This document shows, piece after piece, positions 1 through 64,000 of a stretch of DNA of 64,000 nucleotides. This DNA comes from Hansschlegelia beijingensis (GTDB lineage: Bacteria > Pseudomonadota > Alphaproteobacteria > Rhizobiales > Methylopilaceae): assembly GCF_014196425.1 (NCBI RefSeq), contig NZ_JACIDR010000001.1, positions 310,001 to 374,000 on the forward strand, written 5' to 3'. The stretch's first letter is position 1. Every line of letters begins with the position of its first letter. A model generated the notes under the pieces. The model did not search any database. It had not been told where the DNA came from and saw only the letters and a program-made list of their open reading frames with translations. A program made the translations under genes and the position numbers.

Positions 1-120
1 GTCCATGTCGAGATCGCCGCCACCCACATCACGCAGAACCCGGTCGCGGTGAACATCCAGTGCCACTCCGCCCGGCGCGCCACGGCGACCATCACGCCGG
101 GCGGCATCGCGTTCAGCTGA
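1..120 (+). CDS. Class-I fumarase / L(+)-tartrate dehydratase alpha subunit (3' end only)
   Basis: Only the last 39 codons are in the window; the stop is TGA at 118-120. The reading frame ends with a stretch containing TQNPVAVNIQCHSARRATA, which matches the C-terminus of alpha subunits of iron-sulfur class-I fumarases and tartrate dehydratases. The next gene, 7 bases on, is the matching beta subunit, which supports the call. These heterodimeric enzymes add or remove water across a C4 dicarboxylate double bond using a [4Fe-4S] cluster; the cluster cysteines lie outside the window. The true substrate is not known: sulfolactate genes downstream make a sulfonated analogue possible, but that is inference. 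Confidence 0.8.
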   Translation, partial: VHVEIAATHITQNPVAVNIQCHSARRATATITPGGIAFS

Positions 121-127
121 GGCAGAG

Positions 128-739
128 ATGACCCATCATGTCCTCGACATGCCCGTCGACGAGGCCGCGGTCCGCGCGCTCAGGGTCGGCGACACCGTCA
201 CGCTGCGCCGGACGCTGTTCGGCATCCGCGACGCGACGCTGATCCACATGTTCGACCGCGGCCGCGAGACCCGGCTCGAGCTCGCGGGCCACGCCGTCAT
301 CCACACCGCGCCAAACGTGCGGCGGGTGGAGCCGTCGGAGGCCGCGCCGGTCGGCTATGAGCCGTTCTGCATCGGCACCACCACCTCGATGCGGATGGAG
401 CGCTTCACCCGCCCGCTGATGGAGCGGGAGGGCGTGCGGCTGATCATCGGCAAGGGCGGCATGGGGCCGGGGACGCTGGAGGCCTTCCGCGACCTCGGCG
501 GCGCCTATCTGGCGATCGTCGGCGGGGCCGCGGCGCTGGAGACGACCTGGATCGAGCAGATCGAGGACGTCGACATGGACGACCTTCACCCCGAGAGCCT
601 GTGGCGCTTCAGGATCCGTGACTTCGGCCCGCTGCTGGTCGGCATGGATTCCCACGGCGGCTCGCTCTACGCCAACGTCCGGGACGACGTCGCCAGCCGG
701 CGCGCCGCGGTGCTGGCGAGCATCGGAGCCGGCGAATGA
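128..739 (+). CDS. Class-I fumarase / tartrate dehydratase beta subunit
   Basis: This 203-residue protein is the C-terminal (beta) half of a two-subunit class-I fumarase or tartrate dehydratase. Family motifs visible are GTTTSMRMERF at residues 83-93 and IGKGGMG at 107-113, both of which bind the dicarboxylate in known members. The ATG at 128 follows the alpha subunit by 7 bases. The stop overlaps the ATG of the flavoprotein gene by 4 bases, so translation is probably coupled. The family dehydrates malate, tartrate or similar acids; the exact substrate cannot be read from sequence. Its link to a succinate-dehydrogenase-like flavoprotein and a sulfolactate pathway suggests a C4 acid, perhaps sulfonated. 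Confidence 0.85.
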   Translation: MTHHVLDMPVDEAAVRALRVGDTVTLRRTLFGIRDATLIHMFDRGRETRLELAGHAVIHTAPNVRRVEPSEAAPVGYEPFCIGTTTSMRMERFTRPLMEREGVRLIIGKGGMGPGTLEAFRDLGGAYLAIVGGAAALETTWIEQIEDVDMDDLHPESLWRFRIRDFGPLLVGMDSHGGSLYANVRDDVASRRAAVLASIGAGE

Positions 740-2466
740 CGCCGGCGCTCCGCACGGTCGACACCGACATCCTGATCCTCGGCTCCGGCGGCGCGGGTCT
801 GTTCGCAGCCCTGCACGCCAAGAAGACCGCCCCCGATCTCGAGGTCACGGTCGCGGTGAAGGGCCTGCTCGGCAAGTGCGGCTGCACCCGCATGGTGCAG
901 GGCGGCTACAACGTCGCGCTGGCGCCCGGCGACTCCGTCGAGCGCCACTTCATGGACACGATCGAGGGCGGCAAGTGGCTCAACGACCAGGATCTCGCCT
1001 GGACGCTGGTGACGGAGGCGCAGATCCGCATCCGCGAGCTTGAGAGCGAGCTCGGCTGCTTCTTCGACCGCAACCCTGACGGGACCGTCCACCAGAAGGC
1101 CTTCGCGGGCCAGACCTTCGACCGCACGGTCCACAAGGGCGACCTGACGGGCATCGAGATCATCAACCGCCTGTCCGAGCAGGTCTGGCGCCGCGACGTG
1201 AAGCGGCTCGAGGATCACAGGGCGCTGGAGCTGATCCCCGCCGCGGACGGCTCCGGCCTCGCCGGCGTGCTGATGCTCGACATGCGCTCCGGCGAGCCGC
1301 TGTTCGTGCGCGCCAAGGCCACGCTGCTCGCGACCGGCGGCGGGCCGACCATGTACAAGTACCACACGCCCTCGGGCGACAAGTCGTGCGACGGGCTCGC
1401 CATGGCGCTGCGCGCCGGCCTGCCGCTGCGCGACATGGAGATGGTGCAGTTTCACCCGACCGGGCTGCTCGCGGGTCCCGACACCCGAATGACCGGGACG
1501 GTGCTGGAGGAGGGGCTGCGCGGCGCCGGCGGCTATCTGCTCGACGGCGGCCGCGAGCGCTTCATGCATCTCTACGACCCGCGCAACGAACGCGCGACGC
1601 GCGACATCGTCAGCCGCTCGATCATCCGCCGCATCCGCGACGGCCACGCCACCGAGAATGGCGGCGTCTACATCCAGATGAGCCATCTCGGGCCCGAGAA
1701 GGTCAGGAAAGACTTCAAGGGCATGGTGGAGCGCTGCGCGGATTGCGGTTTCGACCTCGCGGCGGGCCTCGTCGAGGTCATCCCGACGGCGCATTACATG
1801 ATGGGCGGCGTCGCCTTCGGCGGCGACTGCCGGACCGAGCTGCCGCGGCTCTACGCGGCCGGCGAGGACACCGGGGGAGTGCACGGCGCCAACCGGCTCG
1901 GCGGCAACGGTGTCGCGAACTCGACCGTGTTCGGCGGCGTGGCGGGCCGCGCCATGGCGCATGAGGTCGTGCGCGCAGGATCGCGCGCCGACCCGGACCC
2001 CTCCGCCATCGAACAGGGGCTGGCGCGCTGCTTCGGCCCGCTCGGGCGGCCGTCCGGCGAGCTCGGCGCGATCCGCGAAGCGCTCTACGAAACGATGTGG
2101 GCGGACGCCGGCATCCTGCGCGACGCCGCCGGGCTCCAGCGCGCCGAGGTCGCGCTGGCCGGGCTCGCCGAGGCGGTGGCGCGCTCCGGCGCGCCGGACG
2201 GCGACCGCCGCTACAACCTGACCTGGATGGACCGGCTGAACCTCGAGAGCCTGGTCGCCGTCAGCCGCGCGATCTGCGCCGCCGCGCTCGCCCGCACCGA
2301 CAGCCGCGGCGCGCATTTCCGGGAGGATTTTCCGGAGACGTCGGACCTCGCGACCTCGCGCTACACCGTCGTGCGCGAGCGTTCCGGCGCGCTTCAGGTC
2401 GGGACCGAGCCGGTCGTGTTCACCCGCGTCCGGCCCGGCCAGTCGCTGCTCGACGAGGCGGCGTGA
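736..2466 (+). CDS. FAD-binding succinate dehydrogenase / fumarate reductase-like flavoprotein
   Basis: A 576-residue flavoprotein of the SdhA/FrdA/NadB family. The N-terminal dinucleotide-binding glycine motif GSGGAG is at residues 16-21. The family active-site stretch PTAHYMMGG begins at residue 350 with His353. A second FAD-binding stretch, VHGANRLGGN, begins at residue 382. A segment reading RNERATRDIV near residue 284 matches the catalytic arginine region of the family. It has no signal peptide and no iron-sulfur or membrane subunit beside it, so the electron acceptor is unknown. The start codon overlaps the upstream hydratase beta gene. It probably oxidises or reduces a C4 dicarboxylate or an analogue; the pairing with a fumarase-like hydratase makes sequential desaturation and hydration a natural reading. 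Confidence 0.8.
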   Translation: MTPALRTVDTDILILGSGGAGLFAALHAKKTAPDLEVTVAVKGLLGKCGCTRMVQGGYNVALAPGDSVERHFMDTIEGGKWLNDQDLAWTLVTEAQIRIRELESELGCFFDRNPDGTVHQKAFAGQTFDRTVHKGDLTGIEIINRLSEQVWRRDVKRLEDHRALELIPAADGSGLAGVLMLDMRSGEPLFVRAKATLLATGGGPTMYKYHTPSGDKSCDGLAMALRAGLPLRDMEMVQFHPTGLLAGPDTRMTGTVLEEGLRGAGGYLLDGGRERFMHLYDPRNERATRDIVSRSIIRRIRDGHATENGGVYIQMSHLGPEKVRKDFKGMVERCADCGFDLAAGLVEVIPTAHYMMGGVAFGGDCRTELPRLYAAGEDTGGVHGANRLGGNGVANSTVFGGVAGRAMAHEVVRAGSRADPDPSAIEQGLARCFGPLGRPSGELGAIREALYETMWADAGILRDAAGLQRAEVALAGLAEAVARSGAPDGDRRYNLTWMDRLNLESLVAVSRAICAAALARTDSRGAHFREDFPETSDLATSRYTVVRERSGALQVGTEPVVFTRVRPGQSLLDEAA

Positions 2467-2483
2467 GCGTGGAGGCGAACGCC

Positions 2484-4124
2484 ATGAAGTCCCTGCGCGG
2501 CGCCGACATCGTGGCCCGATCGCTCGAGCGGCTCGGGGTCACGCGGATCTTCACGCTGTCCGGCAATCACATCATGCCGATCTTCGACGCGCTGCTCGAG
2601 ACCGGCATCGAGATCGTGCATGTCCGCCAGGAGGCGGCGGCGGTGCACATGGCGGACGCCTGGGGCCGGCTGACCGGCGAGGTCGGGGTCGCGATGGTGA
2701 CCGGCGGGCAGGGCCACTCCAACGCCGCCGCCGCTTTGTTCACCGCCCAGGCGGCGGAATCCCCGCTGCTGCTGCTGTCCGGCCATGCGCCGCTGCGCGA
2801 GCTCGGCCGCGGCGCCTTCCAGGAGATGGCGCAGGCCGACATCGCCCGGCCGATGACCAAGGCCTCCTGGACCTCCGCCTCGCTCGACGCTCTTGGGGAC
2901 GATCTGGCGCTGGCCATGAAGCTGGCGCGCGAGGGCCGACCCGGGCCGGTGCATGTCAGCCTGCCGAGCGACCTGCTCGAGGAAGAGGCCGCCATCGGCG
3001 ACCTCCGCCTGCCGGACCCGGGCGCCGCCCGGCCGGCTCCGGCGCCGGCCGACCCGCATCTCGTCGACTCGGTCGCGCTGCGGCTCACGCAGGCCGAGCG
3101 GCCGCTGATCCTTTGCGGTCCCGCGATGTGCGGCGAGCGCGGCCGGATCGCGATGGAGGCGCTGGAGCAGGCCTCCGGCGTCCCGGTGATCGGCATGGAG
3201 AGCCCGCGCGGGGTCAACGATCCGGGCCTCGGCGCGCTCGGCGAGGTGCTCGGCGAAGCGGACCTCATCCTGCTGCTCGGCAAGCCGCTCGACTTCACGC
3301 TCAAATTCGGCGCCGCGCCCACGGTCGCCGCCGATTGCGGCTTCGTGGCCGTCGATCCCGATCCCTCCCTGTTGCTGCGCGCCGCGCGCGAAAAAGGCGA
3401 CCGGCTGCTGGCCTCCGGGGTCGCCGATCCGTTCGCCTTCATCGCCGCGCTCACGGAGCGGCTGGCGGCCTCGAACGACGCGTCGCGCTGGCGCGAGACG
3501 GTCGCGGCCGCGCTGTCCTATGCCCCGCCGGACTGGGACGACGTCCGCGGCTCGCCCGGACGGCTGCACCCGGTAGAGCTCTGCCGGGAGGTCTCGGCCT
3601 TCCTGTCGCGCCATGCCGGCGGCACGCTGATCTGCGACGGCGGCGAGATCGGCCAATGGCCGCAGGCCCTGGTCCCGGCCAAACGGCGCCTCGTCAACGG
3701 CGTGTCAGGCACGATCGGCGCGTCGATTCCGTTCGCGATCGCGGCCAAGACGCTCTCGCCGGACGCGCCCGTGGTGGCGGTGCTCGGCGACGGCACCTTC
3801 GGTTTTCACATGGCCGAGTTCGACACCGCCGTGCGCTACGGGCTGCCGTTCATCGCGGTCGTCGGCAACGACGCGCGCTGGAACGCCGAGCACCAGATCC
3901 AGCTGCGGAACTATGGTCCGGAGCGCGCCCGCCACTGCGACCTGCTGCCGTCCCGCTACGACCAGGTCGCGGTCGCGCTCGGGGGCTTCGGCGCGCTCGC
4001 CACCACGCCGGCCGAACTGTCCGAGGCGCTCGAGGAGGCGCACCGCAGCGGCAGGCCAGCCTGCATCAACGTGATGATCGACGGCGCGCCCGCGCCGGCG
4101 ATCCGGCGACCCAAAGCGGCCTGA
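2484..4124 (+). CDS. Thiamine diphosphate-dependent enzyme, acetolactate synthase/decarboxylase family
   Basis: A 546-residue ThDP enzyme with the usual three domains: pyrimidine-binding (about 1-170), central (about 190-320) and pyrophosphate-binding (about 360-530). The conserved glutamate that activates the cofactor is E50, in VRQE. The Mg/ThDP motif starts at G435-D436-G437 and ends near N462. The ATG at 2484 is preferred because GGAGG lies 8 bases upstream; an in-frame GTG at 2463 that overlaps the previous stop is the alternative. The overall type is a 2-oxoacid decarboxylase or carboligase. It is neither a split ComDE sulfopyruvate decarboxylase nor clearly Xsc, so a role on sulfopyruvate or another 2-oxo sulfonate is only suggested by its neighbours. 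Confidence 0.8.
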   Translation: MKSLRGADIVARSLERLGVTRIFTLSGNHIMPIFDALLETGIEIVHVRQEAAAVHMADAWGRLTGEVGVAMVTGGQGHSNAAAALFTAQAAESPLLLLSGHAPLRELGRGAFQEMAQADIARPMTKASWTSASLDALGDDLALAMKLAREGRPGPVHVSLPSDLLEEEAAIGDLRLPDPGAARPAPAPADPHLVDSVALRLTQAERPLILCGPAMCGERGRIAMEALEQASGVPVIGMESPRGVNDPGLGALGEVLGEADLILLLGKPLDFTLKFGAAPTVAADCGFVAVDPDPSLLLRAAREKGDRLLASGVADPFAFIAALTERLAASNDASRWRETVAAALSYAPPDWDDVRGSPGRLHPVELCREVSAFLSRHAGGTLICDGGEIGQWPQALVPAKRRLVNGVSGTIGASIPFAIAAKTLSPDAPVVAVLGDGTFGFHMAEFDTAVRYGLPFIAVVGNDARWNAEHQIQLRNYGPERARHCDLLPSRYDQVAVALGGFGALATTPAELSEALEEAHRSGRPACINVMIDGAPAPAIRRPKAA

Positions 4125-4180
4125 GGCCCGGTCGCGACAAAGAGACTGCCGACAAGAGCAGGCGACTGGGAGGGACGGGC

Positions 4181-5185
4181 ATGCTGGGTAGGGTTTTGTT
4201 GGTCGCCGCGACGATGGTCGCAGCGGCCGCGCTGACGGCCGCGCACGCGGAGGTCGATCAGGTCAGGATCGCGCGGCAGCCGAGCCTCGGCCATCTGCCG
4301 CTGATGATCATGGAGGAGCGGAAACTCCTCGAGAAGAACGCGGCCGCGCGCGGCGTGCCCGATCTCAAGGTGACCTACGCGACGCTCGCCGGCGGCGCCG
4401 CGATGAACGACGCGCTGCTGTCGGGCGCGATCCAGTTCGCGGCCGGCGGCGTGCCGCCGCTCGTCCTGCTGTGGTCGAAGACCGCCGGATCGGGCAATCC
4501 GGTGAAGGCGGTCACCGCCATGAACTCGATGCCGCTGCTGCTGAACACGACCAATCCCGAGGTGAAGTCGCTGAAGGACTTCACCTCGCGCGACAAGATC
4601 GCGCTGCCGGCCGTGAAGGTCTCGATCCAGGCGATGTTCCTGCAGATGGCGGCCGAGAAGGAGCTCGGTCCGGATCGCCGCAACGAGCTCGACAAGCTGA
4701 CGGTGACGCTGTCGCACCCCGACGGCATGGCGGCGCTGCTGTCGCGCAACGAGGTCACGGCGCATTTCACCGCGGCGCCGATCCAGGAGCTCGAGCTGAA
4801 GCAGGCCGGGGTCCGCACCGTGCTGAACAGCTTCGACGTCATGGGCGGCCCCTGCACCTTCAACGTCATCTGGGCGACGTCGCGGTTCGTCGAGCAGAAC
4901 CCGAAGGTCTACGAGGCCTTCGTGGCCTCCGTCGATGAAGCCGTCGGCGTCATCAACGCCGACAAGAAGGCGGCCGCCGAGGCCTATGTGCGTCTCGCCA
5001 AGGACTCGAGCGACCTCGCGCTGATCGAGCAGATCCTGAACGACCCGCAGGTGACGTTCACGACCACGCCCCAGAACATCCAGAAATACGTGGACTTCAT
5101 GGCCCGCACCAAGGCGATCGGCCGCAGCGCCGACAGCTGGAAGGAGCTGTTCTTCGAAAACGCGCATTCCAAGCAGGGCGGCTGA
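4181..5185 (+). CDS. ABC transporter periplasmic binding protein, NitT/TauT (SsuA-like) type
   Basis: A 334-residue secreted binding protein. Residues 1-23 form a Sec signal peptide ending AHA before EVDQ. The mature part has the SsuA/TauA/NMT1 pattern, with a segment reading IARQPSLGHLPLMIMEERKL near its start. A GGGAGGGA ribosome site lies just before the ATG. It sits 56 bases after the ThDP gene on the same strand. No permease or ATPase lies nearby, so it either works with components outside the window or borrows another system. Given the operon, an organosulfonate or carboxysulfonate ligand is likely, but nothing in the sequence fixes it. Confidence 0.8.
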   Translation: MLGRVLLVAATMVAAAALTAAHAEVDQVRIARQPSLGHLPLMIMEERKLLEKNAAARGVPDLKVTYATLAGGAAMNDALLSGAIQFAAGGVPPLVLLWSKTAGSGNPVKAVTAMNSMPLLLNTTNPEVKSLKDFTSRDKIALPAVKVSIQAMFLQMAAEKELGPDRRNELDKLTVTLSHPDGMAALLSRNEVTAHFTAAPIQELELKQAGVRTVLNSFDVMGGPCTFNVIWATSRFVEQNPKVYEAFVASVDEAVGVINADKKAAAEAYVRLAKDSSDLALIEQILNDPQVTFTTTPQNIQKYVDFMARTKAIGRSADSWKELFFENAHSKQGG

Positions 5186-5207
5186 CGTCGCCCTGGCGCG
5201 AACGTCG

Positions 5208-5241
5208 TTGACCAAAAACATGTCATATGTCTTATACAAGA
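5208..5241 (+). promoter_or_regulatory. Candidate suyAB promoter with overlapping dyad
   Basis: In the gap between the binding-protein gene and suyA there is a TTGACC box at 5208-5213. A TTATAC/TATACA box follows at 5232-5238, giving an 18-19 base spacer. The -10 region is covered by the inverted repeat TCTTATACAAGA at 5230-5241, which resembles TNGTATACNA-type operators of GntR-family regulators. This suggests that suyAB and the genes after it can be transcribed independently of the upstream genes. Confidence 0.45.
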
Positions 5242-5296
5242 TATGTCCGAGGCAGCCGCTAAGGGCGCGCCCGGCAGCAGGGAGGATCAGGAGCCG

Positions 5297-5608
5297 ATGA
5301 CCGAGCAAGCCAACGGGGACGGCCGCAACCCGCATGTCCTCGCCCATAGTCCGAAGGACAATGTCGCGGTCGCGGTCATCGAGGGGCTGAAGGCCGACAC
5401 CGACGCGTTCGGCGTGGTGACGGAGAACGACAGCACGTTCCGCGTCCATGTGAAGAGCGACATACCGATCGGCCACAAGGTCGCGCTGACCGATCTCAAG
5501 GCCGGCGACACCGCGATCAAGTATGGTCAGGACGTCGGAAAGATCACCGCGGACGTCGCCAAGGGCGAACACGTCCACACCCACAACATGAAGACAAAGC
5601 GCTGGTGA
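5297..5608 (+). CDS. suyA: (2R)-3-sulfolactate sulfo-lyase subunit alpha
   Basis: Small subunit of the sulfo-lyase that splits (R)-sulfolactate into pyruvate and sulfite. The 103-residue protein is a SAF-domain protein of the altronate dehydratase N-terminal family. It carries the segment [16 protein letters not shown] and a late GEHVHTHNM, typical of UxaA/SuyA small subunits. The ATG at 5297 is chosen because GGAGG and AGGAG lie just upstream; an upstream in-frame ATG at 5243 would add 18 residues but overlaps the putative operator. The gene ends 10 bases before suyB. Assignment to SuyA rather than an altronate or galactarate dehydratase rests on the partner gene and the two sulfolactate dehydrogenases that follow. 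Confidence 0.85.
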
Positions 5609-5618
5609 GGGCGGACTG

Positions 5619-6887
5619 ATGGCTGACGTCATGATCTCCAATCAGAGCCCGTTCGTCGGCGGCGCTCCGGACCAATTCTACACCCCGGCGCTGCCGAGCG
5701 CGCGCGCGTCGGTCGACGCCGCCAAGGCCACCTTCATGGGCTGGCGGCGCGAGAACGGCCGCGTCGGCGTGCGGAACCACGTCGTGCTGCTGCCGCTCGA
5801 CGATCTGTCCAACGCCGCCTGCGAGGCGGTGGCGAACAACATCAAGGGCACGATGGCGCTGCCCCACGCCTATGGCCGTCTGCAGTTCGGCGAGGATCTC
5901 GCGATCCATTTCCGCACGCTGATCGGCATCGGCTCGAACCCGAACGTCGCGGCCGTGATCGTGATCGGGATCGAGGAGCAGTGGACCAACCGGGTCGTCG
6001 AAGGCATCGCCAAGACCGGCAAGCCGGTCGTGGGCTTCGGCATCGAGCAGCACGGCGACATCGCGACGATCGCCCGGGCGAGCTACCAGGCGAAGAAGTT
6101 CCTGCAGTGGGCGACCGAACTGCCGCGCGAGGAGTGCTCGATCACCGAGCTCTGGATCTCGACCAAATGCGGCGAGTCCGACACCACGACGGGCCTGTCG
6201 TCCTGCCCGACGGTCGGCAACATGTACGACAAGCTGATCCCGCACGGCATCTATGGCGTGTTCGGCGAAACCTCCGAGATCACGGGCGCGGAGCACCTCT
6301 GCAAGGAGCGCGCGGCGAGCCCGGAGGTCGCCGAGAAGTGGTACAAGATGTGGAAGTCCTATCAGGACGACGTCATCGAGGCCCACAAGACCGACGACCT
6401 GTCGGACAGCCAGCCCACCAAGGGCAACATCGAGGGCGGCCTGACCACCATCGAGGAGAAGGCGCTCGGCAACCTCGAGAAGATCGGCCACGAGTGTAAG
6501 TACATCGACGCGCTCGAGCCGGCCGAGACGCCCGCCAAGGGCCCGGGCCTGTACTACATGGACACCTCGTCCGCCGCGGCCGAATGCGTCACCCTGATGG
6601 CCGCCGCCGGCTATGTCGTGCACACCTTCCCGACCGGCCAGGGCAACGTCATCGGCAACCCGATCGTCCCGGTGATCAAGATCTCCGGCAATCCGCGCAC
6701 GCTGCGGACGATGGGCGAGCATATCGACGTGGACGTCACCGGCGTGCTCAGGCGCGACATGACGATCCCGGAAGCCGGCGACGCGCTGATCGACATGATC
6801 GTGCGCACCGCGAACGGCCGCCTCACGGCCGCCGAGGCCCTTGGTCACCGCGAATTCGTGATGACCAAGCTCTACCGCAGCGCCTGA
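5619..6887 (+). CDS. suyB: (2R)-3-sulfolactate sulfo-lyase subunit beta
   Basis: Large catalytic subunit (422 residues) of the UxaA/GarD lyase family that pairs with SuyA to release sulfite from (R)-sulfolactate. The family opening [15 protein letters not shown] begins near residue 42. Later cysteine-bearing stretches [20 protein letters not shown] and SSAAAECVT fit the family's metal site. In sugar-acid dehydratases the large domain eliminates water; in SuyB the leaving group is sulfite. The arrangement suyA-suyB-slcC-comC is the known bifurcated sulfolactate pathway, which gives good confidence. The enzyme should be cytoplasmic and its sulfite must be oxidised or exported; candidate systems lie elsewhere in the window. 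Confidence 0.88.
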
Positions 6888-6892
6888 CGCCT

Positions 6893-6925
6893 CGCCCCTC
6901 CCTGCGGCCGACGCGGGGAGGGGCG
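6893..6925. repeat. Hairpin in the suyB-slcC gap
   Basis: A perfect 10-base inverted repeat (6893-6902 with 6916-6925) encloses a 13-base loop in the 132-base gap after suyB. No T-run follows, so it is not a clear intrinsic terminator. Its CCCTCCC/GGGAGGG core resembles the palindromic sequence in the 11.1-11.7 kb repeat block, so it may be a short dispersed palindrome or an attenuating structure between suyB and slcC. Confidence 0.5.
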
Positions 6926-7019
6926 ACCGTCGGCCCTCCGACATCCTGACGCCCGAAAGCCCTGACGCGAGCCGAGGCCTCGGAGCACGCAGTCGACCTC
7001 CGCTCAGCAGGCGCAGCGC

Positions 7020-7964
7020 ATGCCCAAGATCGTCATCCCGGAGTTCATGGACGAGGCCGCGATCCGCAGCGCCTTCGTGGGCTTCGACGTCGTCTATGAT
7101 CCCGCCCTCGTGGACCAGCCTGACCGGCTCGCCGCCGAGGCGTCCGACGCCGACGCGCTGATCGTCCGCAACCGGACGCAGGTGCGCGGCGCGCTGCTCG
7201 AGGGCGCGGCGCGCCTGCGTTGCGTGGGGCGGCTCGGCGTCGGGCTCGACAACATCGATCTCGCGGCCTGCAAGACGCGCGGGATCGCGGTCTATCCGGC
7301 GACCGGCGCGAACGACGTGTCCGTCGCCGAATACGTCATCGGAACCGCGATGCTGCTGCTGCGCGGCGCCTATCGGGCGAGCGACGAGATGGCGGCCGGA
7401 ACCTGGCCGCGCGACGCCTTTTCGGGAGGCCGCGAGATCTCCGGCAAGCGGCTCGGCCTCATCGGCTACGGCTCGATCGCGCGGGAGACGGCGCGCCGGG
7501 CGGCGGCGCTCGGCATGTCGGTCGCGGCCCACGATCCCTATCTGGCGGAAGACGACGCGCATTGGCGGCCGTCCTGGGGGCGGGTCGAGCCGAAGCCGCT
7601 CGACGACCTGCTGCGCGTCTCCGACGTCGTCTCGCTGCATGTGCCGCTGACCGAGGGCACGCGGGGGATGATCGGCGCCGAAGAAATCGCGGCGATGCAG
7701 GACGACGCCATCCTGATCAACGCCGCCCGCGGCGGCGTGGTCGACGAGGCCGCGGTGGCGGACGCGCTGCGGGCCGGCCGGCTCGGAGGCGCGGCGCTCG
7801 ACGTGTTCGACGCTGAGCCGCTGAAGGGCGCCGCGGCCGAACGCTTCGCCGGCTGCCCGAACCTGGTGCTGACGCCGCACATCGCCGGCGTCACGGCGGA
7901 ATCGAACGTCCGCGTCTCGCGCGTCACGGCCGAAGCCGTCGCGCAGCACCTGAGGGATCTCTGA
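7020..7964 (+). CDS. slcC: (S)-sulfolactate dehydrogenase
   Basis: A 314-residue D-isomer-specific 2-hydroxyacid dehydrogenase. The NAD-binding motif GLIGYGS is at residues 146-152. The catalytic Arg (NAARGG), Glu (FDAEPL) and His (LTPHIAG) blocks of the family are all present. In the bifurcated sulfolactate pathway SlcC oxidises (S)-sulfolactate to 3-sulfopyruvate with NAD. The gene lies between suyB and a ComC-type dehydrogenase, the arrangement known from sulfolactate users, which is the main reason for this call over a generic hydroxyacid dehydrogenase. It ends 2 bases before comC. Confidence 0.82.
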   Translation: MPKIVIPEFMDEAAIRSAFVGFDVVYDPALVDQPDRLAAEASDADALIVRNRTQVRGALLEGAARLRCVGRLGVGLDNIDLAACKTRGIAVYPATGANDVSVAEYVIGTAMLLLRGAYRASDEMAAGTWPRDAFSGGREISGKRLGLIGYGSIARETARRAAALGMSVAAHDPYLAEDDAHWRPSWGRVEPKPLDDLLRVSDVVSLHVPLTEGTRGMIGAEEIAAMQDDAILINAARGGVVDEAAVADALRAGRLGGAALDVFDAEPLKGAAAERFAGCPNLVLTPHIAGVTAESNVRVSRVTAEAVAQHLRDL

Positions 7965-7966
7965 CC

Positions 7967-8971
7967 ATGGCCAGGCTCTCGCTCGCCGAGGCGCGGGATC
8001 TCGTCGCGGCCGCGCTGACCGCCAACGGCGCGTCGCAGCCGAACGCCGCGAGCGTCGCCCGCGCGCTGGTCGGCGCAGAGGCTGACGGGTTGAAGGGCCA
8101 CGGCCTCTCCCGGGTCGCGACCTATGTGGCGCAGCTGCGCGCCGGAAAGGCGCTCGGCGACGTCGCCCCCGTCGCGACCCGACCTCGGCCGGGGGTCCTG
8201 GCGATCGACGCCGCGCATGGCTTCGCCTATCCGGCGCTCGACCTCGCCGTGGACGCGCTGCCGGCGATCGCGCGCGAGCAGGGGATCGCCGCGGCCTCCA
8301 TCAGCCGGTCGCACCATTGCGGCGCTGCCGGACAGCCGGTCGAGGCGCTCGCGGATGCGGGGCTCGTCGCCATGCTGTTCGCCAACACGCCGGCCGCCAT
8401 GGCGCCCTGGGGCGGCCGCACGGCGGTGCTCGGCACCAACCCGATCGCCTTCGCGTGCCCGCTGCCGGGCGAGGCGCCGATCGTGGTCGACCTGTCGCTG
8501 TCGCGCGTCGCCCGCGGCAACATCATGGCCGCCAGGCAGCGCGGCGAGCCCATCCCGGAAGGCTGGGCGCTCGACGCCGAAGGGCGGCCGACGACCGATC
8601 CCGCCGCCGCGCTCAAGGGCACCATGGCGCCGCTCGGCGACGCCAAGGGCGTCGCGCTCGCGCTGATGGTCGAGCTGCTCGCCGCCGGGCTCACGGGCGC
8701 GCTCTACGCGGGCGAGGCCTCCTCCTTCCTCGACGCGGAGGGCGGTCCGCCCGGCACCGGCCAGCTGATCATCGCCTTCGATCCCGCGGCCTTCTCGGCC
8801 GGGGCCCCTGAGCGCTTCGCGGCGCTGGCGCGCGCCATCGACGGCCAGGAGGGCGCGCGGCTGCCCGGCGCCCGCCGGCTCGCCAACCGGGAGCGCGCGG
8901 CCCGGGAGGGGCTCGAGGCGCCCGACGCGCTGATCGCCGAAATCGGATCGCTCGCCGGCCGCAACGGCTGA
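7967..8971 (+). CDS. comC: (R)-sulfolactate dehydrogenase (ComC type)
   Basis: A 334-residue member of the malate/L-lactate (LDH2) dehydrogenase family, which has its own NAD(P) fold. The family active-site block reading SRSHHCGAAG is present near residue 110. In the sulfolactate pathway ComC reduces 3-sulfopyruvate to (R)-sulfolactate, the isomer that SuyAB cleaves. With SlcC it would therefore act as a racemase, making both isomers usable. It follows slcC by 2 bases and is probably co-translated. On its own the family also includes malate and ureidoglycolate dehydrogenases; the neighbours decide the call. Confidence 0.82.
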   Translation: MARLSLAEARDLVAAALTANGASQPNAASVARALVGAEADGLKGHGLSRVATYVAQLRAGKALGDVAPVATRPRPGVLAIDAAHGFAYPALDLAVDALPAIAREQGIAAASISRSHHCGAAGQPVEALADAGLVAMLFANTPAAMAPWGGRTAVLGTNPIAFACPLPGEAPIVVDLSLSRVARGNIMAARQRGEPIPEGWALDAEGRPTTDPAAALKGTMAPLGDAKGVALALMVELLAAGLTGALYAGEASSFLDAEGGPPGTGQLIIAFDPAAFSAGAPERFAALARAIDGQEGARLPGARRLANRERAAREGLEAPDALIAEIGSLAGRNG

Positions 8972-9292
8972 CCCGCTGTCGAGCGATAGATCATCTGGAG
9001 GAGCCGTAAGGGCGCAGCTATCGCCGCATAGGAACTAACGTCCTGCTGCGGCTGCGCAATCTTTCGGATCGGCGGCGGCCGTGTGATAGAAGGCGATCAC
9101 GGATCCGTCACCGGACGATCCGTCGACGCCCCGCCGCAAGCCGGCCGCCGCTCTCGCGGCCTGACTGACACCGCCACGCGAAGATCGCCTCATGCCGCCG
9201 ATCCTGCCCCGCTCTCCGGCGCAAAGCTCCGCCCGCGACGGGCGCGCTGCGGCCGGCGGGCCTGCGCGGGCCGCCTGCGCCGGGGGCATGCG
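8972..9292. other. Intergenic gap between comC and sulP with one large hairpin
   Basis: No credible gene is seen in these 321 bases. The clearest structure is an imperfect three-part stem at 9012-9057. GCGCAG pairs with CTGCGC, inside it CCGCA with TGCGG, and inside that AGGA(A)C with GTCCT around a TAAC loop. The run AATCTTT follows. It could end the sulfolactate transcript or be a structured leader for the SulP gene. Confidence 0.4.
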
Positions 9293-11110
9293 GTGATCCG
9301 GCTCACCTCCGGCTGGTGGCGCCAGGTCAACCGCAACACGGCGCGCGCCGACGCGCTCGCGGGGCTGCTCGGCGCGCTGCTGGTGCTGCCGCAGGGCATC
9401 GCCTTCGCGACCCTGGCCGGACTTCCGCCGCAATACGGCCTCTACAGCGCGGTCGTGCCGACCATCGTGGCCGCCGTCTTCGGCTCGAGCCTGCACGTCG
9501 CCTCCGGCCCCACCAATGCGAACTCGCTCGCGCTGTTCGCGGCGATCAGCCCGCTCGCGGCGGCCGGCAGCCCCGAATATGTCACGCTCGTGCTGGCCGT
9601 CACCGTGATGGTCGGCGTGATCCAGTTCGCGGTCGGCGCGTCGCGGCTCGGCGGCCTCACGGACTTCCTGTCGCCCTCCGTCCTGCTCGGCTTCATGAGC
9701 GGGGCGGCGATGCTGATCGCCTGCTACGCGCTGCCCGACGCCGCCGGCCTCCCGGCCCACGCCGGTCGCGGACCGTTCGCGGCCGTGGCCTCGGTGTTCG
9801 CCGAGTGGCGCATGATCAATCCCGGCGCGGTGGCGGTCGCGCTGGCGACGCTCGCCGTCACCCTCGGCGCCCGCGCGATCTCGCGGCGGCTGCCCTTCAT
9901 GCTGTTCGGCCTCGCGGCGGGGTGGATCGTCTCGGAGGCGCTGACCTTCTGGGGCGGGCCCGAGGCCGTCGAGGTGATCGGCGCGATCCCGACCCCGATC
10001 CCGCCCCTCAGCATGCCGCTGCCGCCGCTCGACAGCCTGCCGCATCTGGTGCCGATCGCCGGGGCGCTGGCGGTGATCGCGCTCGGCCAGTCGGTGTCGA
10101 TCGCGAAGGCGGTCGCGGCGCGCTCCGGACAGCGGATCGACGTCAACCGTGAGTTCATCGGGCAGGGCCTGTCCAACATCGCGGGCGGCTTCTTCTCGTC
10201 CTATCTCTCCTGCGGCTCGCTCAACCGGTCGCTGCCGAACCTCGAGGCGGGCGCGCGGACGCCGCTCGCGGCCGTCATGTCGGCGGGCTTTCTGGTCGTC
10301 ATGGTGGCGGTCGCCGCGCCGATCCTGCGGGACATCCCCACCGCGGCGATCGCGGCGCTGCTGCTCTACACGGCCTGGAGCCTGCTCGATCTCGGCCGCT
10401 TCGCCGAGACCGCGAAGCTCAGCCGGATCGAGTTCGCGGTCGCGGCGACGACCTTCGTGGCGATGCTGTTCCTGCCGTTCCACGTCGCGATCCTGATCGG
10501 CGTCGCGTTCTCGCTGGTCGCCTATCTGCACCGGACGTCGCACCCCAACATCCTCGCGCTCGCGCCGGACCGCGACACCGAGGTCGGCCGCTTCACGCCG
10601 CTGTCCCACCTCCCGCAGGCGCGGGAATGCCCGCAGCTCAAGCTGCTGCGCATCGAAGGCGCGGCCTATTTCGGCGCCGCCCCCTATGTGGGCGATCGCC
10701 TGCACGACCTCCGGACCCAGTCGCCCACGCAGAAGCACCTGCTGGTCATGGCGCGCAGCATGAACTTCATCGACCTCGCCGGCGCGGAACTCTGGGAGAC
10801 CGAACTCAAGCGGCGCAGGCTGGTGGGCGGCGACCTTTACTTCCATCGGCCCCGGCAGGCCGTTCTGGACCTCTGGCGCAAGACCGGTTTTCTGAAGCGG
10901 CTCGGGGAGGACCACATATTCCACTCGAAGGCGGACGCGATCGGCGCGATCTTCCGCAAGATGGATCCGAAGATCTGCGCGGCCTGCCAGGCGCGGATCT
11001 TCAGGGAATGCGGCGAAGGCTCGGCGACCTCGTTCTTCGACGCCAAGGCCGCCGGCAGCTACCGGGACGACGAGGCGGCGCTCGAGACCGCCACGCCCCC
11101 GACCCGCTGA
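9293..11110 (+). CDS. SulP family inorganic anion transporter with STAS domain
   Basis: A 605-residue SulP/SLC26 permease. The membrane part (about 15-430) carries the usual early segment LPQGIAFATLAGLPPQYGLY. A STAS domain occupies roughly 445-545. The GTG at 9293 is chosen because it places the first membrane helix near the N-terminus; longer in-frame starts add arginine-rich sequence unlike the family. After STAS there is a cysteine cluster CX2CX7C (C562, C565, C573), also found in the second SulP at 33.2 kb. Family members move sulfate, sulfite-like anions, bicarbonate or carboxylates. Next to a sulfite-releasing pathway, sulfate or sulfite transport is likely, but the direction cannot be told. 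Confidence 0.85.
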   Translation: MIRLTSGWWRQVNRNTARADALAGLLGALLVLPQGIAFATLAGLPPQYGLYSAVVPTIVAAVFGSSLHVASGPTNANSLALFAAISPLAAAGSPEYVTLVLAVTVMVGVIQFAVGASRLGGLTDFLSPSVLLGFMSGAAMLIACYALPDAAGLPAHAGRGPFAAVASVFAEWRMINPGAVAVALATLAVTLGARAISRRLPFMLFGLAAGWIVSEALTFWGGPEAVEVIGAIPTPIPPLSMPLPPLDSLPHLVPIAGALAVIALGQSVSIAKAVAARSGQRIDVNREFIGQGLSNIAGGFFSSYLSCGSLNRSLPNLEAGARTPLAAVMSAGFLVVMVAVAAPILRDIPTAAIAALLLYTAWSLLDLGRFAETAKLSRIEFAVAATTFVAMLFLPFHVAILIGVAFSLVAYLHRTSHPNILALAPDRDTEVGRFTPLSHLPQARECPQLKLLRIEGAAYFGAAPYVGDRLHDLRTQSPTQKHLLVMARSMNFIDLAGAELWETELKRRRLVGGDLYFHRPRQAVLDLWRKTGFLKRLGEDHIFHSKADAIGAIFRKMDPKICAACQARIFRECGEGSATSFFDAKAAGSYRDDEAALETATPPTR

Positions 11111-11680
11111 AAGGCGCTCTTTCCCCACGCTGCGCGCGAGGAGGGAGAAGAGGCGTCGCGCGGCGGCGAAGGGCGCTCTTTCCCTCCCTCGCAGAGGGGA
11201 GGGTGGACGGCGAAGCCGGCCGGGTGGGGTGGTTTCAGGACTGAGCTCTACGCCCGAGGCCCCACCCGACCCTTCGCTGCGCGAAGGGTCACCCTCCCCA
11301 CGCTGCGCGTGAGGAGGGAGAAGAGGCGGCGCGGCTTGGCGAAGGGCGCCCTTTCCCTCCCTCGCAGAGGGGAGGGTGGACGGGCGAAGCCCGGGGGGGG
11401 TCTCAGGACGGAGCTCTACGCCGAAGACCCCACCCGACCTCGGCCTGTCGGCCGAGGCCACCCTCCCCACGGCTCACGCCGTGAGGAGGGAGAAGAGGCG
11501 GCGCGGCTCGGCGAAGGGCGCTCTTTCCCTCCCTCGCGAGACGCGGAGGGTGGACGGCGAAGCCCGGCCGGGTGGGGTGGTCTCAGGACGGAGCTCTACG
11601 CCCGAAGACCCCACCCGACCTCGGCCTGTCGGCCGAGGCCACCCTCCCCACGGCTTCGCCGCGAGGAGGGAGAAGAAGAG
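11111..11680. repeat. Tandem palindromic intergenic repeat, three units of about 175 bases
   Basis: Three tandem copies of a GC-rich unit occupy 11147-11319, 11320-11491 and 11492-11671. A deleted partial copy lies at 11111-11146. Each unit holds CCCTCCCTCGC...GAGGG, a GGTGGGGT...ACCCCACC palindrome around GAGCTCTACGCC, and CCTTCGCTGCGCGAAGG- or CCTCGGCC-type palindromes. The copies differ by small changes. Open frames across this block are repeats read as protein and have no family match. Confidence 0.75.
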
Positions 11681-11742
11681 GTCCGCGAAGGCGCGCGTGG
11701 AGGAGCCGGCGGCGGAGGAACCTGCTCCCTGGGCGGGGGCGC

Positions 11743-11773
11743 AAAAAAAGGCCGGCGGGGATCGCGCCGGCCT
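11743..11773 (-). terminator. Intrinsic terminator of the amidohydrolase gene
   Basis: Read on the minus strand, the hairpin AGGCCGGCG...CGCCGGCCT (11749-11773) is followed by a run of seven T (11743-11749). It lies 24 bases past the stop of the minus-strand amidohydrolase gene, as expected for a rho-independent terminator. Confidence 0.8.
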
Positions 11774-11796
11774 TTGGCTGCAGAGGGAGAAAGCGG

Positions 11797-12699
11797 TCAG
11801 GCCGCCTTCTTGCTCGCCTTGCCGGCGAGACCGAGGCCGAGCAGCCGGTCGGCGTTCTTCCAGGTGGCCTTCTCCCAGGCTTCGGGGGACAGGCCGAGCT
11901 GGCGGAAGTCCTCGACGCCCTGCTTCATCGGCCGGAACGGATAGGAGCTGCCGAACAGGAACTGGTCCGCCATGAAGTGGTTGGCGGCCTCGACGTAGAG
12001 ATTGCCGCCCGGGCAGAAGGTGTACATGTCCGGCGAAACGAAGACGTTCTCGTTGCGGAACGCGACGGTCACGATCTCCCGGACGTTCGGGTAGAAGCCG
12101 TGGCAGCAGACGATCGGCAGCTTCGGGAAGGTCTTGGCGACGTTGTCGACCGCGTAGGGGTCGTTGAGGCGCAGGTCGGGCGTGGTGGGGCCGGACATCA
12201 CGAAGGCCGGGACGCCGAGCTGCTCGCAGACCTCGTAAAGCGGCATCAGCCGGTAGTCGTCGGCGCGCAGCGGGGTGGCGTAGAAGCCGGCGTCGAGGTT
12301 GAGTCCCTTCATGCCGAGCTTCTTGATCGCGCGGGTCGCCTCCGCGACGGCCGCCTCGCGGCCGAGCTCGATCGGATCGACGGAGGCGATCGGCACCAGG
12401 CGCTTGCGGTTCGCGGCCGCGACGGCGGCCAGATCGTCGTTCGAGACGCGCACGCCCGGCACGCTGCGGGCGACCATCACGGCGACGCTGATGCCGGCGT
12501 CGTCCATCTCGGAGACCACGCCGTCGGCGTCCTTGGCGCGGGTGAAGTGTTCGATGTCGCGGCCGCCGACGCGCTTGTTGAGCCACTTCACGACTTCGAA
12601 CTGCGGCGTATCCGGCTGCGCGCCGAAGAAGGCGTGAAGAAACGCCGGCCGGCTTCGCATGTCGACCACGGGCGTATTCGTCGGATAGGCCTCGGACAT
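11797..12699 (-). CDS. Amidohydrolase-family metal-dependent hydrolase (COG2159 type)
   Basis: A 300-residue TIM-barrel hydrolase or decarboxylase of the amidohydrolase-2 family. It begins with VVDMRSRP, where the usual first metal-binding motif DxHxH is replaced, so the metal site is not typical. Later stretches IVCCHGFYPNV and DQFLFGSSYPF match the family's middle histidine and its closing D/GSDYP block. Members decarboxylate or hydrolyse small aromatic or carboxylic acids. It stands alone on the minus strand with its own terminator and no clear link to the sulfur genes. The altered first motif means activity should not be assumed. Confidence 0.7.
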   Translation of the reverse strand: MSEAYPTNTPVVDMRSRPAFLHAFFGAQPDTPQFEVVKWLNKRVGGRDIEHFTRAKDADGVVSEMDDAGISVAVMVARSVPGVRVSNDDLAAVAAANRKRLVPIASVDPIELGREAAVAEATRAIKKLGMKGLNLDAGFYATPLRADDYRLMPLYEVCEQLGVPAFVMSGPTTPDLRLNDPYAVDNVAKTFPKLPIVCCHGFYPNVREIVTVAFRNENVFVSPDMYTFCPGGNLYVEAANHFMADQFLFGSSYPFRPMKQGVEDFRQLGLSPEAWEKATWKNADRLLGLGLAGKASKKAA

Positions 12700-13046
12700 G
12701 TGTTTCGCTCCTGAGGGGTGTTCTTGCTTGTTGTGCGCGACGGCGCCGACGCGTGGCCGCCGATCATCCGGCGACCGTCGGAACGACCATGTTCGGGAAC
12801 GCTCAGCCGGTTACGCCCCGCCACTATCCGCGCGCGCAGAGCCTCAAGGCCATTCGATTTTCTGCATCGTTTCATAGAAGCCGGTTATTCCGCCCGAGGA
12901 GCGGCCGGACCCGGAGCGGCGTTGAAAGCGGATATCCCGGTCAATGAATTGATAGACGCAAACGAATTTACAGGCGGAATCTGGGGCTCCACCGTGAACT
13001 TTGCGCCGGCGTCAAAGAACCGGCCGTCAGGTCATGGGAGAGAACA
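12700..13046. other. Intergenic region between divergent genes
   Basis: This 347-base gap lies between the amidohydrolase (-) and the unknown gene at 13047 (+) and must carry both promoters. It is less GC-rich near 12930-12970, where an inverted repeat TCAATGAATTGA (12941-12952) occurs. No coding frame with family features was seen. Confidence 0.5.
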
Positions 13047-13802
13047 TTGAGCCCATTCGAATGGAGGTCCGTCGGCGACCACGATCCGAAGCGGCTGGCG
13101 GAGGCCCGCAACCAGCTTCTCAGCGCGACGCAGTGGCTGGCGCGGATCGAGCGGAGCTACGCCGCGCCCCACGACCCCGAGGTGAGCCTGCGCTGGCTGG
13201 ACGACCGCAACGTCATCTCGACGCATGATCTCGGTTCCGAGCTCAGCCTCGTGCTCAACGTCGACGACCTGAGGATGCAGTTCAACGAGGCCGGGAACCC
13301 GTCCGATCACGAGATCGACGTCGAGGAGAGGTCGCCGGCGCATATCGAGGCCTGGCTGCTCATCGAGCTGCTGCACCGCGGCGTCGACCGCGAGCGGTTC
13401 TCGAAGGACCTGCCCTATGACAGCGTGGGGCTGCTGAACGGCGACGGCGTCGAGTTCTCGCCCGGCGAATACGAGCCCGAGCTGCGGGCGCTCGACGCCT
13501 GGATGCGCAACGCGGCGCAGGCGATCAAGGCCGCCGCGTCCGCGCCCGGCGGGCAGGACGACGTGTTGCGGGTGTCGCCGCGCGACCTGCGGGTCCAGGC
13601 GGCGGCCGGCGGGCGGGTGCTCGGCTTCTCGCCCGGCGACGAGATGATCCCGGAGCCGTTCTTCTTCGTGGCTGAGGCCGGCCGAGCCGACGGGGCGGCG
13701 GAGCCGATCGCCGTCCTTCGCGCCTCGGAGATCCGTGATTCCGACGCGCCCGAAAGGGTGGTCGCCTTCCTCCGGTCCGGCGGCCAGCCGACGACGCACT
13801 GA
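13047..13802 (+). CDS. Hypothetical protein
   Basis: A 251-residue soluble protein without a recognised family. The start is TTG at 13047, preferred because GGGAG lies just upstream and the preceding sequence has no good ATG. No signal peptide or membrane segment is visible. The protein is acidic overall, with a helix-rich N-terminal part. Codon usage and high GC match the neighbours, and the frame is the only long one here not shadowed by a better gene, so it is likely real. It ends 36 bases before the convergent LysR gene; no operon partner gives a clue to its role. Confidence 0.6.
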   Translation: MSPFEWRSVGDHDPKRLAEARNQLLSATQWLARIERSYAAPHDPEVSLRWLDDRNVISTHDLGSELSLVLNVDDLRMQFNEAGNPSDHEIDVEERSPAHIEAWLLIELLHRGVDRERFSKDLPYDSVGLLNGDGVEFSPGEYEPELRALDAWMRNAAQAIKAAASAPGGQDDVLRVSPRDLRVQAAAGGRVLGFSPGDEMIPEPFFFVAEAGRADGAAEPIAVLRASEIRDSDAPERVVAFLRSGGQPTTH

Positions 13803-13838
13803 GCGTCGTCGGTGCCTATCGGGGCCGCGCCGGCGCCT

Positions 13839-14867
13839 TCAGGCCGGCAGGGGGACTGCGTTTCTCGCGCTCTCGCGGCTCGTCTCGCTCGACAGCGGGG
13901 CGAGCGAGGCGTTTTCGGGGGTGATCTCCGCAAGGCGGGCGTCGAGGCCGCCCTGCTTGTTCAGCTTCTTGACCGCGCTCACCAGCGTCGCCGCCATCGG
14001 CGTCATGATCTCGCCCTCGGCCCAGAACAGGCAGACGTCCTGGCTCACCACCGGGTCGACCAGACGCAGCGCCCTGGTGCCGCGATGCAGGCCCGGCATG
14101 TGGGTGAAGTGCGAGGGGATGATGGTGCAAAGGCCCGCGAACTGGACCTGGAACATGAGGTGCAGGATCGACTCGGACTCCACCTTCGCCTCGGGCGCGG
14201 CGCCGACCTTCTCGAAGACGCGGTCGACGAAGCGCCGCTCGTGCATGCCTTCCCGCAACATCGCGAGCGGCAGTTCGGCCGCCTCGCTCCAGCTGATCTC
14301 GTCACGGCCCCGGAACTCGGCGACGTCCGGCACCAGCAGGCTGAGGTTCTCCTTGTAGATCTTCAGCGTGTTGCGGCGCCCGAGCTCGGCCTGGTCGAAA
14401 TAGGTGAGGGCGACGTCGAGGGTGAAGTTGTTGAGCCCGGTCTTCATCGCGTCGTTGCCGAGAAACTGAACGTCCATCGCGACGTTCGGGTGCTGCTCGC
14501 GCACCATCTGCAGCAGGACCGGCAGAATGGGCGACATCGACGGCATCGCGCCCATGCGCAGCCGGCCGTGCAGGTTCTTCTGCATGGCCGCGACCTCGTC
14601 CCTCATCGCCTCGCAGTTCGCGATGACGTTGCGCGCCCACTTCGCGACGCGGTCGCCTTCCGGGGTCAGCCCGCAGAAGCGCTGTCCGCGGCCGCGCAGG
14701 AAGATCGGCACGCCGATCTCGAGTTCGAGCTGCTTGATGCCGCAAGACAGGCTCGGCTGAGTGACGTTGCACTTCTGCGCTGCCCGGCCGAAGTGCCCCT
14801 CCTCCACCACCGCCGTCAAGTACTTGAACTGACGAAGAAACATGGCGTGCTCCATCCCAACAGTCAC
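13839..14867 (-). CDS. LysR-family transcriptional regulator
   Basis: A 342-residue LysR regulator. The helix-turn-helix is at about residues 12-65 (reading FKYLTAVVEEGHFGRAAQKC and TQPSLSCGIKQLE), followed by the effector-binding domain. An internal ATG at 14843 could be the true start, making it eight residues shorter. It is transcribed away from the TauE/SafE exporter gene, with 211 bases between them that hold a T-N11-A palindrome. LysR proteins usually control the divergent gene, so control of sulfite or sulfonate export is the simplest reading. Its effector is unknown; sulfite, sulfate or a C1 acid are possible. Confidence 0.85.
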   Translation of the reverse strand: MTVGMEHAMFLRQFKYLTAVVEEGHFGRAAQKCNVTQPSLSCGIKQLELEIGVPIFLRGRGQRFCGLTPEGDRVAKWARNVIANCEAMRDEVAAMQKNLHGRLRMGAMPSMSPILPVLLQMVREQHPNVAMDVQFLGNDAMKTGLNNFTLDVALTYFDQAELGRRNTLKIYKENLSLLVPDVAEFRGRDEISWSEAAELPLAMLREGMHERRFVDRVFEKVGAAPEAKVESESILHLMFQVQFAGLCTIIPSHFTHMPGLHRGTRALRLVDPVVSQDVCLFWAEGEIMTPMAATLVSAVKKLNKQGGLDARLAEITPENASLAPLSSETSRESARNAVPLPA

Positions 14868-14959
14868 CGGACGAAGATGTCTCGACGTCCGTTCGGCCGT
14901 TACCGGCTCTTTGGAATTAGTGTAGTTGAACCCGCGCAGTTCGCAATCCGATTGAGCGC

Positions 14960-14972
14960 TTCAATTATTGAA
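14960..14972. promoter_or_regulatory. LysR-box-like palindrome
   Basis: The 13-base perfect palindrome TTCAATTATTGAA has the T-N11-A form of LysR operators. It lies in an AT-rich patch between the divergent LysR gene and the tauE-like gene, 93 bases from the LysR ATG, so it is a good candidate binding site for that regulator. Confidence 0.5.
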
Positions 14973-15078
14973 AGTAGCGATCAAATCGTTTTGAGACGCA
15001 GGGAGTCTCGGTTTCGCGCTGCGGTTGTTTTCTCGCGATTAAGTCAAGAGCCCTGCCTCATCACAGCGAGACAGCCCG

Positions 15079-15834
15079 ATGGATGAGCTTGCACTGGCTG
15101 TGGGCGTCATCGGCCTGACCGCCGGCGTGATGATCGGCTGCGTCGGGGTGGGCGGCGTGATCGTGGTGCCGGCGCTGGTCTACGGCCTCGGACTGAGGAT
15201 CCAGGACGCCATCGCCTCCGCGATGATGGGCTACATCCTGACCGGTCTGATCGGCACCATGGTCTACGCCCGGGCCGGGTCGATCCGCTGGTCGCTCGCC
15301 GGGTGGATCGCCGTCGGGGCGGCTCCGGGCGCTCTCGCGGGCGCCTGGGCCAGCAATGGGGTCGATCCGCGGCTGCTCGAGCTGCTGGTCGGCGCGTTGG
15401 CGCTGTGGTCGGGGGCGAACAGCCTGTTCGGCGGGGGAGGCCATGCCGAACGGGACCGCCCGCTGCGGCCGCTCGAACTCGCCGCCGTGGGCGCGCTGAC
15501 CGGGGTTCTGTCGGCGATGACCGGCACCGGAGGCCCTCTGGTGCTGGTGCCGCTCCTGATCTGGCTGCGGCTGCCGCCGCTCGCCGCCGTCGGTTTGAGC
15601 CAGGCCGCGCAGATCCCGATCGCCGCGCTCGCGACCGTCGGGAACTTCGCCTATGGCGATCCCGACGTCAGCATCGGGCTCGTGCTGGGGCTCAGCCTCG
15701 CGGCCGGGACCTGGGGCGGCGCGAAGCTCGCCCATGCGCTCTCGCGCGAGGCGCTCGGGCGGGTGGCTTCGACCCTTCTGGTGGTGGTGGGCGTGCTGAT
15801 CCTGACACGGCTCGGCCTCAGGCAGTTCGCCTGA
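15079..15834 (+). CDS. Sulfite exporter TauE/SafE family membrane protein
   Basis: A 251-residue integral membrane protein with about seven to eight hydrophobic helices in two similar halves, as in TauE/SafE. The repeated glycine-rich motifs are visible near VGVGGVIVVPALV (about residue 23) and MTGTGGPLVLVP (about residue 148). Family members export sulfite, sulfoacetate or other small sulfur anions. It diverges from a LysR gene and converges on msmD (42 bases between stops). Its placement beside methanesulfonate monooxygenase, which releases sulfite in the cytoplasm, supports a sulfite export role. Confidence 0.82.
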   Translation: MDELALAVGVIGLTAGVMIGCVGVGGVIVVPALVYGLGLRIQDAIASAMMGYILTGLIGTMVYARAGSIRWSLAGWIAVGAAPGALAGAWASNGVDPRLLELLVGALALWSGANSLFGGGGHAERDRPLRPLELAAVGALTGVLSAMTGTGGPLVLVPLLIWLRLPPLAAVGLSQAAQIPIAALATVGNFAYGDPDVSIGLVLGLSLAAGTWGGAKLAHALSREALGRVASTLLVVVGVLILTRLGLRQFA

Positions 15835-15876
15835 GGCCGCTTCAGCCGTCGCGATGGGAGGGGCGTCCCCCGTCGC

Positions 15877-16977
15877 TCAGCCGAACTTGTCGTAGCGGAT
15901 CGCGGAGGGGCTGAGCCCGCCCTGCGTGATGAGCGTGCGCAGCGCGCCGTCCACCATCGGCGGCGGTCCGGCCACATAGGCCATCAGGTCGTCATAGCGG
16001 CCCGCCATCGCCCGGCTCGCCACTTCGTGAACCATTCCGCCTGCGAGCTTCACGCCGGGATGGTCCGGATGATCCTCCCGCGAGGGTTCCTCGTGCGACA
16101 GCGCCAGGGTCACCTCGAGATTGCCGTTCGCCTCGGCGACGCGCCGGGCGAACTCCTCCAGGTAGAAGCCGTCCGCCAGCGTACGGACGCCGAAGAAGAC
16201 GTAGCCCTTGCGCGTGCGGAAATGATCGGACTCGGCGGCCGAGGCGAGGATCGACATCATCCCGGCGATGCCCGAGCCGCCGGCGATCATCAGGAGGTTC
16301 TTGTTCTCGTCGGCGTGGAAGGTGGCCCGGCCGAGCGGCCCGAACACCTTCACCTCGGCGCCTTCCGCGCCCGGCCCGAACAGCCAGTCGCCGAAGCCGC
16401 CGCTCGGCTTGCGCTTGACGACCAGCTCGATCCGCTCGGCGGAGCGCGTGAAGTTCACCATGGAGTAGGCGCGGGCGCCCTGCAGGCCCGGAGCCTCCAC
16501 CACCACGAACTGACCGGCGTCGAACTCCATCGGCGTCGACAGGGCGACCTCGAAGCTGATGACGTCGCTGGTGAGCCTGCGGATGTTCTCCATCAGCCCC
16601 GTCCGATAGGCGGGGATTTGGTGGCGCGCCGGCTTCTCGGCGACCTCCGCCGGCACGCGCAGCACGCAGTCGCCGAGCGCCCGGGTCTGGCACAGCAGGA
16701 TGTCGCCCTTGTCGCGCTTGAGGCGCGCGGCGCCCGGCGCCTCCTCCCAGGCGACGTCGACCTCCCCCGTCATCACCCGCGCGCGGCACGTGCCGCAGGT
16801 TCCGGTCGCGCATTCGTGCGGAAGGGTCAGGCCGTGCCTCAGCCCTGCATAGAGCAGGGTTTCGCCCGGCGCGCAGTCGAAACCGAAGACGCCGGACTTC
16901 GTCTCGACCGAGACGGCGCAATGCTCGTGCGCGAGCGGCTCCGCCGCGAGGTTCTCAGCTCTTGCTAAAGAAGTCAT
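15877..16977 (-). CDS. msmD: Methanesulfonate monooxygenase reductase component
   Basis: A 366-residue NADH:ferredoxin oxidoreductase. The N-terminal plant-type [2Fe-2S] domain has C56-X4-C61-X2-C64-X31-C96. It is followed by an FAD domain (RAYSM near residue 200) and an NAD domain ([10 protein letters not shown]). It passes electrons from NADH to the Rieske ferredoxin MsmC and so to the oxygenase MsmAB. It overlaps msmC by 23 bases at the end of the operon msmA-msmB-msmC-msmD. Reductases of this shape serve many oxygenases; the assignment comes from the MsmA signature in the same operon. Confidence 0.88.
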
Positions 16978-17326
16978 CGTCCATGTCGTCTTCTTCTTCG
17001 AAGTCGTAGGTCAGCTCCTCGGTGATGTAGGCGAGCAGCTTACCGTCCTCCTCCTTGACCTCGTACGTCTTGAGCGGCTTCTCGGTCTCGCCGAGCATGT
17101 CGAGCGAGATCAGGTTCCAGGCCCAGAGATGCTTGGTGCAGGTGAGCACGCAGTTGGCGATGACGCCGGATTCTTCCAGCGGCTCCTCCATGTGCGGGCA
17201 GATCGGCGGGATCGCGCGGAAGCCGGAGCCGTAATTGGCGACGACGATCCGGATGTCGTTCGCGTCGACGAGCTTCAGGGAATTCGGCGCCACCTCGGCG
17301 GCGTCGCAGAGATACGTCCAACTCAT
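16955..17326 (-). CDS. msmC: Methanesulfonate monooxygenase Rieske ferredoxin component
   Basis: A 123-residue Rieske ferredoxin that carries electrons from MsmD to MsmAB. Cluster ligands are C43-X-H45 and C63-X2-H66, with 17 residues between the two pairs, the normal Rieske spacing. The C-terminal 30 residues are unusually acidic ([11 protein letters not shown]), which may aid docking to the reductase. The ATG at 17324-17326 is chosen because the fold begins there; the longer open frame upstream has no homology. Gene order msmA, B, C, D matches known methanesulfonate-degrading methylotrophs. Confidence 0.88.
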
Positions 17327-17432
17327 CAGGGCGCCCTTTTCTTGGGTGAGGTCGGCGGCCGAGCGTCGATCGGGGCGAACCTCCGACGCCCGGCGCGACC
17401 GCCCGCCACGGAGTCCGGCGGCGGACTCACGA

Positions 17433-17978
17433 TCAGATCGGCCAGTGGGAGCCCTTGTCCAGCCGTCGGTTCTCCAGCCTGGTCTCGCGGCTGGTGAACA
17501 GAGCGCGGCCGTTTTCGATCCGGAACGTGTCGTAGTACTTGCCGACCAGGAACAGCCGGCTCTCGCCCGAGTCGATATGCGAGTTGGTGCCGTCCAGCAG
17601 GTGCTGGAACACGATGAAGGCGCTGACAGTCTTCGCCGTCGCGCCGTCGTCGGCGACATCGACGGTGTAGACGGTCGTGTGGCGGGTCAGCGGCGAATGA
17701 TCGGTGTTGTGCTTGGGAAGCAGTCGGATCAGCGCTTCGAGATCTTTCCGCGACCCGTGCAGATAGGTCATGTCATAGTTGATCTCGGGGCTCCACGCCT
17801 TGATGTCGTAAACGAAGTTCTCGTCGCAGAGCGCGAGCCACTCGTCCCACTTCTGGCTGTCGAGCAGGATGGTGGCGCGGTAGATCGCGTTCCGGACGGC
17901 GTCGGCGGCCTCGCGGGCCTGCGCGGGGTCAAGTCCGCCGCTCAGCGGCGGCGCGGTCATCTCGGTCTGGATATCCAT
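17433..17978 (-). CDS. msmB: Methanesulfonate monooxygenase hydroxylase small subunit
   Basis: A 181-residue beta subunit of a Rieske non-haem iron oxygenase, of the SnoaL-like ring-hydroxylating beta family, and the same length as the known MsmB. Family features are the opening helix with VRNAIYRATILLDSQKWDEW and the later core DVADDGATAKTVSAF. It has no redox centre and forms the structural core of the hydroxylase with MsmA. The ATG at 17976-17978 is chosen over upstream starts because the preceding sequence is non-conserved. It lies 134 bases after msmA and 106 bases before msmC. Confidence 0.9.
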   Translation of the reverse strand: MDIQTEMTAPPLSGGLDPAQAREAADAVRNAIYRATILLDSQKWDEWLALCDENFVYDIKAWSPEINYDMTYLHGSRKDLEALIRLLPKHNTDHSPLTRHTTVYTVDVADDGATAKTVSAFIVFQHLLDGTNSHIDSGESRLFLVGKYYDTFRIENGRALFTSRETRLENRRLDKGSHWPI

Positions 17979-18112
17979 CTTGCTCTCGTTTCCTCGCGCG
18001 GTGGAGGGCCTGATCGGCCAGGCGCAGCTGCGCCGACCGGCCTCTTCTCGTGTTCTTGCAGAAGAATAAGGAGGCCCGGCGGGAGAGGGGCGACCCGCCA
18101 GGCCTCCGACCG

Positions 18113-19357
18113 TCACTCGGCGGCGATCGCCGGCGCGGAGTAGGGCAGTTCGGGATTGCTGGGCGAGCGGTTCATCCACTTGCCCCACTCGTCGTAGTAG
18201 TGACGCATCCCGTTCTCGTCGTGGATCGTCTGGTTCTCCTGGCGGCCGTGCAGGATGCGGCGCGGCTCCTGGCCCGGCCGCATGGTCGTGCCCTGGCCCT
18301 GCACGCCGATCAGGTCCTCATGCAGGTTGCGGCCGAACGGGCCCCAGATCGAGTTGTGGTGGTTGATCCGGGTCTGGCGCTCCTCGGGCGTGTCGCTCTT
18401 GAGGCCGAGGCCGCGGAACTCGATCATCACCTTGTTGGGCCCGAGCGGCGTGACGACGTCACAACGCAGCGCCGAGCCGCGCAGGTTGAAGTTCATGCCC
18501 GGGAACAGGTCGATCATGTACCACTGGTTCGGCGGCAGATGCGGGAAGGAGAGACCCGCCCGGCTCTCGAAGCCTTCGTACTGGTCGTAGTTGACCTCGA
18601 AGGTGCCGACCACGATGTGGCCGTGCTCGAAGGACTCGTTCTTCCGCGCGAAGTAGGCGTCGTTAAAACCGGTCACGCGGTTATGATAGTGCATGAAGTC
18701 ATGATAGAACTCGCAGTTCGTATCATGCCAGAGCTTGTAGTTCGTATCGACGATCGCCTTGTGATAGTGGAAAACCTCCATCGGCTCGGCTTCGAGCGTC
18801 TTGCGGAGGCACTGGAACGGCTCTCCGGCCCAGTCTTCCAGTGAGATCGGGTTGTCGTCGAGGTTGACCCACACGAAGCCGCCGAACTTCACCTCGCAGC
18901 GCAGCCGGCGCAGGCCGACGTTCTCCTTCGGGAGCCGGTCCTGGTAGCCTTCCTTCTCGCGGCTGATGTAGACGCAGTTCCCCTTCATATCGAACTGCCA
19001 TGCATGGAACATGCACGTCATCCGCTTCGGGTTCCCGGAGGGCTGGCCCTCATAGAAGCTGCCGGAGGGGCGGCGCTCGATCAACATGCCGCGATGCGGG
19101 CACACGTTGAGGAAGGCGCGAACCTCGTTGTCGGGGCCGCGCGTCACGATGATCGGCTCGTTGGCGATGCTCGTGGTGCGGAAATCATAGGCCTTGGGCA
19201 GTTCGGACTCGTGGCAGACCGGGACCCACGCCTTCTTGAAGATCTTCTCGAGCTCCTCGTCGAAAATCTCCTGGTCGGTGTAGACGCGGCTGTCGACCCA
19301 CTCGCCCTTCTGCAGGGGCGGGGTGGCCATCCATTGGGTGTGATTCCTCGCTGGCAT
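18113..19357 (-). CDS. msmA: Methanesulfonate monooxygenase hydroxylase large subunit
   Basis: A 414-residue Rieske oxygenase alpha subunit that hydroxylates methanesulfonate, giving formaldehyde and sulfite. The Rieske ligands are C86-X-H88 and C115-X2-H118 with 26 residues between the pairs. Ordinary Rieske oxygenases have about 15-17; the long insertion is the known hallmark of methanesulfonate monooxygenase and decides the call. The mononuclear iron site region holds E216, H219, H223 and H225. The gene leads the minus-strand operon msmABCD and diverges from the transporter operon across 402 bases. Length equals that of known MsmA. Confidence 0.93.
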   Translation of the reverse strand: MPARNHTQWMATPPLQKGEWVDSRVYTDQEIFDEELEKIFKKAWVPVCHESELPKAYDFRTTSIANEPIIVTRGPDNEVRAFLNVCPHRGMLIERRPSGSFYEGQPSGNPKRMTCMFHAWQFDMKGNCVYISREKEGYQDRLPKENVGLRRLRCEVKFGGFVWVNLDDNPISLEDWAGEPFQCLRKTLEAEPMEVFHYHKAIVDTNYKLWHDTNCEFYHDFMHYHNRVTGFNDAYFARKNESFEHGHIVVGTFEVNYDQYEGFESRAGLSFPHLPPNQWYMIDLFPGMNFNLRGSALRCDVVTPLGPNKVMIEFRGLGLKSDTPEERQTRINHHNSIWGPFGRNLHEDLIGVQGQGTTMRPGQEPRRILHGRQENQTIHDENGMRHYYDEWGKWMNRSPSNPELPYSAPAIAAE

Positions 19358-19759
19358 CGGCGCTTCCTCTGCTCCTTTTTATCGGCGACGGCTTGCCGCC
19401 GCCGTGCGTTGCCGCTCCATTCGGTGCGTGGGGAAACGATCGCCGGGACAATCCGATTGGCCAAATGAAAGGTTCTTATTGTTTGATAGATACAGCCTTC
19501 GCAGCGCGCCCGTTCCGCCGGCGCCCTCGCGCGCGGGAGCGCGGCGGCGAAAATAGGCGGGCCCCGCATCTATGCGCGTCCGCAATAGCGCGACCCTATC
19601 ACTCCATTTGAAGGAACAATTTTACTCTGGCGGCGTGGCGGCGTGCCATCGCTGTCGAGACGGGCGCTAGCGCGTCTCCAACGCAAAAAAAGCTCTGCCG
19701 GACAAGATCCGCAAAAGCGGGCACGTCAATCAACGGCCGAGCTTCCCTTGGGAGGGAAC
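19358..19759. promoter_or_regulatory. Divergent control region between msmA and msmE
   Basis: These 402 bases separate the oxygenase operon (-) from the importer operon (+) and must hold both promoters. AT-rich patches lie at about 19440-19500 and 19590-19640. No convincing paired -35/-10 boxes or known operator could be fixed by eye, and no gene was seen. Confidence 0.5.
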
Positions 19760-20902
19760 ATGGCCAGCACCAGAGCATCGGCGATGCTCGTCGCAGCGCT
19801 CGCAGCTGCGACGACCACGGCTTTCACGCCCGCGAACGCGGCGATGAGCTTCGGCAAGCCCGGCGAGAAGGTCGACCTCGTGGTCGGCTATCAGCCGTAC
19901 TACACCGCGTCCTGGTCGGGCGTGGTCAACAACGGCAAGAGCTTCTGGAAGAAGTATCTGCCGGAGGGCTCGACCGCCTCGTTCCAGATCGGTCTGCAGG
20001 GCGCGGTCATCGTCAACGCGATGACCGGCGAGAAGCAGCACATCGGCTACGTCGGCGACATGCCCGCGATCGCCGCGACCTTCCGCAATCTGCGGGATCG
20101 CGGCGGCACCGACCTTCGCATCGTCGCGACGCTCGGCACCTCCGAGCAGCAGTGCAACATCATGCTCGTCCGCAACGACGCGCCCGACTTCAAGGACGGC
20201 CAGGAGGCCGTCAAATGGCTGGGCGGCAAGCAGACCTCGGCGCCCCAGGGCGCCTGCTCCGACCGCTTCGCGCGCCTGGCCTTCGATCAGACCGGCGCCA
20301 AGCCTGCGACCTACCTGAACCAGAACGTCGAGGTGATCACCACCAACTTCCGCGCCAAGAAGCTCGATGGCGCGACCGTGTGGGAGCCGACCGCATCGAA
20401 AATCGAGATGACGGGGCTCGCCAAGCGGGTGGCGACCGGACGCGACTTCAACGCCATCGACGGCGCCTTCCTGGTGATGGCGAACGATCTCATCCAGCAG
20501 CGGCCCGACGTGGTGAAGGGTTGGCTCGAATCCGAGATCGACGCGCAGCTGTTCATGGCGGACATGAAGAACGCCGATGAAGTGGCGCAGCTCGCCGAGG
20601 CGCAGACGGAGCGGATGGACCGCAAGATCCTCTGGACCGCGCTTTACGGCGCGGCCTCCGAGAAGGACATCGGCTCGACCAAGCTGCAGTTCGACTTCGT
20701 CGTCACCGACCGCGTGCACAAGCTGCTCGATGACGCCACCGCCTTCCTGAACACGCTGCCGGCGAAGCCTGCGGCCGAGCCCAAGATCCGCGAAGGCGGC
20801 GTCGACGACTCGATCGCCAGGGAAGTGCTGGCCGCCCGCGGCCTGCAGAGCCCGATCGGCGTCATCACCGCCCATCCCGCCGCGGATTCCAAGGCGAACT
20901 GA
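19760..20902 (+). CDS. msmE: Methanesulfonate ABC transporter periplasmic binding protein
   Basis: A 380-residue secreted binding protein of the NitT/TauT family. Residues 1-28 form a Sec signal peptide ending NAA. The mature start contains VDLVVGYQPYYTASWSG. The ATG at 19760 follows GGAGGG and is preferred over upstream in-frame starts. It heads an operon of permease, ATPase, permease and ATPase genes and diverges from msmABCD, matching the known msmEFGH import locus of methanesulfonate users. It should capture methanesulfonate in the periplasm. Specificity is inferred from context. Confidence 0.82.
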   Translation: MASTRASAMLVAALAAATTTAFTPANAAMSFGKPGEKVDLVVGYQPYYTASWSGVVNNGKSFWKKYLPEGSTASFQIGLQGAVIVNAMTGEKQHIGYVGDMPAIAATFRNLRDRGGTDLRIVATLGTSEQQCNIMLVRNDAPDFKDGQEAVKWLGGKQTSAPQGACSDRFARLAFDQTGAKPATYLNQNVEVITTNFRAKKLDGATVWEPTASKIEMTGLAKRVATGRDFNAIDGAFLVMANDLIQQRPDVVKGWLESEIDAQLFMADMKNADEVAQLAEAQTERMDRKILWTALYGAASEKDIGSTKLQFDFVVTDRVHKLLDDATAFLNTLPAKPAAEPKIREGGVDDSIAREVLAARGLQSPIGVITAHPAADSKAN

Positions 20903-20963
20903 CGACTACGCCCGCGGGCGCTCCGGCGCCCGCGCCGCTCCCTGACTCACAGAGGAATGCAAG

Positions 20964-21869
20964 ATGAGCGTACTCGCCGATGACGCGTTCGCGGCCGGCC
21001 AGCGACCCGCGAAGGCGCCGAGACGGCAGCCGACAGGGTTCGGCCTCATGGCCTACCGTGCGAGCAAGGGCGTCCGGTCGCCGACGCCATATTTGATGCT
21101 GTTCGGGATCAGCCTGTGGCTGGTCGCCTACTGGATGCTGTGCGAGGGCCTGCAGCTTCCACGTTTCGAGAAGATACCGGGTCCGATCACCATTCTGTCA
21201 GACTGGCTGTCGAGGACTCCCGCGCAGGGCACGTCCGTCTTCACGCCTGAATACTACCAGCACATCTATGTGAGCTGCCGGCGCATCGCGATCGCCTTCT
21301 TCCTCGCGACTCTCCTCGGCGTGCCGCTCGGGCTCCTGATGGGTTGGTCGAAGACCATCAAGGACTACACCTTCCCGGTGCTCGAGACGCTGCGCCCGAT
21401 CCCGATCATGGCGTGGGTGCCGCTCGCGATCCTGATGTTCTCGGGCTACGAGACCCCCGTCATCTTCCTCGCGACGCTCGCCTCGTTCTTCGCCACGACG
21501 CTCAACACCATGCTGGGCGTGCAGTCGATCGACGAATCCTACTTCCGCGCGGCCGGCTGCCTCGGCTCCAAGAAGTGGGACGTGTTCCGCCACGTCGTCG
21601 TGCCGGGCGCGCTGCCCTTCATCTTCACCGGGCTGCAGATCAGCGTCGGCGTCGCCTGGTTCTCGCTCGTCGCGGCCGAGATGGTCTCGGGCGATTACGG
21701 CCTGGGCTACCTGATCCTGTCTTCGTACGTGAACAGCGTCACCGTCCCGATGGTGATCGGCATGCTCACGCTCGGCTTCGTCGGCTGGTTCTCCTCGGCG
21801 GCTGTCCGCTGGGTCGGCAACCGACTGATGCAGTGGCACGTCAAAGCGCTCGCGATGCAGGGCCGGTGA
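20964..21869 (+). CDS. ABC transporter permease, methanesulfonate importer
   Basis: A 301-residue binding-protein-dependent permease of the NitT/TauT/SsuC family with about six membrane helices. The cytoplasmic coupling loop EAA-type motif is visible as YFRAAGCLGSKKWDVFRHVV near residue 193. It lies 61 bases after msmE and 11 bases before an ATPase gene. It is one of two different permeases in this operon, so the channel is probably a heterodimer. It belongs to the set usually named msmF, msmG and msmH, but which letter applies is uncertain. Confidence 0.85.
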   Translation: MSVLADDAFAAGQRPAKAPRRQPTGFGLMAYRASKGVRSPTPYLMLFGISLWLVAYWMLCEGLQLPRFEKIPGPITILSDWLSRTPAQGTSVFTPEYYQHIYVSCRRIAIAFFLATLLGVPLGLLMGWSKTIKDYTFPVLETLRPIPIMAWVPLAILMFSGYETPVIFLATLASFFATTLNTMLGVQSIDESYFRAAGCLGSKKWDVFRHVVVPGALPFIFTGLQISVGVAWFSLVAAEMVSGDYGLGYLILSSYVNSVTVPMVIGMLTLGFVGWFSSAAVRWVGNRLMQWHVKALAMQGR

Positions 21870-21880
21870 GGGGAACCACG

Positions 21881-22741
21881 ATGCAAACCCAGCTCAATAA
21901 TCCGGCCGGCGCTCCGGCTTCCAAGGGCGCCATCAGCATCCGCAACGTCACCAAGGTCTACGACCCCGACGGGGCGCAGGTGATGGCGGTGGACAACTGC
22001 TCCATGGAGATCGCGCCCGGCGAGGTCTGCATGATCGTCGGCCCCTCGGGGTGCGGGAAGACCACGCTGCTGAACGCGATCGCCGGCTTCCACTCGATCA
22101 CCGGCGGCGAGATCCTGCTCGACGGCGTCCCGCTCTGCGGAGCGAAGAAGCCGCTCGCCGACCAGGGCTCCGATCGGATCGTGGTCTTCCAGAACGGCGC
22201 GCTGTTCCCATGGAAGACTCTGGCCGAGAACGTCGCCTACGGCCCGATGGTGCAGGGCCGCTGGCCGAAGGCGGAGTGCATTGAGCGCGCCAGAAGCGCG
22301 CTCAACGAAGCGGGGCTCGGCGCCGTCGCGGACAAGTATCCGGGCGAGGTGTCGTCCGGAATGGCGCGGCGCGCCGAGATCGTGCGCGCCCTGATCAATG
22401 AGCCGAAGGTCCTGCTGCTCGACGAGCCCTATCGCGCGATGGACGCTCTGACCAAGCAGATCATGCATGAAGCTCTGCTTGAGATGTACGACCGGACGAA
22501 GGTCACGATCTACTTCATCACGCATGATCTCGAGGAGGCGATCTTCCTCGGCGACCGGGTCTACGTCATGACGACCCGGCCCTGCCGGGTGAAGAAGGTG
22601 ATCGACATCAACCTGCCGCGTCCGCGCGATTACCACACGCTGACGTCCGAGGCCTTCCGCCTGCTGGTGCAGGAGGCCGACGAAGCCGTCCACGAGGAGG
22701 CGATCAAGGCCTTCCAGGCGGGCGAGCGCGAGATGGCCTGA
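21881..22741 (+). CDS. ABC transporter ATPase 1, methanesulfonate importer
   Basis: A 286-residue nitrate/sulfonate-type ATPase. Walker A is GPSGCGKT at residues 54-61, Walker B reads LLLDEPY, and the switch His is H215 in FITHDLEEA. The signature motif is V157-S-S-G-M161 instead of LSGGM/Q, so its first residue and first glycine are changed. Its partner ATPase has a normal signature but lacks the switch His. The ATG at 21881 follows GAGGGG. A heterodimer of the two would have one normal and one weakened ATP site. It powers uptake with the flanking permeases. Confidence 0.85.
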   Translation: MQTQLNNPAGAPASKGAISIRNVTKVYDPDGAQVMAVDNCSMEIAPGEVCMIVGPSGCGKTTLLNAIAGFHSITGGEILLDGVPLCGAKKPLADQGSDRIVVFQNGALFPWKTLAENVAYGPMVQGRWPKAECIERARSALNEAGLGAVADKYPGEVSSGMARRAEIVRALINEPKVLLLDEPYRAMDALTKQIMHEALLEMYDRTKVTIYFITHDLEEAIFLGDRVYVMTTRPCRVKKVIDINLPRPRDYHTLTSEAFRLLVQEADEAVHEEAIKAFQAGEREMA

Positions 22742-22788
22742 GCGGCCTGAGCCCCAGCCATCCAGCGCTTTATCAAGGACACAAGAAA

Positions 22789-23655
22789 ATGAGCGCCGTA
22801 ACACTCGACCCTGCCGCCGCCCCGCCGCCTCCGGCCTTCCGCCGCCGCTCCAAGCTGGAGCGCACGCTCTCGAACGCCGCGTTCTGGCGGGGGCTCGCGG
22901 GCCTCCTCGTCTTCCTGCTGGTCTGGCAGGCGGGCGGCTTTCTTCACACCTCGCTGGGGATCGATGTTCCGTTCTTCAGCAAGCTTCCGGCCCCGACGGC
23001 CGTCGCGGCGGCGGCGTCCGAAGTGGTGGTGCAGTCCGGCTACTGGATGAGCTGGATCGAGAGCATCAAGCGCGTCATGATCGGCTTCCTGATCGCTCAG
23101 CTGATCGGCATCCCGTTCGGTCTCTTTCTCGCGGTCAACAAGTATTTCCGCGACATCTTCTTCCCGCCGTTCGAGATCCTGCGGCCGATCCCGCCGCTCG
23201 CCTGGGTGCCGGCGGCTCTGATCTTCTGGCCGACGAACGAGATGTCGATCATCTTCGTCACCTTCCTGGGCGCCTTCTTCACGATCGTGATCAACGTGCT
23301 GGGCGGCGCCCGGACGATCGACGTCCGCTATCTGCGGGCCGCGCAGTCCATGGGCGCCACCCAGTGGCACCTGTTCTCGCGGATCATCCTGCCCGGCACG
23401 CTGCCGTCGATCTTCACGGGCGCCGCGGTCGGCATGGGCATCACCTGGAACGTGGTGCTGGCGGCCGAGATGGTCTCCGGCGGCGGCTCGCAGTCCGGCG
23501 GCGGCTTGGGCTTCTTCATCTGGAGCTCGTACATGGGCGGCTCCATGGAGCACATCATCGTCGGCATGATCTCGATCGGCATTGCGGGCTACCTCTCGAG
23601 CGCCCTCATCCGCCTTCTCGGCGAACGCGTCATGCCCTGGCGGCGCGCCTTCTGA
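22789..23655 (+). CDS. ABC transporter permease 2, methanesulfonate importer
   Basis: A 288-residue permease of the NitT/TauT/SsuC family with about six membrane helices. The coupling-loop motif reads YLRAAQSMGATQWHLFSRII near residue 181. It is related to but clearly different from the first permease, and sits between the two ATPase genes. A glycine/serine-rich loop (GGGSQSGGGLG) precedes the last helices and is unusual for the family. It most likely forms a mixed channel with the first permease. Confidence 0.85.
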   Translation: MSAVTLDPAAAPPPPAFRRRSKLERTLSNAAFWRGLAGLLVFLLVWQAGGFLHTSLGIDVPFFSKLPAPTAVAAAASEVVVQSGYWMSWIESIKRVMIGFLIAQLIGIPFGLFLAVNKYFRDIFFPPFEILRPIPPLAWVPAALIFWPTNEMSIIFVTFLGAFFTIVINVLGGARTIDVRYLRAAQSMGATQWHLFSRIILPGTLPSIFTGAAVGMGITWNVVLAAEMVSGGGSQSGGGLGFFIWSSYMGGSMEHIIVGMISIGIAGYLSSALIRLLGERVMPWRRAF

Positions 23656-23690
23656 GCGACCGCGCCCGTCATTCTCCAGGAGTTCGACCT

Positions 23691-24566
23691 ATGGTCACGA
23701 CCGTTCCGCAATCGGAAATCGACATCCCCGCCACCGCGGCCGGGAAGAGCCGCGTTGAACTGAAGAACGTCTCGCGCGGTTTCGGCGAGGAGTGGGACCG
23801 CGAGGAGGTCATCAAGAACCTGACCTTCGAGATCAAGCCCGGCGACCTCACCTGCATCGTCGGCCCCTCGGGCTGCGGCAAGTCCACGATCGTCAACCTG
23901 GTCGCGGGCTACGACACGCCGGAATCCGGCGAGATCCTGCTGAACGGCAGCCCCGTACGGGGACCGGGCAAGGATCGCATGGTGGTGTTCCAGGAAACGG
24001 CGCTGATGCCGTGGCAGACCACCTATGACAACGTCGTGTTCGGGCCGCTGCTGCGCGGCGAGGGGACCCGCGCCGAGATCGACAAGGAGGCGCGCCGTCT
24101 GCTCGACCGCGTCGGCCTCGGCGACTTCAAGAAGAAGTATCCGTCGCAGCTCTCGGGCGGCATGCAGCGGCGCGCTGAGCTCGCCCGGGCCCTGATCAAC
24201 AAGCCCGTGCTGCTGATCATGGACGAGCCGTTCCGCGGCCTCGACGCCATGTCCCGGCCGCTGATGCAGGAGTTCTTCCTGCGGCTGTTCGAGGAGAACC
24301 GGCGCACCAACCTGTTCGTCACCTCCGAGATCGAGGAGGCGATCTTTCTGGCCGACCGCCTGATCGTGCTGTCGAACCGTCCCGCCCAGGTTCGCGCGGT
24401 CATCGAGATTCCGCTGCCGCGGCCGCGCCAGTTCCACATGATGAGCTCGCCCGAAGTGTTCGAGATCAAGAGGCAAGCGCTCGAGATCCTGCACGAGGAG
24501 GCGATGAAGAGCTTCCGCGGGCAGGGCGCGCGGGGCGAGCAGGTTCGGCCTCAGGCCCAGCCATGA
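23691..24566 (+). CDS. ABC transporter ATPase 2, methanesulfonate importer
   Basis: A 291-residue ATPase of the nitrate/sulfonate family. Walker A is GPSGCGKS at residues 58-65, the signature LSGGM at 154-158 is normal, and Walker B reads LIMDEPF. The switch histidine is replaced by S212, in FVTSEIEEA. The ATG at 23691 follows CAGGAG. Together with ATPase 1, both departures fall on the same composite ATP site of a head-to-tail heterodimer. It is the last clear gene of the importer operon. Confidence 0.85.
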   Translation: MVTTVPQSEIDIPATAAGKSRVELKNVSRGFGEEWDREEVIKNLTFEIKPGDLTCIVGPSGCGKSTIVNLVAGYDTPESGEILLNGSPVRGPGKDRMVVFQETALMPWQTTYDNVVFGPLLRGEGTRAEIDKEARRLLDRVGLGDFKKKYPSQLSGGMQRRAELARALINKPVLLIMDEPFRGLDAMSRPLMQEFFLRLFEENRRTNLFVTSEIEEAIFLADRLIVLSNRPAQVRAVIEIPLPRPRQFHMMSSPEVFEIKRQALEILHEEAMKSFRGQGARGEQVRPQAQP

Positions 24567-24588
24567 CGGGGATCGGCCGAGGCGCGCG

Positions 24589-24783
24589 ATGAGCGTCCTC
24601 GGCGTCCTCCTCTCGCGCGAGGCGATCATCGCGGTGGCGATCTGCGGCGCGCTCCTGTGCGTCGTAGGCTCGCTCCGGGCGGGTCGAACTGCCCCGGCCG
24701 GAGTCCTGGTGAAGACCGGCTACGCGTTGACGGGCGTCAGCATGCTGCTGATGATCGTGGCGGGGTTCATGTCCGGTCGCTGA
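24589..24783 (+). CDS. Small membrane protein
   Basis: A 64-residue hydrophobic protein with two predicted membrane helices (about 8-28 and 40-60) joined by a basic loop SLRAGRTAPAG. It lies between the importer ATPase (22 bases upstream) and a Gld-type ATPase gene (6 bases downstream), all on the same strand, so it is probably translated. No family was recognised. It could be a small partner of the Gld-type transporter. Confidence 0.5.
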   Translation: MSVLGVLLSREAIIAVAICGALLCVVGSLRAGRTAPAGVLVKTGYALTGVSMLLMIVAGFMSGR

Positions 24784-24789
24784 CGGCGA

Positions 24790-25521
24790 GTGCGCGTAAG
24801 AATGCTTGTCGTGGCGCAGTCTCTCGCCAAACGCTTCGGAGGAGCGCCGGCTCTCGGCGGCGTCTCCTTCCAGGCGGGGGCAGGCGAGATCGTTGGTCTG
24901 CTCGGGGCCAACGGAGCCGGCAAATCCACGACGATGCGGCTGCTCGCAGGCTATCTGAGGCCCGACGCGGGCTCGGCCTCCATCGCGGGACGCGACGTGG
25001 TCTCGGATCGTCTGGCTGCGCGCGCGGCCGTCGGGTACCTGCCGGAATCGCCCACGGGTTTTCCCGATCTCACGATCTCCGAGTTCCTTGCCTTCGCCGC
25101 GGAGGCCCGCGGGCTCTTCGGCGCCGCGCGACGCCGCGCCATCGAGCGCGCCGTGGACTTCGCCGATCTCGCCCTGGCGCTCGGCCGGCCGCTCGGCGCG
25201 CTCTCTCAGGGCTGGCGGCAGCGGGCCTGGATCGCGCAGGCGGTGGCGCATGATCCGCCGGCGCTCATCCTCGATGAGCCGACGACGGCGCTCGATCCGG
25301 AGCAGAAGGCGCGCCTGCGCGGCAGGCTCAGGGACGCAGCGCCCGGCAAGGCGATCCTGATCTCCACCCACATTCTCGAAGAGGCGGAGACGCTCTGCGA
25401 CCGCGTCATCGTCTTCCGCGCGGGCCGCATCGTGGCGGATGCGCCGCTCCCCTCGCTCCTCGACGAGCGGGGACGGCTCGCCCCGGCCTACGCGGCGCTG
25501 AACGCAGCCGATGGCCGCTGA
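24790..25521 (+). CDS. ABC transporter ATPase, GldA-like
   Basis: A 243-residue ATPase of the ABC-2 exporter class, close to GldA/CcmA types. Walker A is GANGAGKS (about 38-45), the signature region reads LSQGWRQR rather than LSGGQ, and Walker B reads LILDEPT. The switch His is present in ISTHILEEA. GTG at 24790 is the start shown; an internal ATG at 24802 is an alternative. The gene overlaps the next, a fused GldF-GldG type membrane protein, by 11 bases. Substrate unknown. Confidence 0.8.
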   Translation: MRVRMLVVAQSLAKRFGGAPALGGVSFQAGAGEIVGLLGANGAGKSTTMRLLAGYLRPDAGSASIAGRDVVSDRLAARAAVGYLPESPTGFPDLTISEFLAFAAEARGLFGAARRRAIERAVDFADLALALGRPLGALSQGWRQRAWIAQAVAHDPPALILDEPTTALDPEQKARLRGRLRDAAPGKAILISTHILEEAETLCDRVIVFRAGRIVADAPLPSLLDERGRLAPAYAALNAADGR

Positions 25522-28060
25522 GCCGGCTCTCCCGCGACCGCCGTCCTGGCTGCAGGCGGCGCGCGCCGCGTTCCGCCACCAGCTGCGGCTGCTGGTCTAC
25601 TCGCGGCTGACGCTGGTCTTTCAGGTCGGCTTCCTGATCACGCTTCCGGTTTTCGTGTTCCTGATCGGCGATCTGTTCGCCGGGGACCGCGCCTCGCTCG
25701 ACCTGATGCTGGCCTTCCTGCCATGGGTCGCGCTGATCTTCGTTCCGGCGCTCGCGATGCGCGCCTTCGCGGATCGGCCGCTCGACCGGGAGCGGGAGTT
25801 CCTCCTCACGCTTCCCCTGCCGCCGAGCGCGATCGCGGCGGGCGCCTGGCTCGCCGGCGCCGTGGTGATGCTCGTCACGCTGCTCTTCACCACGCCGCTC
25901 GTCGCCACGCTCGCCTATCTCGGCGAACCGGATTTCGGGGCCGTGGCGGCCGGTTATGTCGGCGCCGCCTGCCTGCTGGTCGCCTTCTACGCGATCGGTC
26001 TTTTCGCCTCGGCGCTGGCGCGCAGCGAGGTCGGCGCTTTCGTGATCGCGCTCGCCATGCTGTTCGTCCTGCTGCTGTTCGGCTGGGACGGCGTCGGGCG
26101 GCTGGCGCCCGGCTCCTCGACGGCGCGGCCGTTCGACGTCCTGGCCTTCGCCTCGCCCAAGTTCTGGCTCGACCAGCTCGCGACCGGAGAGGTGCAGCTG
26201 AGGGCGCTCGCCTATTTCGCGTTTCTGACGGCGCTCGCGGTGGCGGGCGCGGCGGCGGCGTTGCGGGCGGGCGGCGACCGTCGCCCGGGGGGCGCTGCGC
26301 GGCTGGTCGCTGCGGTCGCCGTGGCCGCGGCGGCGGTGGTCGCGGTCACCGCCGCCATCCCCGCGCGCTTCGCGCTGGACTTCACCGAGGCCCGGCGTTT
26401 CACGCTGTCACGCGGCCTGCTCGAGATCGTCGGCCGCCTGCCGGAGGACGCGCGCATCGACCTCTACTGGAGCGCGCAGGGTCCCGAGACGCCCGAGGCG
26501 ATCCGGGCCTATGCGGCGAGGGTGCGGGACTTCCTCGAGCTCGTCACGGGCCGCTCGCAGGGCCGGCTCGCGGTCGCGGTTCATGATCCCGCTCCCGGCA
26601 GCCGTGCGGAAGCCGCGGCGGAGAGCGCCGGAATCCGCCGGATGCCGCTGAGTTCAGGCGACGCCTTCTTCCTCGGCGCCTCGCTGACATCCGCCGGGCG
26701 TCAGATTCCCATCGGCTATTTCGACCAGACGCGCGAGGCCCTGCTGGAATATGACGTCGCCACGGCCCTTGCCGGGCTCGCCCGGGCGACCGCGCCCAGG
26801 GTCGGCGTGATCTCGCCACTTCTGGCGCCCGGCGGCGCCGACCCCAGCCAGGCCGGGCTGAACGCCATAGCCGAGCTCAGGCGCGCCTACGACGTCGCCA
26901 TCATCCCGGCCTTCGCCGACAGCCTGCCCGAGGGGCTCGACTGCGTCATCGTGATCGGCGCGACCTTCCTGAAGAAGGAGATGCTGCGCTCGATCGACCA
27001 GGCGGTCACCCGGGGCGCCGGGCTGATCGTGATGATCGATCCACGGCTTAGGCTCAGTCCCAAGAGCGACAGCGCGACGCCCCAGCCGTCCCGCGAGATC
27101 GACGACATCTCCGATCTGCTGCTGCGTTACGGCCTCCGCTACAGGGGCGACGACGTGGTCGGCGACGCGAAGCTCGCGACCCCGGTCGCAGACCCGTCCG
27201 GCAGGACCATCACCTTTCCGTTCTGGATGAGGTTCGCCAGGGACCGGCTGTCGGCCGCGAACCCCGTCACGGCCGGACTCGGCGACCTCCTGTTCGTCGA
27301 GCCCGGCGCGTTCGAGGCGCCCGACGAGGCGGCGTTGGTCGCGACCACGGAGGCGGCCGGCGCAACGCCGCGGGCCGGGATGGCCGCGACGGCCCCGGCG
27401 GCCCTCGCGGCGGCGTTTCGGCCGGGCGGCGGCCGCCGCGTCATCGTTGCCGAGGCGGAGGGCCCGTTCCGCAGCGCCTTCAGCGAAGCCGCCGCCGCTC
27501 TGCCGCGCGAGGGCGGCGCGTCAACGGTCTTCGCGGTCGCGGACATCGACTGGATCCTGGATCCTTTCGCCTATGAGGGCGGCGCCGACGCGGGCGGCGC
27601 GCGCAAACCGCGCAACGACAACGCCGCCCTGTTCCTCAACATGGTGGAGCGGGCGAGCGGAGGCGGCGCGCTGATCGCGACGCGCTCGCGGGCGACCGAC
27701 AGCCGTCCGCTGAGCCGCGTGGCGGCGCTCGCCCGCGAAGTCTCGCTCGCCGATCAGGAGGCGATCTCGGCGGCGGCCACACGGGTCGCCGAAGTGGAGC
27801 AGCGGATCGCTGCGCTTCCGGAGGCCGCGGGGGTGCGCTCCTTCGCGGATCTGCCGCCCGACGTGAGGGAAAGGGCGGACGAACTGCGCCGCGCGCTCGC
27901 TTCCGACCGGGCGACGCTGCGGGCGGTTCAGGACCGGGAGCGGGCCGCGCTCCAGACGCTTCGCTCGCGCGTGATCCTGTTCAACCTCGCCGCCGGCCCG
28001 GCGCTGGCGCTCGCCTGGACGGCGGGCGTGGCGCTGCTGCGCCGCCGCCGCGCGCCCTAG
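25511..28060 (+). CDS. Fused GldF-GldG type ABC-2 permease and extracytoplasmic domain
   Basis: An 849-residue protein. The first 260 residues form an ABC-2 permease with about six helices, as in GldF. A seventh hydrophobic segment (about 265-285) is followed by a large soluble domain of the GldG/IFT52-like type (about 300-720), with TRAPRVGVISPLL-like and VIVIGATFLK stretches. A charged helical region and a final membrane helix near 820-840 close it. In many bacteria GldF and GldG are separate genes; here they are one. The complex with the upstream ATPase may act on envelope or secreted material; a link to sulfur metabolism is not shown. Confidence 0.78.
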   Translation: MAAEPALPRPPSWLQAARAAFRHQLRLLVYSRLTLVFQVGFLITLPVFVFLIGDLFAGDRASLDLMLAFLPWVALIFVPALAMRAFADRPLDREREFLLTLPLPPSAIAAGAWLAGAVVMLVTLLFTTPLVATLAYLGEPDFGAVAAGYVGAACLLVAFYAIGLFASALARSEVGAFVIALAMLFVLLLFGWDGVGRLAPGSSTARPFDVLAFASPKFWLDQLATGEVQLRALAYFAFLTALAVAGAAAALRAGGDRRPGGAARLVAAVAVAAAAVVAVTAAIPARFALDFTEARRFTLSRGLLEIVGRLPEDARIDLYWSAQGPETPEAIRAYAARVRDFLELVTGRSQGRLAVAVHDPAPGSRAEAAAESAGIRRMPLSSGDAFFLGASLTSAGRQIPIGYFDQTREALLEYDVATALAGLARATAPRVGVISPLLAPGGADPSQAGLNAIAELRRAYDVAIIPAFADSLPEGLDCVIVIGATFLKKEMLRSIDQAVTRGAGLIVMIDPRLRLSPKSDSATPQPSREIDDISDLLLRYGLRYRGDDVVGDAKLATPVADPSGRTITFPFWMRFARDRLSAANPVTAGLGDLLFVEPGAFEAPDEAALVATTEAAGATPRAGMAATAPAALAAAFRPGGGRRVIVAEAEGPFRSAFSEAAAALPREGGASTVFAVADIDWILDPFAYEGGADAGGARKPRNDNAALFLNMVERASGGGALIATRSRATDSRPLSRVAALAREVSLADQEAISAAATRVAEVEQRIAALPEAAGVRSFADLPPDVRERADELRRALASDRATLRAVQDRERAALQTLRSRVILFNLAAGPALALAWTAGVALLRRRRAP

Positions 28061-28436
28061 CGCGCTGGCCTGTTCGGGCCCATGGGCGGCCCTTCTCATC
28101 TATTGGCACTGTTTATTTCCGTCGGCGCTCAAGGAAGCGTCTAATGCCGCCTGGCGGCTGCGCGTCGAAGCAATCGGAAAGTACCCGCAAGAAAGCCGCT
28201 CCCTCAGGATCGGGCGGGTTCAAAAGAAGATGATAGTAAAATCCTGCGCAGGAAAATCGCTGGTCGCTTCAATGGTCGCGAATGGGCTCGGTTCTACCTC
28301 AATCTAAATCGACGAACGAAACGATCGATTTAAATCATAAGCGAATACAGTCCTCATGCGTTGCGGCCAGTTTGGGGCTTGTCTAAAAATAATCAGGCGC
28401 TGTTTCGCCTGCTGATCTTGGGATGTGCGGATCGCT
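28061..28436. promoter_or_regulatory. Upstream region of soeABC with inverted repeats
   Basis: This 376-base gap is AT-rich for the window. It contains an inverted repeat with arms TAAATCGA (28305-28312) and TCGATTTA (28325-28332) around 12 bases. Closer to soeA there is a small hairpin CAGGCG (28394-28399) with CGCCTG (28406-28411). The first looks like an operator, the second like a leader hairpin 25 bases from the ATG. No gene was seen. Confidence 0.45.
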
Positions 28437-31433
28437 ATGAGTCTGATCTCTGATGCTCTTGGGCACGCAACCGGCTTCTTCCGGCGCGCCGGCGGGCCGC
28501 GCCCGGTTCGGTCCGAGCCTGGCCGTCCGGACATGCTGGAGGCGCTCGCCGGCCCCGGCGAGGTGGTGGAGACCTCTCCCACGGTCGCGGACGAGGTCAA
28601 GTACACGACCTGCTACATGTGCGCGTGCCGGTGCGGGATCAAAGTCCACCTGAAGGACGGCCGCATCCGCTACATCGAGGGCAACAAGGATCATCCGGTC
28701 AATCGCGGCGTGCTGTGCGGCAAGGGCTCGGCCGGCATCATGCAGCAATATTCGCCGGCCAAGCTGCGCAAGCCGCTGCTGCGGACCGGCGAGCGGGGAT
28801 CCGGCGAGTTCAAGGAGATCGAGTGGGACGAGGCGCTGGCGCTGGCCACCAAGTGGCTCGGCGACATCCGCCGCACGGATCCCAAGAAGCTCGCCTTCTT
28901 CACCGGCCGCGACCAGAGCCAGTCGCTGACGGGCTGGTGGGCCGCGCAGTTCGGCACGCCGAACTTCGCCGCGCATGGCGGCTTCTGCTCGGTCAACATG
29001 GCGGCGGCGGGTCTCTATTCGATCGGCGGCGCCTTCTGGGAGTTCGGCGAGCCGGACTGGGATCAGGCGCGCTACTTCATGCTCTTCGGCGTCGCCGAGG
29101 ACCATGACTCCAATCCGATCAAGATCGGCCTGTCGAAGCTCAAGGAGCGCGGCGCCAAGTTCCTTTCGGTGAACCCGGTCAAGACGGGCTATTCGGCGAT
29201 CGCCGACGAGTGGGTCGGCATACGCCCGGGCACGGATGGGCTGTTCATCTTCGCCCTGATCCATGTCCTGCTGCGCAACGACATCGTCGATTTCGAATTC
29301 CTCGCCCGCTATACCAACGCGACCTGGCTGGTGATCGACAATCCCGGCGGCTCGGACCACGGCCTGTTCGCCCGCGACGCCGAAGGCGCCCCGCTCGCCT
29401 GGGACAAGGATCGCGGTGAGCCTGTCGCCGCCTCGAAGGCCGACTTCTCGCCCGCCGTCGTCGGAACCTTCGACCTTCCGGACGGCCGGCGCGCGTCGCC
29501 GTCGTTCCAGCTGCTCGCCGACCGCTATCTGAGCGACGAGTTCGCCCCCGAGGCGGTCGCGGACCGCTGCGGCGTCACGGCGGAGCGCATCCGGCGCATC
29601 GCCGCGGAGATCGCGGAGGCGTTCAACAATCCGGTGGTGATCGACCAGCCCTGGACGGACTGGGCCGGCCGCCGGCACGAGACGATGGTCGGGCGCCCGA
29701 TCGCGATGCACGCGATGCGCGGCATCTCGGCCCATTCCAACGGTTTCCACACCTGCCGCGCCCTGCATGTGCTGCAGATGCTGCTCGGCGCGGTCGATAC
29801 GCCGGGCTCCTGGCGGTACAAGGCGCCCTATCCGAAGCCGCTGCCCGGCGGTCCGAAGCCCGCGGGCAAGACCGTCGCGCCGAACACGCCGCTCGGCGGC
29901 ATGCCGCTCGGCTTCACGATGGGGCCGGAGGATCTGCTGGTCGAGGCGGACGGAACCCCGAAGCGTCTCGACAAGGCCTATTCGTGGGAGGCCCCGATCG
30001 CCGCCCACGGCCTGATGCACATGGCGATCCACAACGCCTGGGCGGGCGATCCCTATCCGATCGACGTCCTGTTCATGTACATGGCCAACATGGCCTGGAA
30101 CTCGTCGATGAACACGGCGGGGACCATGCAGATGCTGACCGACAAGCATCCGGACGGGACCTACAAGATCCCGAAGATCATCTACTCCGACGCCTATGCG
30201 TCCGAGATGGTCTCCTATGCCGACCTCGTGCTGCCGGACACGACCTATCTCGAGCGCTGGGACTGCATCTCGCTGCTCGACCGGCCGATCGGCAGCGCGC
30301 ACGGCCCGGCCGACGCCATCCGTCGCCCGGTGCTGAAGCCAGACCGCGACGTCCGGCCGTTCCAGGAGGTGATGATCGACCTCGGGGCGCGGCTCGGCCT
30401 GCCGGGCTTCGTCAACGAGGACGGCTCCCCCAAATATCCGGGCGGCTACCCCGACTACATCGTCAATCACGAGCGCAAGCCCGGCATCGGGCCGCTCGCG
30501 GGCTTCCGCGGCGAAGACGGGGAGACCGCCGGCAAGGGCGCGCCCAACAAGAGCCAGCTCGACCGCTACGTCGCCAACAAGAGCTTCTGGCGGATGGAGC
30601 TGCCGCACGATCAGCTCTACTTCAAGCACGGCAACAAGGGCTATCTCGAGAACGCGGTGAAGCTTGGCCTGATCGACAAGGCCGAGCAGATCGTTCTGCA
30701 CCTCTACAGCGAGCCGCTGCAGAAATTCCGGCTCGCCGCGGAGGGGCATGGCGAACTCCAGCCGCCCGAGCGCGACCGCGAACGGCTCAAGGCCTATTTC
30801 GATCCGCTGCCGATCTGGTACGCGCCGCTCGAGGAGCAGGCCGTCTCGGCCGAGGAGTTCCCGCTTTCGGCGATCACGCAGCGGCCGATGGCGATGTACC
30901 ATTCGTGGCACTCGCAGAACTCCTGGCTTCGCCAGATCTACTCGAAGAACTTCCTCTACATGAACCGCGAGACCGCCAGGTCCCTCGGCATCGAGGACGG
31001 CGACTACGCTTGGGTGACCAGCAACCACGGCCGCATCCGCGCCCCGGTGCGGACCATGGAGGGCGTGAACCCTCACACGGTCTGGACCTGGAACGCGATC
31101 GGCAAGCGCAAGGGCGCCTGGAACCTGCCGGCCGACGCGCCGGAGGGCCAGGAAGGCTTCCTGCTCAACCACGTGATCTCCGAGCACCTGCCCGAAAAGA
31201 ACGGCTACAGCCACTCGAACTCCGACCCCGTCACGGGCCAGGCCGCCTGGTACGACGTCCGGGTCCGGGTCGAGAAGGCGGTCGATTGCGAACAGTCGCC
31301 GCTGCCGAGTTTCCCGCCGCTCGCGCGGCCTCCCCGCATGCCGAACCGCCCCGACGTGCTGCGCTACGACGCGGAAGGCCGCAAGTGGCCGTGGCAGCGC
31401 CGGCAGGCCGCAAAGACGTCTGGAGTTAAATGA
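28437..31433 (+). CDS. soeA: Sulfite dehydrogenase (quinone) molybdopterin subunit
   Basis: A 998-residue DMSO-reductase-family molybdoenzyme without a Tat signal, so cytoplasmic. The N-terminal [4Fe-4S] ligands are C59-X2-C62-X3-C66-X27-C94. The bis-MGD-binding domains follow, with a C-terminal oxidoreductase domain from about residue 830. It is followed by an iron-sulfur subunit and a DmsC-type anchor, the SoeABC arrangement that oxidises cytoplasmic sulfite to sulfate and reduces quinone. The ATG at 28437 is chosen over a GTG four codons upstream. It fits the role of clearing sulfite released by SuyAB and MsmABCD. Polysulfide or thiosulfate reductases are related alternatives. Confidence 0.85.
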   Translation: MSLISDALGHATGFFRRAGGPRPVRSEPGRPDMLEALAGPGEVVETSPTVADEVKYTTCYMCACRCGIKVHLKDGRIRYIEGNKDHPVNRGVLCGKGSAGIMQQYSPAKLRKPLLRTGERGSGEFKEIEWDEALALATKWLGDIRRTDPKKLAFFTGRDQSQSLTGWWAAQFGTPNFAAHGGFCSVNMAAAGLYSIGGAFWEFGEPDWDQARYFMLFGVAEDHDSNPIKIGLSKLKERGAKFLSVNPVKTGYSAIADEWVGIRPGTDGLFIFALIHVLLRNDIVDFEFLARYTNATWLVIDNPGGSDHGLFARDAEGAPLAWDKDRGEPVAASKADFSPAVVGTFDLPDGRRASPSFQLLADRYLSDEFAPEAVADRCGVTAERIRRIAAEIAEAFNNPVVIDQPWTDWAGRRHETMVGRPIAMHAMRGISAHSNGFHTCRALHVLQMLLGAVDTPGSWRYKAPYPKPLPGGPKPAGKTVAPNTPLGGMPLGFTMGPEDLLVEADGTPKRLDKAYSWEAPIAAHGLMHMAIHNAWAGDPYPIDVLFMYMANMAWNSSMNTAGTMQMLTDKHPDGTYKIPKIIYSDAYASEMVSYADLVLPDTTYLERWDCISLLDRPIGSAHGPADAIRRPVLKPDRDVRPFQEVMIDLGARLGLPGFVNEDGSPKYPGGYPDYIVNHERKPGIGPLAGFRGEDGETAGKGAPNKSQLDRYVANKSFWRMELPHDQLYFKHGNKGYLENAVKLGLIDKAEQIVLHLYSEPLQKFRLAAEGHGELQPPERDRERLKAYFDPLPIWYAPLEEQAVSAEEFPLSAITQRPMAMYHSWHSQNSWLRQIYSKNFLYMNRETARSLGIEDGDYAWVTSNHGRIRAPVRTMEGVNPHTVWTWNAIGKRKGAWNLPADAPEGQEGFLLNHVISEHLPEKNGYSHSNSDPVTGQAAWYDVRVRVEKAVDCEQSPLPSFPPLARPPRMPNRPDVLRYDAEGRKWPWQRRQAAKTSGVK

Positions 31434-31434
31434 C

Positions 31435-32217
31435 GTGACTTGTCTTCCCGAGGCCGTTCCCGGCCAGAAGAAGCTGGGCCTGGTGATCGATCTCGACACC
31501 TGCGTCGGCTGCCACGCCTGCGCGGTCAACTGCAAGGAGTGGAACGCGAGCGGCCATTCCGGACCGCTCACCGACTACCAGAACACCTCCGACGGCGTGT
31601 GGTTCAACCGCGTCCACACCTTCGAGGCCGGGCAGGGCGAGACCTCCCGCACCGTGAACTTCCCGCGCTCCTGCCTGCATTGCGAGGAGCCGGCCTGCGT
31701 CACCGTCTGCCCGACCGGCGCCTCCTACAAGCGCGCCGAGGACGGCATCGTGCTGGTCAACGCCGAGACCTGCATCGGCTGCAAGCTCTGCTCCTGGGCC
31801 TGCCCGTACGGCGCCCGCGAGTTCGACGAAGACGACGGCGTGATGAAGAAGTGCACGCTGTGCGTCGACAAGATCTACAATGACAATCTGCCCGAGGCCG
31901 ACCGGGTGCCGGCCTGCGTCGCCACCTGTCCGTCGCACGCCCGGCACTTCGGCGATCTCGGCGACCCGAACTCGGACGTCTCGATCCTGGTCGCCGAGCG
32001 CGGCGGCTACGAGCTGATGCCGGAGCTCGGCTACAAGCCGGTGAACCGCTATCTGCCGCCGCGGCCGCGCAAGAACGGGCCTCCGCCGCCGAGCGCCGCC
32101 TCGTCGTCCTCCTGCGGCTCGGACGAAACCATCTCGCTCCTCGATCTTGCGATGAAGAAGCCGGACGGGAAGGGCTCGGCCTTCCTGCGCTGGGCCGATC
32201 GCGTCCTGTCGCGGTGA
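31435..32217 (+). CDS. soeB: Sulfite dehydrogenase iron-sulfur subunit
   Basis: A 260-residue ferredoxin-like electron-transfer subunit with four cysteine clusters. The first is C23, C26, C29, C33; others appear in CLHCEEPACVTVCP, CIGCKLCSWACP and CTLCVDKI. Such proteins hold four [4Fe-4S] centres and link the molybdenum subunit to the quinone-reducing anchor. The start is GTG at 31435, one base after the soeA stop, since no ATG fits. A proline- and serine-rich tail follows the last cluster. Confidence 0.87.
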   Translation: MTCLPEAVPGQKKLGLVIDLDTCVGCHACAVNCKEWNASGHSGPLTDYQNTSDGVWFNRVHTFEAGQGETSRTVNFPRSCLHCEEPACVTVCPTGASYKRAEDGIVLVNAETCIGCKLCSWACPYGAREFDEDDGVMKKCTLCVDKIYNDNLPEADRVPACVATCPSHARHFGDLGDPNSDVSILVAERGGYELMPELGYKPVNRYLPPRPRKNGPPPPSAASSSSCGSDETISLLDLAMKKPDGKGSAFLRWADRVLSR

Positions 32218-32221
32218 CGTC

Positions 32222-33169
32222 ATGCATCCTGCGCTATCAGTCATCATCTTCACCACGGCCACCGGCGCCGGCTACGGCCTGCTGATCTGGTCCGGCCTGT
32301 TGTCCGCGTTCTCGGCGACCCCCGCCGAGCGGGTAGTGGCGCTCGTCACGCTTGGGACGGCGTTGCTACTCGTTACGCTCGGGCTGCTGTCGTCCACGCT
32401 GCATCTCGGCCGGCCTGAGCGGGCTTGGCGGGCCTTGTCGCAGTGGCGGACGTCGTGGCTGTCGCGTGAAGGCCTTGCGGCGATCGCGACCTATGTGCCC
32501 GCGACGCTGCTCGGCCTCGCCTGGATCGTGTCGCCGGACCCGGGCCTTGCGGCCGTGTTGCTCGGCGTGATGACCGCCTGCTGCGCGGTCGTGACGATCT
32601 ACTGCACGGCGATGATCTACGCGTCGCTGAAGACCGTCCACCAGTGGCGCAACCAGTACGTGGTGCCCAACTATTTCGCGCTCGGCCTGTACTGCGGCGC
32701 GCTGCTGTTCGCCGCGCTGCTGCACCTGCTCGGCCACGGCCAGCCGCTGGTCGACGGCGTCGCGGCGGCGGCGGGTCTGGTCGCGCTCGGCGGCAAGCTC
32801 GCCTACTGGCGCTTCATCGCCACGACCAGCCACGTCAGCACGCCGGAATCCGCCACGGGTCTCGGCGGCATCGGCAAGGTCCGCCTGTTCGAGGCGCCGC
32901 ATACTGAAGAGAACTACCTGATGCGCGAGATGGGCTTCACCATCGCGCGCAAGCACGCCGACAAGCTGCGCAAGCTGGTTGTGCTCGCGCTGTTCGGCGC
33001 TCCGATCCTGCTGATGCTGATCTCGCTGCTGCTCGGCGGCGTGGCGGCCGCGGTGGTCGCCCTGATCGCCGTGCTCTCGGCGGGCGCCGGGATCCTGGTC
33101 GAACGCTGGCTGTTCTTCGCCGAAGCCAAGCACACCGTGATGCTCTACTACGGAGCGCGCGCCGCATGA
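32222..33169 (+). CDS. soeC: Sulfite dehydrogenase membrane anchor (DmsC family)
   Basis: A 315-residue membrane protein with about eight helices, of the DmsC anchor family. The family block LHLGRPERAWRAL is visible near residue 60. It should anchor SoeAB to the cytoplasmic face of the inner membrane and pass electrons to quinone. It starts 4 bases after soeB and its stop overlaps the next SulP gene by 4 bases, so a SulP transporter is co-translated with the sulfite oxidase. Confidence 0.87.
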   Translation: MHPALSVIIFTTATGAGYGLLIWSGLLSAFSATPAERVVALVTLGTALLLVTLGLLSSTLHLGRPERAWRALSQWRTSWLSREGLAAIATYVPATLLGLAWIVSPDPGLAAVLLGVMTACCAVVTIYCTAMIYASLKTVHQWRNQYVVPNYFALGLYCGALLFAALLHLLGHGQPLVDGVAAAAGLVALGGKLAYWRFIATTSHVSTPESATGLGGIGKVRLFEAPHTEENYLMREMGFTIARKHADKLRKLVVLALFGAPILLMLISLLLGGVAAAVVALIAVLSAGAGILVERWLFFAEAKHTVMLYYGARAA

Positions 33170-34995
33170 GCGACCACGCTCCGTCTTCTCCAGTGGGACT
33201 GGCGTGGGCGGGGCTTGGTCGCGCGCTGCGACCGCAATGGATCTCCGCCGTCACGCCGGCGACCATCCGCTCCGACGTCGTCGCGGGCCTGACCAGCGCC
33301 ACCGTTGTCCTTCCGCAGGCGGTGGCGTTCGCGGCGATCGCCGGTCTGCCGCCGCAATACGGCTTCTACACCGCGATCGTCGTGCCGGTGGTGGCCGCGC
33401 TGCTCGGCTCCTCCTGGGTCATGGTGTCGGGACCGACGCTCGTGATCTCGGCGCTGATGGCGAGCACGCTCAGCGCCCACGCCCAGCCGTTCACCGCCGA
33501 GTTCATCTCGCTCGCGATCTTCCTCACCTTCCTGGTCGGCGTCCTGCAATGCGCCTTCGGGGCGCTGCAGCTCGGCCGGTTCGTGAACTTCATCTCGCAC
33601 TCCGTGATGATCGGGTTCACGGCGGCGGCCGCGTTGCTGATCTCGGTCAGCCAGCTGAAGGACGCGCTGGGGCTGAGCGCCGAGCGCGGCCAGAGCATCT
33701 TCGGCCAGATCGCGAATCTGGCGGCCGCGGCGGGCGAGACGAATCTGGCCGCGCTCGCGATCGCGGGCGTCACGCTCGGAACGCTGGTCGCCCTGCGGGT
33801 GTTCGCGCCGAAGCTGCCGGGCTTCATCGTCGCGCTCGGCGTCGGCAGCCTGCTCGGCGTCCTGATCGAGGCGGAGGCCAGGGGCGTTCGCATGGTGGGA
33901 GCGCTGCCCTCGGTCGCGCCGACGCCGGCGATGCCGGCGTTCTCGTTCGAGACGCTGCACGCGCTCGGGGAGGGGGCCTTCGCGATCGCTTTGCTCGGTC
34001 TCGTCGAGGCGATCTCGATCGGCCGCGCCTTCGCGCTCAAGCAGAACCGGCCGTTCGAGGCCAACCGCGAGATCGCGGCGCAGGGGGTGTCGAACGTCGT
34101 CGGCAGCTTCTTCCAGTGCTACGCGGGCTCCGGCTCCTTCACCCGCAGCGGCGTCAACTACGAGGCCGGCGCGGCGACGCCGCTGTCCGCGATCCTGTCG
34201 TCCTGCTTCCTCCTGGCGATCCTGCTGGTGGTCGCGCCGCTGTTCGGGCAGGTGCCGATCCCGGCCGTCGCGGCCGTGATCCTCTACGTCGCGTTCCGGC
34301 TGGTCGACCTTCGGGCGATCCGGCGGCTGGCGGCCACGAGCCGGACCGAGACGACCATCGTGGCGATCACCTTCGCGGCGGGTCTCTTCGTCAACCTGGA
34401 GTTCGCCGTCTATGGCGGCGTGATCGTCTCGCTGCTGATCTTCCTGTCGCGCACCGCCAAGCCGACGCTGTCCGTCGGCGCGCCTGACGGGCTGCAGTCT
34501 CACCGCCCGTTCCGCAATGCCGAGCTCTACAGCCTGCCGGAATGTCCGCAGGCTGCCTTCGCCCGGCTCGAGGGGCCGCTTTACTTTGGCTCCGTCGACT
34601 ATCTCGAGCGCGAGCTTGGCCGCATCCAGCGGCAGCGGCCGAACCAGAAGCGCCTCGGCATCATCCTGCGCGGCGGCGGCGACGTCGACCTTCCGGGGGC
34701 GGAGCTGCTGATCTCCGAGGCGAAGCGCCGGCGGGCCATGGGCGGCGACCTCTACCTGATCGCGCGCTTCCCGCCGCTGCTGCGGACGCTCGAGCGGTTC
34801 CATGTGATCGAGGCGCTCGGCCGGGACCACGTCATGGCGTCGAAGGGCGAGGCCATCGCCCGGATCGTCCCCGAACTCGATCCCGAGATCTGTCGGGCCT
34901 GCAAGACGAGGATCTTCCGCGAATGTCCCGCGGCGGCCGGCATGGAGAGCGCGCCGTCGACCGAGCGCCTGTCAGCGAGCGTCGCGGCGTCATGA
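33166..34995 (+). CDS. SulP family anion transporter, linked to soeABC
   Basis: A 609-residue SulP permease with an early block LPQAVAFAAIAGLPPQYGFY, a membrane domain to about residue 440 and a STAS domain at about 455-560. The C-terminal tail has CX2CX7C (C576, C579, C587), the same cluster as in the SulP at 9.3 kb. The ATG overlaps the soeC stop. Product sulfate of SoeABC must leave the cytoplasm, so sulfate export or exchange is likely, though SulP proteins are usually described as importers. The paralogy and position of the two SulP genes by sulfite-releasing systems is notable. Confidence 0.85.
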   Translation: MSDHAPSSPVGLAWAGLGRALRPQWISAVTPATIRSDVVAGLTSATVVLPQAVAFAAIAGLPPQYGFYTAIVVPVVAALLGSSWVMVSGPTLVISALMASTLSAHAQPFTAEFISLAIFLTFLVGVLQCAFGALQLGRFVNFISHSVMIGFTAAAALLISVSQLKDALGLSAERGQSIFGQIANLAAAAGETNLAALAIAGVTLGTLVALRVFAPKLPGFIVALGVGSLLGVLIEAEARGVRMVGALPSVAPTPAMPAFSFETLHALGEGAFAIALLGLVEAISIGRAFALKQNRPFEANREIAAQGVSNVVGSFFQCYAGSGSFTRSGVNYEAGAATPLSAILSSCFLLAILLVVAPLFGQVPIPAVAAVILYVAFRLVDLRAIRRLAATSRTETTIVAITFAAGLFVNLEFAVYGGVIVSLLIFLSRTAKPTLSVGAPDGLQSHRPFRNAELYSLPECPQAAFARLEGPLYFGSVDYLERELGRIQRQRPNQKRLGIILRGGGDVDLPGAELLISEAKRRRAMGGDLYLIARFPPLLRTLERFHVIEALGRDHVMASKGEAIARIVPELDPEICRACKTRIFRECPAAAGMESAPSTERLSASVAAS

Positions 34996-35109
34996 GGATG
35001 ATCCTGTCTGATCGCGACCAGATGCGGCTGCGCCGCCGCCCCGGCCCCGGTCTGCCTGCCCGAGAAGACGGAAAATGCGGCGAGAAAGCCCGCATGGGGA
35101 GGAAGCGCA

Positions 35110-36459
35110 ATGAGACGGAGAGGGTCGGACGAAGCGTATGAACCTTTGGCCGCGTCGCGGCCGGTGGACGAGGAGTGCCCCTGCCAGGAGGGGATGAGGC
35201 CGCAGGCGGGGCTCGGGCGTCGCCAGCTTCTGCTGTCGGCGGCCTCCACGCTGGGCGCGACGGCGCTCGCGGCCGGCGCGGCGAGGGCGGCTGAATCCGC
35301 GCCTCCGGGTTCCGTGCATTACGACGTGCCGGAAGATCCCACCAAGGAACAGGGCCGGCCGCTGCTCGCCGACGGCGGCTACGGGACGCGCTCCCAGTTC
35401 GAGACCGAGGTGCGGTCCAAGGCCAACAACCCGACCGACCTGACGTCCTGGACCTTCACGCCGCTCGCAGCCCAGATCGGCAATCTCACGCCCTCGGGCC
35501 TGCATTTCGAGCGCCATCACGGCGGCATTCCGACGATCGATCCCGCCCGTCACGAACTGGTCGTGCACGGCATGGTCGGGACGGCCAAGAAGTTCTCTGT
35601 CGCCGATCTCAAGCGGATGCCGTCCGTCACTCGGAAGCACTTCATCGAGTGCTCGGGCAACACGCTGACCGAATGGGCCAAGCCCACCGCCAAGAACGTG
35701 CAGGTCACGCATGGCCTGCTCAGCACCTCGGAATGGACGGGCGTGCTGTTCTCGACGCTGGCGCGCGAGGTCGGGCTCAAGGAGGCCGCGCTTTGGGTGC
35801 TGGCGGAGGGCGCCGACGCCGCGGTGATGACGCGCAGCGTGCCGCTCGAGAAGCTGCTGTCGGACGGCATGATCGCCTACGGCCAGAACGGCGAGGCGCT
35901 GCGCCCCGAGCAGGGGTACCCGCTGCGCCTGCTGCTGCCCGGCTATGAGGGCAACACGCACATCAAATGGCTGCGGCGGCTGCAGGTCAGCGACCGGCCG
36001 TTCATGACCCGGGAGGAGACCTCGAAATACACCGACCTGATGCCGGACGGCCGCGCCAAGCTGTTCACGCTGCAGATGGGCGCGAAGTCCGTGATCACTT
36101 TCCCGTCGGCGGACATGATGCTGCCGAAGCCCGGGCTCTACGAGATCAAGGGGATCGCCTGGTCGGGGCGCGGCCGGGTCCAGTCCGTCGAGGTTTCGAC
36201 CGACGCGGGCAAGACCTGGCGGCCGGCCAACATCGAGAACGTCGCGGAGCCGATGTGCACCGTGCGCTTCAACTGCCCGTGGGCCTGGGACGGACAGGCG
36301 GCGACACTGCAGAGCCGGTGCGTCGACGAGACCGGCTATGTGCAGCCCACGCGCGAGGAACTCGTCCGGCTGCGGGGCCTGAATTCTGTCTACCACTACA
36401 ACGCGATCCAGAGCTGGGCGGTCGCCGCCGACGGAGGGGTCAGCAATGTCCACGCTTAA
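35110..36459 (+). CDS. soxC: SoxC/SorA-type periplasmic sulfite dehydrogenase, molybdenum subunit
   Basis: A 449-residue sulfite-oxidase-fold molybdoenzyme. A twin-arginine signal is present, with R37-R38 in GRRQLLLSA, preceded by an unusually long N-terminal part with CPC. The molybdenum cysteine is C181 in FIECSGN. Family stretches PSGLHFERHHGGIPTIDP and EQGYPLRLLLPGYEGN are close to SoxC. The C-terminal dimerisation domain ends in YHYNAIQSWAV. It is exported folded and passes electrons to the cytochrome encoded next. No soxXYZAB genes lie in the window, so it most likely oxidises free sulfite rather than a SoxY-bound sulfane. Confidence 0.82.
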   Translation: MRRRGSDEAYEPLAASRPVDEECPCQEGMRPQAGLGRRQLLLSAASTLGATALAAGAARAAESAPPGSVHYDVPEDPTKEQGRPLLADGGYGTRSQFETEVRSKANNPTDLTSWTFTPLAAQIGNLTPSGLHFERHHGGIPTIDPARHELVVHGMVGTAKKFSVADLKRMPSVTRKHFIECSGNTLTEWAKPTAKNVQVTHGLLSTSEWTGVLFSTLAREVGLKEAALWVLAEGADAAVMTRSVPLEKLLSDGMIAYGQNGEALRPEQGYPLRLLLPGYEGNTHIKWLRRLQVSDRPFMTREETSKYTDLMPDGRAKLFTLQMGAKSVITFPSADMMLPKPGLYEIKGIAWSGRGRVQSVEVSTDAGKTWRPANIENVAEPMCTVRFNCPWAWDGQAATLQSRCVDETGYVQPTREELVRLRGLNSVYHYNAIQSWAVAADGGVSNVHA

Positions 36460-37000
36460 GTTCGGCCTCGCCGCGCTCGCGCTCTCGCTCGGCGCCTCCG
36501 CCGCCTTCGCCGAGACGCTGGAGGTGGGCGCGCCGGCGTCCGACCAGGACCTTGCGCGATACTTCGCCATCCAGCCGGACGGGGAGGGGCTTCCGCCCGG
36601 CAGCGGAACGGTGTCGGCGGGCGCGAAGGTCTACGGGGAGCGATGCGCCGCCTGCCACGGCGACAAGCTCCAGGGCGTCCCGGCGGCGGGCGGAGCGCCG
36701 CTCGTCGGGGGGCGCGGCACCCTGTCGTCGGCCAAGCCGGTGAAGACCGTCGAGAGCTACTGGCCCTACGCCTCGACGCTCTACGACTTTGTCTGGCGCG
36801 CCATGCCGTTCGACCAGCCGGGTTCGCTGTCGCCCGACGAGGTCTACGCCGTGACGGCCTACGTGCTCGCGAAGGGCGGCGTCATCCCCGAGGACGCCAC
36901 CCTGGACGCCAGCAGCCTGCCCAAGGTCGAGATGCCGAACGCCAAGGGCTTCTACGACGGGCGGGGGCCGGACCTGCCGCTCTACAACGCCGGGCGCTGA
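36446..37000 (+). CDS. c-type cytochrome, SoxD-like, single haem
   Basis: A 184-residue periplasmic cytochrome c that should accept electrons from the upstream SoxC-like enzyme. Residues 1-22 form a Sec signal ending AFA. The haem motif is C67-A-A-C70-H71, with M120 (RAMPF) a likely sixth ligand. Typical SoxD is a di-haem protein of about twice this length; only the region like the N-terminal haem domain is present. The gene overlaps soxC by 14 bases, so the pair is certain. It could also be named SorB-like. Confidence 0.82.
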   Translation: MSTLKFGLAALALSLGASAAFAETLEVGAPASDQDLARYFAIQPDGEGLPPGSGTVSAGAKVYGERCAACHGDKLQGVPAAGGAPLVGGRGTLSSAKPVKTVESYWPYASTLYDFVWRAMPFDQPGSLSPDEVYAVTAYVLAKGGVIPEDATLDASSLPKVEMPNAKGFYDGRGPDLPLYNAGR

Positions 37001-37014
37001 CGCCGGGCCGGCGG

Positions 37015-37042
37015 GACGGCGAGGCTTCACTGCCTCGCCGTC
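37015..37042. terminator. Hairpin between convergent soxD-like and SnoaL genes
   Basis: A perfect 10-base stem (GACGGCGAGG with CCTCGCCGTC) and an 8-base loop lie 15 bases after the cytochrome stop. There is no T-run. It may act as a two-way terminator between convergent genes or as an RNA end-protecting hairpin. Confidence 0.45.
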
Positions 37043-37076
37043 TCGCGATCGTCCCCTGCCATATCCGGAGCTTCGC

Positions 37077-37439
37077 TCAGGACTGCGGCTTGATCTTCAG
37101 CTGGTCGATGGCCCAGAGCCATTCGCCGCCCGCCTGGCGGCGCGCGACCTCCGCCGAAATCGCGCCATTGGGCAGGCGGGCGAACGTCATGGCCGTGTCG
37201 CCGTTGCGCAGCGTCGGCAGCTGCTCTGGCGCGGGGAAGCTTTTTCGCCGCTCGAGCAGGGCGGCGTAGAATTTGCGGATCTCCGCGTGGCCGGTGGCCA
37301 CGATCTCGCCCGCGGCCAGAACGGCTTCGGGCTCGTAGAGGGCGACGAGACCCTCGACGTCGCCTTCGTTGGCGCGGGCGATGAAGAGGCGGGCGAGATC
37401 GTCCGGGTCCCGTGCGGCCTCGCGTTCGGCAGTGGTCAT
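37077..37439 (-). CDS. SnoaL/DUF4440-like small protein
   Basis: A 120-residue protein with the cystatin-like fold pattern of the SnoaL-like/DUF4440 group (helix rich in RLFIARANEGDVEGLVALY, then strands with EAVLAAGEIVATGHAEI). Members are small ligand-binding or catalytic proteins, often of unknown role. It is convergent with soxCD-like genes and may be co-transcribed with the osmC-like gene upstream (40 bases). No specific function can be given. Confidence 0.65.
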   Translation of the reverse strand: MTTAEREAARDPDDLARLFIARANEGDVEGLVALYEPEAVLAAGEIVATGHAEIRKFYAALLERRKSFPAPEQLPTLRNGDTAMTFARLPNGAISAEVARRQAGGEWLWAIDQLKIKPQS

Positions 37440-37479
37440 CTGCTGGCTCCTTCTTGAGGCGAAGGCGAGCGGCGGGCCC

Positions 37480-37923
37480 TCAGGTCAGCAGCCGCCCTTC
37501 GCGATCGCGCACCACGACGCTCACCGGAACGCCGGTCTGGACGCTTTCGGACACGGTGCAGAAGCGCTGGAACTGGGAGATCGCGCTATCCGCCCGAGGC
37601 ATCTGGTCCGCCGACGCCCCAAGCGTGATCGCGACGTCGATGCCCTCCACCCGCAGCCGGTTCTCGGCGTTCCGCGCGACCCGGCACGACGCCTCGGCCT
37701 GCACGTCGCCCGCATCCTGCTTGTACTTGCCCAACGCGAAGACCAGGCTCGCGCACAGGCAGTTCGCAACGCTCGCGACCAGCAACTGCTCCGGGTGCGG
37801 CCCGGCGTCGTCGCCGATCGGCGCGGCCTCGTCGACCAGCAGATCCGGGATGGCGGCGCCGAAGTCGACCATGAAGCGATAGCCGTCGATCTGGCGAATC
37901 CGGATTCGCGCTTCGGTCGTCAT
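37480..37923 (-). CDS. OsmC/YhfA-family protein
   Basis: A 147-residue OsmC-like protein. The first reactive cysteine region reads ASVANCLCASL and the second FCTVSES, as in this family of thiol-dependent peroxidases. The ATG at 37921-37923 begins at the conserved fold; longer frames upstream lack homology. It lies divergent from the PAS/frc genes. In an organism handling sulfite a role against organic hydroperoxides or reactive sulfur is plausible, but not shown. Confidence 0.75.
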   Translation of the reverse strand: MTTEARIRIRQIDGYRFMVDFGAAIPDLLVDEAAPIGDDAGPHPEQLLVASVANCLCASLVFALGKYKQDAGDVQAEASCRVARNAENRLRVEGIDVAITLGASADQMPRADSAISQFQRFCTVSESVQTGVPVSVVVRDREGRLLT

Positions 37924-38357
37924 GGATGATCCCGGGCTGATGCTGCGGCGACGTTCGGGGCTAGCCACGGCGCGGGAAGGGCCGCAGCCGCGGGCCTCGG
38001 CCGGCCGGAAGCGGCCCGCTGTTCGTGACCCCGCCGGAGTATGGAGCGCAGGGCGCCGGCGGCAACCGCCGGCCTCAGCGGCCTTGACTTCAAGCCGAAG
38101 CTGGCATACCAAATACCACATATAACAGCGCGCAAAGTCACACAAAGTGACGCGCAGTCGGAGACCCAAAAGCGGCTCCGGCAAAAGGAGGAAACAGTAG
38201 ATGACGAAACAGCGTCCTATTTGCGACTGAAGCCGGCTACCGAACGAGTTTCTCTCGTCTTGAACAGCCGTTGAACGATCTGGCGCCGGTCTTGGCGACC
38301 CGTGTCCTGCCTGCGCACCCGGACCTCCATGTCAGGAGCGGGCTGATCGGAGGATTT
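37924..38357. promoter_or_regulatory. Divergent control region upstream of PAS-frc genes
   Basis: This 434-base gap holds TGGCATACCAAATACCA at 38102-38118. A near-identical 17-base element lies upstream of oxc at 43351-43367. A second dyad GTCAC/GTGAC, in GCGCAAAGTCAC followed by ACAAAGTGACGCGC, lies at 38131-38156. No coding frame with family features was found. The elements are candidates for oxalate-linked control. Confidence 0.5.
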
Positions 38358-38822
38358 ATGTCGCAGAACGTGGATCTGGAGCAGTTGGTGGCCGCAGTCG
38401 GCGACGCGATCGTCGTGTCGGACCGCGACGGCCGCATCACGCTCTGGAACCCCGCCGCGGAACGGATGTTCGGCTTCACCGAGGCCGAGGCCGTCGGGCA
38501 GTCGCTCGATCTGATCACGCCCGAACGGCATCGCGCGCGACACTGGCGCGGCTACGCCAGGACGGCCGAGACCGGCAAGACCAAGTACGGGCACGAGCTC
38601 CTGAAGGTGCCGGCGATCGGCAAGGATGGCCGGTCGCTGTCGATCGCCTTCACGGTCTCCCTCCTGTTCGACGCTGATCGCCGGGTCACGGGCGTCGCCG
38701 CGGTGATCCGCGACGAGACCGCCCGGTGGAGCGAGGAGCGGGAGCTTCGCAAGCGGCTCGCCGCGCTCGAAGCCGCCCAATCCGCGAGGCAGGAGGCTGA
38801 GCCACAGGTTTCCCCCGCGTGA
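38358..38822 (+). CDS. Stand-alone PAS domain protein, possible haem sensor
   Basis: A 154-residue protein made almost entirely of one PAS domain, with a short charged helix at the end. The block LWNPAAERMFGFTEAEAVGQ starts at residue 29. It is followed by HRARHWRGYARTAETGKTKY with H58 and H62; this resembles the haem-binding helix of FixL-type PAS domains. There is no kinase, GGDEF or other output domain. The ATG at 38358 follows GGAGGA and is preferred over an ATG 29 codons upstream. It lies 84 bases before frc and may sense oxygen, NO or CO for oxalate metabolism, or partner with another protein. Haem binding is inferred. Confidence 0.65.
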   Translation: MSQNVDLEQLVAAVGDAIVVSDRDGRITLWNPAAERMFGFTEAEAVGQSLDLITPERHRARHWRGYARTAETGKTKYGHELLKVPAIGKDGRSLSIAFTVSLLFDADRRVTGVAAVIRDETARWSEERELRKRLAALEAAQSARQEAEPQVSPA

Positions 38823-38906
38823 GGCGGACGCGCCGAGGACGTTTCGGCGCACAATCGCAAGTCAGTCAACAGAAATCACGATCCAAAGATCGAAAGGGAG
38901 CACCAC

Positions 38907-40157
38907 ATGAGCAAGCCGCTCGAGGGCATCAAGATCATCGACTTCACGCATGTGCAGGCGGGTCCTGCCTGCACCCAGCTGCTGGCGTGGTTCGGCGCTG
39001 ACGTGATCAAGGTCGAGCGCCCCGGCGCCGGCGACGTCACGCGCTCGCAGCTCCGCCACGTCGAAGACGCCGACGCGCTGTACTTCACGATGCTGAACTC
39101 CAACAAGCGCTCGCTGACGCTCGACACCAAGACTCCCGAGGGCAAGGAAGTCCTCGAGAAGCTGATCCGTGAATCGGACGTGATGGTCGAGAACTTCGGC
39201 CCCGGCGCGCTCGACCGCATGGGCTTCTCCTGGGCGCGCATCCAGGAGCTCAACCCGGGCATGATCCTCGCCTCGGTGAAGGGCTTCTCGGACGGCCACC
39301 ACTACGAGGACCTGAAGGTCTACGAGAACGTCGCGCAGTGCGCGGGCGGCGCCGCGTCGACCACCGGCTTCTGGGACGGCCCCCCCACCGTTTCGGGCGC
39401 GGCGCTCGGCGACAGCAACACCGGCATGCATCTCGCGATCGGCATCCTCACGGCGCTGCATCAGAAGAACAAGACCGGCAAGGGCCAGAAGGTCGCCGTG
39501 TCCATGCAGGACTCGGTGCTCAACCTCTGCCGCGTCAAGCTGCGTGACCAGCAGCGCCTCGACGCCCTCGGCTATCTCGAGGAGTACCCGCAGTATCCGC
39601 ACGGCGAGTTCTCCGACGTGGTGCCGCGCGGCGGCAACGCCGGCGGCGGCGGCCAGCCGGGCTGGGTGCTGAAGTGCAAGGGCTGGGAGACCGATCCCAA
39701 CGCCTACATCTACTTCACCATCCAGGGTCACGCCTGGGCCCCGATCTGCAAGGCGCTCGGCAAGGAAGAGTGGATCGACGATCCGGCCTACAACACCGCC
39801 CGCGCCCGCCAGGACAAGATCATGGACATCTTCGCCACGATCGAGGAATGGCTCGCCGACAAGACCAAGTTCGAGGCGGTCGACATCCTGCGCAAGTTCG
39901 ACATCCCCTGCGCGCCGGTGCTGTCGATGAAGGAGATCGCGAACGACGAGTCGCTCCGCAAGAGCGGCACGGTCGTCGAGGTCGATCATCCCAAGCTCGG
40001 CAAGTATCTGACCGTCGGCAGCCCGATCAAGTTCTCGGACATGGAGGTCGACGTGAAGGCTTCCCCGCTGCTCGGCGAGCACACCGACGAAGTGCTGCGC
40101 GACCTCGGCTACACCGAGCAGCAGATCGAGATGCTGCACCAGGCCCGCGCGGTCTGA
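38907..40157 (+). CDS. frc: Formyl-CoA:oxalate CoA-transferase
   Basis: A 416-residue family III CoA-transferase that moves CoA from formyl-CoA to oxalate. The catalytic aspartate is D169 in GDSNTGMH, the same position as in the well-studied enzyme. The glycine-rich loop [11 protein letters not shown] is also typical. A ribosome site AAAGGGAG precedes the ATG. Its product, oxalyl-CoA, is the substrate of the decarboxylase encoded at 41.2-42.9 kb on the other strand. A strong terminator follows. Confidence 0.92.
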
Positions 40158-40184
40158 TCGCCGCCCGTCAACTTACCTGACGGC

Positions 40185-40220
40185 ATGGCGGCGCGTTCCA
40201 ACGCGCCGCCATTTTCTTTT
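40185..40220 (+). terminator. Intrinsic terminator after frc
   Basis: A 13-base perfect stem (ATGGCGGCGCGTT with AACGCGCCGCCAT, 40185-40212) with a 2-base gap at the tip (a practical loop of 4-6) is followed by TTTTCTTTT ending at 40220. This is a clear rho-independent terminator 28 bases after the frc stop. Confidence 0.9.
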
Positions 40221-40265
40221 CCCGGCCTCGTCCTGTGAGGCGTGCGCCATCCAAAACGGGGCCTC

Positions 40266-40973
40266 ATGATCGACCCCCACCTGGCCGGCCGGCTCGACTT
40301 CGCCCACCGGCTGCCGACCCTGCCGCCGCTGCCTCCCGGTCGGAACGCCCTGGGGCTGTTCGACCAGCGCGACGCGGTGCTCTACGTGCCCGAGGGGATC
40401 GACGCGCGCCGGCCGACGCCGCTGGTGACGCTGTTCCACGGCGGCGGCGGCCACGCGGCCAAGATCCTGCCGATGCTGGAGGAGCACGCCGCGCGGCGGC
40501 GCTTCCTGCTGCTCGCGCCGCAATCGCTGTTTCCGACCTGGGACCTGGTGATCGCCGGCCATGGGCCGGACCGCGAGCGGCTGGACGCCGCCCTCGGGGC
40601 GGTCGCCGCGCGATTCCTCCTGGACCCGAGCCGCTTCGTGTTCGCGGGCCACTCCGACGGCGGCAGCTACGCCCTGTCGCTCGGCCTCGCCAACGGGGCG
40701 TTCGTCAGCCATCTGGTGATCTCGTCGGCCGGCTTCATGTCGGTGCATCTTCAGACCGGCGCGCCGAAGATCTTCATCTCGCACGGCACGCGCGACGAGC
40801 AGATCCCGATCGAGCGCAGCGCCCGGGTCCACGCCGCGAGGCTGACCGAGGCGGGCTACGACGTCTCCTATGTCGAGTATGCCGGACCGCACGCCTGGCA
40901 GCCGACGGTGGTCTCGCAGGCCGTGGACTTCTTCATGGCGCCGACGGCCGCCGTCTCGGTGGCCCAGTCCTGA
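40266..40973 (+). CDS. Alpha/beta hydrolase, phospholipase/carboxylesterase type
   Basis: A 235-residue alpha/beta hydrolase. The nucleophile motif is FAGHSDGGSYA, with Ser in GHSDG. An early oxyanion block LVTLFHGGGGH and late Asp (TRDEQIP) and His (GPHAW) complete a normal triad. The ATG at 40266 is used; GTG at 40242 would add eight residues. It sits between frc and oxc but has its own terminator upstream and is convergent with oxc. Substrate unknown. Confidence 0.75.
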   Translation: MIDPHLAGRLDFAHRLPTLPPLPPGRNALGLFDQRDAVLYVPEGIDARRPTPLVTLFHGGGGHAAKILPMLEEHAARRRFLLLAPQSLFPTWDLVIAGHGPDRERLDAALGAVAARFLLDPSRFVFAGHSDGGSYALSLGLANGAFVSHLVISSAGFMSVHLQTGAPKIFISHGTRDEQIPIERSARVHAARLTEAGYDVSYVEYAGPHAWQPTVVSQAVDFFMAPTAAVSVAQS

Positions 40974-41088
40974 CGCCTTCCCGCCGGGCGCCGCCGCGTC
41001 CGGCCTGCCTCAACGCCTGATCCGGAAATCTGGAGCGCGCGGCGGCTGCTGCGGCTGCCCGGCCGCGCCGGGCTCCGGCCCACAGGAC

Positions 41089-41119
41089 AAAAAAAAACCG
41101 GCGGGCTTGCGCCCGCCGG
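41089..41119 (-). terminator. Intrinsic terminator of oxc
   Basis: On the minus strand the hairpin CCGGCGGGC/GCCCGCCGG with loop GCAA (41098-41119) is followed by nine T (41089-41097). It lies 48 bases past the oxc stop. Confidence 0.88.
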
Positions 41120-41166
41120 GGTTCGGATGCCGTGAGGAGGGGAGCCCAGGGCGTCCGTCGTCAGGG

Positions 41167-42930
41167 TTACTTCTTGCGGACGACCACGCTCTGCGGGTTG
41201 AGGCTGCCGATGTTGCCGCTCTCGCTGCCGGCCGCCGGGTCGATCACCGCGTTGATGAGCGTCGGGCGGCCGGAGTCCATCGCCTCGTCGACGGCGCGCT
41301 TCAGCTCGTCCGGCGTCGTCACGTGGACGCCGACGCCGCCGAAGGCCTCCATCATCTTGTCGTAGCGCGAGTCCTTCACGAACACGGTCGTGCCGGGGTC
41401 GCGGCCGGTCGGGTCCATGTCGGTGCCGCGATAGATGCCGTTGTTGTTGAAGATCACGATGCACACCGGGAGGTTGTACCGGCAGATCGTCTCGACCTCC
41501 ATGCCTGAGAACCCGAAGGCCGAGTCGCCCTCGACCGCCAGGACGGGCTTGCCGGTCTCGATCGCGGCCGCGATCGCGAAGCCCATGCCGATGCCCATCA
41601 CGCCCCAGGTGCCGACGTCCAGGCGCTTGCGCGGCTGGTACATGTCGATGATGCCGCGGGCGAGATCGAGCGTGTTGGCGCCCTCGTTGACGAGGATCGC
41701 GTCCGGCCGCTCCTTGATGACCTGCTTCAGGGCGCCGAGCGCGGTGTGGAAGCACATCGGCGAGGAGTTCTTGCCGAGCTTCGCCGCCATCTTGGAGATG
41801 TTGGCGTCCTTCTTGGCCTTGATGGTCTCGGTCCACTCGGCGGGCACGCCCGGCCAGCTGGAGTCGATCCCGGCGAGCAGCGCGGAGACCACGGAGCCGA
41901 TATCGCCCACGAGCGGCGCGGCGATCTCGACGTTGGAGTCCATCTCCTTCGGCTCGATGTCGATCTGGATGAACTTCTTGGAGCCCGGCTCGCCCCACTG
42001 CTTGCCCTTGCCGTGGCTGAGCAGCCAGTTCAGGCGCGCGCCGACCAGCACCACGACGTCGGAGTCCTTGAGCACCGTCGAGCGGGCGGCGCCCGCCGAG
42101 AGCGGGTGGTTGTCGGGCAGGAGGCCCTTCGCCATGCTCATCGGAATGTAGGGGATGCCGCTCTTCTCGACGAACTGGCGGATCTCGTCGTCAGCCTGGG
42201 CGTAGGCGGCGCCCTTGCCGAGAACGATCAGCGGGCGCTTGGCGCTCTTGAGCAGGTCCATGGCGCGCTTGACGGCCGAGGGGGCCGGCAGCTGGGCCGG
42301 GGCCGGGTCGATGACCTTAACCAGGGAACGCTCGCCCTTGGCGGCGTCGAGCACCTGGGAGAACAGCTTCGCCGGCAGATCGAGATAGACGCCGCCCGGA
42401 CGGCCCGAAACCGCGGCGCGGATGGCGCGCGCGACGCCGATGCCGATGTCCTCGGCGTGAAGCACGCGGAACGCCGCCTTGCAGAGCGGCTTGGCGATCG
42501 CGAGCTGGTCCATCTCCTCATAGTCGCCCTGCTGCAGGTCGACGATCTCGCGCTCCGAGGAGCCCGAGATGAGGATCATCGGGAAGCAGTTGGTGGTGGC
42601 GTTGGCGAGGGCGGTGAGGCCGTTGAGGAAGCCCGGAGCGGACACCGTCAGGCAGACGCCCGGCTTCTTGGTCAGGAAGCCCGCGATCGCGGCCGCGTTG
42701 CCGGCGTTCTGCTCATGGCGGAACGACACCACGCGGATGCCTTCAGCCTGCGCCATGCGGCCGAGATCGGTGATCGGAATGCCCGGCACGCCATAGATCG
42801 TCTCGATGCCGTTCAGCTTCAGCGCGTCGATGACGAGGTGAAAGCCGTCCGTCAGCTCCTGGGGAGCGTCGGCTTCGGCCATGCTGACGTCGGCGGTCGT
42901 GGAGTTGATCAGCTGCGCTACTGCGGACAT
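41167..42930 (-). CDS. oxc: Oxalyl-CoA decarboxylase
   Basis: A 587-residue ThDP enzyme that decarboxylates oxalyl-CoA to formyl-CoA, completing the oxalate cycle with Frc. The pyrimidine-domain glutamate is in [12 protein letters not shown]. The ThDP motif reads [14 protein letters not shown] and runs to FNNNGIYRG. The family-specific segment [11 protein letters not shown] is present. The formyl-CoA can be hydrolysed to formate, a C1 energy source that suits a methylotroph. It has its own terminator and a long upstream region containing the element shared with the PAS-frc promoter region. Confidence 0.93.
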
Positions 42931-43557
42931 TTGCTTCCTCCGGAGAATTCTTGGCTGTTCATCCAGCCGTTGTTGCTAGGCGCCTGGCGTGTGGGGCACG
43001 TGACGTTGCGACCGCTTCAGAGCTCGAACAGGGCGCGCCGGCTGGCCGGGCGCTGGATCTGCGGCGAGGGGCGGCGCGCCGCGCCGTCTCCGCGGGCCAT
43101 CGAACAGAACCGTGCTGCTGGCGGCGTCAGCCTCGTGGCTGTCATGGGCCGTCTCCTCGATCCCTTCGCGCCGCCGCCGGTTGACCGGTCTCTGGAATGA
43201 CGCGTCTTATTTAGTTTTCCTGAGCCCGAAGCGGCCTCTCTTCAGGAGACCAAGTATCCGACCCTCAGTCGCGCCCTCATCCGGTCTCCAACGAAAGTCG
43301 TGGAGCGCATATGGACGTGTTTCAGCGCGTCAGTACGTTGTCCAGAACACTGGCATGCCAGATGCCAAGCGTCAATACGATCTTCGATCGACCCATTGCC
43401 AAATGCGCGCGTCGGCCCATTGCGGCCGGGGCGATTTCGTCGGACGCCGGGGGCCACGAGCGGCGAAACCTCGTGGGGCGGCGCCCGGCCTCTTCCGACC
43501 AGAGAACGCCGCTGGCGCGACCCGTTCCGCGGCCCCGGAGTCCCGGGCGCCCGCCCG
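42931..43557. promoter_or_regulatory. Long upstream region of oxc
   Basis: These 627 bases separate oxc from a lipid-kinase gene on the same (minus) strand. An element TGGCATGCCAGATGCCA lies at 43351-43367 and matches 14 of 17 bases of the element at 38102-38118; the three differences are all A/G changes. Short frames across this stretch have no family match and unusual composition, so no gene is called. An oxc transcript started near the element would have a leader of about 400 bases. Confidence 0.45.
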
Positions 43558-44451
43558 TCAGTCCGCCTCGGACGGCGGCTGTTTGGGAGGGGCGATCACC
43601 GAGATCGCGCGGGGCAGCAGCCGGAAGGTCGCCGGCGTCTTGGTGACGATCTCGCCGTCGGCGTTGACCGAGCGGGGGCGACGCGTGCGGATCTCGAATT
43701 CGTGGCCGGACATCGCCCGCACCTCGCTCCACGCGCCGTGCTCGCCCGCGCGGAAAGAGCGGAGCATGAGCGCGAGCCGCCAGGCCCGCGAGAACTCCAG
43801 GCTGTAGAGATCGAGCCGGCCGTCGTCGATCTCGGCGTCCTGCTCGATCACGTTGCCGCCGCCATAATAGCGCCCGTTGCCGATCGCGACCTGCAGGGTC
43901 AGCGCCCGGCACGTCCTGTCCGCGCTGCGGATGCGGACCCGGAAAGGCCTGGCGCGGGCCAGCACCTTGAGCGCCGTGATCAGATAGCCGAGCTTGCCGA
44001 AGCGCTGCTTGATCTCGCTGGTCAGCGACTTGGCGAGTTCGGCGCTCAGGCCGATGCTCGCGACGTTGAAGAACAGCCGGCCGTTGACCTCGCCGAGGTC
44101 GATCTGGCGGACCTCGCCTTCCGCGATGATGCGGCACGCCTCCGGAATGTCGGCCGGAATGTCGAGCGTGCGCGCGAGATCGTTGGCGGTGCCGGTCGGC
44201 ACGAGGCCGAGCGGCCGCCCGGCGTCCACGACGCCGCGCGCCGCGGCGTTCATGCTGCCGTCGCCGCCGCCGACCACGATCACGTCGTAGGCGGGTCCCT
44301 CCCGCGCGATCAGGGCCGAGGTCTTGTCGGGCGTGTCGCAGTCGAGGGGGGTGACGGCGAAGCCGCGGCCCTCCAGCTCTTCCCGAATCTGCTTGGCTGC
44401 CGCCTCGCCGCTACGGCTTTTGGCGTTTACGACGAGCAACGCGCGACGCAT
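43558..44451 (-). CDS. Diacylglycerol/lipid kinase family protein (YegS-like)
   Basis: A 297-residue lipid kinase of the DAGK catalytic-domain family. The nucleotide loop reads VVGGGDGSMNAAA and the substrate-loop motif LVPTGTANDLA, both typical. The C-terminal beta domain ends in a segment with NADGEIV. The ATG at 44449-44451 is used; an earlier in-frame start adds six residues. It likely phosphorylates a lipid at the inner membrane. It is not tied to the sulfur operons by spacing. Confidence 0.83.
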   Translation of the reverse strand: MRRALLVVNAKSRSGEAAAKQIREELEGRGFAVTPLDCDTPDKTSALIAREGPAYDVIVVGGGDGSMNAAARGVVDAGRPLGLVPTGTANDLARTLDIPADIPEACRIIAEGEVRQIDLGEVNGRLFFNVASIGLSAELAKSLTSEIKQRFGKLGYLITALKVLARARPFRVRIRSADRTCRALTLQVAIGNGRYYGGGNVIEQDAEIDDGRLDLYSLEFSRAWRLALMLRSFRAGEHGAWSEVRAMSGHEFEIRTRRPRSVNADGEIVTKTPATFRLLPRAISVIAPPKQPPSEAD

Positions 44452-44670
44452 GAACGGTCGGCTCCCCAATGACTCTCGCCGACTATCTAGCGCGCCGCGC
44501 GTCCGTGGCGCTGTCTTTCGACATGCCCGCCGCCACTTCTCGGCCGCGGGCTTCAGGAGGGCGACCGGAGCGAAGAGAACGGCGTCTGCGCGAGGCCATC
44601 GCGCTCTCGACCTCGTCGCGTCATCCGCACGAAGGCCCGCGGGCGGCGAAAAGCCGCCGCCCGCTTCCTT

Positions 44671-45903
44671 TCAGAAAAACCCCGTGAGCGGCACGCGCTC
44701 GCCCGAGATCAGGTGCTGGCCGACGCCGCGCGCCTTATAGGCGGCGGGGTTGTGGGTCGCGAGCGTGCGGGCGTTCCGCCAGTGCCGGTCGAGATTGGCG
44801 CCTCGCCTCGTCGAGCTCGCGCCCCCGACGTCGAAGATGCGTGAGCCTGAGCGGATCGCGAGTTCATCGACGATCACCTTGGCCTTGGCAGCCGCGAGCG
44901 CGCCCTCATGGGCCGCTTCGAGATCCGGCGCACCGTCGACACGGCTCTCGACCGCGCGGTCGAGAGCCTCGGCCGCCGCGAGCACCGCCGCCTCGGCCGC
45001 GAAGGCCGCGCTCGCGATCTCGCCGACAGCCTGCTGCAGGATCGGGTCGTCGGCCGGCTTCTCGGCCGGCGCGAAGGAGAAGGAGCGGGCGCGGCGCTTC
45101 ACCAGCGCGGCCGCGTCGGCGGCGGCGGAGCGGATGATCCCGGCGACGATCGAGGTGAGGAACAGCTGCTGGAAAGAGCCGTGATAGGGGCGGTCGTAGG
45201 CGAGGCCGCGGCTCTCGTCGTCGAACACCGCCTCGTCCCGTGCGACGGCCGCGTTCTCGAAGATCGTGGAGCCGGTGCCCGTGAGGCGTTGCCCGAAGCC
45301 GTCCCAGTCGTCGACGCGCGTGACGCCCTCGCGGTCGACCGGGATGACCACGGTCACGAAGCGGCCCGCGAGGTCCTGCGCGCGCACCGTGACGTAGTCG
45401 GCGAACAGCGTGCCGGTGCTGAAATACTTGGTCCCGTTCAGCACGTAGCCGTCGCCGCTGGGGCTGAGCCTGGTGTCGAAGTCCACGCCGCCGACGCTCC
45501 GGTTGTTGAGCTCGGTCATGGCGAGACCGACGATCTCTCCGCCGGCGACCAGCCGCGCCCAGCGCCGATGCGCGCCGCCCGGCGCCGGCTGGCAGAAGCG
45601 CTCCACGAAGCCGAAATGGTTGCGCAGGATCTGCGCCACGTTCGGGTCGGCCTCGCCGAGCGCGATGACGGTCGCGAACACCTCGCGCAGCGAGGCGCCG
45701 CCGCCGCCTTCGTCCTTCGGCACGCGAAGCGCGCCGAGCCGCGCGCGGCGGACGAGCTCCACCTGCTCGAACGGCAGGATGCGCTTGGCGTCGCGTTCGG
45801 AGGCCCCCTGGGCGATTCCAGCGAGCAGGGCCTTCAGCTCCGGAGAGCCGAGGCGCGGGATGGCCGGTCCCTTGAACCGGATGGCCGGGGCGATAGCGTT
45901 CAT
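44671..45903 (-). CDS. SfnB-like acyl-CoA dehydrogenase-family flavoprotein
   Basis: A 410-residue flavoprotein of the acyl-CoA dehydrogenase superfamily, in the branch that holds SfnB and DszC-type monooxygenases. Family stretches are VGLAMTELNNRSVGG and GTKYFSTGTLFADYV for the flavin/substrate region, and a C-terminal FDVGGASSTRRGANLDRHWR. It is the last gene of the operon sfnG-like, ssuC, ssuB, ssuA, and this one. SfnB proteins go with sulfone use under sulfur limitation. It may act as a flavin-dependent monooxygenase rather than a dehydrogenase. Confidence 0.78.
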   Translation of the reverse strand: MNAIAPAIRFKGPAIPRLGSPELKALLAGIAQGASERDAKRILPFEQVELVRRARLGALRVPKDEGGGGASLREVFATVIALGEADPNVAQILRNHFGFVERFCQPAPGGAHRRWARLVAGGEIVGLAMTELNNRSVGGVDFDTRLSPSGDGYVLNGTKYFSTGTLFADYVTVRAQDLAGRFVTVVIPVDREGVTRVDDWDGFGQRLTGTGSTIFENAAVARDEAVFDDESRGLAYDRPYHGSFQQLFLTSIVAGIIRSAAADAAALVKRRARSFSFAPAEKPADDPILQQAVGEIASAAFAAEAAVLAAAEALDRAVESRVDGAPDLEAAHEGALAAAKAKVIVDELAIRSGSRIFDVGGASSTRRGANLDRHWRNARTLATHNPAAYKARGVGQHLISGERVPLTGFF

Positions 45904-46001
45904 CGGATCCTCTTCGGGCGACAGGCGGGGGCGCGTTCGTTCCGCGACCCGCGCGTACGCGCAGGCCGCGGCGGCGGTCAGGGCGGAAGCGCCTGCGGAG
46001 A

Positions 46002-46997
46002 TCAGACCTTCGCCAGCAGCTCGCTGACGGTGACCTTCTCGGGCAGCACCTTGCGCTCGACCAGCCAGTCCGCCGCGTTCTGCAGCCGGGCCACGAAGTC
46101 CTGGTCGGTGACCGGATAGATCTCGTAGCGACGCTTCAGCTTGAGGAAGTTCTCGCGCACGACGTCGCCGTAGCGGGGCGGCGCGCCCTGCGCGATCTTC
46201 TCGGCGTCCTCGGGGCTCGCGCTCGCCCAGTCGGCCTCTGCCTTGAAGGCGGCGTTCACGGCGCGGACGATGTCGGCGTTCTCCTCCGCGAACTGACGGC
46301 GCGTGAGCCAGGTCGTGAAGTCGATCTGGAAGTCGAGGTCGCGCTCTTCGATGAAGACGTCGTGCGCCTTGTATTCGACGCGCGCGATGTCGACCCCGGG
46401 GCTCCACATCGACCACGCGTCGACCTTGCCGGAAGCGAGCGCGGGCGCGGCGTCCGGCGGGTTCAGATAGACGAACTTCACCTGGCTGCGGTCGAGACCG
46501 TTCTTCTCGAGCGCGGCGACGAGCAGAAACTCGCCAAGCCCGGAGCGGTTGACCGCGACCGACTTGCCCACGAGGTCCTTCACGCTGTCGATGCCGGAGC
46601 CGTCCCGGGCGATGATCGCCGTCGTGCGCGGCCGGTAGATCAGGAACTGGGTGAACACGAGCGGGGAGCCGGCGATGATCGCCGCCAGCGCGGGCGTCGT
46701 GGAGCCGCCGAACGAGAAGTCGGCGCTGTTTCCGGTCACGGCCTGCAGAGTCGGGGCATGGTTCGGGAAGGGGCCAACCCACTCGACCTTGAGGCCCTGG
46801 TCGGCGAGCGTCTTCTCGAACGCGCCGCGTTCCTTGGCGATCAGCGTCAGCCCTCCGGACGGGCCGAAGGTCAGCCGCACCTTGTCGGTGTTGCGGGAGA
46901 GCGCCGCCCCCGGCTTCAGCCCGAGCGCGACTGCGCCGGAGGTTGCGGCGGCGGCCGCGAGGAGGGAGCGGCGCGACAGTTTCTTGAACGAGGGCAT
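46002..46997 (-). CDS. ssuA: Aliphatic sulfonate ABC transporter binding protein
   Basis: A 331-residue periplasmic binding protein of the SsuA family. A twin-arginine-like signal, SRRSLLAAAAATSGAVALG, occupies the N-terminus to about residue 34. The mature part starts KVRLTFGPSGGLTLIAKERG. It lies 20 bases after ssuB. It would deliver alkanesulfonates or sulfones to the SsuBC transporter. Export by Tat is inferred from the paired arginines; Sec cannot be excluded. Confidence 0.82.
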   Translation of the reverse strand: MPSFKKLSRRSLLAAAAATSGAVALGLKPGAALSRNTDKVRLTFGPSGGLTLIAKERGAFEKTLADQGLKVEWVGPFPNHAPTLQAVTGNSADFSFGGSTTPALAAIIAGSPLVFTQFLIYRPRTTAIIARDGSGIDSVKDLVGKSVAVNRSGLGEFLLVAALEKNGLDRSQVKFVYLNPPDAAPALASGKVDAWSMWSPGVDIARVEYKAHDVFIEERDLDFQIDFTTWLTRRQFAEENADIVRAVNAAFKAEADWASASPEDAEKIAQGAPPRYGDVVRENFLKLKRRYEIYPVTDQDFVARLQNAADWLVERKVLPEKVTVSELLAKV

Positions 46998-47017
46998 GTC
47001 GGGACTCGGTTTGCGAC

Positions 47018-47737
47018 TCAGAGGGTGTTGAGAGAGGGCGCCGGGCGATGCGCGGCGCCGCGGGGGCCGGGCGCCACGCCCAGCTGCGCGAGCAGCTCTT
47101 CGCGCAGGCCGGGATGCGGCTCGCCGTCGAGCCTGCGCTCGAAGGCGATCGCGCCTCCGCGCATCACGAGAATCCGGTCGGCGAGGCCGATCGCCTCGTC
47201 GACGTCATGGGTGACGAGCAGCACGCCAGGGCGATGGCGGGCGACCAGCTCCTTGACCAGCGCCTGCATCTTGAGGCGGGTCAGCGCGTCGAGGGCCGCG
47301 AACGGCTCGTCGAGCAGCAGCAGTTCCGGCTGCTGCACCAGAGCGCGGGCGAGCGCGACTCGCTGCGCCTGTCCGCCCGACAGGTTGCGCGGCCAGTCGT
47401 CGAGCCGCTGGCCGAGTCCAACCTCGGCGAGCGCCGCCGCGGCGCGCTGGCGCGCGTTCTCCGCGGGCTGCCCGAGCGACACGTTGCGCCACAGGCTGTC
47501 CCAGGGAAGCAACCGGTGCTCCTGGAACACCACGGCGGGCTTGCCGGGGGCCTGGATGCTGCCGCCGTCGATCGGATCGAGGCCGGAGAGCGCGCGCAGC
47601 AGGGTGGTCTTGCCGCAGCCGCTTTCGCCGAGCAGGGCGACGAACTCGCCGCGGTCGATCACGAGGTCGAGCCCGTCGATGACCGTGCGCTCGCCGTAGC
47701 GGCGGACGAGGCGCCGGACGATGACGGCGGCGCTCAT
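47018..47737 (-). CDS. ssuB: Aliphatic sulfonate ABC transporter ATPase
   Basis: A 239-residue ATPase of the nitrate/sulfonate family. Walker A is GESGCGKT (about 37-44), the signature LSGGQAQR, Walker B LLLDEPF and the switch His in VTHDVDEA are all normal. Unlike the two ATPases of the methanesulfonate importer, it has no altered motif, so a homodimer is expected. Its ATG overlaps the ssuC stop by 4 bases. Confidence 0.88.
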   Translation of the reverse strand: MSAAVIVRRLVRRYGERTVIDGLDLVIDRGEFVALLGESGCGKTTLLRALSGLDPIDGGSIQAPGKPAVVFQEHRLLPWDSLWRNVSLGQPAENARQRAAAALAEVGLGQRLDDWPRNLSGGQAQRVALARALVQQPELLLLDEPFAALDALTRLKMQALVKELVARHRPGVLLVTHDVDEAIGLADRILVMRGGAIAFERRLDGEPHPGLREELLAQLGVAPGPRGAAHRPAPSLNTL

Positions 47738-48591
47738 CGACCGCCGCCCCCGAAGTTCGGGTGCCAGCGCAACAGCCGCCGCTCGAGCAGCCGCGCGATC
47801 CAGTCCGAGCCCGCGCCGATCAGAGCGTAGATCACGATCGTCAGCACGATCACGTCGGTGCGCAGGAACTCGCGCGCGTCCATGGCGAGGAAGCCGAGCC
47901 CCGCCTGCGCGCCGACGGTCTCGGCCACCACGAGCGCGAGCCAGGCGACCGCGAGCGCGTAGCGCAGGCCGGTCAGGATCGAGGGCAGGGCGCCGGGCAG
48001 CACGATCCGACGGATCGTGGTCCAGTGCGACAGGCCCTGGACGCGGCCGAGCTCCAGCAGCTTCGGATCGACCTGCCGGATGCCGAGCACGGTGTTCACG
48101 TAGATCGGGAACAGCACGCCGAGCGAAACGAGGAAGATCTTCTGTCCCTCGCCGACGCCGAACCAGATGATGGTCAGCGGCAGCGCGGCCAGGAACGGCA
48201 CGGCGCGCACCATCTGCACGCTCCGGTCGATCGCGGCCTCCGCGACGCGCGAGAAGCCGACCGCCACCCCGAGCGTGAAGCCGAGTAGCCCGCCGATGGC
48301 GAAGCCGGTCGCCGCGCGGGCGAGACTGACGGCGAGATCGTTGAACAGGCCGCCCGTGGAGGCGAGCCTGACCGCGGTCGCGGCCACCTTGCTCGGCGCT
48401 GGAAGGATCTGCGGCGCGACATAGCCGGAGCGGCAGAGCGTCTCCCAGACGACGAGCAGGATCAGCGGCGCCGCCCAGGAGAGCGCGAACAGCCACGATC
48501 CGGAGGGAGCCCGGCGCGGCGCGCGGGGCTTTGCGAGCGGCGCGCTCGCCGGCGCGAAGCCGCCCGTCGGGTGGATCTCGGCGACGCTCAT
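47734..48591 (-). CDS. ssuC: Aliphatic sulfonate ABC transporter permease
   Basis: A 285-residue permease with about six membrane helices. The coupling-loop block reads LLELGRVQGLSHWTTIRRIV. The gene overlaps the monooxygenase gene upstream by 4 bases and ssuB downstream by 4 bases. A proline- and alanine-rich N-terminal tail precedes the first helix. Confidence 0.87.
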   Translation of the reverse strand: MSVAEIHPTGGFAPASAPLAKPRAPRRAPSGSWLFALSWAAPLILLVVWETLCRSGYVAPQILPAPSKVAATAVRLASTGGLFNDLAVSLARAATGFAIGGLLGFTLGVAVGFSRVAEAAIDRSVQMVRAVPFLAALPLTIIWFGVGEGQKIFLVSLGVLFPIYVNTVLGIRQVDPKLLELGRVQGLSHWTTIRRIVLPGALPSILTGLRYALAVAWLALVVAETVGAQAGLGFLAMDAREFLRTDVIVLTIVIYALIGAGSDWIARLLERRLLRWHPNFGGGGR

Positions 48592-49661
48592 TTCGCCCCC
48601 GAGAGCAGAGGGGCGAGCGGCGCCGCCCTGCCGACCCGCGGGAAGACTTCCTCGGCGAAGCGTCGCATTTCGGCGCGCAGCGGCTGGAACTGGAGCATGA
48701 ACAGCTCCACGCCGGCCTGATGGAACGCCCAGATGCGCTCGGCGACCTGATCGTAGGAGCCGACGAGCCCGGCCGCGGTGCCGCCATTGGTGCCCACGAA
48801 GGCGTGCTTCGCCATCGTCTGCAGCATCACGACCTTGCTGTCGGCGTGCGCCCGCTGCGCCGCCTTGTCAGGCCGGTCCAGTTCGGCGAGCGCGACCAGT
48901 CGGCGGTGCTCCGCCTGGGCCTCGGCCTCGGTCTCCCGCGCGATCACGAAGGCCGCCAGCCCGAAGCGCAGCCCGGCGCCGCGGCGCGGCCGAGCCTTCG
49001 CGTCCTGGATCAGGGTCGCCACCGCGGGAAGCGGCTGGCCGTTGATGAACCAGACGTCGCTCTGCGCCGCCGCGAGGTCCCGCGCCGGCTCCGACTCCCC
49101 GCCCAGATAGATGCGCGGACGGGGACGGAAGCGCCCCGCGGGCGCCAGCCTGTAGCCCTCGACCGTGAAGTGCCTGCCGCGATGGTCGACCGTCTCGCCT
49201 CGCAGAAGCCGCTCGACGATCCACAGCCATTCGGCGCCGTAGGCGTAGCGTTCGTCATGCTCGAGGAAGGGGAGGCCGGCCCTTTCGAACTCCGCCCTGT
49301 TCCAGGCGTTGACGAGGTTCAGGGCGAAGCGGCCCCGCGAAATCTCCTCGATCTGCAGCGCCATCTTGGCGAGCACGACCGGATGGTAGAGCGCTGGCTT
49401 GATGGCCGCGATGATCTCGATCCGGCTCGTCAGCGCCGCAAGCGCGGCGGAGGAAGCCCAGGCCTCCAGCTGGTCGCGCTCCGCGAAGCGCGGGTTGGCC
49501 GTGTGCTGCGCGACGAGCGTGGAGTCGTAGCCGAGCGCCTCGGCCTCCAGCACCGTCGCGCGGTTGTGCTCCCACGAGGCGTCATAGGGTTCGGCCGGAT
49601 CCTGCGCGGCCGCGCGGGGCCCGTGCACCGGGGCCCAGATTCCGAAGCGGATGAACGACAT
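48588..49661 (-). CDS. sfnG: Flavin-dependent dimethylsulfone/alkanesulfonate monooxygenase (SfnG-like)
   Basis: A 357-residue luciferase-like monooxygenase. The opening FGIWAPVHG and later blocks SWEHNRATVLEAEALGYDST, LNLVNAWNRAEFERAG and HDERYAYGAEWLWIVERLL follow SfnG better than SsuD. The segment SDVWFINGQ also matches SfnG. SfnG uses reduced FMN to turn dimethylsulfone into methanesulfinate and formaldehyde. The operon has no flavin reductase, which must come from elsewhere. It is the first gene of a five-gene operon with SsuABC-type transport and an SfnB-like protein. SsuD-type alkanesulfonate cleavage remains an alternative. Confidence 0.68.
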   Translation of the reverse strand: MSFIRFGIWAPVHGPRAAAQDPAEPYDASWEHNRATVLEAEALGYDSTLVAQHTANPRFAERDQLEAWASSAALAALTSRIEIIAAIKPALYHPVVLAKMALQIEEISRGRFALNLVNAWNRAEFERAGLPFLEHDERYAYGAEWLWIVERLLRGETVDHRGRHFTVEGYRLAPAGRFRPRPRIYLGGESEPARDLAAAQSDVWFINGQPLPAVATLIQDAKARPRRGAGLRFGLAAFVIARETEAEAQAEHRRLVALAELDRPDKAAQRAHADSKVVMLQTMAKHAFVGTNGGTAAGLVGSYDQVAERIWAFHQAGVELFMLQFQPLRAEMRRFAEEVFPRVGRAAPLAPLLSGAK

Positions 49662-49668
49662 GAAAGCT

Positions 49669-49687
49669 CCCAGACCTGCGATCTGGG
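49669..49687 (-). promoter_or_regulatory. Small hairpin before the sfnG-like gene
   Basis: An inverted repeat CCCAGA...TCTGGG lies 8 bases upstream of the sfnG-like start codon, in the likely ribosome-binding region. Further upstream a TATAGA box (complement of 49720-49725) may be a -10 element. Both are weak calls. Confidence 0.3.
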
Positions 49688-49772
49688 GCGCAGTCTAGAA
49701 GCAGCTCCGGTCATCAGTCTATAAAAAATATCGAAATAGTGGATTTGCTTTCGTGGCTGCAGCCGAGGCTCC

Positions 49773-50852
49773 TTGAGACTGCTGGCGCCGAGCCGGCGCG
49801 CTTTTGCGAACGCCGGAGAACTCCTGGCGCCTGAGATCGCGGAACGGAGGCATCGGAGCGTCGTTGCTTCCCGAAAGGAGTACGCATGGCTGAGCCGCGT
49901 GGCGTCCCTGATCACTGAAGATCCGGCCACTGGCGCGCGCCGCCCTCCGGGCGGGGTGGCGCGGTCGCAGGATGGCGGCTGCCCTGCGGGCGCGTCCCGG
50001 CTCAGCATCGACTTGTCCGAAGGACAGGTTTTGGCCGGCTACGAAGCCGGGAGCGGCCCGGACGCGGTGCTCATCCACGGAACGATCGTCACCTCCGAGG
50101 ACATGGGCGCGAGCCTTCTTGGCCCCTTCGCCCGCCGCTTTCGCACCGTCGCGTTCGACCGGCCGGGGCATGGGGCCAGCACCCGCCCGCCCGGGCAGGG
50201 GGCTCTCTCCCAGCAGGCGAGGTTCGTGCGGGAGGGGATGGATCGGCTCGGGCTGCGGCGACCGGTTCTGGTCGGACACTCCATAGGCGGCTCGCTCGCG
50301 CTTCAGCTCGCTCTCGCCGCGCCCGAGCGCTATGCGGGCGTGGTCGTGATCGGTCCGCTGGTTTTCCCCGAGCCGCGGCTCGGGCCGGTTCTGTTCGGCC
50401 CCCGCGCGCTGGCGCGTCTGGGCGGCAATCGGGCGGGCCTGGGCGGGCCGGGCCTCGACGCCGCCTCCCTGCCGCTGCTCTGGCGCGCGATCTTCCTTCC
50501 GCAGCATGCGCCTGCGGAGTTCAGGCGGCGAATGGCTTTCGAAGCGGTCGGGAGCGACGCCGGCATCGCCTCGGTTGGAGAGGATTCCCTGGCGATCTGG
50601 AGCGATCTCACGCTCAACCTCTTCAGATACCGGAAGCTGATCTGCCCGGTCGAGATCGTGTGCGGCGAGATCGACATCGTCGTGAACCCCGCGCTGCACG
50701 GCCGCGCGCTCCGACGGCTGCTGCCGCGGGCGAGCTTCACCTCGGTCCCCGGCGTCGGCCACATGGCCCACCACTTTGAGCCCAGGCTCATCCTGGAGAA
50801 GGCGCTGCAGGTAAGCGCAGCGGCGGCGCCGAGGCCCGTGGCGGCGCGTTGA
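49773..50852 (+). CDS. Alpha/beta hydrolase
   Basis: An alpha/beta hydrolase-fold protein of up to 359 residues. The nucleophile motif is [13 protein letters not shown], the oxyanion region [14 protein letters not shown], and late acid and His residues are in [10 protein letters not shown] and [10 protein letters not shown]. The start is uncertain. TTG at 49773 gives a long, low-homology N-terminal stretch rich in basic residues; GTG at 49899 would begin closer to the fold. It diverges from the sfnG operon. Substrate unknown; esterases and epoxide or haloalkane hydrolases are close families. Confidence 0.7.
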
Positions 50853-51012
50853 CGCCTGGCTTCGCAGAGAAGGCCGCCACGGCGCGCGGAGCCGGGCTTT
50901 CCGCGCGCTTTCGTCAAATTGGGCTCGTCCCGGGAATCGGGAACAAGTGCCGCCCTCGCGGCGTTACGGCCGCAGGCCGGGCGTCTTCGCCCCGGCACAG
51001 GAGCGAATACGT

Positions 51013-51471
51013 ATGATTGATCTGACCATCAACGGCCAACCGCGGCGCTATGAGGGCGACCCGGCCATGCCGCTGCTTTGGTATTTGCGCGACGAGCTCG
51101 GCCTTACCGGAACAAAATTCGGCTGCGGGATCGCGGCGTGCGGCGCCTGCACGATTCACCTCGACGGCAAAGCCGCCAGAGGGTGCGTCACGCCGGTGTC
51201 GGCCGCGGCCGGCAAGAAGGTCACCACGATCGAGGGGCTGTCTCCCGACGGGAACCATCCGGTCCAGGTGGCGTGGAGGGAGCTCAACGTCTCCCAATGC
51301 GGTTACTGCCAGCCCGGCCAGATGATGCAGGCGGCCTCGCTGCTCAACGAGAAGCCGCAGCCGAGCGATGACGACATCGATCAGGAAATGTATGGCAATC
51401 TCTGCCGCTGCGGGACCTATCCGCGCATCCGGAACGCGATAAAGCACGCGGCCAAGAGCGTGCGGCCATGA
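51013..51471 (+). CDS. Molybdenum hydroxylase iron-sulfur subunit (IorA-like)
   Basis: A 152-residue subunit with two [2Fe-2S] domains. The plant-type cluster motif reads [15 protein letters not shown]; the second reads QCGYCQPGQ with a later CRCGTY. Such subunits feed electrons from a molybdenum large subunit, encoded next with a 4-base overlap, to an acceptor. The ATG at 51013 is preferred to an upstream in-frame start that adds basic sequence. It is closest to isoquinoline 1-oxidoreductase and aldehyde oxidoreductase types. Confidence 0.85.
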
Positions 51472-53789
51472 CGGTGGCGCGGAACCCGGGCGTGTCGGTC
51501 GAGGCCGCGCGAAGCGCTCTCAATCCCGACGTCAGCCGCCGCGCCGCCCTCGGCGGCGCGCTCGCGTTGATCATCTCCGCATCCCTGCCGTCGGGCGTGC
51601 TCGCCAAGGAAGACGAGCCGCTGAAGTTCGGACGGGACGCCATGCCGAACGGCTGGCGGGACGATCCCCGCGTCTTCGTGGCGATCGACCCCGAGGGGAT
51701 CGTCACGGTCACCTGCCACCGCTCCGAGATGGGCCAGGGCGTGCGCACCTCCATCGCCATGGTGGTCGCCGAGGAGTTGGGCGCAGACTGGTCGAAGGTC
51801 CGCGTCGCCCAGGCGTGGGGCGATGAAACCGTCTTCGGGAACCAGGACACGGACGGGTCGCGCTCGCTCCGTCACTTCTTCATGCCGCTGCGCCGGGCCG
51901 GCGCGGCGGCCCGGACGATGCTCGAGCAGGCGGCTGCGGCCGAATGGGGCGTGCCGGCGAGCGAGGTGGTCGCGGGAGACCAGATGGTCCGGCACGAGCC
52001 CTCGGGCCGGAAGGAGAACTGGGGCCGGTTCGCCGAGCGTGCGTCGAAGCTTCCGCTGCCCGATCCGGCCTCGCTCAAGCTCCGGGCGCCGGCCGACTTC
52101 CGCTACATCGGAAAGGGCGAAATCGGGTTGATCGACAACCACGATTTCACCACGGGCAAGGCGAATTACGGGATCGACGTGCGTCTCGATGGACTGCTCT
52201 ATGCAGTCATCGCGCGGCCCCCCGTGTTCCGCGGCCGGGTCAGGAAGTTCGACGCCTCCGCCGCCATGAAGGTGCCGGGCGTTCTCAAGGTCTTCGAGAT
52301 CGAGCCGTCCCCGCCGCCGACCGAGTTCAACCCGTTGGGCGGGGTGGCGGTCGTCGCGCGCAACACCTGGGCGGCGATCAAGGGGCGCGAGGCGCTGAAG
52401 ATCGAGTGGGACGACGGCCCGAACGCGTCCTACGACTCGGCGGCGTTCCGGACCGCGCTCGAGGAATCGGCCCGCAAGCCCGGCAAGACGGTTCGCGCCG
52501 ACGGCGACGTGGACGCGGCCTTCGCCGCCGCCAAGCAGCGTGTGACGGCCGAGTACTACGTCCCGCACCTGGCCCAGGCGCCCATGGAGCCCCCGGTCGC
52601 GACGGCTCGCGCCACCGACACGTCCTGCGAGGTCTGGACCTGCACCCAGGCGCCGCAGGCGACGCGCGCCAATCTCGCCAAGCGCCTCGGCCTCAAGCTG
52701 GACGACGTCCGGGTGAACGTGACGCTTCTGGGCGGCGGCTTCGGGCGCAAGTCCAAGCCGGACTACGTGGTGGAGGCGGCGCTGTGCAGCCGGGCGATGG
52801 ACGGCGCCCCGGTGAAGCTCACATGGACACGCGAAGACGACATCAGCCACAGCTACTACCACACCGTCTCCGTCGAGCGGATCGAGGCCGCGCTTGACGA
52901 ACGCGGCTTCCCGACCGCCTGGCTCCACCGCAGCGTGGCCCCGACGATCGGGTCCACCTATGTCGAGGGAGCCAAGAACGAACTTCCGTTCGAGCTCGGC
53001 ATGGGGCTCGTGAACCTGCCGTTCGCGATCCCGAACATCCGGATCGAGAACCCCGAAGCGCCTGCGCATGTGAGGATCGGCTGGTTCCGGTCGGTGTCGA
53101 ACATTCCGCACGCCTTCGCGATCCAGTCGTTCGCCGCCGAGCTCGCGCACGCCGCCGGGCGGGACCCGAAGGAGTATCTGCTCGAACTCATCGGCCCGGA
53201 CCGAATCCTGGACGCGGCGGCGCTGGGCGATGTCTGGAACTACGGCGAGGACCCGGCCGTCTATCGCCTCGATACGGGGCGGCTGAAGCGGACGATCGAG
53301 GCGGCGGCCGCCGGCGTCGGCTGGGGGCGCAAGCTCGGCGAGGGCAGGGGCCTCGGCATCGCCGGCCACTACAGCTTCGTGACCTACACGGCGGTCGCGG
53401 CCGAGGTCGAGGTCAAGGACGGCGAGATTGCTGTCCGGCAGGTCGACATAGCGGTCGACTGCGGTCCTCAGGTGAACCCGGAACGGATCCGCTCCCAGAT
53501 GGAGGGCGCCGTCATCATGGGGATGGGCCTCGGGCTCAGCGCCGAGATCACCTTCAAGGATGGCCGCTCCGAGCAGCGAAACTTCGACGGCTACGACCTG
53601 ACCCGCATCGACGCCTCGCCGAAGATCCTGAACGTCCACCTGCTGCCGTCGGGCGACTATGACGGTCCGCTCGGGGGCGTCGGAGAACCTGGGGTTCCCC
53701 CGGTCGCGCCGGCGATCGCCAACGCCGTGTTCGCGGCGACGGGCAAGCGCATCCGCGGGCTTCCGCTCAACAAGCATTTTGGAGCGTGA
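51468..53789 (+). CDS. Molybdenum hydroxylase large subunit (IorB-like)
   Basis: A 773-residue molybdopterin subunit of the xanthine-oxidase family, in the membrane-exported IorB-type branch. A twin-arginine stretch [13 protein letters not shown] is at about residues 23-35. Molybdopterin-binding stretches include [31 protein letters not shown] and [13 protein letters not shown]. The active-site Glu in GVGEPG is present. With the small subunit it would oxidise an aldehyde or heterocycle in the periplasm. No cytochrome subunit lies next to it. Confidence 0.82.
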
Positions 53790-53793
53790 GGTC

Positions 53794-54180
53794 ATGAAGA
53801 TGCGTCGATACGCCTACGCGCTCGCGGCCTGCGCCGCGATCTCCGCCTCATCCGCTTCGGCTCAGCCCTGCCAGGACAGGATCGCCGCGCTGGAGCCGCG
53901 CCTCGTCGACGAGGGGCGGGAGGCGATCTCCGCGTCCACCAGCGGCAAGGAGACGGGCGCCCGCCGGGAGGCCAAGGCCGTGGACGGGAGGTCTTCGGCC
54001 GCAGGGGGCGCCGAAACCCAGGGAGAGCGCGCGGCTGAAGAGGCCGCGGGCGGAGGGGACGGGGTCCTGCAGGCCAAGGCCCGGCTGAACGAGGCCCGGA
54101 TCGCGTCGCGGGACGGCGACGAGAACCGCTGCGCCGAATTGGTGACGGAAGCCGAGCGGCTGCTTGAACCTCGGCCCTAG
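53794..54180 (+). CDS. Small secreted protein
   Basis: A 128-residue protein with a Sec signal (residues 1-23, ending ASA) and a mature part rich in Ala, Glu and Gly with only two cysteines (C26 and C117). It begins 4 bases after the molybdenum subunit and is probably in the same operon. No family was recognised; helical composition suggests an all-alpha fold or a partly disordered linker. Confidence 0.55.
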   Translation: MKMRRYAYALAACAAISASSASAQPCQDRIAALEPRLVDEGREAISASTSGKETGARREAKAVDGRSSAAGGAETQGERAAEEAAGGGDGVLQAKARLNEARIASRDGDENRCAELVTEAERLLEPRP

Positions 54181-54270
54181 CCTGAACCCCGCCAAGATCG
54201 CCGAGGGACCGGTCGTCATGCGGGCGACCGGTCCCAGCCTTGCCGCCGGCGGCCAGACGCCCGCCTCCCG

Positions 54271-55269
54271 ATGAGACGCCGCGCCCGGGTCGCCTTCGGC
54301 GTCATGGGCAGGGCGGCCGTCGCCCTCGCGTTCCTCGCCCTTTCCGCGTGGACTTGCCTGGCCCTGTGGCATCAGGCGGGGGACGACGACCGCTGGCGTC
54401 TGGCGGCGGTCGTCGCCTGGGCCGCGCTTCTCGTGTTCCTGGCCCGGTTCGCGTGGCGCCGGACGAGGCTCGGCCTCATCCTGATCGCGGCGGCCTTCGC
54501 GGCCTTCGGCGCCTGGTGGCTGTCGATCGAGCCCCGGCTGGACCGCGACTGGGCGCCGGACGTCGCGCGGACCGTCACTGGGCGCATCGAGGGCGATGTG
54601 GCCACCCTGGAGAACGTCAGGGACTTCGCGTGGCGCGACGCCTCCGACGCCGAAGAGCGGTGGAAGACCGAGCGATACGACCTGTCCGAGCTGAGGGAGA
54701 CCGACGTCATCCTCTCCTACTGGGGCACGGAGGCGATCGCCCACACGCTGGTGAGCTTCGGGTTCTCGGACGGCCGGCGCGTCGTGTTCTCGATCGAGAT
54801 ACGCCGCGAGACGCACGAGCAGTTTTCTTCCCTCGCGGGCTTCTTCAAGACCTATGAGCTGGCGCTCATCGCAGCCGAGGAGCGGGACATCCTGTACCTG
54901 CGCACCAACGCCCGGGGCGAGCGCGCCTACCTCTATCCGCTGAGGCTGCCGAAACCGGCGGCGGCGGCCCTGTTCCGGAGCTATGTGGAGACCGGCGACG
55001 CCCTGGCCCGGGAGCCCGAATTCTACAACACCCTCACGGCCAACTGCACCACCGTGGCGTTCGATCTCGCCCGTCTGATCGAGCCGGGAATTCCGTCGGA
55101 CTGGCGCATTCTCCTATCCGGGTATCTGCCGGGCTACCTGGCCGATCAGGGCGTGCTGCTGTGGAACATGCCCCTGGAGGCGCTGCGGCGACGGGCGGAG
55201 ATCAGCACGAAGGCGAAGGCCGCGCCGCCCGGCGCCGACTATTCCGAGGCGATCCGCCGTGAGCCCTGA
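54271..55269 (+). CDS. DUF4105-type membrane-anchored protein
   Basis: A 332-residue protein with three N-terminal hydrophobic segments (to about residue 90) and a soluble C-terminal domain. The family block YNTLTANCTTVAF, with a Cys, is near residue 253, followed by LLSGYLPGYLADQG. DUF4105 proteins look like papain-fold or lipid-linked enzymes at the cell envelope, with function unproven. Confidence 0.72.
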   Translation: MRRRARVAFGVMGRAAVALAFLALSAWTCLALWHQAGDDDRWRLAAVVAWAALLVFLARFAWRRTRLGLILIAAAFAAFGAWWLSIEPRLDRDWAPDVARTVTGRIEGDVATLENVRDFAWRDASDAEERWKTERYDLSELRETDVILSYWGTEAIAHTLVSFGFSDGRRVVFSIEIRRETHEQFSSLAGFFKTYELALIAAEERDILYLRTNARGERAYLYPLRLPKPAAAALFRSYVETGDALAREPEFYNTLTANCTTVAFDLARLIEPGIPSDWRILLSGYLPGYLADQGVLLWNMPLEALRRRAEISTKAKAAPPGADYSEAIRREP

Positions 55270-55425
55270 CCAGAGGCTTTCGCCTGAGGCGGCGCCGGTC
55301 GAGCCATACGACAGCGCCGCGGGGCTTCGTCGGAGCACAACCCCGCCTAGATGATCTGGCCGCGGCCGGCGCCTGAGGGCGTCAGCTGCGCTCGACCTTT
55401 CCATCCCTCTGTCCGGAGCAGACAT

Positions 55426-56016
55426 GTGCGCGCATTGATCGTCGTCGCCCACCCCGATCCGGGCTCACTGACGCACGCCGTCGCGACGATCATCGCGAAC
55501 GCCGTGAAGGGGGCGGGCCCGGGCCATGCGGCGAGCATCGCCGACCTCGCGGCGGAAGGCTTCGACCCGCGGCACAAGGCGGACGATCTGGCCTTCTTCA
55601 GAGGGGAGGCCAGCGCTCCGGCCGACGTTCTGGCCGAGCAGGCGCGGATCGACCGCGCGGACGCCCTCGTCCTGGTGTTTCCCGTCCACTGGTGGTCGAT
55701 GCCCGCGCAGTTGAAGGGCTGGATCGACCGCGTGTTCACCGGCGGCTGGGCCTTCAACGAGCGGCCCGACGGGTCGATCGAGAAGATGCTGGGACGCCTC
55801 GCCGTCCATCTGGTCGCCATCGGCGGGGCCGATGAGGGCGTCTACGACCGGCACGGCTACGCCGAGGCCATGCGGACGCAGATAGACCACGGCGTCTTCG
55901 GCTATTGCGGCGCTCGCGTCCTGAGCTCGGACCTGCTCACCCCTTCAGACGCGCCGTTCCCGCGCGCGGCTCTGGACCGTGCGGAAAGCATCGGTCGAGC
56001 CGTCGTGGCCGGTTGA
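55426..56016 (+). CDS. NAD(P)H:quinone oxidoreductase, flavodoxin-like fold
   Basis: A 196-residue FMN/FAD oxidoreductase of the MdaB/KefF type. The opening ALIVVAHPDPGSLTHAV and the block LVFPVHWWSMPAQLKGWIDR are typical. The start is GTG at 55426, with CCGGAG upstream; longer frames lack homology. It lies alone on the plus strand before the tRNA gene. It might supply reduced flavin to the sfnG-like monooxygenase, but it is not of the SsuE/MsuE family. Confidence 0.78.
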   Translation: MRALIVVAHPDPGSLTHAVATIIANAVKGAGPGHAASIADLAAEGFDPRHKADDLAFFRGEASAPADVLAEQARIDRADALVLVFPVHWWSMPAQLKGWIDRVFTGGWAFNERPDGSIEKMLGRLAVHLVAIGGADEGVYDRHGYAEAMRTQIDHGVFGYCGARVLSSDLLTPSDAPFPRAALDRAESIGRAVVAG

Positions 56017-56068
56017 GGCCTGACTAGTCGGGCCCCCCAGACCGGGGCGCGCGATGCCAAGAGAGTGA

Positions 56069-56144
<76 letters not shown>

Positions 56145-56168
56145 GGATCTTCGTTCTGTCTGGCTCTC

Positions 56169-56205
56169 GCTCCGAACACGCCTGACGGCGCGTCCGGAGC
56201 TTTTT
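56169..56205 (+). terminator. Hairpin followed by T-run
   Basis: Arms GCTCCG (56169-56174) and CGGAGC (56195-56200), with an inner stem, are followed by TTTTT. On the plus strand this would end a transcript reading past the oxidoreductase gene. It also lies between two minus-strand features. Confidence 0.4.
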
Positions 56206-56250
56206 GCAGCGACAGGCGGCCGATCACAAGAGCGTCGGCCGTATGTCGCG

Positions 56251-57783
56251 TCAGGCGAGCGCCGTGCGGCGCGCCGTGACGAGGTTCACCGCCACCGCGA
56301 CGCCCACGTTCAGCGCGAGCGCCACCAGCCCGATATAGACCGTGACGCCGGCGGGGCCGCCGAACGGCAGCGCCTGCAGCGGCTTCAGGCCCTCCGGTCC
56401 CCAGGCCATCCAGCTGCCGCTCGCGAAGCCCACCGCCCAGCCGGCCAGCAGCCCGGGGGCGCGGAACCAGCTGGTGTAGAGGCCGAACACCAGCGCCGGC
56501 AGGGTCTGCAGGATCCAGATGCCGCCGAGCAGCTGCAGGTCGAGCGCGAACTTGGTGGGCAGGTAGACGATCACCAGCAGCGCCCCGACCTTGACCACCA
56601 GCGAGGTGATCTTGGCGACGGCGGCCTCGCCCGCAGGCGTGACCTGCGGATTGACGTAGGCCTTCCAGAAGTTGCGGGTGAAGAGGTTCGCGGCGCCGAT
56701 CGACATGACGGCCGCCGGGACCAGCGCGCCGATGCCGATCGCCGCATAGGCGAAGCCCGCGAACCAGCCGGAGAACAGCGTGTCGAACAGCGCCGGCACG
56801 ATGTCGTTGTTGGTGGCGACCTTGATGCCGGCGGCATGGCCCATATAGCCCAGCATGGCGATCAGCCCGAGCAGCAGCGTGTAGGCCGGCAGCAGCACCG
56901 CGTTCTTTCGGATCGTGTTGGCGCTGTTGGAGGCGAAGATGCCGGTCAGCGTGTGCGGATACATGAAGGCCGCGAGCGCCGAGCCGAACGCCAGCGTGGC
57001 GTAGGCCGCCATCTGGTTTCCGCCGAGCAGCAGCCCGCCCTTGCCGGCGGCCGCGAAATCCGCCCCCGCCTTGTCGAACACGGCGCCGTAGCCGCCGAGC
57101 TTCATCGGCACCACGACGACCGCCACGATCACCACGATGTAGATCATGATGTCCTTGACGAAGGCGATCAGCGCGGGGGCCCGGAGGCCCGAGGAGTAGG
57201 TGTAGAAGGCGAGGATCAGGAAGGCGGTCGTGAGCGGGACATTGTGGATCGGCCCGAGCGAGATGCCCGCCAGACCGAGCGCCTTGATCACGGCCTCCAT
57301 GCCGATCAGCTGGAGCGCGATGTAGGGCATCGTCGCGACGACGCCCGTGATCGCCACGACGAGCTCCAGCGCGCGCGAGCCGTACTTGCCGTGCACGATG
57401 TCGCCGGCCGTGACGTAGTTCATCCCCTTGGCCTTCTTCCACAGCAGCGGCATCACGAGGAAGACGAACGGATAGACCACGATCGTGTAGGGCAGGGCGA
57501 AGAAGCCGTAGGCGCCGACCGCATAGACCAGCGCCGGCACCGCGATCACCGTGTAGGCGGTGTAGAAGTCGCCGCCGACCAGGAACCAGGTGATCCAGGT
57601 GCCGAAGTTGCGGCCGCCGAGGCCCCATTCGTCGATATGGGCGAGCGTTTCCGGCTTCCGCCAGTGCGCCGCCACGAAGCCCATCAGGGTGACGAGCAGG
57701 AAGAAGAACAGGAAGACGGCGAGCGCGGGATAGTTGAGCGTCGGCGTCCAGACCGCCGGAGCGGCCGCCGGATCAGTCGTCAT
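56251..57783 (-). CDS. mctP: Monocarboxylate/sodium:solute symporter, MctP type
   Basis: A 510-residue SSS-family symporter with about thirteen membrane helices. The early block GGRNFGTWITWFLVGGDFYT and the later GDIVHGKYGSRALE are typical of the rhizobial MctP monocarboxylate permeases. These take up lactate, pyruvate, acetate and some amino acids. It overlaps by 11 bases a DUF3311 gene just upstream, the common partner. Uptake of pyruvate-like acids, perhaps sulfolactate analogues, is possible but unshown. Confidence 0.85.
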   Translation of the reverse strand: MTTDPAAAPAVWTPTLNYPALAVFLFFFLLVTLMGFVAAHWRKPETLAHIDEWGLGGRNFGTWITWFLVGGDFYTAYTVIAVPALVYAVGAYGFFALPYTIVVYPFVFLVMPLLWKKAKGMNYVTAGDIVHGKYGSRALELVVAITGVVATMPYIALQLIGMEAVIKALGLAGISLGPIHNVPLTTAFLILAFYTYSSGLRAPALIAFVKDIMIYIVVIVAVVVVPMKLGGYGAVFDKAGADFAAAGKGGLLLGGNQMAAYATLAFGSALAAFMYPHTLTGIFASNSANTIRKNAVLLPAYTLLLGLIAMLGYMGHAAGIKVATNNDIVPALFDTLFSGWFAGFAYAAIGIGALVPAAVMSIGAANLFTRNFWKAYVNPQVTPAGEAAVAKITSLVVKVGALLVIVYLPTKFALDLQLLGGIWILQTLPALVFGLYTSWFRAPGLLAGWAVGFASGSWMAWGPEGLKPLQALPFGGPAGVTVYIGLVALALNVGVAVAVNLVTARRTALA

Positions 57784-57970
57784 CGCGCACGCTCCGATAG
57801 GCGACGTACGTCAGGAGCGCGGTGATCGGCACGAAGGCGAGCTGGTACCAGTAGAAGAACGGGAAGCCCCACAGCCTCGGCTCGAGGTGGTTGTAGAAGG
57901 CCGGGTAGAGCAGCCCGACATAGGGAATGATCAGCAGCCACAAGGCTGCGCGCGGCTTCCGACGGTCCAT
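57773..57970 (-). CDS. DUF3311 small membrane protein
   Basis: A 65-residue protein with two membrane helices and the family block PYVGLLYPAFYNHLEPRL. DUF3311 proteins are small partner subunits of sodium:solute symporters; the next gene, overlapping by 11 bases, is such a symporter. The ATG at 57968-57970 is used. Confidence 0.82.
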   Translation of the reverse strand: MDRRKPRAALWLLIIPYVGLLYPAFYNHLEPRLWGFPFFYWYQLAFVPITALLTYVAYRSVRDDD

Positions 57971-58371
57971 CCTTACCTCCCAGCCGATAACGAAGTTGTG
58001 ATAGCGGTTTGGGGAGTCGGCGCGGCCCGTCAAGTCGCGGCGCTCGGGCGGGGCCTCCTGGCGGGTCGCGGGAGACGTTCCGTCGCCAGTCTTTGCCGTC
58101 CGGCCGGCCGCGCGGCCCGCTGACGTCGCGCGGCCGCTTCTTCTGCGATCTCCGGCGCGTCCCATGCGGTCAAGGGCATGGCGCCGCTCCATGGCGGCGA
58201 ACTTCTGCATGCGGCGTTGCAGGGCGAACTTCGCATCGACGCACTCGAGCGCGCGGCCGCGCGCGAGACCCGCGCTTTCGAAGAATTCTTCGAGCAGAAG
58301 AGCGTCGTTAAACTGAAATAAACGGCGGATCGCGCCTTTTAGTAGAATTGTTCCCGCCGGACACGTCCTCC
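57971..58371. other. Intergenic region before the chemoreceptor gene
   Basis: These 401 bases hold both the mctP operon promoter (-) and the chemoreceptor promoter (+). A short plus-strand frame from the ATG at about 58166 to TAA at 58319-58321 ends in ARETRAFEEFFEQKS. It has a reasonable protein-like composition but no clear start or family; it may be a remnant of an enoyl-CoA hydratase-like C-terminus. The longer frame across 58009-58311 is arginine-rich noise. Confidence 0.35.
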
Positions 58372-60042
58372 ATGCGTATCAGCACCAAGATCTTCGCCCT
58401 TGTGGGCTCGCTCGGCCTCGTGGCCGCGACGCTGACCGGTGTCGGCCTCTACTCGCTCTCAAGCTTGCGGACCGCTTTCGTCGCCGCCCAGCACGCCGAC
58501 ACGGAAGCGCTGAACGGCGAGCGGCTCAACCGGCTCGTCACCGCGACCGTGATGGACGCGCGCGGCATCTACGCGGCCGAGGACTCGGCGAGCGCGAAGC
58601 CCTTCGGGGCGGGCGTGATGGCCTCGCTCGACGCGATCGACGAACTGCTGAACCGGTGGCGGGCGATCGTTGACGAGCAGGACCGCGAGCTGTTCGAGGC
58701 CGTGGCCCGGGACGTGGCCCGGTTCCGGGAGTTCCGCACCGAGACCGTGCGCCTCGCCGCGGAGGTTTCGCCGCGCGCCGCCAACGAGCAGGGCAACAAC
58801 GAGGCGAACCGCTCCAACCGGAAGGCGTTCCAGGCCAGCATCGACGCCCTGACGCGAAGGAACCTCGACCAGCAGCGGGCGATCAACGCCGCCGAGGAGG
58901 AGCTTTACGCCCGAACAATCACGCTTCTTCTTCTGCTGTCGATCGGCGGCGTGGCCGGCGCCCTTGCGCTGTCCTTCTTCGTGGCCCAGCGCACGATCGT
59001 GCGGCCGCTGCGCGGCGTGACGGGCGCGATCCAGCGGCTCGCCGCCGGCGACTACCGCCTCCCGGCGGTGAAGGAGAGCGCGGACGAGATCGGAGACATC
59101 TGGCGCAGCATGCGCGTGTTCGCGGCCGCGATGGAGGAGGCGGAGACGCTGCGCGCCCGGCAGGCGGAGGCCGACAGCCAGCGCGCCGCGGGCCGCCGCA
59201 GCGAGATGAACGGGCTCGCCCGCACGTTCGAGGGCAGCGTCGGCGAACTGGTGCAGAGCCTTTCGGCGGCCGCGCAGGAGATGGAGGCGACCTCCCGCGG
59301 CCTCGCCGCCAACGCCGAGCAGACCACGCGCCAGTCGGCCGCCGCGCTGTTCGCCGCGAACGAGACCTCCGCCGCCATGCAGGCCTGCGCCGCCGCGACC
59401 GAGGAACTCGCGACCTGCGCCGAGGAGCTCGGCCGCCAGGTCGAGCGCACCTCCGGCGCGGCCTCCGAAGCCGTCAACAATGTGCGGCGCGCCCATGAGC
59501 GGGTCGACGTGCTGGTCAACGGCTCGCGCAAGATCGGCGAGATCGTGTCGCTCATCCAGAGCATCGCGGAGCAGACCAACCTGCTCGCGCTCAACGCCAC
59601 GATCGAGGCGGCGCGCGCCGGAGAGGCCGGGCGCGGCTTCGCGGTCGTGGCGGCCGAGGTCAAGGATCTCGCCGGACAGACCGCGAAGGCGACGGAGGAG
59701 ATCACCGCCCAGATCGGCGCCATCCAGGACGCCACCAACGGAACCGCCGGCGCGATCCAGGAGATCGCCGGCATCATCGACGACGTCCACCACATCGCGA
59801 CCGAAACCTCCGCGGCGGTGGAGCAGCAGCGCGCCGCCACTCAGGAGATCGCGCGCAACGTCAGCCAGGCGGCCGCCGGCACGCAGCAGGTGAGCTCCGA
59901 CGTCTCGCAGATGCAGATCGCGGCGCGCGAGGCCGGCCAGGGCGCGGTGGACGTGAACTCCGCGGCCGGCGAGCTCGCCCGCCAGTCGGCGCGTCTCGAG
60001 CAGGAGGTCGACGGCTTCCTGGTCGGCGTCCGCGCCGCCTGA
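58372..60042 (+). CDS. Methyl-accepting chemotaxis protein
   Basis: A 556-residue chemoreceptor. A first membrane helix (about 8-30), a periplasmic four-helix domain, a second helix (about 184-206), a HAMP domain (about 208-260) and a long coiled-coil signalling domain follow in order. The hairpin tip reads [20 protein letters not shown]. The ATG at 58372 starts with MRISTKIF; an upstream TTG is less likely. The ligand is unknown. Confidence 0.9.
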
Positions 60043-60047
60043 GACCG

Positions 60048-61325
60048 CTACGCCGCCAACCGACTGGCCGCCTCCGGCGCGCCGCGCCGGCGCTCGGCCG
60101 CCTCCAGGCGGAACGAGGCGAACAGCACGACGCCCCCGGCGACCGCGAGCAGCGCTCCGACCGCGCCGGGGGAGGTCCAGCCGAAGCCCATCGCGATCGC
60201 GGCGCCGCCAAGCCAGGCGCCGAGCGCGTTGGCGAGGTTGAAGGCGGAGTGGTTGAGCGCCGCCGCGAGCGTCTGGGCGTCGCCCGCGACGTCCATCAGC
60301 CGGGTCTGGAGCGCCGGCCCCATCGCGATGCAGCCGCCGATCAGGAACAGGTTGATCGCCGCGCTCCAGCTCGCCGCCGAGGTGAACACGAACGCGCCCA
60401 GCACCGCGCCGTTCCAGACCAGCGCCCCGACCAGCGTCGCCTTGAGCGCCCTGTCCGATAGCCAGCCGCCCGCGACGTTGCCGACGATCATGCCGAGCCC
60501 GAGCAGCGCGAGCATCGGCGGCACCATCGACAGGCTGAGGCCGGTGACGTCGGTCAGCGTCGGCGTCACGTAGCTGTAGACGGCGAACATGCCGCCGAAG
60601 CCGATCGCTGCGACGCCCAGCGTCAGCCAGACCTGCGGCCGGCGCAGCGCGCCGAGCTCACGGCGCGGGCTGGCGCCTTCCGGCGCCGGGATCTCGGGCG
60701 TGAACAGCCGCACCGACAGGGCCGTGAGCGCGGCGAGCGCCGCCACCACCAGGAAGGTCGTGCGCCAGCCGAATTCCTGCCCGAGCCAGGTCGCGAACGG
60801 CACGCCCACGACATTGGCGACGCTCAGGCCGAGCAGCACGTTCGCCACCGCCCGGGCGCGCCTGGCGGGCGGCACGAGCGCGGCCGCGGCCAGCATGGCC
60901 ACGCCGAAATAGGCCCCGTGGGGCAGGCCGGCGATGAAGCGGGCGGCGATCACGCTCTCGTAGCTGGAGGCGAGGGCGCTGAGCAGGTTGCCGACGCCGA
61001 ACACCGCCATCAGACCGATCAGCAGCATCCGCCGCGGCGCCCTGGCGAGCGCCACGGTGATCGCGGGCGCGCCCACCACCACGCCCAGCGCATAGGCCGA
61101 GATCATGTGGCCGGCTTCCGGGATGCTGACGTCGACGGCCGTCGCGACGGACGGGAGAATCCCCATCGCGGCGAACTCGCCGGTGCCGATGGCGAATCCG
61201 CCGATCGCCAGGGCGAGCTGCCCGAGGGCGGCGCCATGAGGCGCTTCCATCGGCGCCGCCGCAAGCTCGGCCTCGGCGGCGGCGAGGTCGGCGGGATCGG
61301 AAAGGCGGCGCTCGGCGGCGGTCAT
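60048..61325 (-). CDS. MFS transporter, AraJ/YdhP-like (DHA1)
   Basis: A 425-residue major facilitator with twelve helices. The block GEFAAMGILPSVATAVDVSI and the motif-C region GLPHGAYFGVAM fit the sugar-efflux/drug-exporter AraJ group. It is convergent with the chemoreceptor gene (5 bases between stops). The substrate is unknown. The N-terminus has an acidic tail of about 30 residues before the first helix. Confidence 0.83.
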   Translation of the reverse strand: MTAAERRLSDPADLAAAEAELAAAPMEAPHGAALGQLALAIGGFAIGTGEFAAMGILPSVATAVDVSIPEAGHMISAYALGVVVGAPAITVALARAPRRMLLIGLMAVFGVGNLLSALASSYESVIAARFIAGLPHGAYFGVAMLAAAALVPPARRARAVANVLLGLSVANVVGVPFATWLGQEFGWRTTFLVVAALAALTALSVRLFTPEIPAPEGASPRRELGALRRPQVWLTLGVAAIGFGGMFAVYSYVTPTLTDVTGLSLSMVPPMLALLGLGMIVGNVAGGWLSDRALKATLVGALVWNGAVLGAFVFTSAASWSAAINLFLIGGCIAMGPALQTRLMDVAGDAQTLAAALNHSAFNLANALGAWLGGAAIAMGFGWTSPGAVGALLAVAGGVVLFASFRLEAAERRRGAPEAASRLAA

Positions 61326-61492
61326 AGGCGCTCGGCGTGATATCGGCAGAGCCGGCGAAGCTGGGCCTGTCCCCCGTCTGTTGCAATGCAGCAGCCGCGC
61401 ATGGCGGCCATACGCCTCACCTGTGTGCGGCCCCGCATCGCAAAGCCGTGCGGGCGGCGCTAAGGTCGGGCGGGAAACGACGGACGATTCCG

Positions 61493-62287
61493 ATGCAAGC
61501 CTATCTCGAGCTCCTGCGCCGCATCCTCGATGAGGGCGCGCGCAAGGAGGACCGCACCGGCACCGGCACGCTCTCGATCTTCGGCGCGCAGCTGCGCTTC
61601 GACCTCAGCCGCGGCTTCCCGCTCGTCACCACCAAGCGGCTGCACCTCAAGTCGATCATCCACGAGCTGATCTGGTTCCTGCGCGGCGACACCAATGTCG
61701 GCTATCTGCGGGAGAACGGCGTCACGATCTGGGACGAGTGGGCGGACGCCAACGGCGATCTCGGGCCGGTCTACGGCAAGCAGTGGCGCTCCTGGGCGGC
61801 GCCCGACGGCCGCGCGATCGACCAGCTGGCGGGCGTGCTGGCGGAGCTTCGCCGCAACCCGTCGTCGCGCCGTCTCGTGGTGTCGGCCTGGAACCCGGCC
61901 GATCTGCCCGATATGGCGCTGGCGCCATGCCACTGCCTGTTCCAGTTCCACGTCTCGGAGGGGCGGCTCTCCTGCCAGCTCTACCAGCGTTCGGCGGACG
62001 TGTTCCTGGGCGTGCCGTTCAACATCGCGTCCTACGCGTTGCTGACCCATCTGGCGGCGCGGGACGCCGGGCTTGAGCCGGGCGACTTCATCCACAGCTT
62101 CGGCGACGTCCATCTCTACCTGAACCATGTCGAGCAGGCCCGCGAACAGCTGACGCGCGACCCGCGGCCCCTGCCGAGGCTGCGGCTGAACCCCGCCGTC
62201 CGCTCGCTGTTCGACGTCGCCTATGAGGACATCTCGATCGAAGGCTACGATCCGCATCCGGCCATCAAGGCGCCGGTCGCCGTATAG
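61493..62287 (+). CDS. thyA: Thymidylate synthase
   Basis: A 264-residue enzyme that makes dTMP from dUMP and methylenetetrahydrofolate. Catalytic Cys is in [12 protein letters not shown], and the phosphate-binding arginines are in DRTGTGT and [12 protein letters not shown]. The block GDVHLYLNH near the C-terminus is conserved. The ATG at 61493 gives the standard length of 264. It begins the conserved thyA to hflK run at the right end. Confidence 0.95.
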
Positions 62288-62466
62288 GCGCCGCGCGGCC
62301 GGCCGACCCCGTTCCGGCGCGGGAACGGGTATTGGAAGGCCTTCAGGGACGTGGCGAGCCACGTCCAGACGGTGTATCGCGTGAGCGGGGCCGGGGCGGC
62401 CCGACTCACAGGTTCTGGTGGACAACGCGCCATCGCCCGCGCGTTCGGGGACAGGGACGGACAGAG

Positions 62467-62835
62467 ATGAACCTCAGGATCGCGGCGCTGGCGGCCGCTC
62501 TGCTGGCCGGAAGCGTGGGAACGGCGTTCGCGCTCAGCACGCCGGCCGTGTTCGCGCAGACCGAGCAGGCTCTTCGGGCCAAGCTGAAGTCGGCCTACGC
62601 CGGCCAGCCGGCCCGCTTCGGCTTCGAGAACTTCCGCCGCCGCACCAACGGCAAGGACGAGGCGGTCTGCGGCCAGGCCACGATCTATATCGGCCGCGAC
62701 AAGCCGAGCCTCGTGCGCTTCGTGTATCGCTACAATTCCGGCGACGCGGCGATCGAGACGCTGAACGCAGGCGAGACCGCGACCGTCCAGAAGCTCTGGA
62801 CGCCGCTGTGCCTGCGCGGACGGCCGATCGAGTGA
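62467..62835 (+). CDS. Small secreted protein between thyA and folA
   Basis: A 122-residue protein with a Sec signal peptide (residues 1-22 or so) and two mature cysteines (in EAVCGQATI and TPLCLRG). It overlaps folA by 4 bases. No family was recognised. The mature part is basic and beta-rich by appearance. Confidence 0.6.
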   Translation: MNLRIAALAAALLAGSVGTAFALSTPAVFAQTEQALRAKLKSAYAGQPARFGFENFRRRTNGKDEAVCGQATIYIGRDKPSLVRFVYRYNSGDAAIETLNAGETATVQKLWTPLCLRGRPIE

Positions 62836-63350
62836 GGGTTCCGATCGCAATCGTCGCGGCGGTCGCGTCGAACCGGGTCATCGGCCGTGACAACGGGATG
62901 CCCTGGCGGCTCCCGAGCGACCTGAAGCGGTTCAAGGCGATCACCTGGGGCAAGCCGCTGATCGTCGGCCGCCGCAGTCATGCGGCGATCGGGCGGCCCT
63001 TGCCCGGGCGCGAGACCATCGTGCTGACCCGCGACAGGGCCTTCCAGGAGGAGGGCGTGCATGTCGCCCACGACCTGAAGGACGCGCTGGGCCTCGCCGA
63101 GGCGATCGCGGAGGGGATGGGGGCGGACGAGATCATCAGCGTCGGCGGCGGCGAGATCTACGAGCTGACCCTGCCGCTGGCGACCGTGATGCACCTGACC
63201 GAGATCGACGCCGCCCCGGACGGCGACGTGCTGTTCCCGGAATACGACGCCTCCCAGTGGCGCGAGACCTTCCGCGAGGAGCATGCGGCCGGCGGCCGGG
63301 ACGAGTATGGCTTCACCTTCCGGGACTTGGTCCGCACACGTGGCGCTTGA
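62832..63350 (+). CDS. folA: Dihydrofolate reductase
   Basis: A 172-residue enzyme that reduces dihydrofolate with NADPH. Conserved parts are ASNRVIGRDNGMPWRLPSDL, IVGRRSHAAIGRPLPGRETI and SVGGGEIYEL. The start GTG at 62832 overlaps the previous stop (GTGA). It works with ThyA, which regenerates dihydrofolate. The usual MGRKT region reads VGRRS. Confidence 0.93.
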   Translation: MRVPIAIVAAVASNRVIGRDNGMPWRLPSDLKRFKAITWGKPLIVGRRSHAAIGRPLPGRETIVLTRDRAFQEEGVHVAHDLKDALGLAEAIAEGMGADEIISVGGGEIYELTLPLATVMHLTEIDAAPDGDVLFPEYDASQWRETFREEHAAGGRDEYGFTFRDLVRTRGA

Positions 63351-63487
63351 GAGGACGTGATCGGATCCATGCCGAATTCCGATTGACGGGCCGGCGCCGG
63401 CGCCCCACTGGCTGAGCGCCGGCGTTGAACGCGCGCGCAGCGGGTATATCCTGCGCCCGCCGGCCACTGACGTAGCAAGGAGTCTTG

Positions 63488-64000
63488 ATGCCCTGGAGCA
63501 ACCAGAGTGGCGGCGGCGGGCCGTGGCGCAACCAGGGCGGACCCTGGGGGCAGGGCCCGCAGCAGCCGGGACCGACCCCTCCGGACCTCGAGGACATGCT
63601 GCGCCGCGCCCAGGAGCGGTTCCGCACGATGCTGCCGGGCGGCGGCGGCGGCGGCCGTGGCCTTCTCGCCCTCGTCTTCCTCGGCCTGATCGGCTGGGGC
63701 CTCTCCGGCTTCTACAAGGTGGAGGCGGATGAAGAGGGCGTCGTGCTGCGCTTCGGCAAGTATGTCGGCACCACCCAGCCGGGCCTGAATTATCATCTTC
63801 CCTATCCGATCGAGACCGTGCTGACCCCCAAGGTCACCACGCAGAACTCGATCGAGGTCGGCATGCGCAGCGGCCCCGGCGGAACGCGCGGCGCAAGCCG
63901 CGACATCCCGCAGGAGAGCCTGATGCTGACCGGCGACGAGAACATCGTCGACGTCAACTTCTCGGTCGTCTGGGTGATCAAGCCCGCCAACGGCGCGACC
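63488..64000 (+). CDS. hflK: HflK membrane protease regulator (5' part)
   Basis: The first 171 residues are in the window. A glycine/glutamine-rich N-terminal tail (GGPWGQGPQQPGP) precedes one membrane helix (about 58-75) and the start of the SPFH/band-7 domain (VEADEEGVVLRFGKYVGTTQ). HflK forms a ring with HflC around FtsH at the inner membrane. The gene runs off the right edge. Confidence 0.93.
   Translation, partial: MPWSNQSGGGGPWRNQGGPWGQGPQQPGPTPPDLEDMLRRAQERFRTMLPGGGGGGRGLLALVFLGLIGWGLSGFYKVEADEEGVVLRFGKYVGTTQPGLNYHLPYPIETVLTPKVTTQNSIEVGMRSGPGGTRGASRDIPQESLMLTGDENIVDVNFSVVWVIKPANGAT

Follow-up and report, generated by a model that had tools for sequence, protein, structure and literature searches.

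Gene content of the run

The window analysed in this study, a stretch of 64,000 nucleotides from Hansschlegelia beijingensis, begins inside an operon-like run of genes that starts further 5'. All window genes in question are located on the + strand. An earlier note on this DNA had placed fumarase-like, SDH-like, ThDP and binding-protein genes directly 5' of suyAB-slcC-comC on the same strand, and these positions were confirmed. The genes listed there are all present, but the set proved to be bigger, with GntR, an ABC transporter, SdhB-C-D and TauE added on the 5' side. The order of the run is GntR, ABC transporter, SdhB, SdhC, SdhD, TauE exporter, FumA, FumB, SdhA-like flavoprotein, ThDP enzyme, binding protein, SuyAB, SlcC and ComC. 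Upstream of the window, the + strand encodes GntR, the ABC ATPase, a permease and another SsuA-family binding protein (copy 1, L002:8048-9055), as well as an SdhB-type protein with iron-sulfur domains, two Sdh_cyt membrane subunits and a TauE/SafE exporter (PF01925, E 4.3e-23). Some gene calls rest on our own choice of ORF, and antisense or over-long ORFs are still among them. From SdhB to the ThDP enzyme, neighbouring genes overlap by 4 bp or lie at most 11 bp apart with the chosen start codons, and the run is presumably co-transcribed. Since it holds SdhB and the membrane subunits in this tight packing, the flavoprotein would have partners for a whole SDH-like complex.

The close-packed layout previously described for four genes was found, but the first of them, encoding class I fumarase alpha, reaches the window only with its last 120 bases (1..120, +). 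The whole gene (L002:11248-12120 in G000:C1, +) starts approximately 750 bases 5' of the window. It is followed by the gene for the class I fumarase / tartrate dehydratase beta subunit (FumB; 128..739, +), the gene for the SdhA/TfrA-like flavoprotein (736..2466, +), a ThDP-dependent enzyme of the acetolactate synthase / 2-hydroxyacyl-CoA lyase type (2463..4124, +; start at GTG 2463 or ATG 2484) and copy 2 of the SsuA-family ABC substrate-binding protein (4181..5185, +), which matches NMT1_2 and, below the cut-off, TIGR01728 (E 2.5e-22).

The last four genes encode a SuyA-like small subunit of sulfolactate sulfo-lyase with a SAF domain (5243..5608, +), a SuyB-like large subunit of the galactarate/altronate dehydratase family (5619..6887, +), an SlcC-like D-2-hydroxyacid dehydrogenase as putative (S)-sulfolactate dehydrogenase (7020..7964, +) and a ComC-like Ldh_2 dehydrogenase as putative (R)-sulfolactate dehydrogenase (7967..8971, +). 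All of these proteins score under the cut-offs of the NCBIfam models matched, the top match of the ComC-like protein being NF040650, L-sulfolactate dehydrogenase (178 bits, cut-off 500), and the names are assigned by homology and context. By homology, all four genes of the SlcC-ComC-SuyAB pathway are present and adjacent. In the available part of PMC12421959, homologues of this pathway are described as a racemase plus a lyase. A SulP gene at 9083-11110 was not counted into the set, as it was assigned in L051 alone among the best 80 of 584 related loci.

The flavoprotein clade and the fumarase-like pair

The flavoprotein is about 35% identical to canonical SdhA and falls into a separate group in the tree. 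It matched 31 NCBIfam models and scored below the cut-offs of all 25 among the matches listed, canonical SDH models included, with its highest scores reaching 499 for TfrA (cut-off 718) and 420 for sdhA_frdA_Gneg (cut-off 567). The likeness to SDH and FRD systems (SdhABCD, FrdA, TfrA) lies in the combination of flavoprotein, SdhB and two Sdh_cyt proteins and in the retained catalytic Arg and C1-carboxylate residues. The positions equal to H242, R286, H354 and R399 of E. coli SdhA are kept in 91 of the 91 aligned clade sequences. Unlike canonical SDH, the clade has Glu at the position of T254, the C4-carboxylate Thr, in 91/91 aligned sequences. Moreover, a pocket insert of six residues carries Arg in 90 and Lys in one of the 91, and the flavin-linking His of the covalent FAD site is replaced by Cys throughout (91/91). 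Judged from these alignments, the flavoprotein belongs to a clade of its own, in which the substrate pocket has been remodelled. Clade members were found in alpha-, beta- and gammaproteobacteria, one Rhodococcus and haloarchaea.

FumA and FumB carry the profiles of their families (PF05681, Pfam Fumerase, E 1.3e-85, and PF05683, Fumerase_C, E 6.9e-29), and FumB is the sole PF05683 match in its genome at E<=0.001. The two proteins resemble two-subunit class I fumarase and L-tartrate dehydratase in their alpha and beta domains; 7xky is the solved sequence nearest to the pair, FumB being closest to its chain 7xky_B, a two-subunit fumarase, and to the TtdB-like 5dni, and the alpha subunit exceeds the fumarate hydratase cut-off of NF004885 (291.7 bits, cut-off 276). 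The pair differs from class I fumarase in its sulfonate context and in the beta subunit, which scores under the NCBIfam cut-offs among the matches listed. Another difference is its exchange for other proteins: one subclade has a diverged pair (27-36% identical) instead of FumA-FumB, and in haloarchaea a lyase from a different family takes their place. FumB is proposed to be the beta subunit of a sulfoacrylate hydratase.

Association with sulfonate genes

In a sample of 398 genomes, the flavoprotein (called at E<=1e-150) was present in 11, and SuyB or Xsc was encoded in all 11 of these versus 26 of the 387 others (Fisher 1.1e-11 with the own genome removed and related genomes treated as independent). 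Among 61 genomes of relatives, 13 have an orthologue of at least 61% identity, and SuyB or Xsc occurs in 13/13 versus 11/48 (Fisher 9.7e-7, again without the own genome and with related genomes treated as independent). When both samples were pooled and the own genome was set aside, 21 different genomes were positive, each with SuyB or Xsc. The control gene BenC showed no such link, with SuyB or Xsc in 2 of 26 BenC genomes of the same 398. Counted by itself, SuyB was found in only 5/11 and 10/13 of the flavoprotein-positive genomes of the 398 and the relatives sample, respectively, and in G197, G332 and G308 it is located on another contig than the flavoprotein.

Linkage was tallied in the best 80 of 584 confirmed related loci with identity and coverage thresholds set for each protein (e.g. 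SuyB 55%, ThDP enzyme 45%), loci cut by contig ends being scored as misses; gene order was tallied with a laxer coverage cut than the markers. In these best 80 of 584, SuyA is linked in 35, SuyB in 34, SlcC in 30 and ComC in 39 loci, the SuyB linkage occurring in several gene orders. SuyA, SuyB or Xsc lies within the fetched stretch in 41/80 and any sulfonate marker in 55/80 of the same best loci, while no sulfonate marker was found in 13 of the 50 loci that span 15 kb or more. FumA, FumB, SdhA, ThDP enzyme, SuyA, SuyB, SlcC and ComC occur together in 7 of the best 80 of 584. A search of genomes for the set next to suyAB, as had been suggested, confirmed the linkage in relatives, and the eight genes plus the binding protein in window order were recovered in four of these 80 loci, all from Methylobacterium.

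A first tree comparison had set the SuyB label against canonical rows only, and the count was redone inside the clade with 97 rows, 36 with SuyB and 23 long rows without it, 38 unlabelled rows being left out. On this flavoprotein tree SuyB linkage must have been gained or lost 12 times, and well-supported branches force at least 7 of these changes. The recurring SuyB linkage, these at least 7 tree changes, the co-occurrence in two samples and the null BenC control rule out a chance neighbourhood. The family names would also fit spare enzymes of the citric acid cycle or of tartrate use, co-induced with sulfonate use and acting on no sulfonate themselves. This we regard as quite improbable, because a separate canonical SdhA and FumC are encoded elsewhere in the genome, the pocket and the flavin site are altered in the same way in 91/91 sequences, and SuyB or Xsc accompanies the flavoprotein in all positive genomes of both samples.

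The clade adjoins several different sulfonate gene sets. In L052, L064, L088 and L102 an Xsc-type gene adjoins a Pta-type gene; the Xsc of L088 exceeds the cut-off, and the genes of the other three are 85-94% identical to it. G059 encodes HpsN-like, ComD, ComE (both Com proteins over the cut-off) and SlcD-like proteins at a distance of 3 bp from the FumB ORF, and desaturase and hydratase genes are joined to sulfolactate genes in related loci as well as in this genome. Among 17 plasmid matches, 13 regions were examined, 11 with annotation and 2 without; one of the 11 annotated regions, in Sulfitobacter S190, showed no sulfonate or sulfite gene. On two haloarchaeal plasmids, flavoprotein and SdhB adjoin a UxaA pair, TauE and an argininosuccinate-lyase-type protein, and no class I fumarase is annotated in these two regions. 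In the Natribaculum region, the flavoprotein is accompanied by SdhB, the lyase, TauE and the UxaA pair; the gene table of this region, which is incomplete, lists neither an SlcC- nor a ComC-type gene. The UxaA pair of haloarchaea shares no more than 32-37% identity with SuyAB of the window. XcbC-type enzymes of the aspartase/fumarase superfamily form sulfoacrylate from phosphosulfolactate in bacterial coenzyme M synthesis. The haloarchaeal lyase matches the corresponding model NF052535 with 260 bits, below the cut-off of 575, yet scores higher with the argininosuccinate lyase model (323, over the cut-off of 279.5).

The ThDP enzyme had been named as part of the set, and it is encoded at the locus, but it looks like an accessory rather than a constant part. 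It was found in 23 of the best 80 of 584 loci and is absent at threshold in the remaining 57, many of which have SuyAB; it was also not found at E<=1e-80 in G001 and G008, two genomes of the same genus in which the flavoprotein is retained. Its best-scoring models are acetolactate synthase and 2-hydroxyacyl-CoA lyase. We examined it as a ComDE replacement across 22 flavoprotein-positive genomes. The ComE model TIGR03846 had no match at E<=1e-20 in the own genome G000, and ComE was likewise not found at this threshold in G001, G008, G033, G197 and G432, i.e. in 6/22. Three of these six (G000, G197, G432) encode the ThDP enzyme, with Xsc absent in G432, while the other three ThDP genomes have ComE-type matches, over the cut-off in G391 and below it in G041 and G049. 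A different sulfonate might be the substrate if it were pre-processed by the ThDP enzyme or by an amidohydrolase of some clusters. We assign little probability to this, as most of the best 80 loci lack the ThDP enzyme at threshold and an Amidohydro_2 gene (at least 61% identical to that of L136) is limited to 4 of 103 loci, L136 among them. A distant relative of the Amidohydro_2 gene lies at 11797-12699 of the window.

Substrate and direction of the proposed pathway

With moderate confidence, we favour the reading that the run encodes a dedicated 3-sulfopropanoate pathway, which would repeat with sulfonates the part of the citric acid cycle that leads from succinate via fumarate to malate. The ABC transporter would import 3-sulfopropanoate, and the SDH-like complex of the SdhA-like protein, the proposed 3-sulfopropanoate dehydrogenase, with SdhB, SdhC and SdhD would oxidise it to 3-sulfoacrylate and pass the electrons to quinone. 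The fumarase-like pair would add water to give 3-sulfolactate, whose enantiomers SlcC and ComC may interconvert via sulfopyruvate. SuyAB would then split (R)-sulfolactate into pyruvate and sulfite, the latter leaving the cell through TauE. The ThDP enzyme would be accessory, perhaps working on sulfopyruvate. Unlike the known sulfolactate pathway, in which sulfolactaldehyde, dihydroxypropanesulfonate or cysteate supplies sulfolactate, the genes would here be fed by a desaturase and a hydratase. We count co-occurrence, linkage, the haloarchaeal plasmids, the fixed pocket, TauE in the run and the separate canonical SdhA and FumC in favour of this reading, besides the route credited to a thesis in the available text of PMC11489063.

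In that text, J. Mayer's thesis on Roseovarius nubinhibens is credited with the sequence 3-sulfopropanoate, sulfoacrylate, sulfolactate, the same intermediates as proposed here, with genes and enzymes unnamed; apart from the thesis, bacterial 3-sulfopropanoate degradation is called unreported. The same text names two sources of 3-sulfopropanoate: Enterococcus gilvus makes it from sulfoquinovose, a sulfosugar of plants, and other bacteria make it from homotaurine. Likewise, the accessible parts of PMC9594981 describe its degradation as needing investigation, and those of PMC12890257 call the mechanism in Bilophila unclear. The portion of PMC4334477 at hand mentions sulfolactate, and its single mention of fumarate hydratase concerns class II FumC. 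The earlier note knew of no described pathway with this gene set; indeed none was found in open-licence full texts, but the intermediates had already been proposed in the thesis.

The idea of a sulfonate funnel into sulfolactate or sulfopyruvate is supported by co-occurrence and linkage of a desaturase-hydratase module, but the C4 substrate suggested for it is not the best reading. In that scheme the SDH-like enzyme would convert sulfosuccinate to sulfofumarate, the hydratase would give hydroxysulfosuccinate, and oxidation by SlcC or ComC with loss of CO2 would yield sulfopyruvate. The gene facts are equal for both substrates, the altered C4 end of the pocket could take a bulkier substrate, tricarboxylate-type transporters lie beside several clusters, and publications exist on dispersants with sulfosuccinate surfactants. 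We nevertheless consider sulfosuccinate unlikely. Succinate, fumarate and malate have their direct isosteres in 3-sulfopropanoate, sulfoacrylate and 3-sulfolactate, and from these the adjacent genes are reached without the extra oxidation and decarboxylation that sulfosuccinate requires. A direct sulfolactate product also fits the Natribaculum region with its incomplete table and the SlcD-like and ComDE genes of G059. Besides, sulfosuccinate is mainly man-made, yet the clade reaches from proteobacteria and Rhodococcus to haloarchaea, and nothing relevant on sulfosuccinate enzymes was found in open-licence full texts.

Several points count against oxidation of 3-sulfopropanoate. In E. coli FrdA, flavin-site changes of the kind seen here impair the oxidation of succinate but leave the reduction of fumarate intact, and the loss of the flavin-linking His in 91/91 sequences speaks against easy oxidation. 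It would fit the reverse direction, in which the module would serve as an electron sink, with dehydration of sulfolactate to sulfoacrylate followed by reduction to 3-sulfopropanoate. The proteome in the available part of PMC12421959 may include a similar cluster induced by sulfosugar, a sulfolactate-yielding substrate, which agrees with this direction as well. We judge the reverse direction very improbable, as the clusters hold ABC-type importers and sulfite exporters, every positive genome of the two samples has SuyB or Xsc, and several host genera are aerobes. Further points against the 3-sulfopropanoate pathway are the electrostatically odd Glu in a sulfonate pocket, the long loci and the Sulfitobacter S190 region without a sulfonate marker, the presence of SuyB itself in only part of the positive genomes and its location on another contig in three of them, the low identity of the haloarchaeal UxaA pair and the lyase exceeding the true argininosuccinate lyase cut-off. 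Moreover, few genes for making 3-sulfopropanoate, be it from homotaurine or from 3-sulfopropanal, lie nearby; in 103 loci, aldehyde dehydrogenase matches were seen in 6 (one weak, 28-30%) and a class III aminotransferase in 3.

The wider reading, to which we give even chances, is that this sulfonate counterpart of the succinate-to-malate steps is common to bacteria and haloarchaea. 3-Sulfopropanoate would be oxidised by a dehydrogenase of the complex-II type in which the C4 pocket has been rebuilt and the flavin site is unusual and perhaps Cys-linked, and interchangeable fumarase-like hydratases would lead to sulfolactate, which would proceed either to SuyAB or, via ComDE and Xsc, through sulfopyruvate and sulfoacetaldehyde. 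Since related sets are found again in numerous bacteria and in some archaea, they probably degrade a naturally occurring sulfonate to which, as far as we know, no degradation genes have been assigned. The gene set supplies candidates for every step of 3-sulfopropanoate degradation. If the proposal is true, an enzyme of the complex-II family has been recruited to a sulfonate, and the pathway may extend to haloarchaea. The EEG pocket motif together with the insert would then be a marker for re-reading genes annotated as 'FAD-binding protein' or 'fumarate hydratase', and the run would supply the aerobic sink that has been missing for 3-sulfopropanoate, a product of sulfoquinovose, dihydroxypropanesulfonate and homotaurine.

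Composition of the gene run and separation from the housekeeping enzymes

Gene calls and family matches confirmed that the gene set named in the earlier note is real and that the second half of the run had been well named there. The operon-like run straddles the window start and all of its genes are located on the plus strand. Family matches in the stretch L002 (subtracting 12000 gives window numbering) comprise a GntR regulator (5106-5936), an ABC ATPase (6156-7031), a permease (7024-7920), a first SsuA-family binding protein (8048-9055), an SdhB-type iron-sulfur protein (9068-9817), two Sdh_cyt membrane proteins (9814-10143 and 10140-10499), a TauE/SafE sulfite exporter (10496-11236) and fumarase alpha (11248-12120, extending to window position 120). 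They continue in the window with fumarase beta (128-739), the SdhA-like flavoprotein (736-2466), the ThDP enzyme (2463-4124) and a second SsuA-family copy (4181-5185), while SuyA (5243-5608), SuyB (5619-6887), SlcC (7020-7964) and ComC (7967-8971) were assigned by homology. With the start codons chosen here, the genes from SdhB through the ThDP enzyme overlap by 4 bp or are separated by at most 11 bp. A SulP sulfate permease with a STAS domain lies directly 3' of comC (window 9083-11110, plus strand); among the best 80 of 584 related loci, SulP was assigned in L051 only.

The genome of H. beijingensis (3.66 Mb, 12 contigs) encodes a canonical SdhA on another contig, which is 35% identical to the flavoprotein, as well as a FumC scoring over its cut-off; the fumarase beta of the window is its sole PF05683 match (E<=0.001). 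The flavoprotein remained under the cut-offs of all 25 NCBIfam models listed of 31 matched, including SDH, FRD, TfrA and NadB. In a 107-row tree its group was separate from canonical SdhA and NadB (SH-aLRT 99), at a point where long branches meet. Judged by sequence, the flavoprotein is distinct from the housekeeping enzyme. The closest named flavoprotein among the matches listed was that of Hansschlegelia zhihuaiae (87%).

Further downstream in the window, an Amidohydro_2 protein (11797-12699, minus strand) is 36-41% identical to amidohydrolases adjoining the SDH-fumarase run at the loci L116 and L118; an amidohydrolase family at least 61% identical to that of L136 was found at 4 of 103 loci. 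Another TauE/SafE-family protein (PF01925; 15079-15834, plus strand) lies near a Rieske oxygenase (18116-19357, minus strand), together with a BenC-like reductase scoring below its cut-off (15880-16977, minus strand) and an NMT1-type binding protein with permeases from 19643 onward. The region from 15079 to past 19643 is possibly another sulfonate or aromatic cluster.

Association with desulfonating enzymes

Across 398 genomes of the phylum (flavoprotein E<=1e-150, SuyB E<=1e-100, Xsc by TIGR03457), the flavoprotein was found in 11, SuyB in 15, Xsc in 27 and SuyB or Xsc in 37. All 11 flavoprotein genomes carried SuyB or Xsc, compared to 26 of the 387 others (Fisher 1.1e-11 with the own genome left out and genomes treated as unrelated). 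Among 61 relatives, SuyB or Xsc was present in 13/13 genomes with an orthologue (identity >=61%) versus 11/48 others, and Xsc occurred in all 13. Two positives, the own genome and G059, are common to both samples, whose negatives overlap too. SuyB alone was more weakly associated (5/11 in the 398 genomes, 10/13 in the relatives). BenC, a similarly rare catabolic gene used as a control, was detected in 26 of the 398 genomes, two of which had SuyB or Xsc.

Linkage was tallied in a named-genome scan for the best 80 of 584 loci. SuyB was linked in 34, SuyA in 35, SlcC in 30 and ComC in 39; 41 loci had SuyA, SuyB or Xsc, and 55 had any sulfonate marker. For the 50 of these loci reaching at least 15 kb the latter counts were 32 and 37, leaving 13 with no marker. 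At markerless loci the desulfonase may be encoded at another genome site, since SuyB lies on a different contig from the flavoprotein in three genomes (G197, G332, G308). Gene order and strand differ between loci, and SuyB linkage requires 12 changes on the flavoprotein tree, at least seven of them forced. At four alphaproteobacterial loci an Xsc-type gene adjoining a Pta-type gene takes the place of SuyAB. In the genome G059 a gap of 3 bp separates the end of the run from convergent HpsN-like, ComD, ComE and SlcD-like genes. ComD and ComE scored over their cut-offs; the names HpsN and SlcD were assigned in this analysis, the NCBIfam labels being hisD and L-lactate dehydrogenase type. In Ruegeria, hpsN and slcD are listed as near neighbours in an excerpt of PMC4334477. 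Sulfite-dehydrogenase-type genes matched at 7 of 103 loci, the one tested scoring over the SoxC cut-off, and genes for making 3-sulfopropanoate occurred at few loci. The ThDP enzyme was present in 23 of the best 80 of 584 loci, and 14 of these 23 also had a desulfonase; its occurrence was not tied to Xsc. In the related genomes G441 and G439, the genes for the two hydratase subunits, alpha and beta, are separated by one for a homocysteine-methyltransferase-family protein (L120:11889-12803; counterpart L121:7130-8044, the family being tested in L120 only).

Proposed route and substrate pocket

In the proposed route, SDH-like enzymes would dehydrogenate 3-sulfopropanoate to 3-sulfoacrylate, which fumarase-like enzymes would hydrate to sulfolactate. 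Sulfolactate is the proposed product because the desaturase and hydratase are found repeatedly next to genes whose products act on sulfolactate, sulfopyruvate or sulfoacetaldehyde. The three compounds are sulfonate isosteres of succinate, fumarate and malate; this similarity would account for the recruitment of SDH and fumarase relatives and for the pocket having changed at only one end.

In all 91 aligned members Glu258 occupies the position of E. coli SdhA Thr254, Cys50 that of the flavin-linking His, and His240, Arg289, His353 and Arg387 are invariant. A six-residue insert just ahead of Glu258 contains Arg251 in 90 members and Lys in one. The alignment was computed here and is read with E. 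coli SdhA numbering and residue roles (flavin-linking His, Thr254, catalytic Arg). The altered pocket residues lie at the end for the second carboxylate of succinate; the catalytic Arg and the end for the first carboxylate are unaltered. Since the changes are confined to the second-carboxylate end, the pattern would fit a substrate with one carboxylate replaced. The same motif was found in 10 of 13 plasmid-borne relatives, one of them with Lys; two haloarchaeal and one Rhodococcus plasmid flavoproteins keep EEG and the Arg/Lys with an insert shorter by one residue. A Glu close to a sulfonate is unexpected for such a substrate. In this alignment the absence of the flavin-linking His raises a genuine concern about an oxidative role; the Cys could be a covalent FAD ligand, or the reaction could run towards reduction.

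Co-occurrence, linkage and the altered pocket support well the general idea of a sulfonate funnel of SDH- and fumarase-like enzymes, and we regard a sulfonate role for them as highly probable. The earlier note had proposed a C4 sulfonate such as sulfosuccinate feeding the sulfolactate pathway. Sulfosuccinate, which is compatible with the gene context, appears unlikely and ranks behind 3-sulfopropanoate. We predict 3-sulfopropanoate as the substrate with moderate confidence.

Plasmid-borne versions and relation to published work

TauE was annotated in 9 of 11 annotated plasmid regions, and a gene handling sulfite or sulfonate (TauE, YeiH/sulfate exporter, sulfite dehydrogenase or UxaA pair) in 10, the Sulfitobacter S190 region being the only one of the 11 without. 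In plasmids of Natribaculum and Haloarcula, SdhB and the flavoprotein adjoin TauE, a UxaA pair sharing 32-37% identity with the SuyAB of the window, and a fumarase/aspartase-superfamily lyase occupying the place of the bacterial class I fumarase. This lyase, annotated as argininosuccinate lyase (L133:10299-11801 and L135:10296-11798, both on plasmids), scored over the argH cut-off when tested in L133, but it may be a sulfoacrylate hydratase instead of ArgH. Three kinds of hydratase thus accompany one flavoprotein clade, namely the window pair, a subclade pair (27-36% identical) and, if a hydratase, the haloarchaeal lyase; therefore, the hydration step seems conserved while the enzyme for it is not.

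Paracoccus versutus and P. ferrooxidans plasmids carry a cluster of this kind, encoding SDH subunits, an FAD-binding protein, fumarate hydratases, a YeiH exporter and TauE, as well as an annotated hydroxyacid dehydrogenase and an Ldh family oxidoreductase. Excerpts of the proteome study PMC12421959 may bear on the present gene set, since a similar P. wurundjeri cluster may have been induced there by a sulfosugar; we infer that this is probably the same cluster. On plasmid pMNOD01 of Methylobacterium nodulans, the SDH-fumarase run has on its upstream side a sulfite dehydrogenase of the SoxC type together with a cytochrome c (L136:3499-5326); a second molybdopterin oxidoreductase, again accompanied by a cytochrome c, follows downstream (L136:17235-18783). 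A Sulfitobacter plasmid carries an annotated 3-sulfinopropanoyl-CoA desulfinase (L134:24478-25650) about 11 kb from the flavoprotein.

According to excerpts of PMC11489063, Enterococcus gilvus produces 3-sulfopropanoate and Bilophila wadsworthia uses it, degradation of the compound was termed previously unreported, and a thesis is cited in which Roseovarius nubinhibens degrades it via sulfoacrylate and sulfolactate; an excerpt of PMC9594981 states that this degradation needs investigation. At the metabolite level, these excerpts agree with the proposed route. No gene set for 3-sulfopropanoate degradation was found in searches of open-licence full texts. The enzyme families and the lower pathway are known, and what is new, with no gene-level description found in those texts, is their combination.
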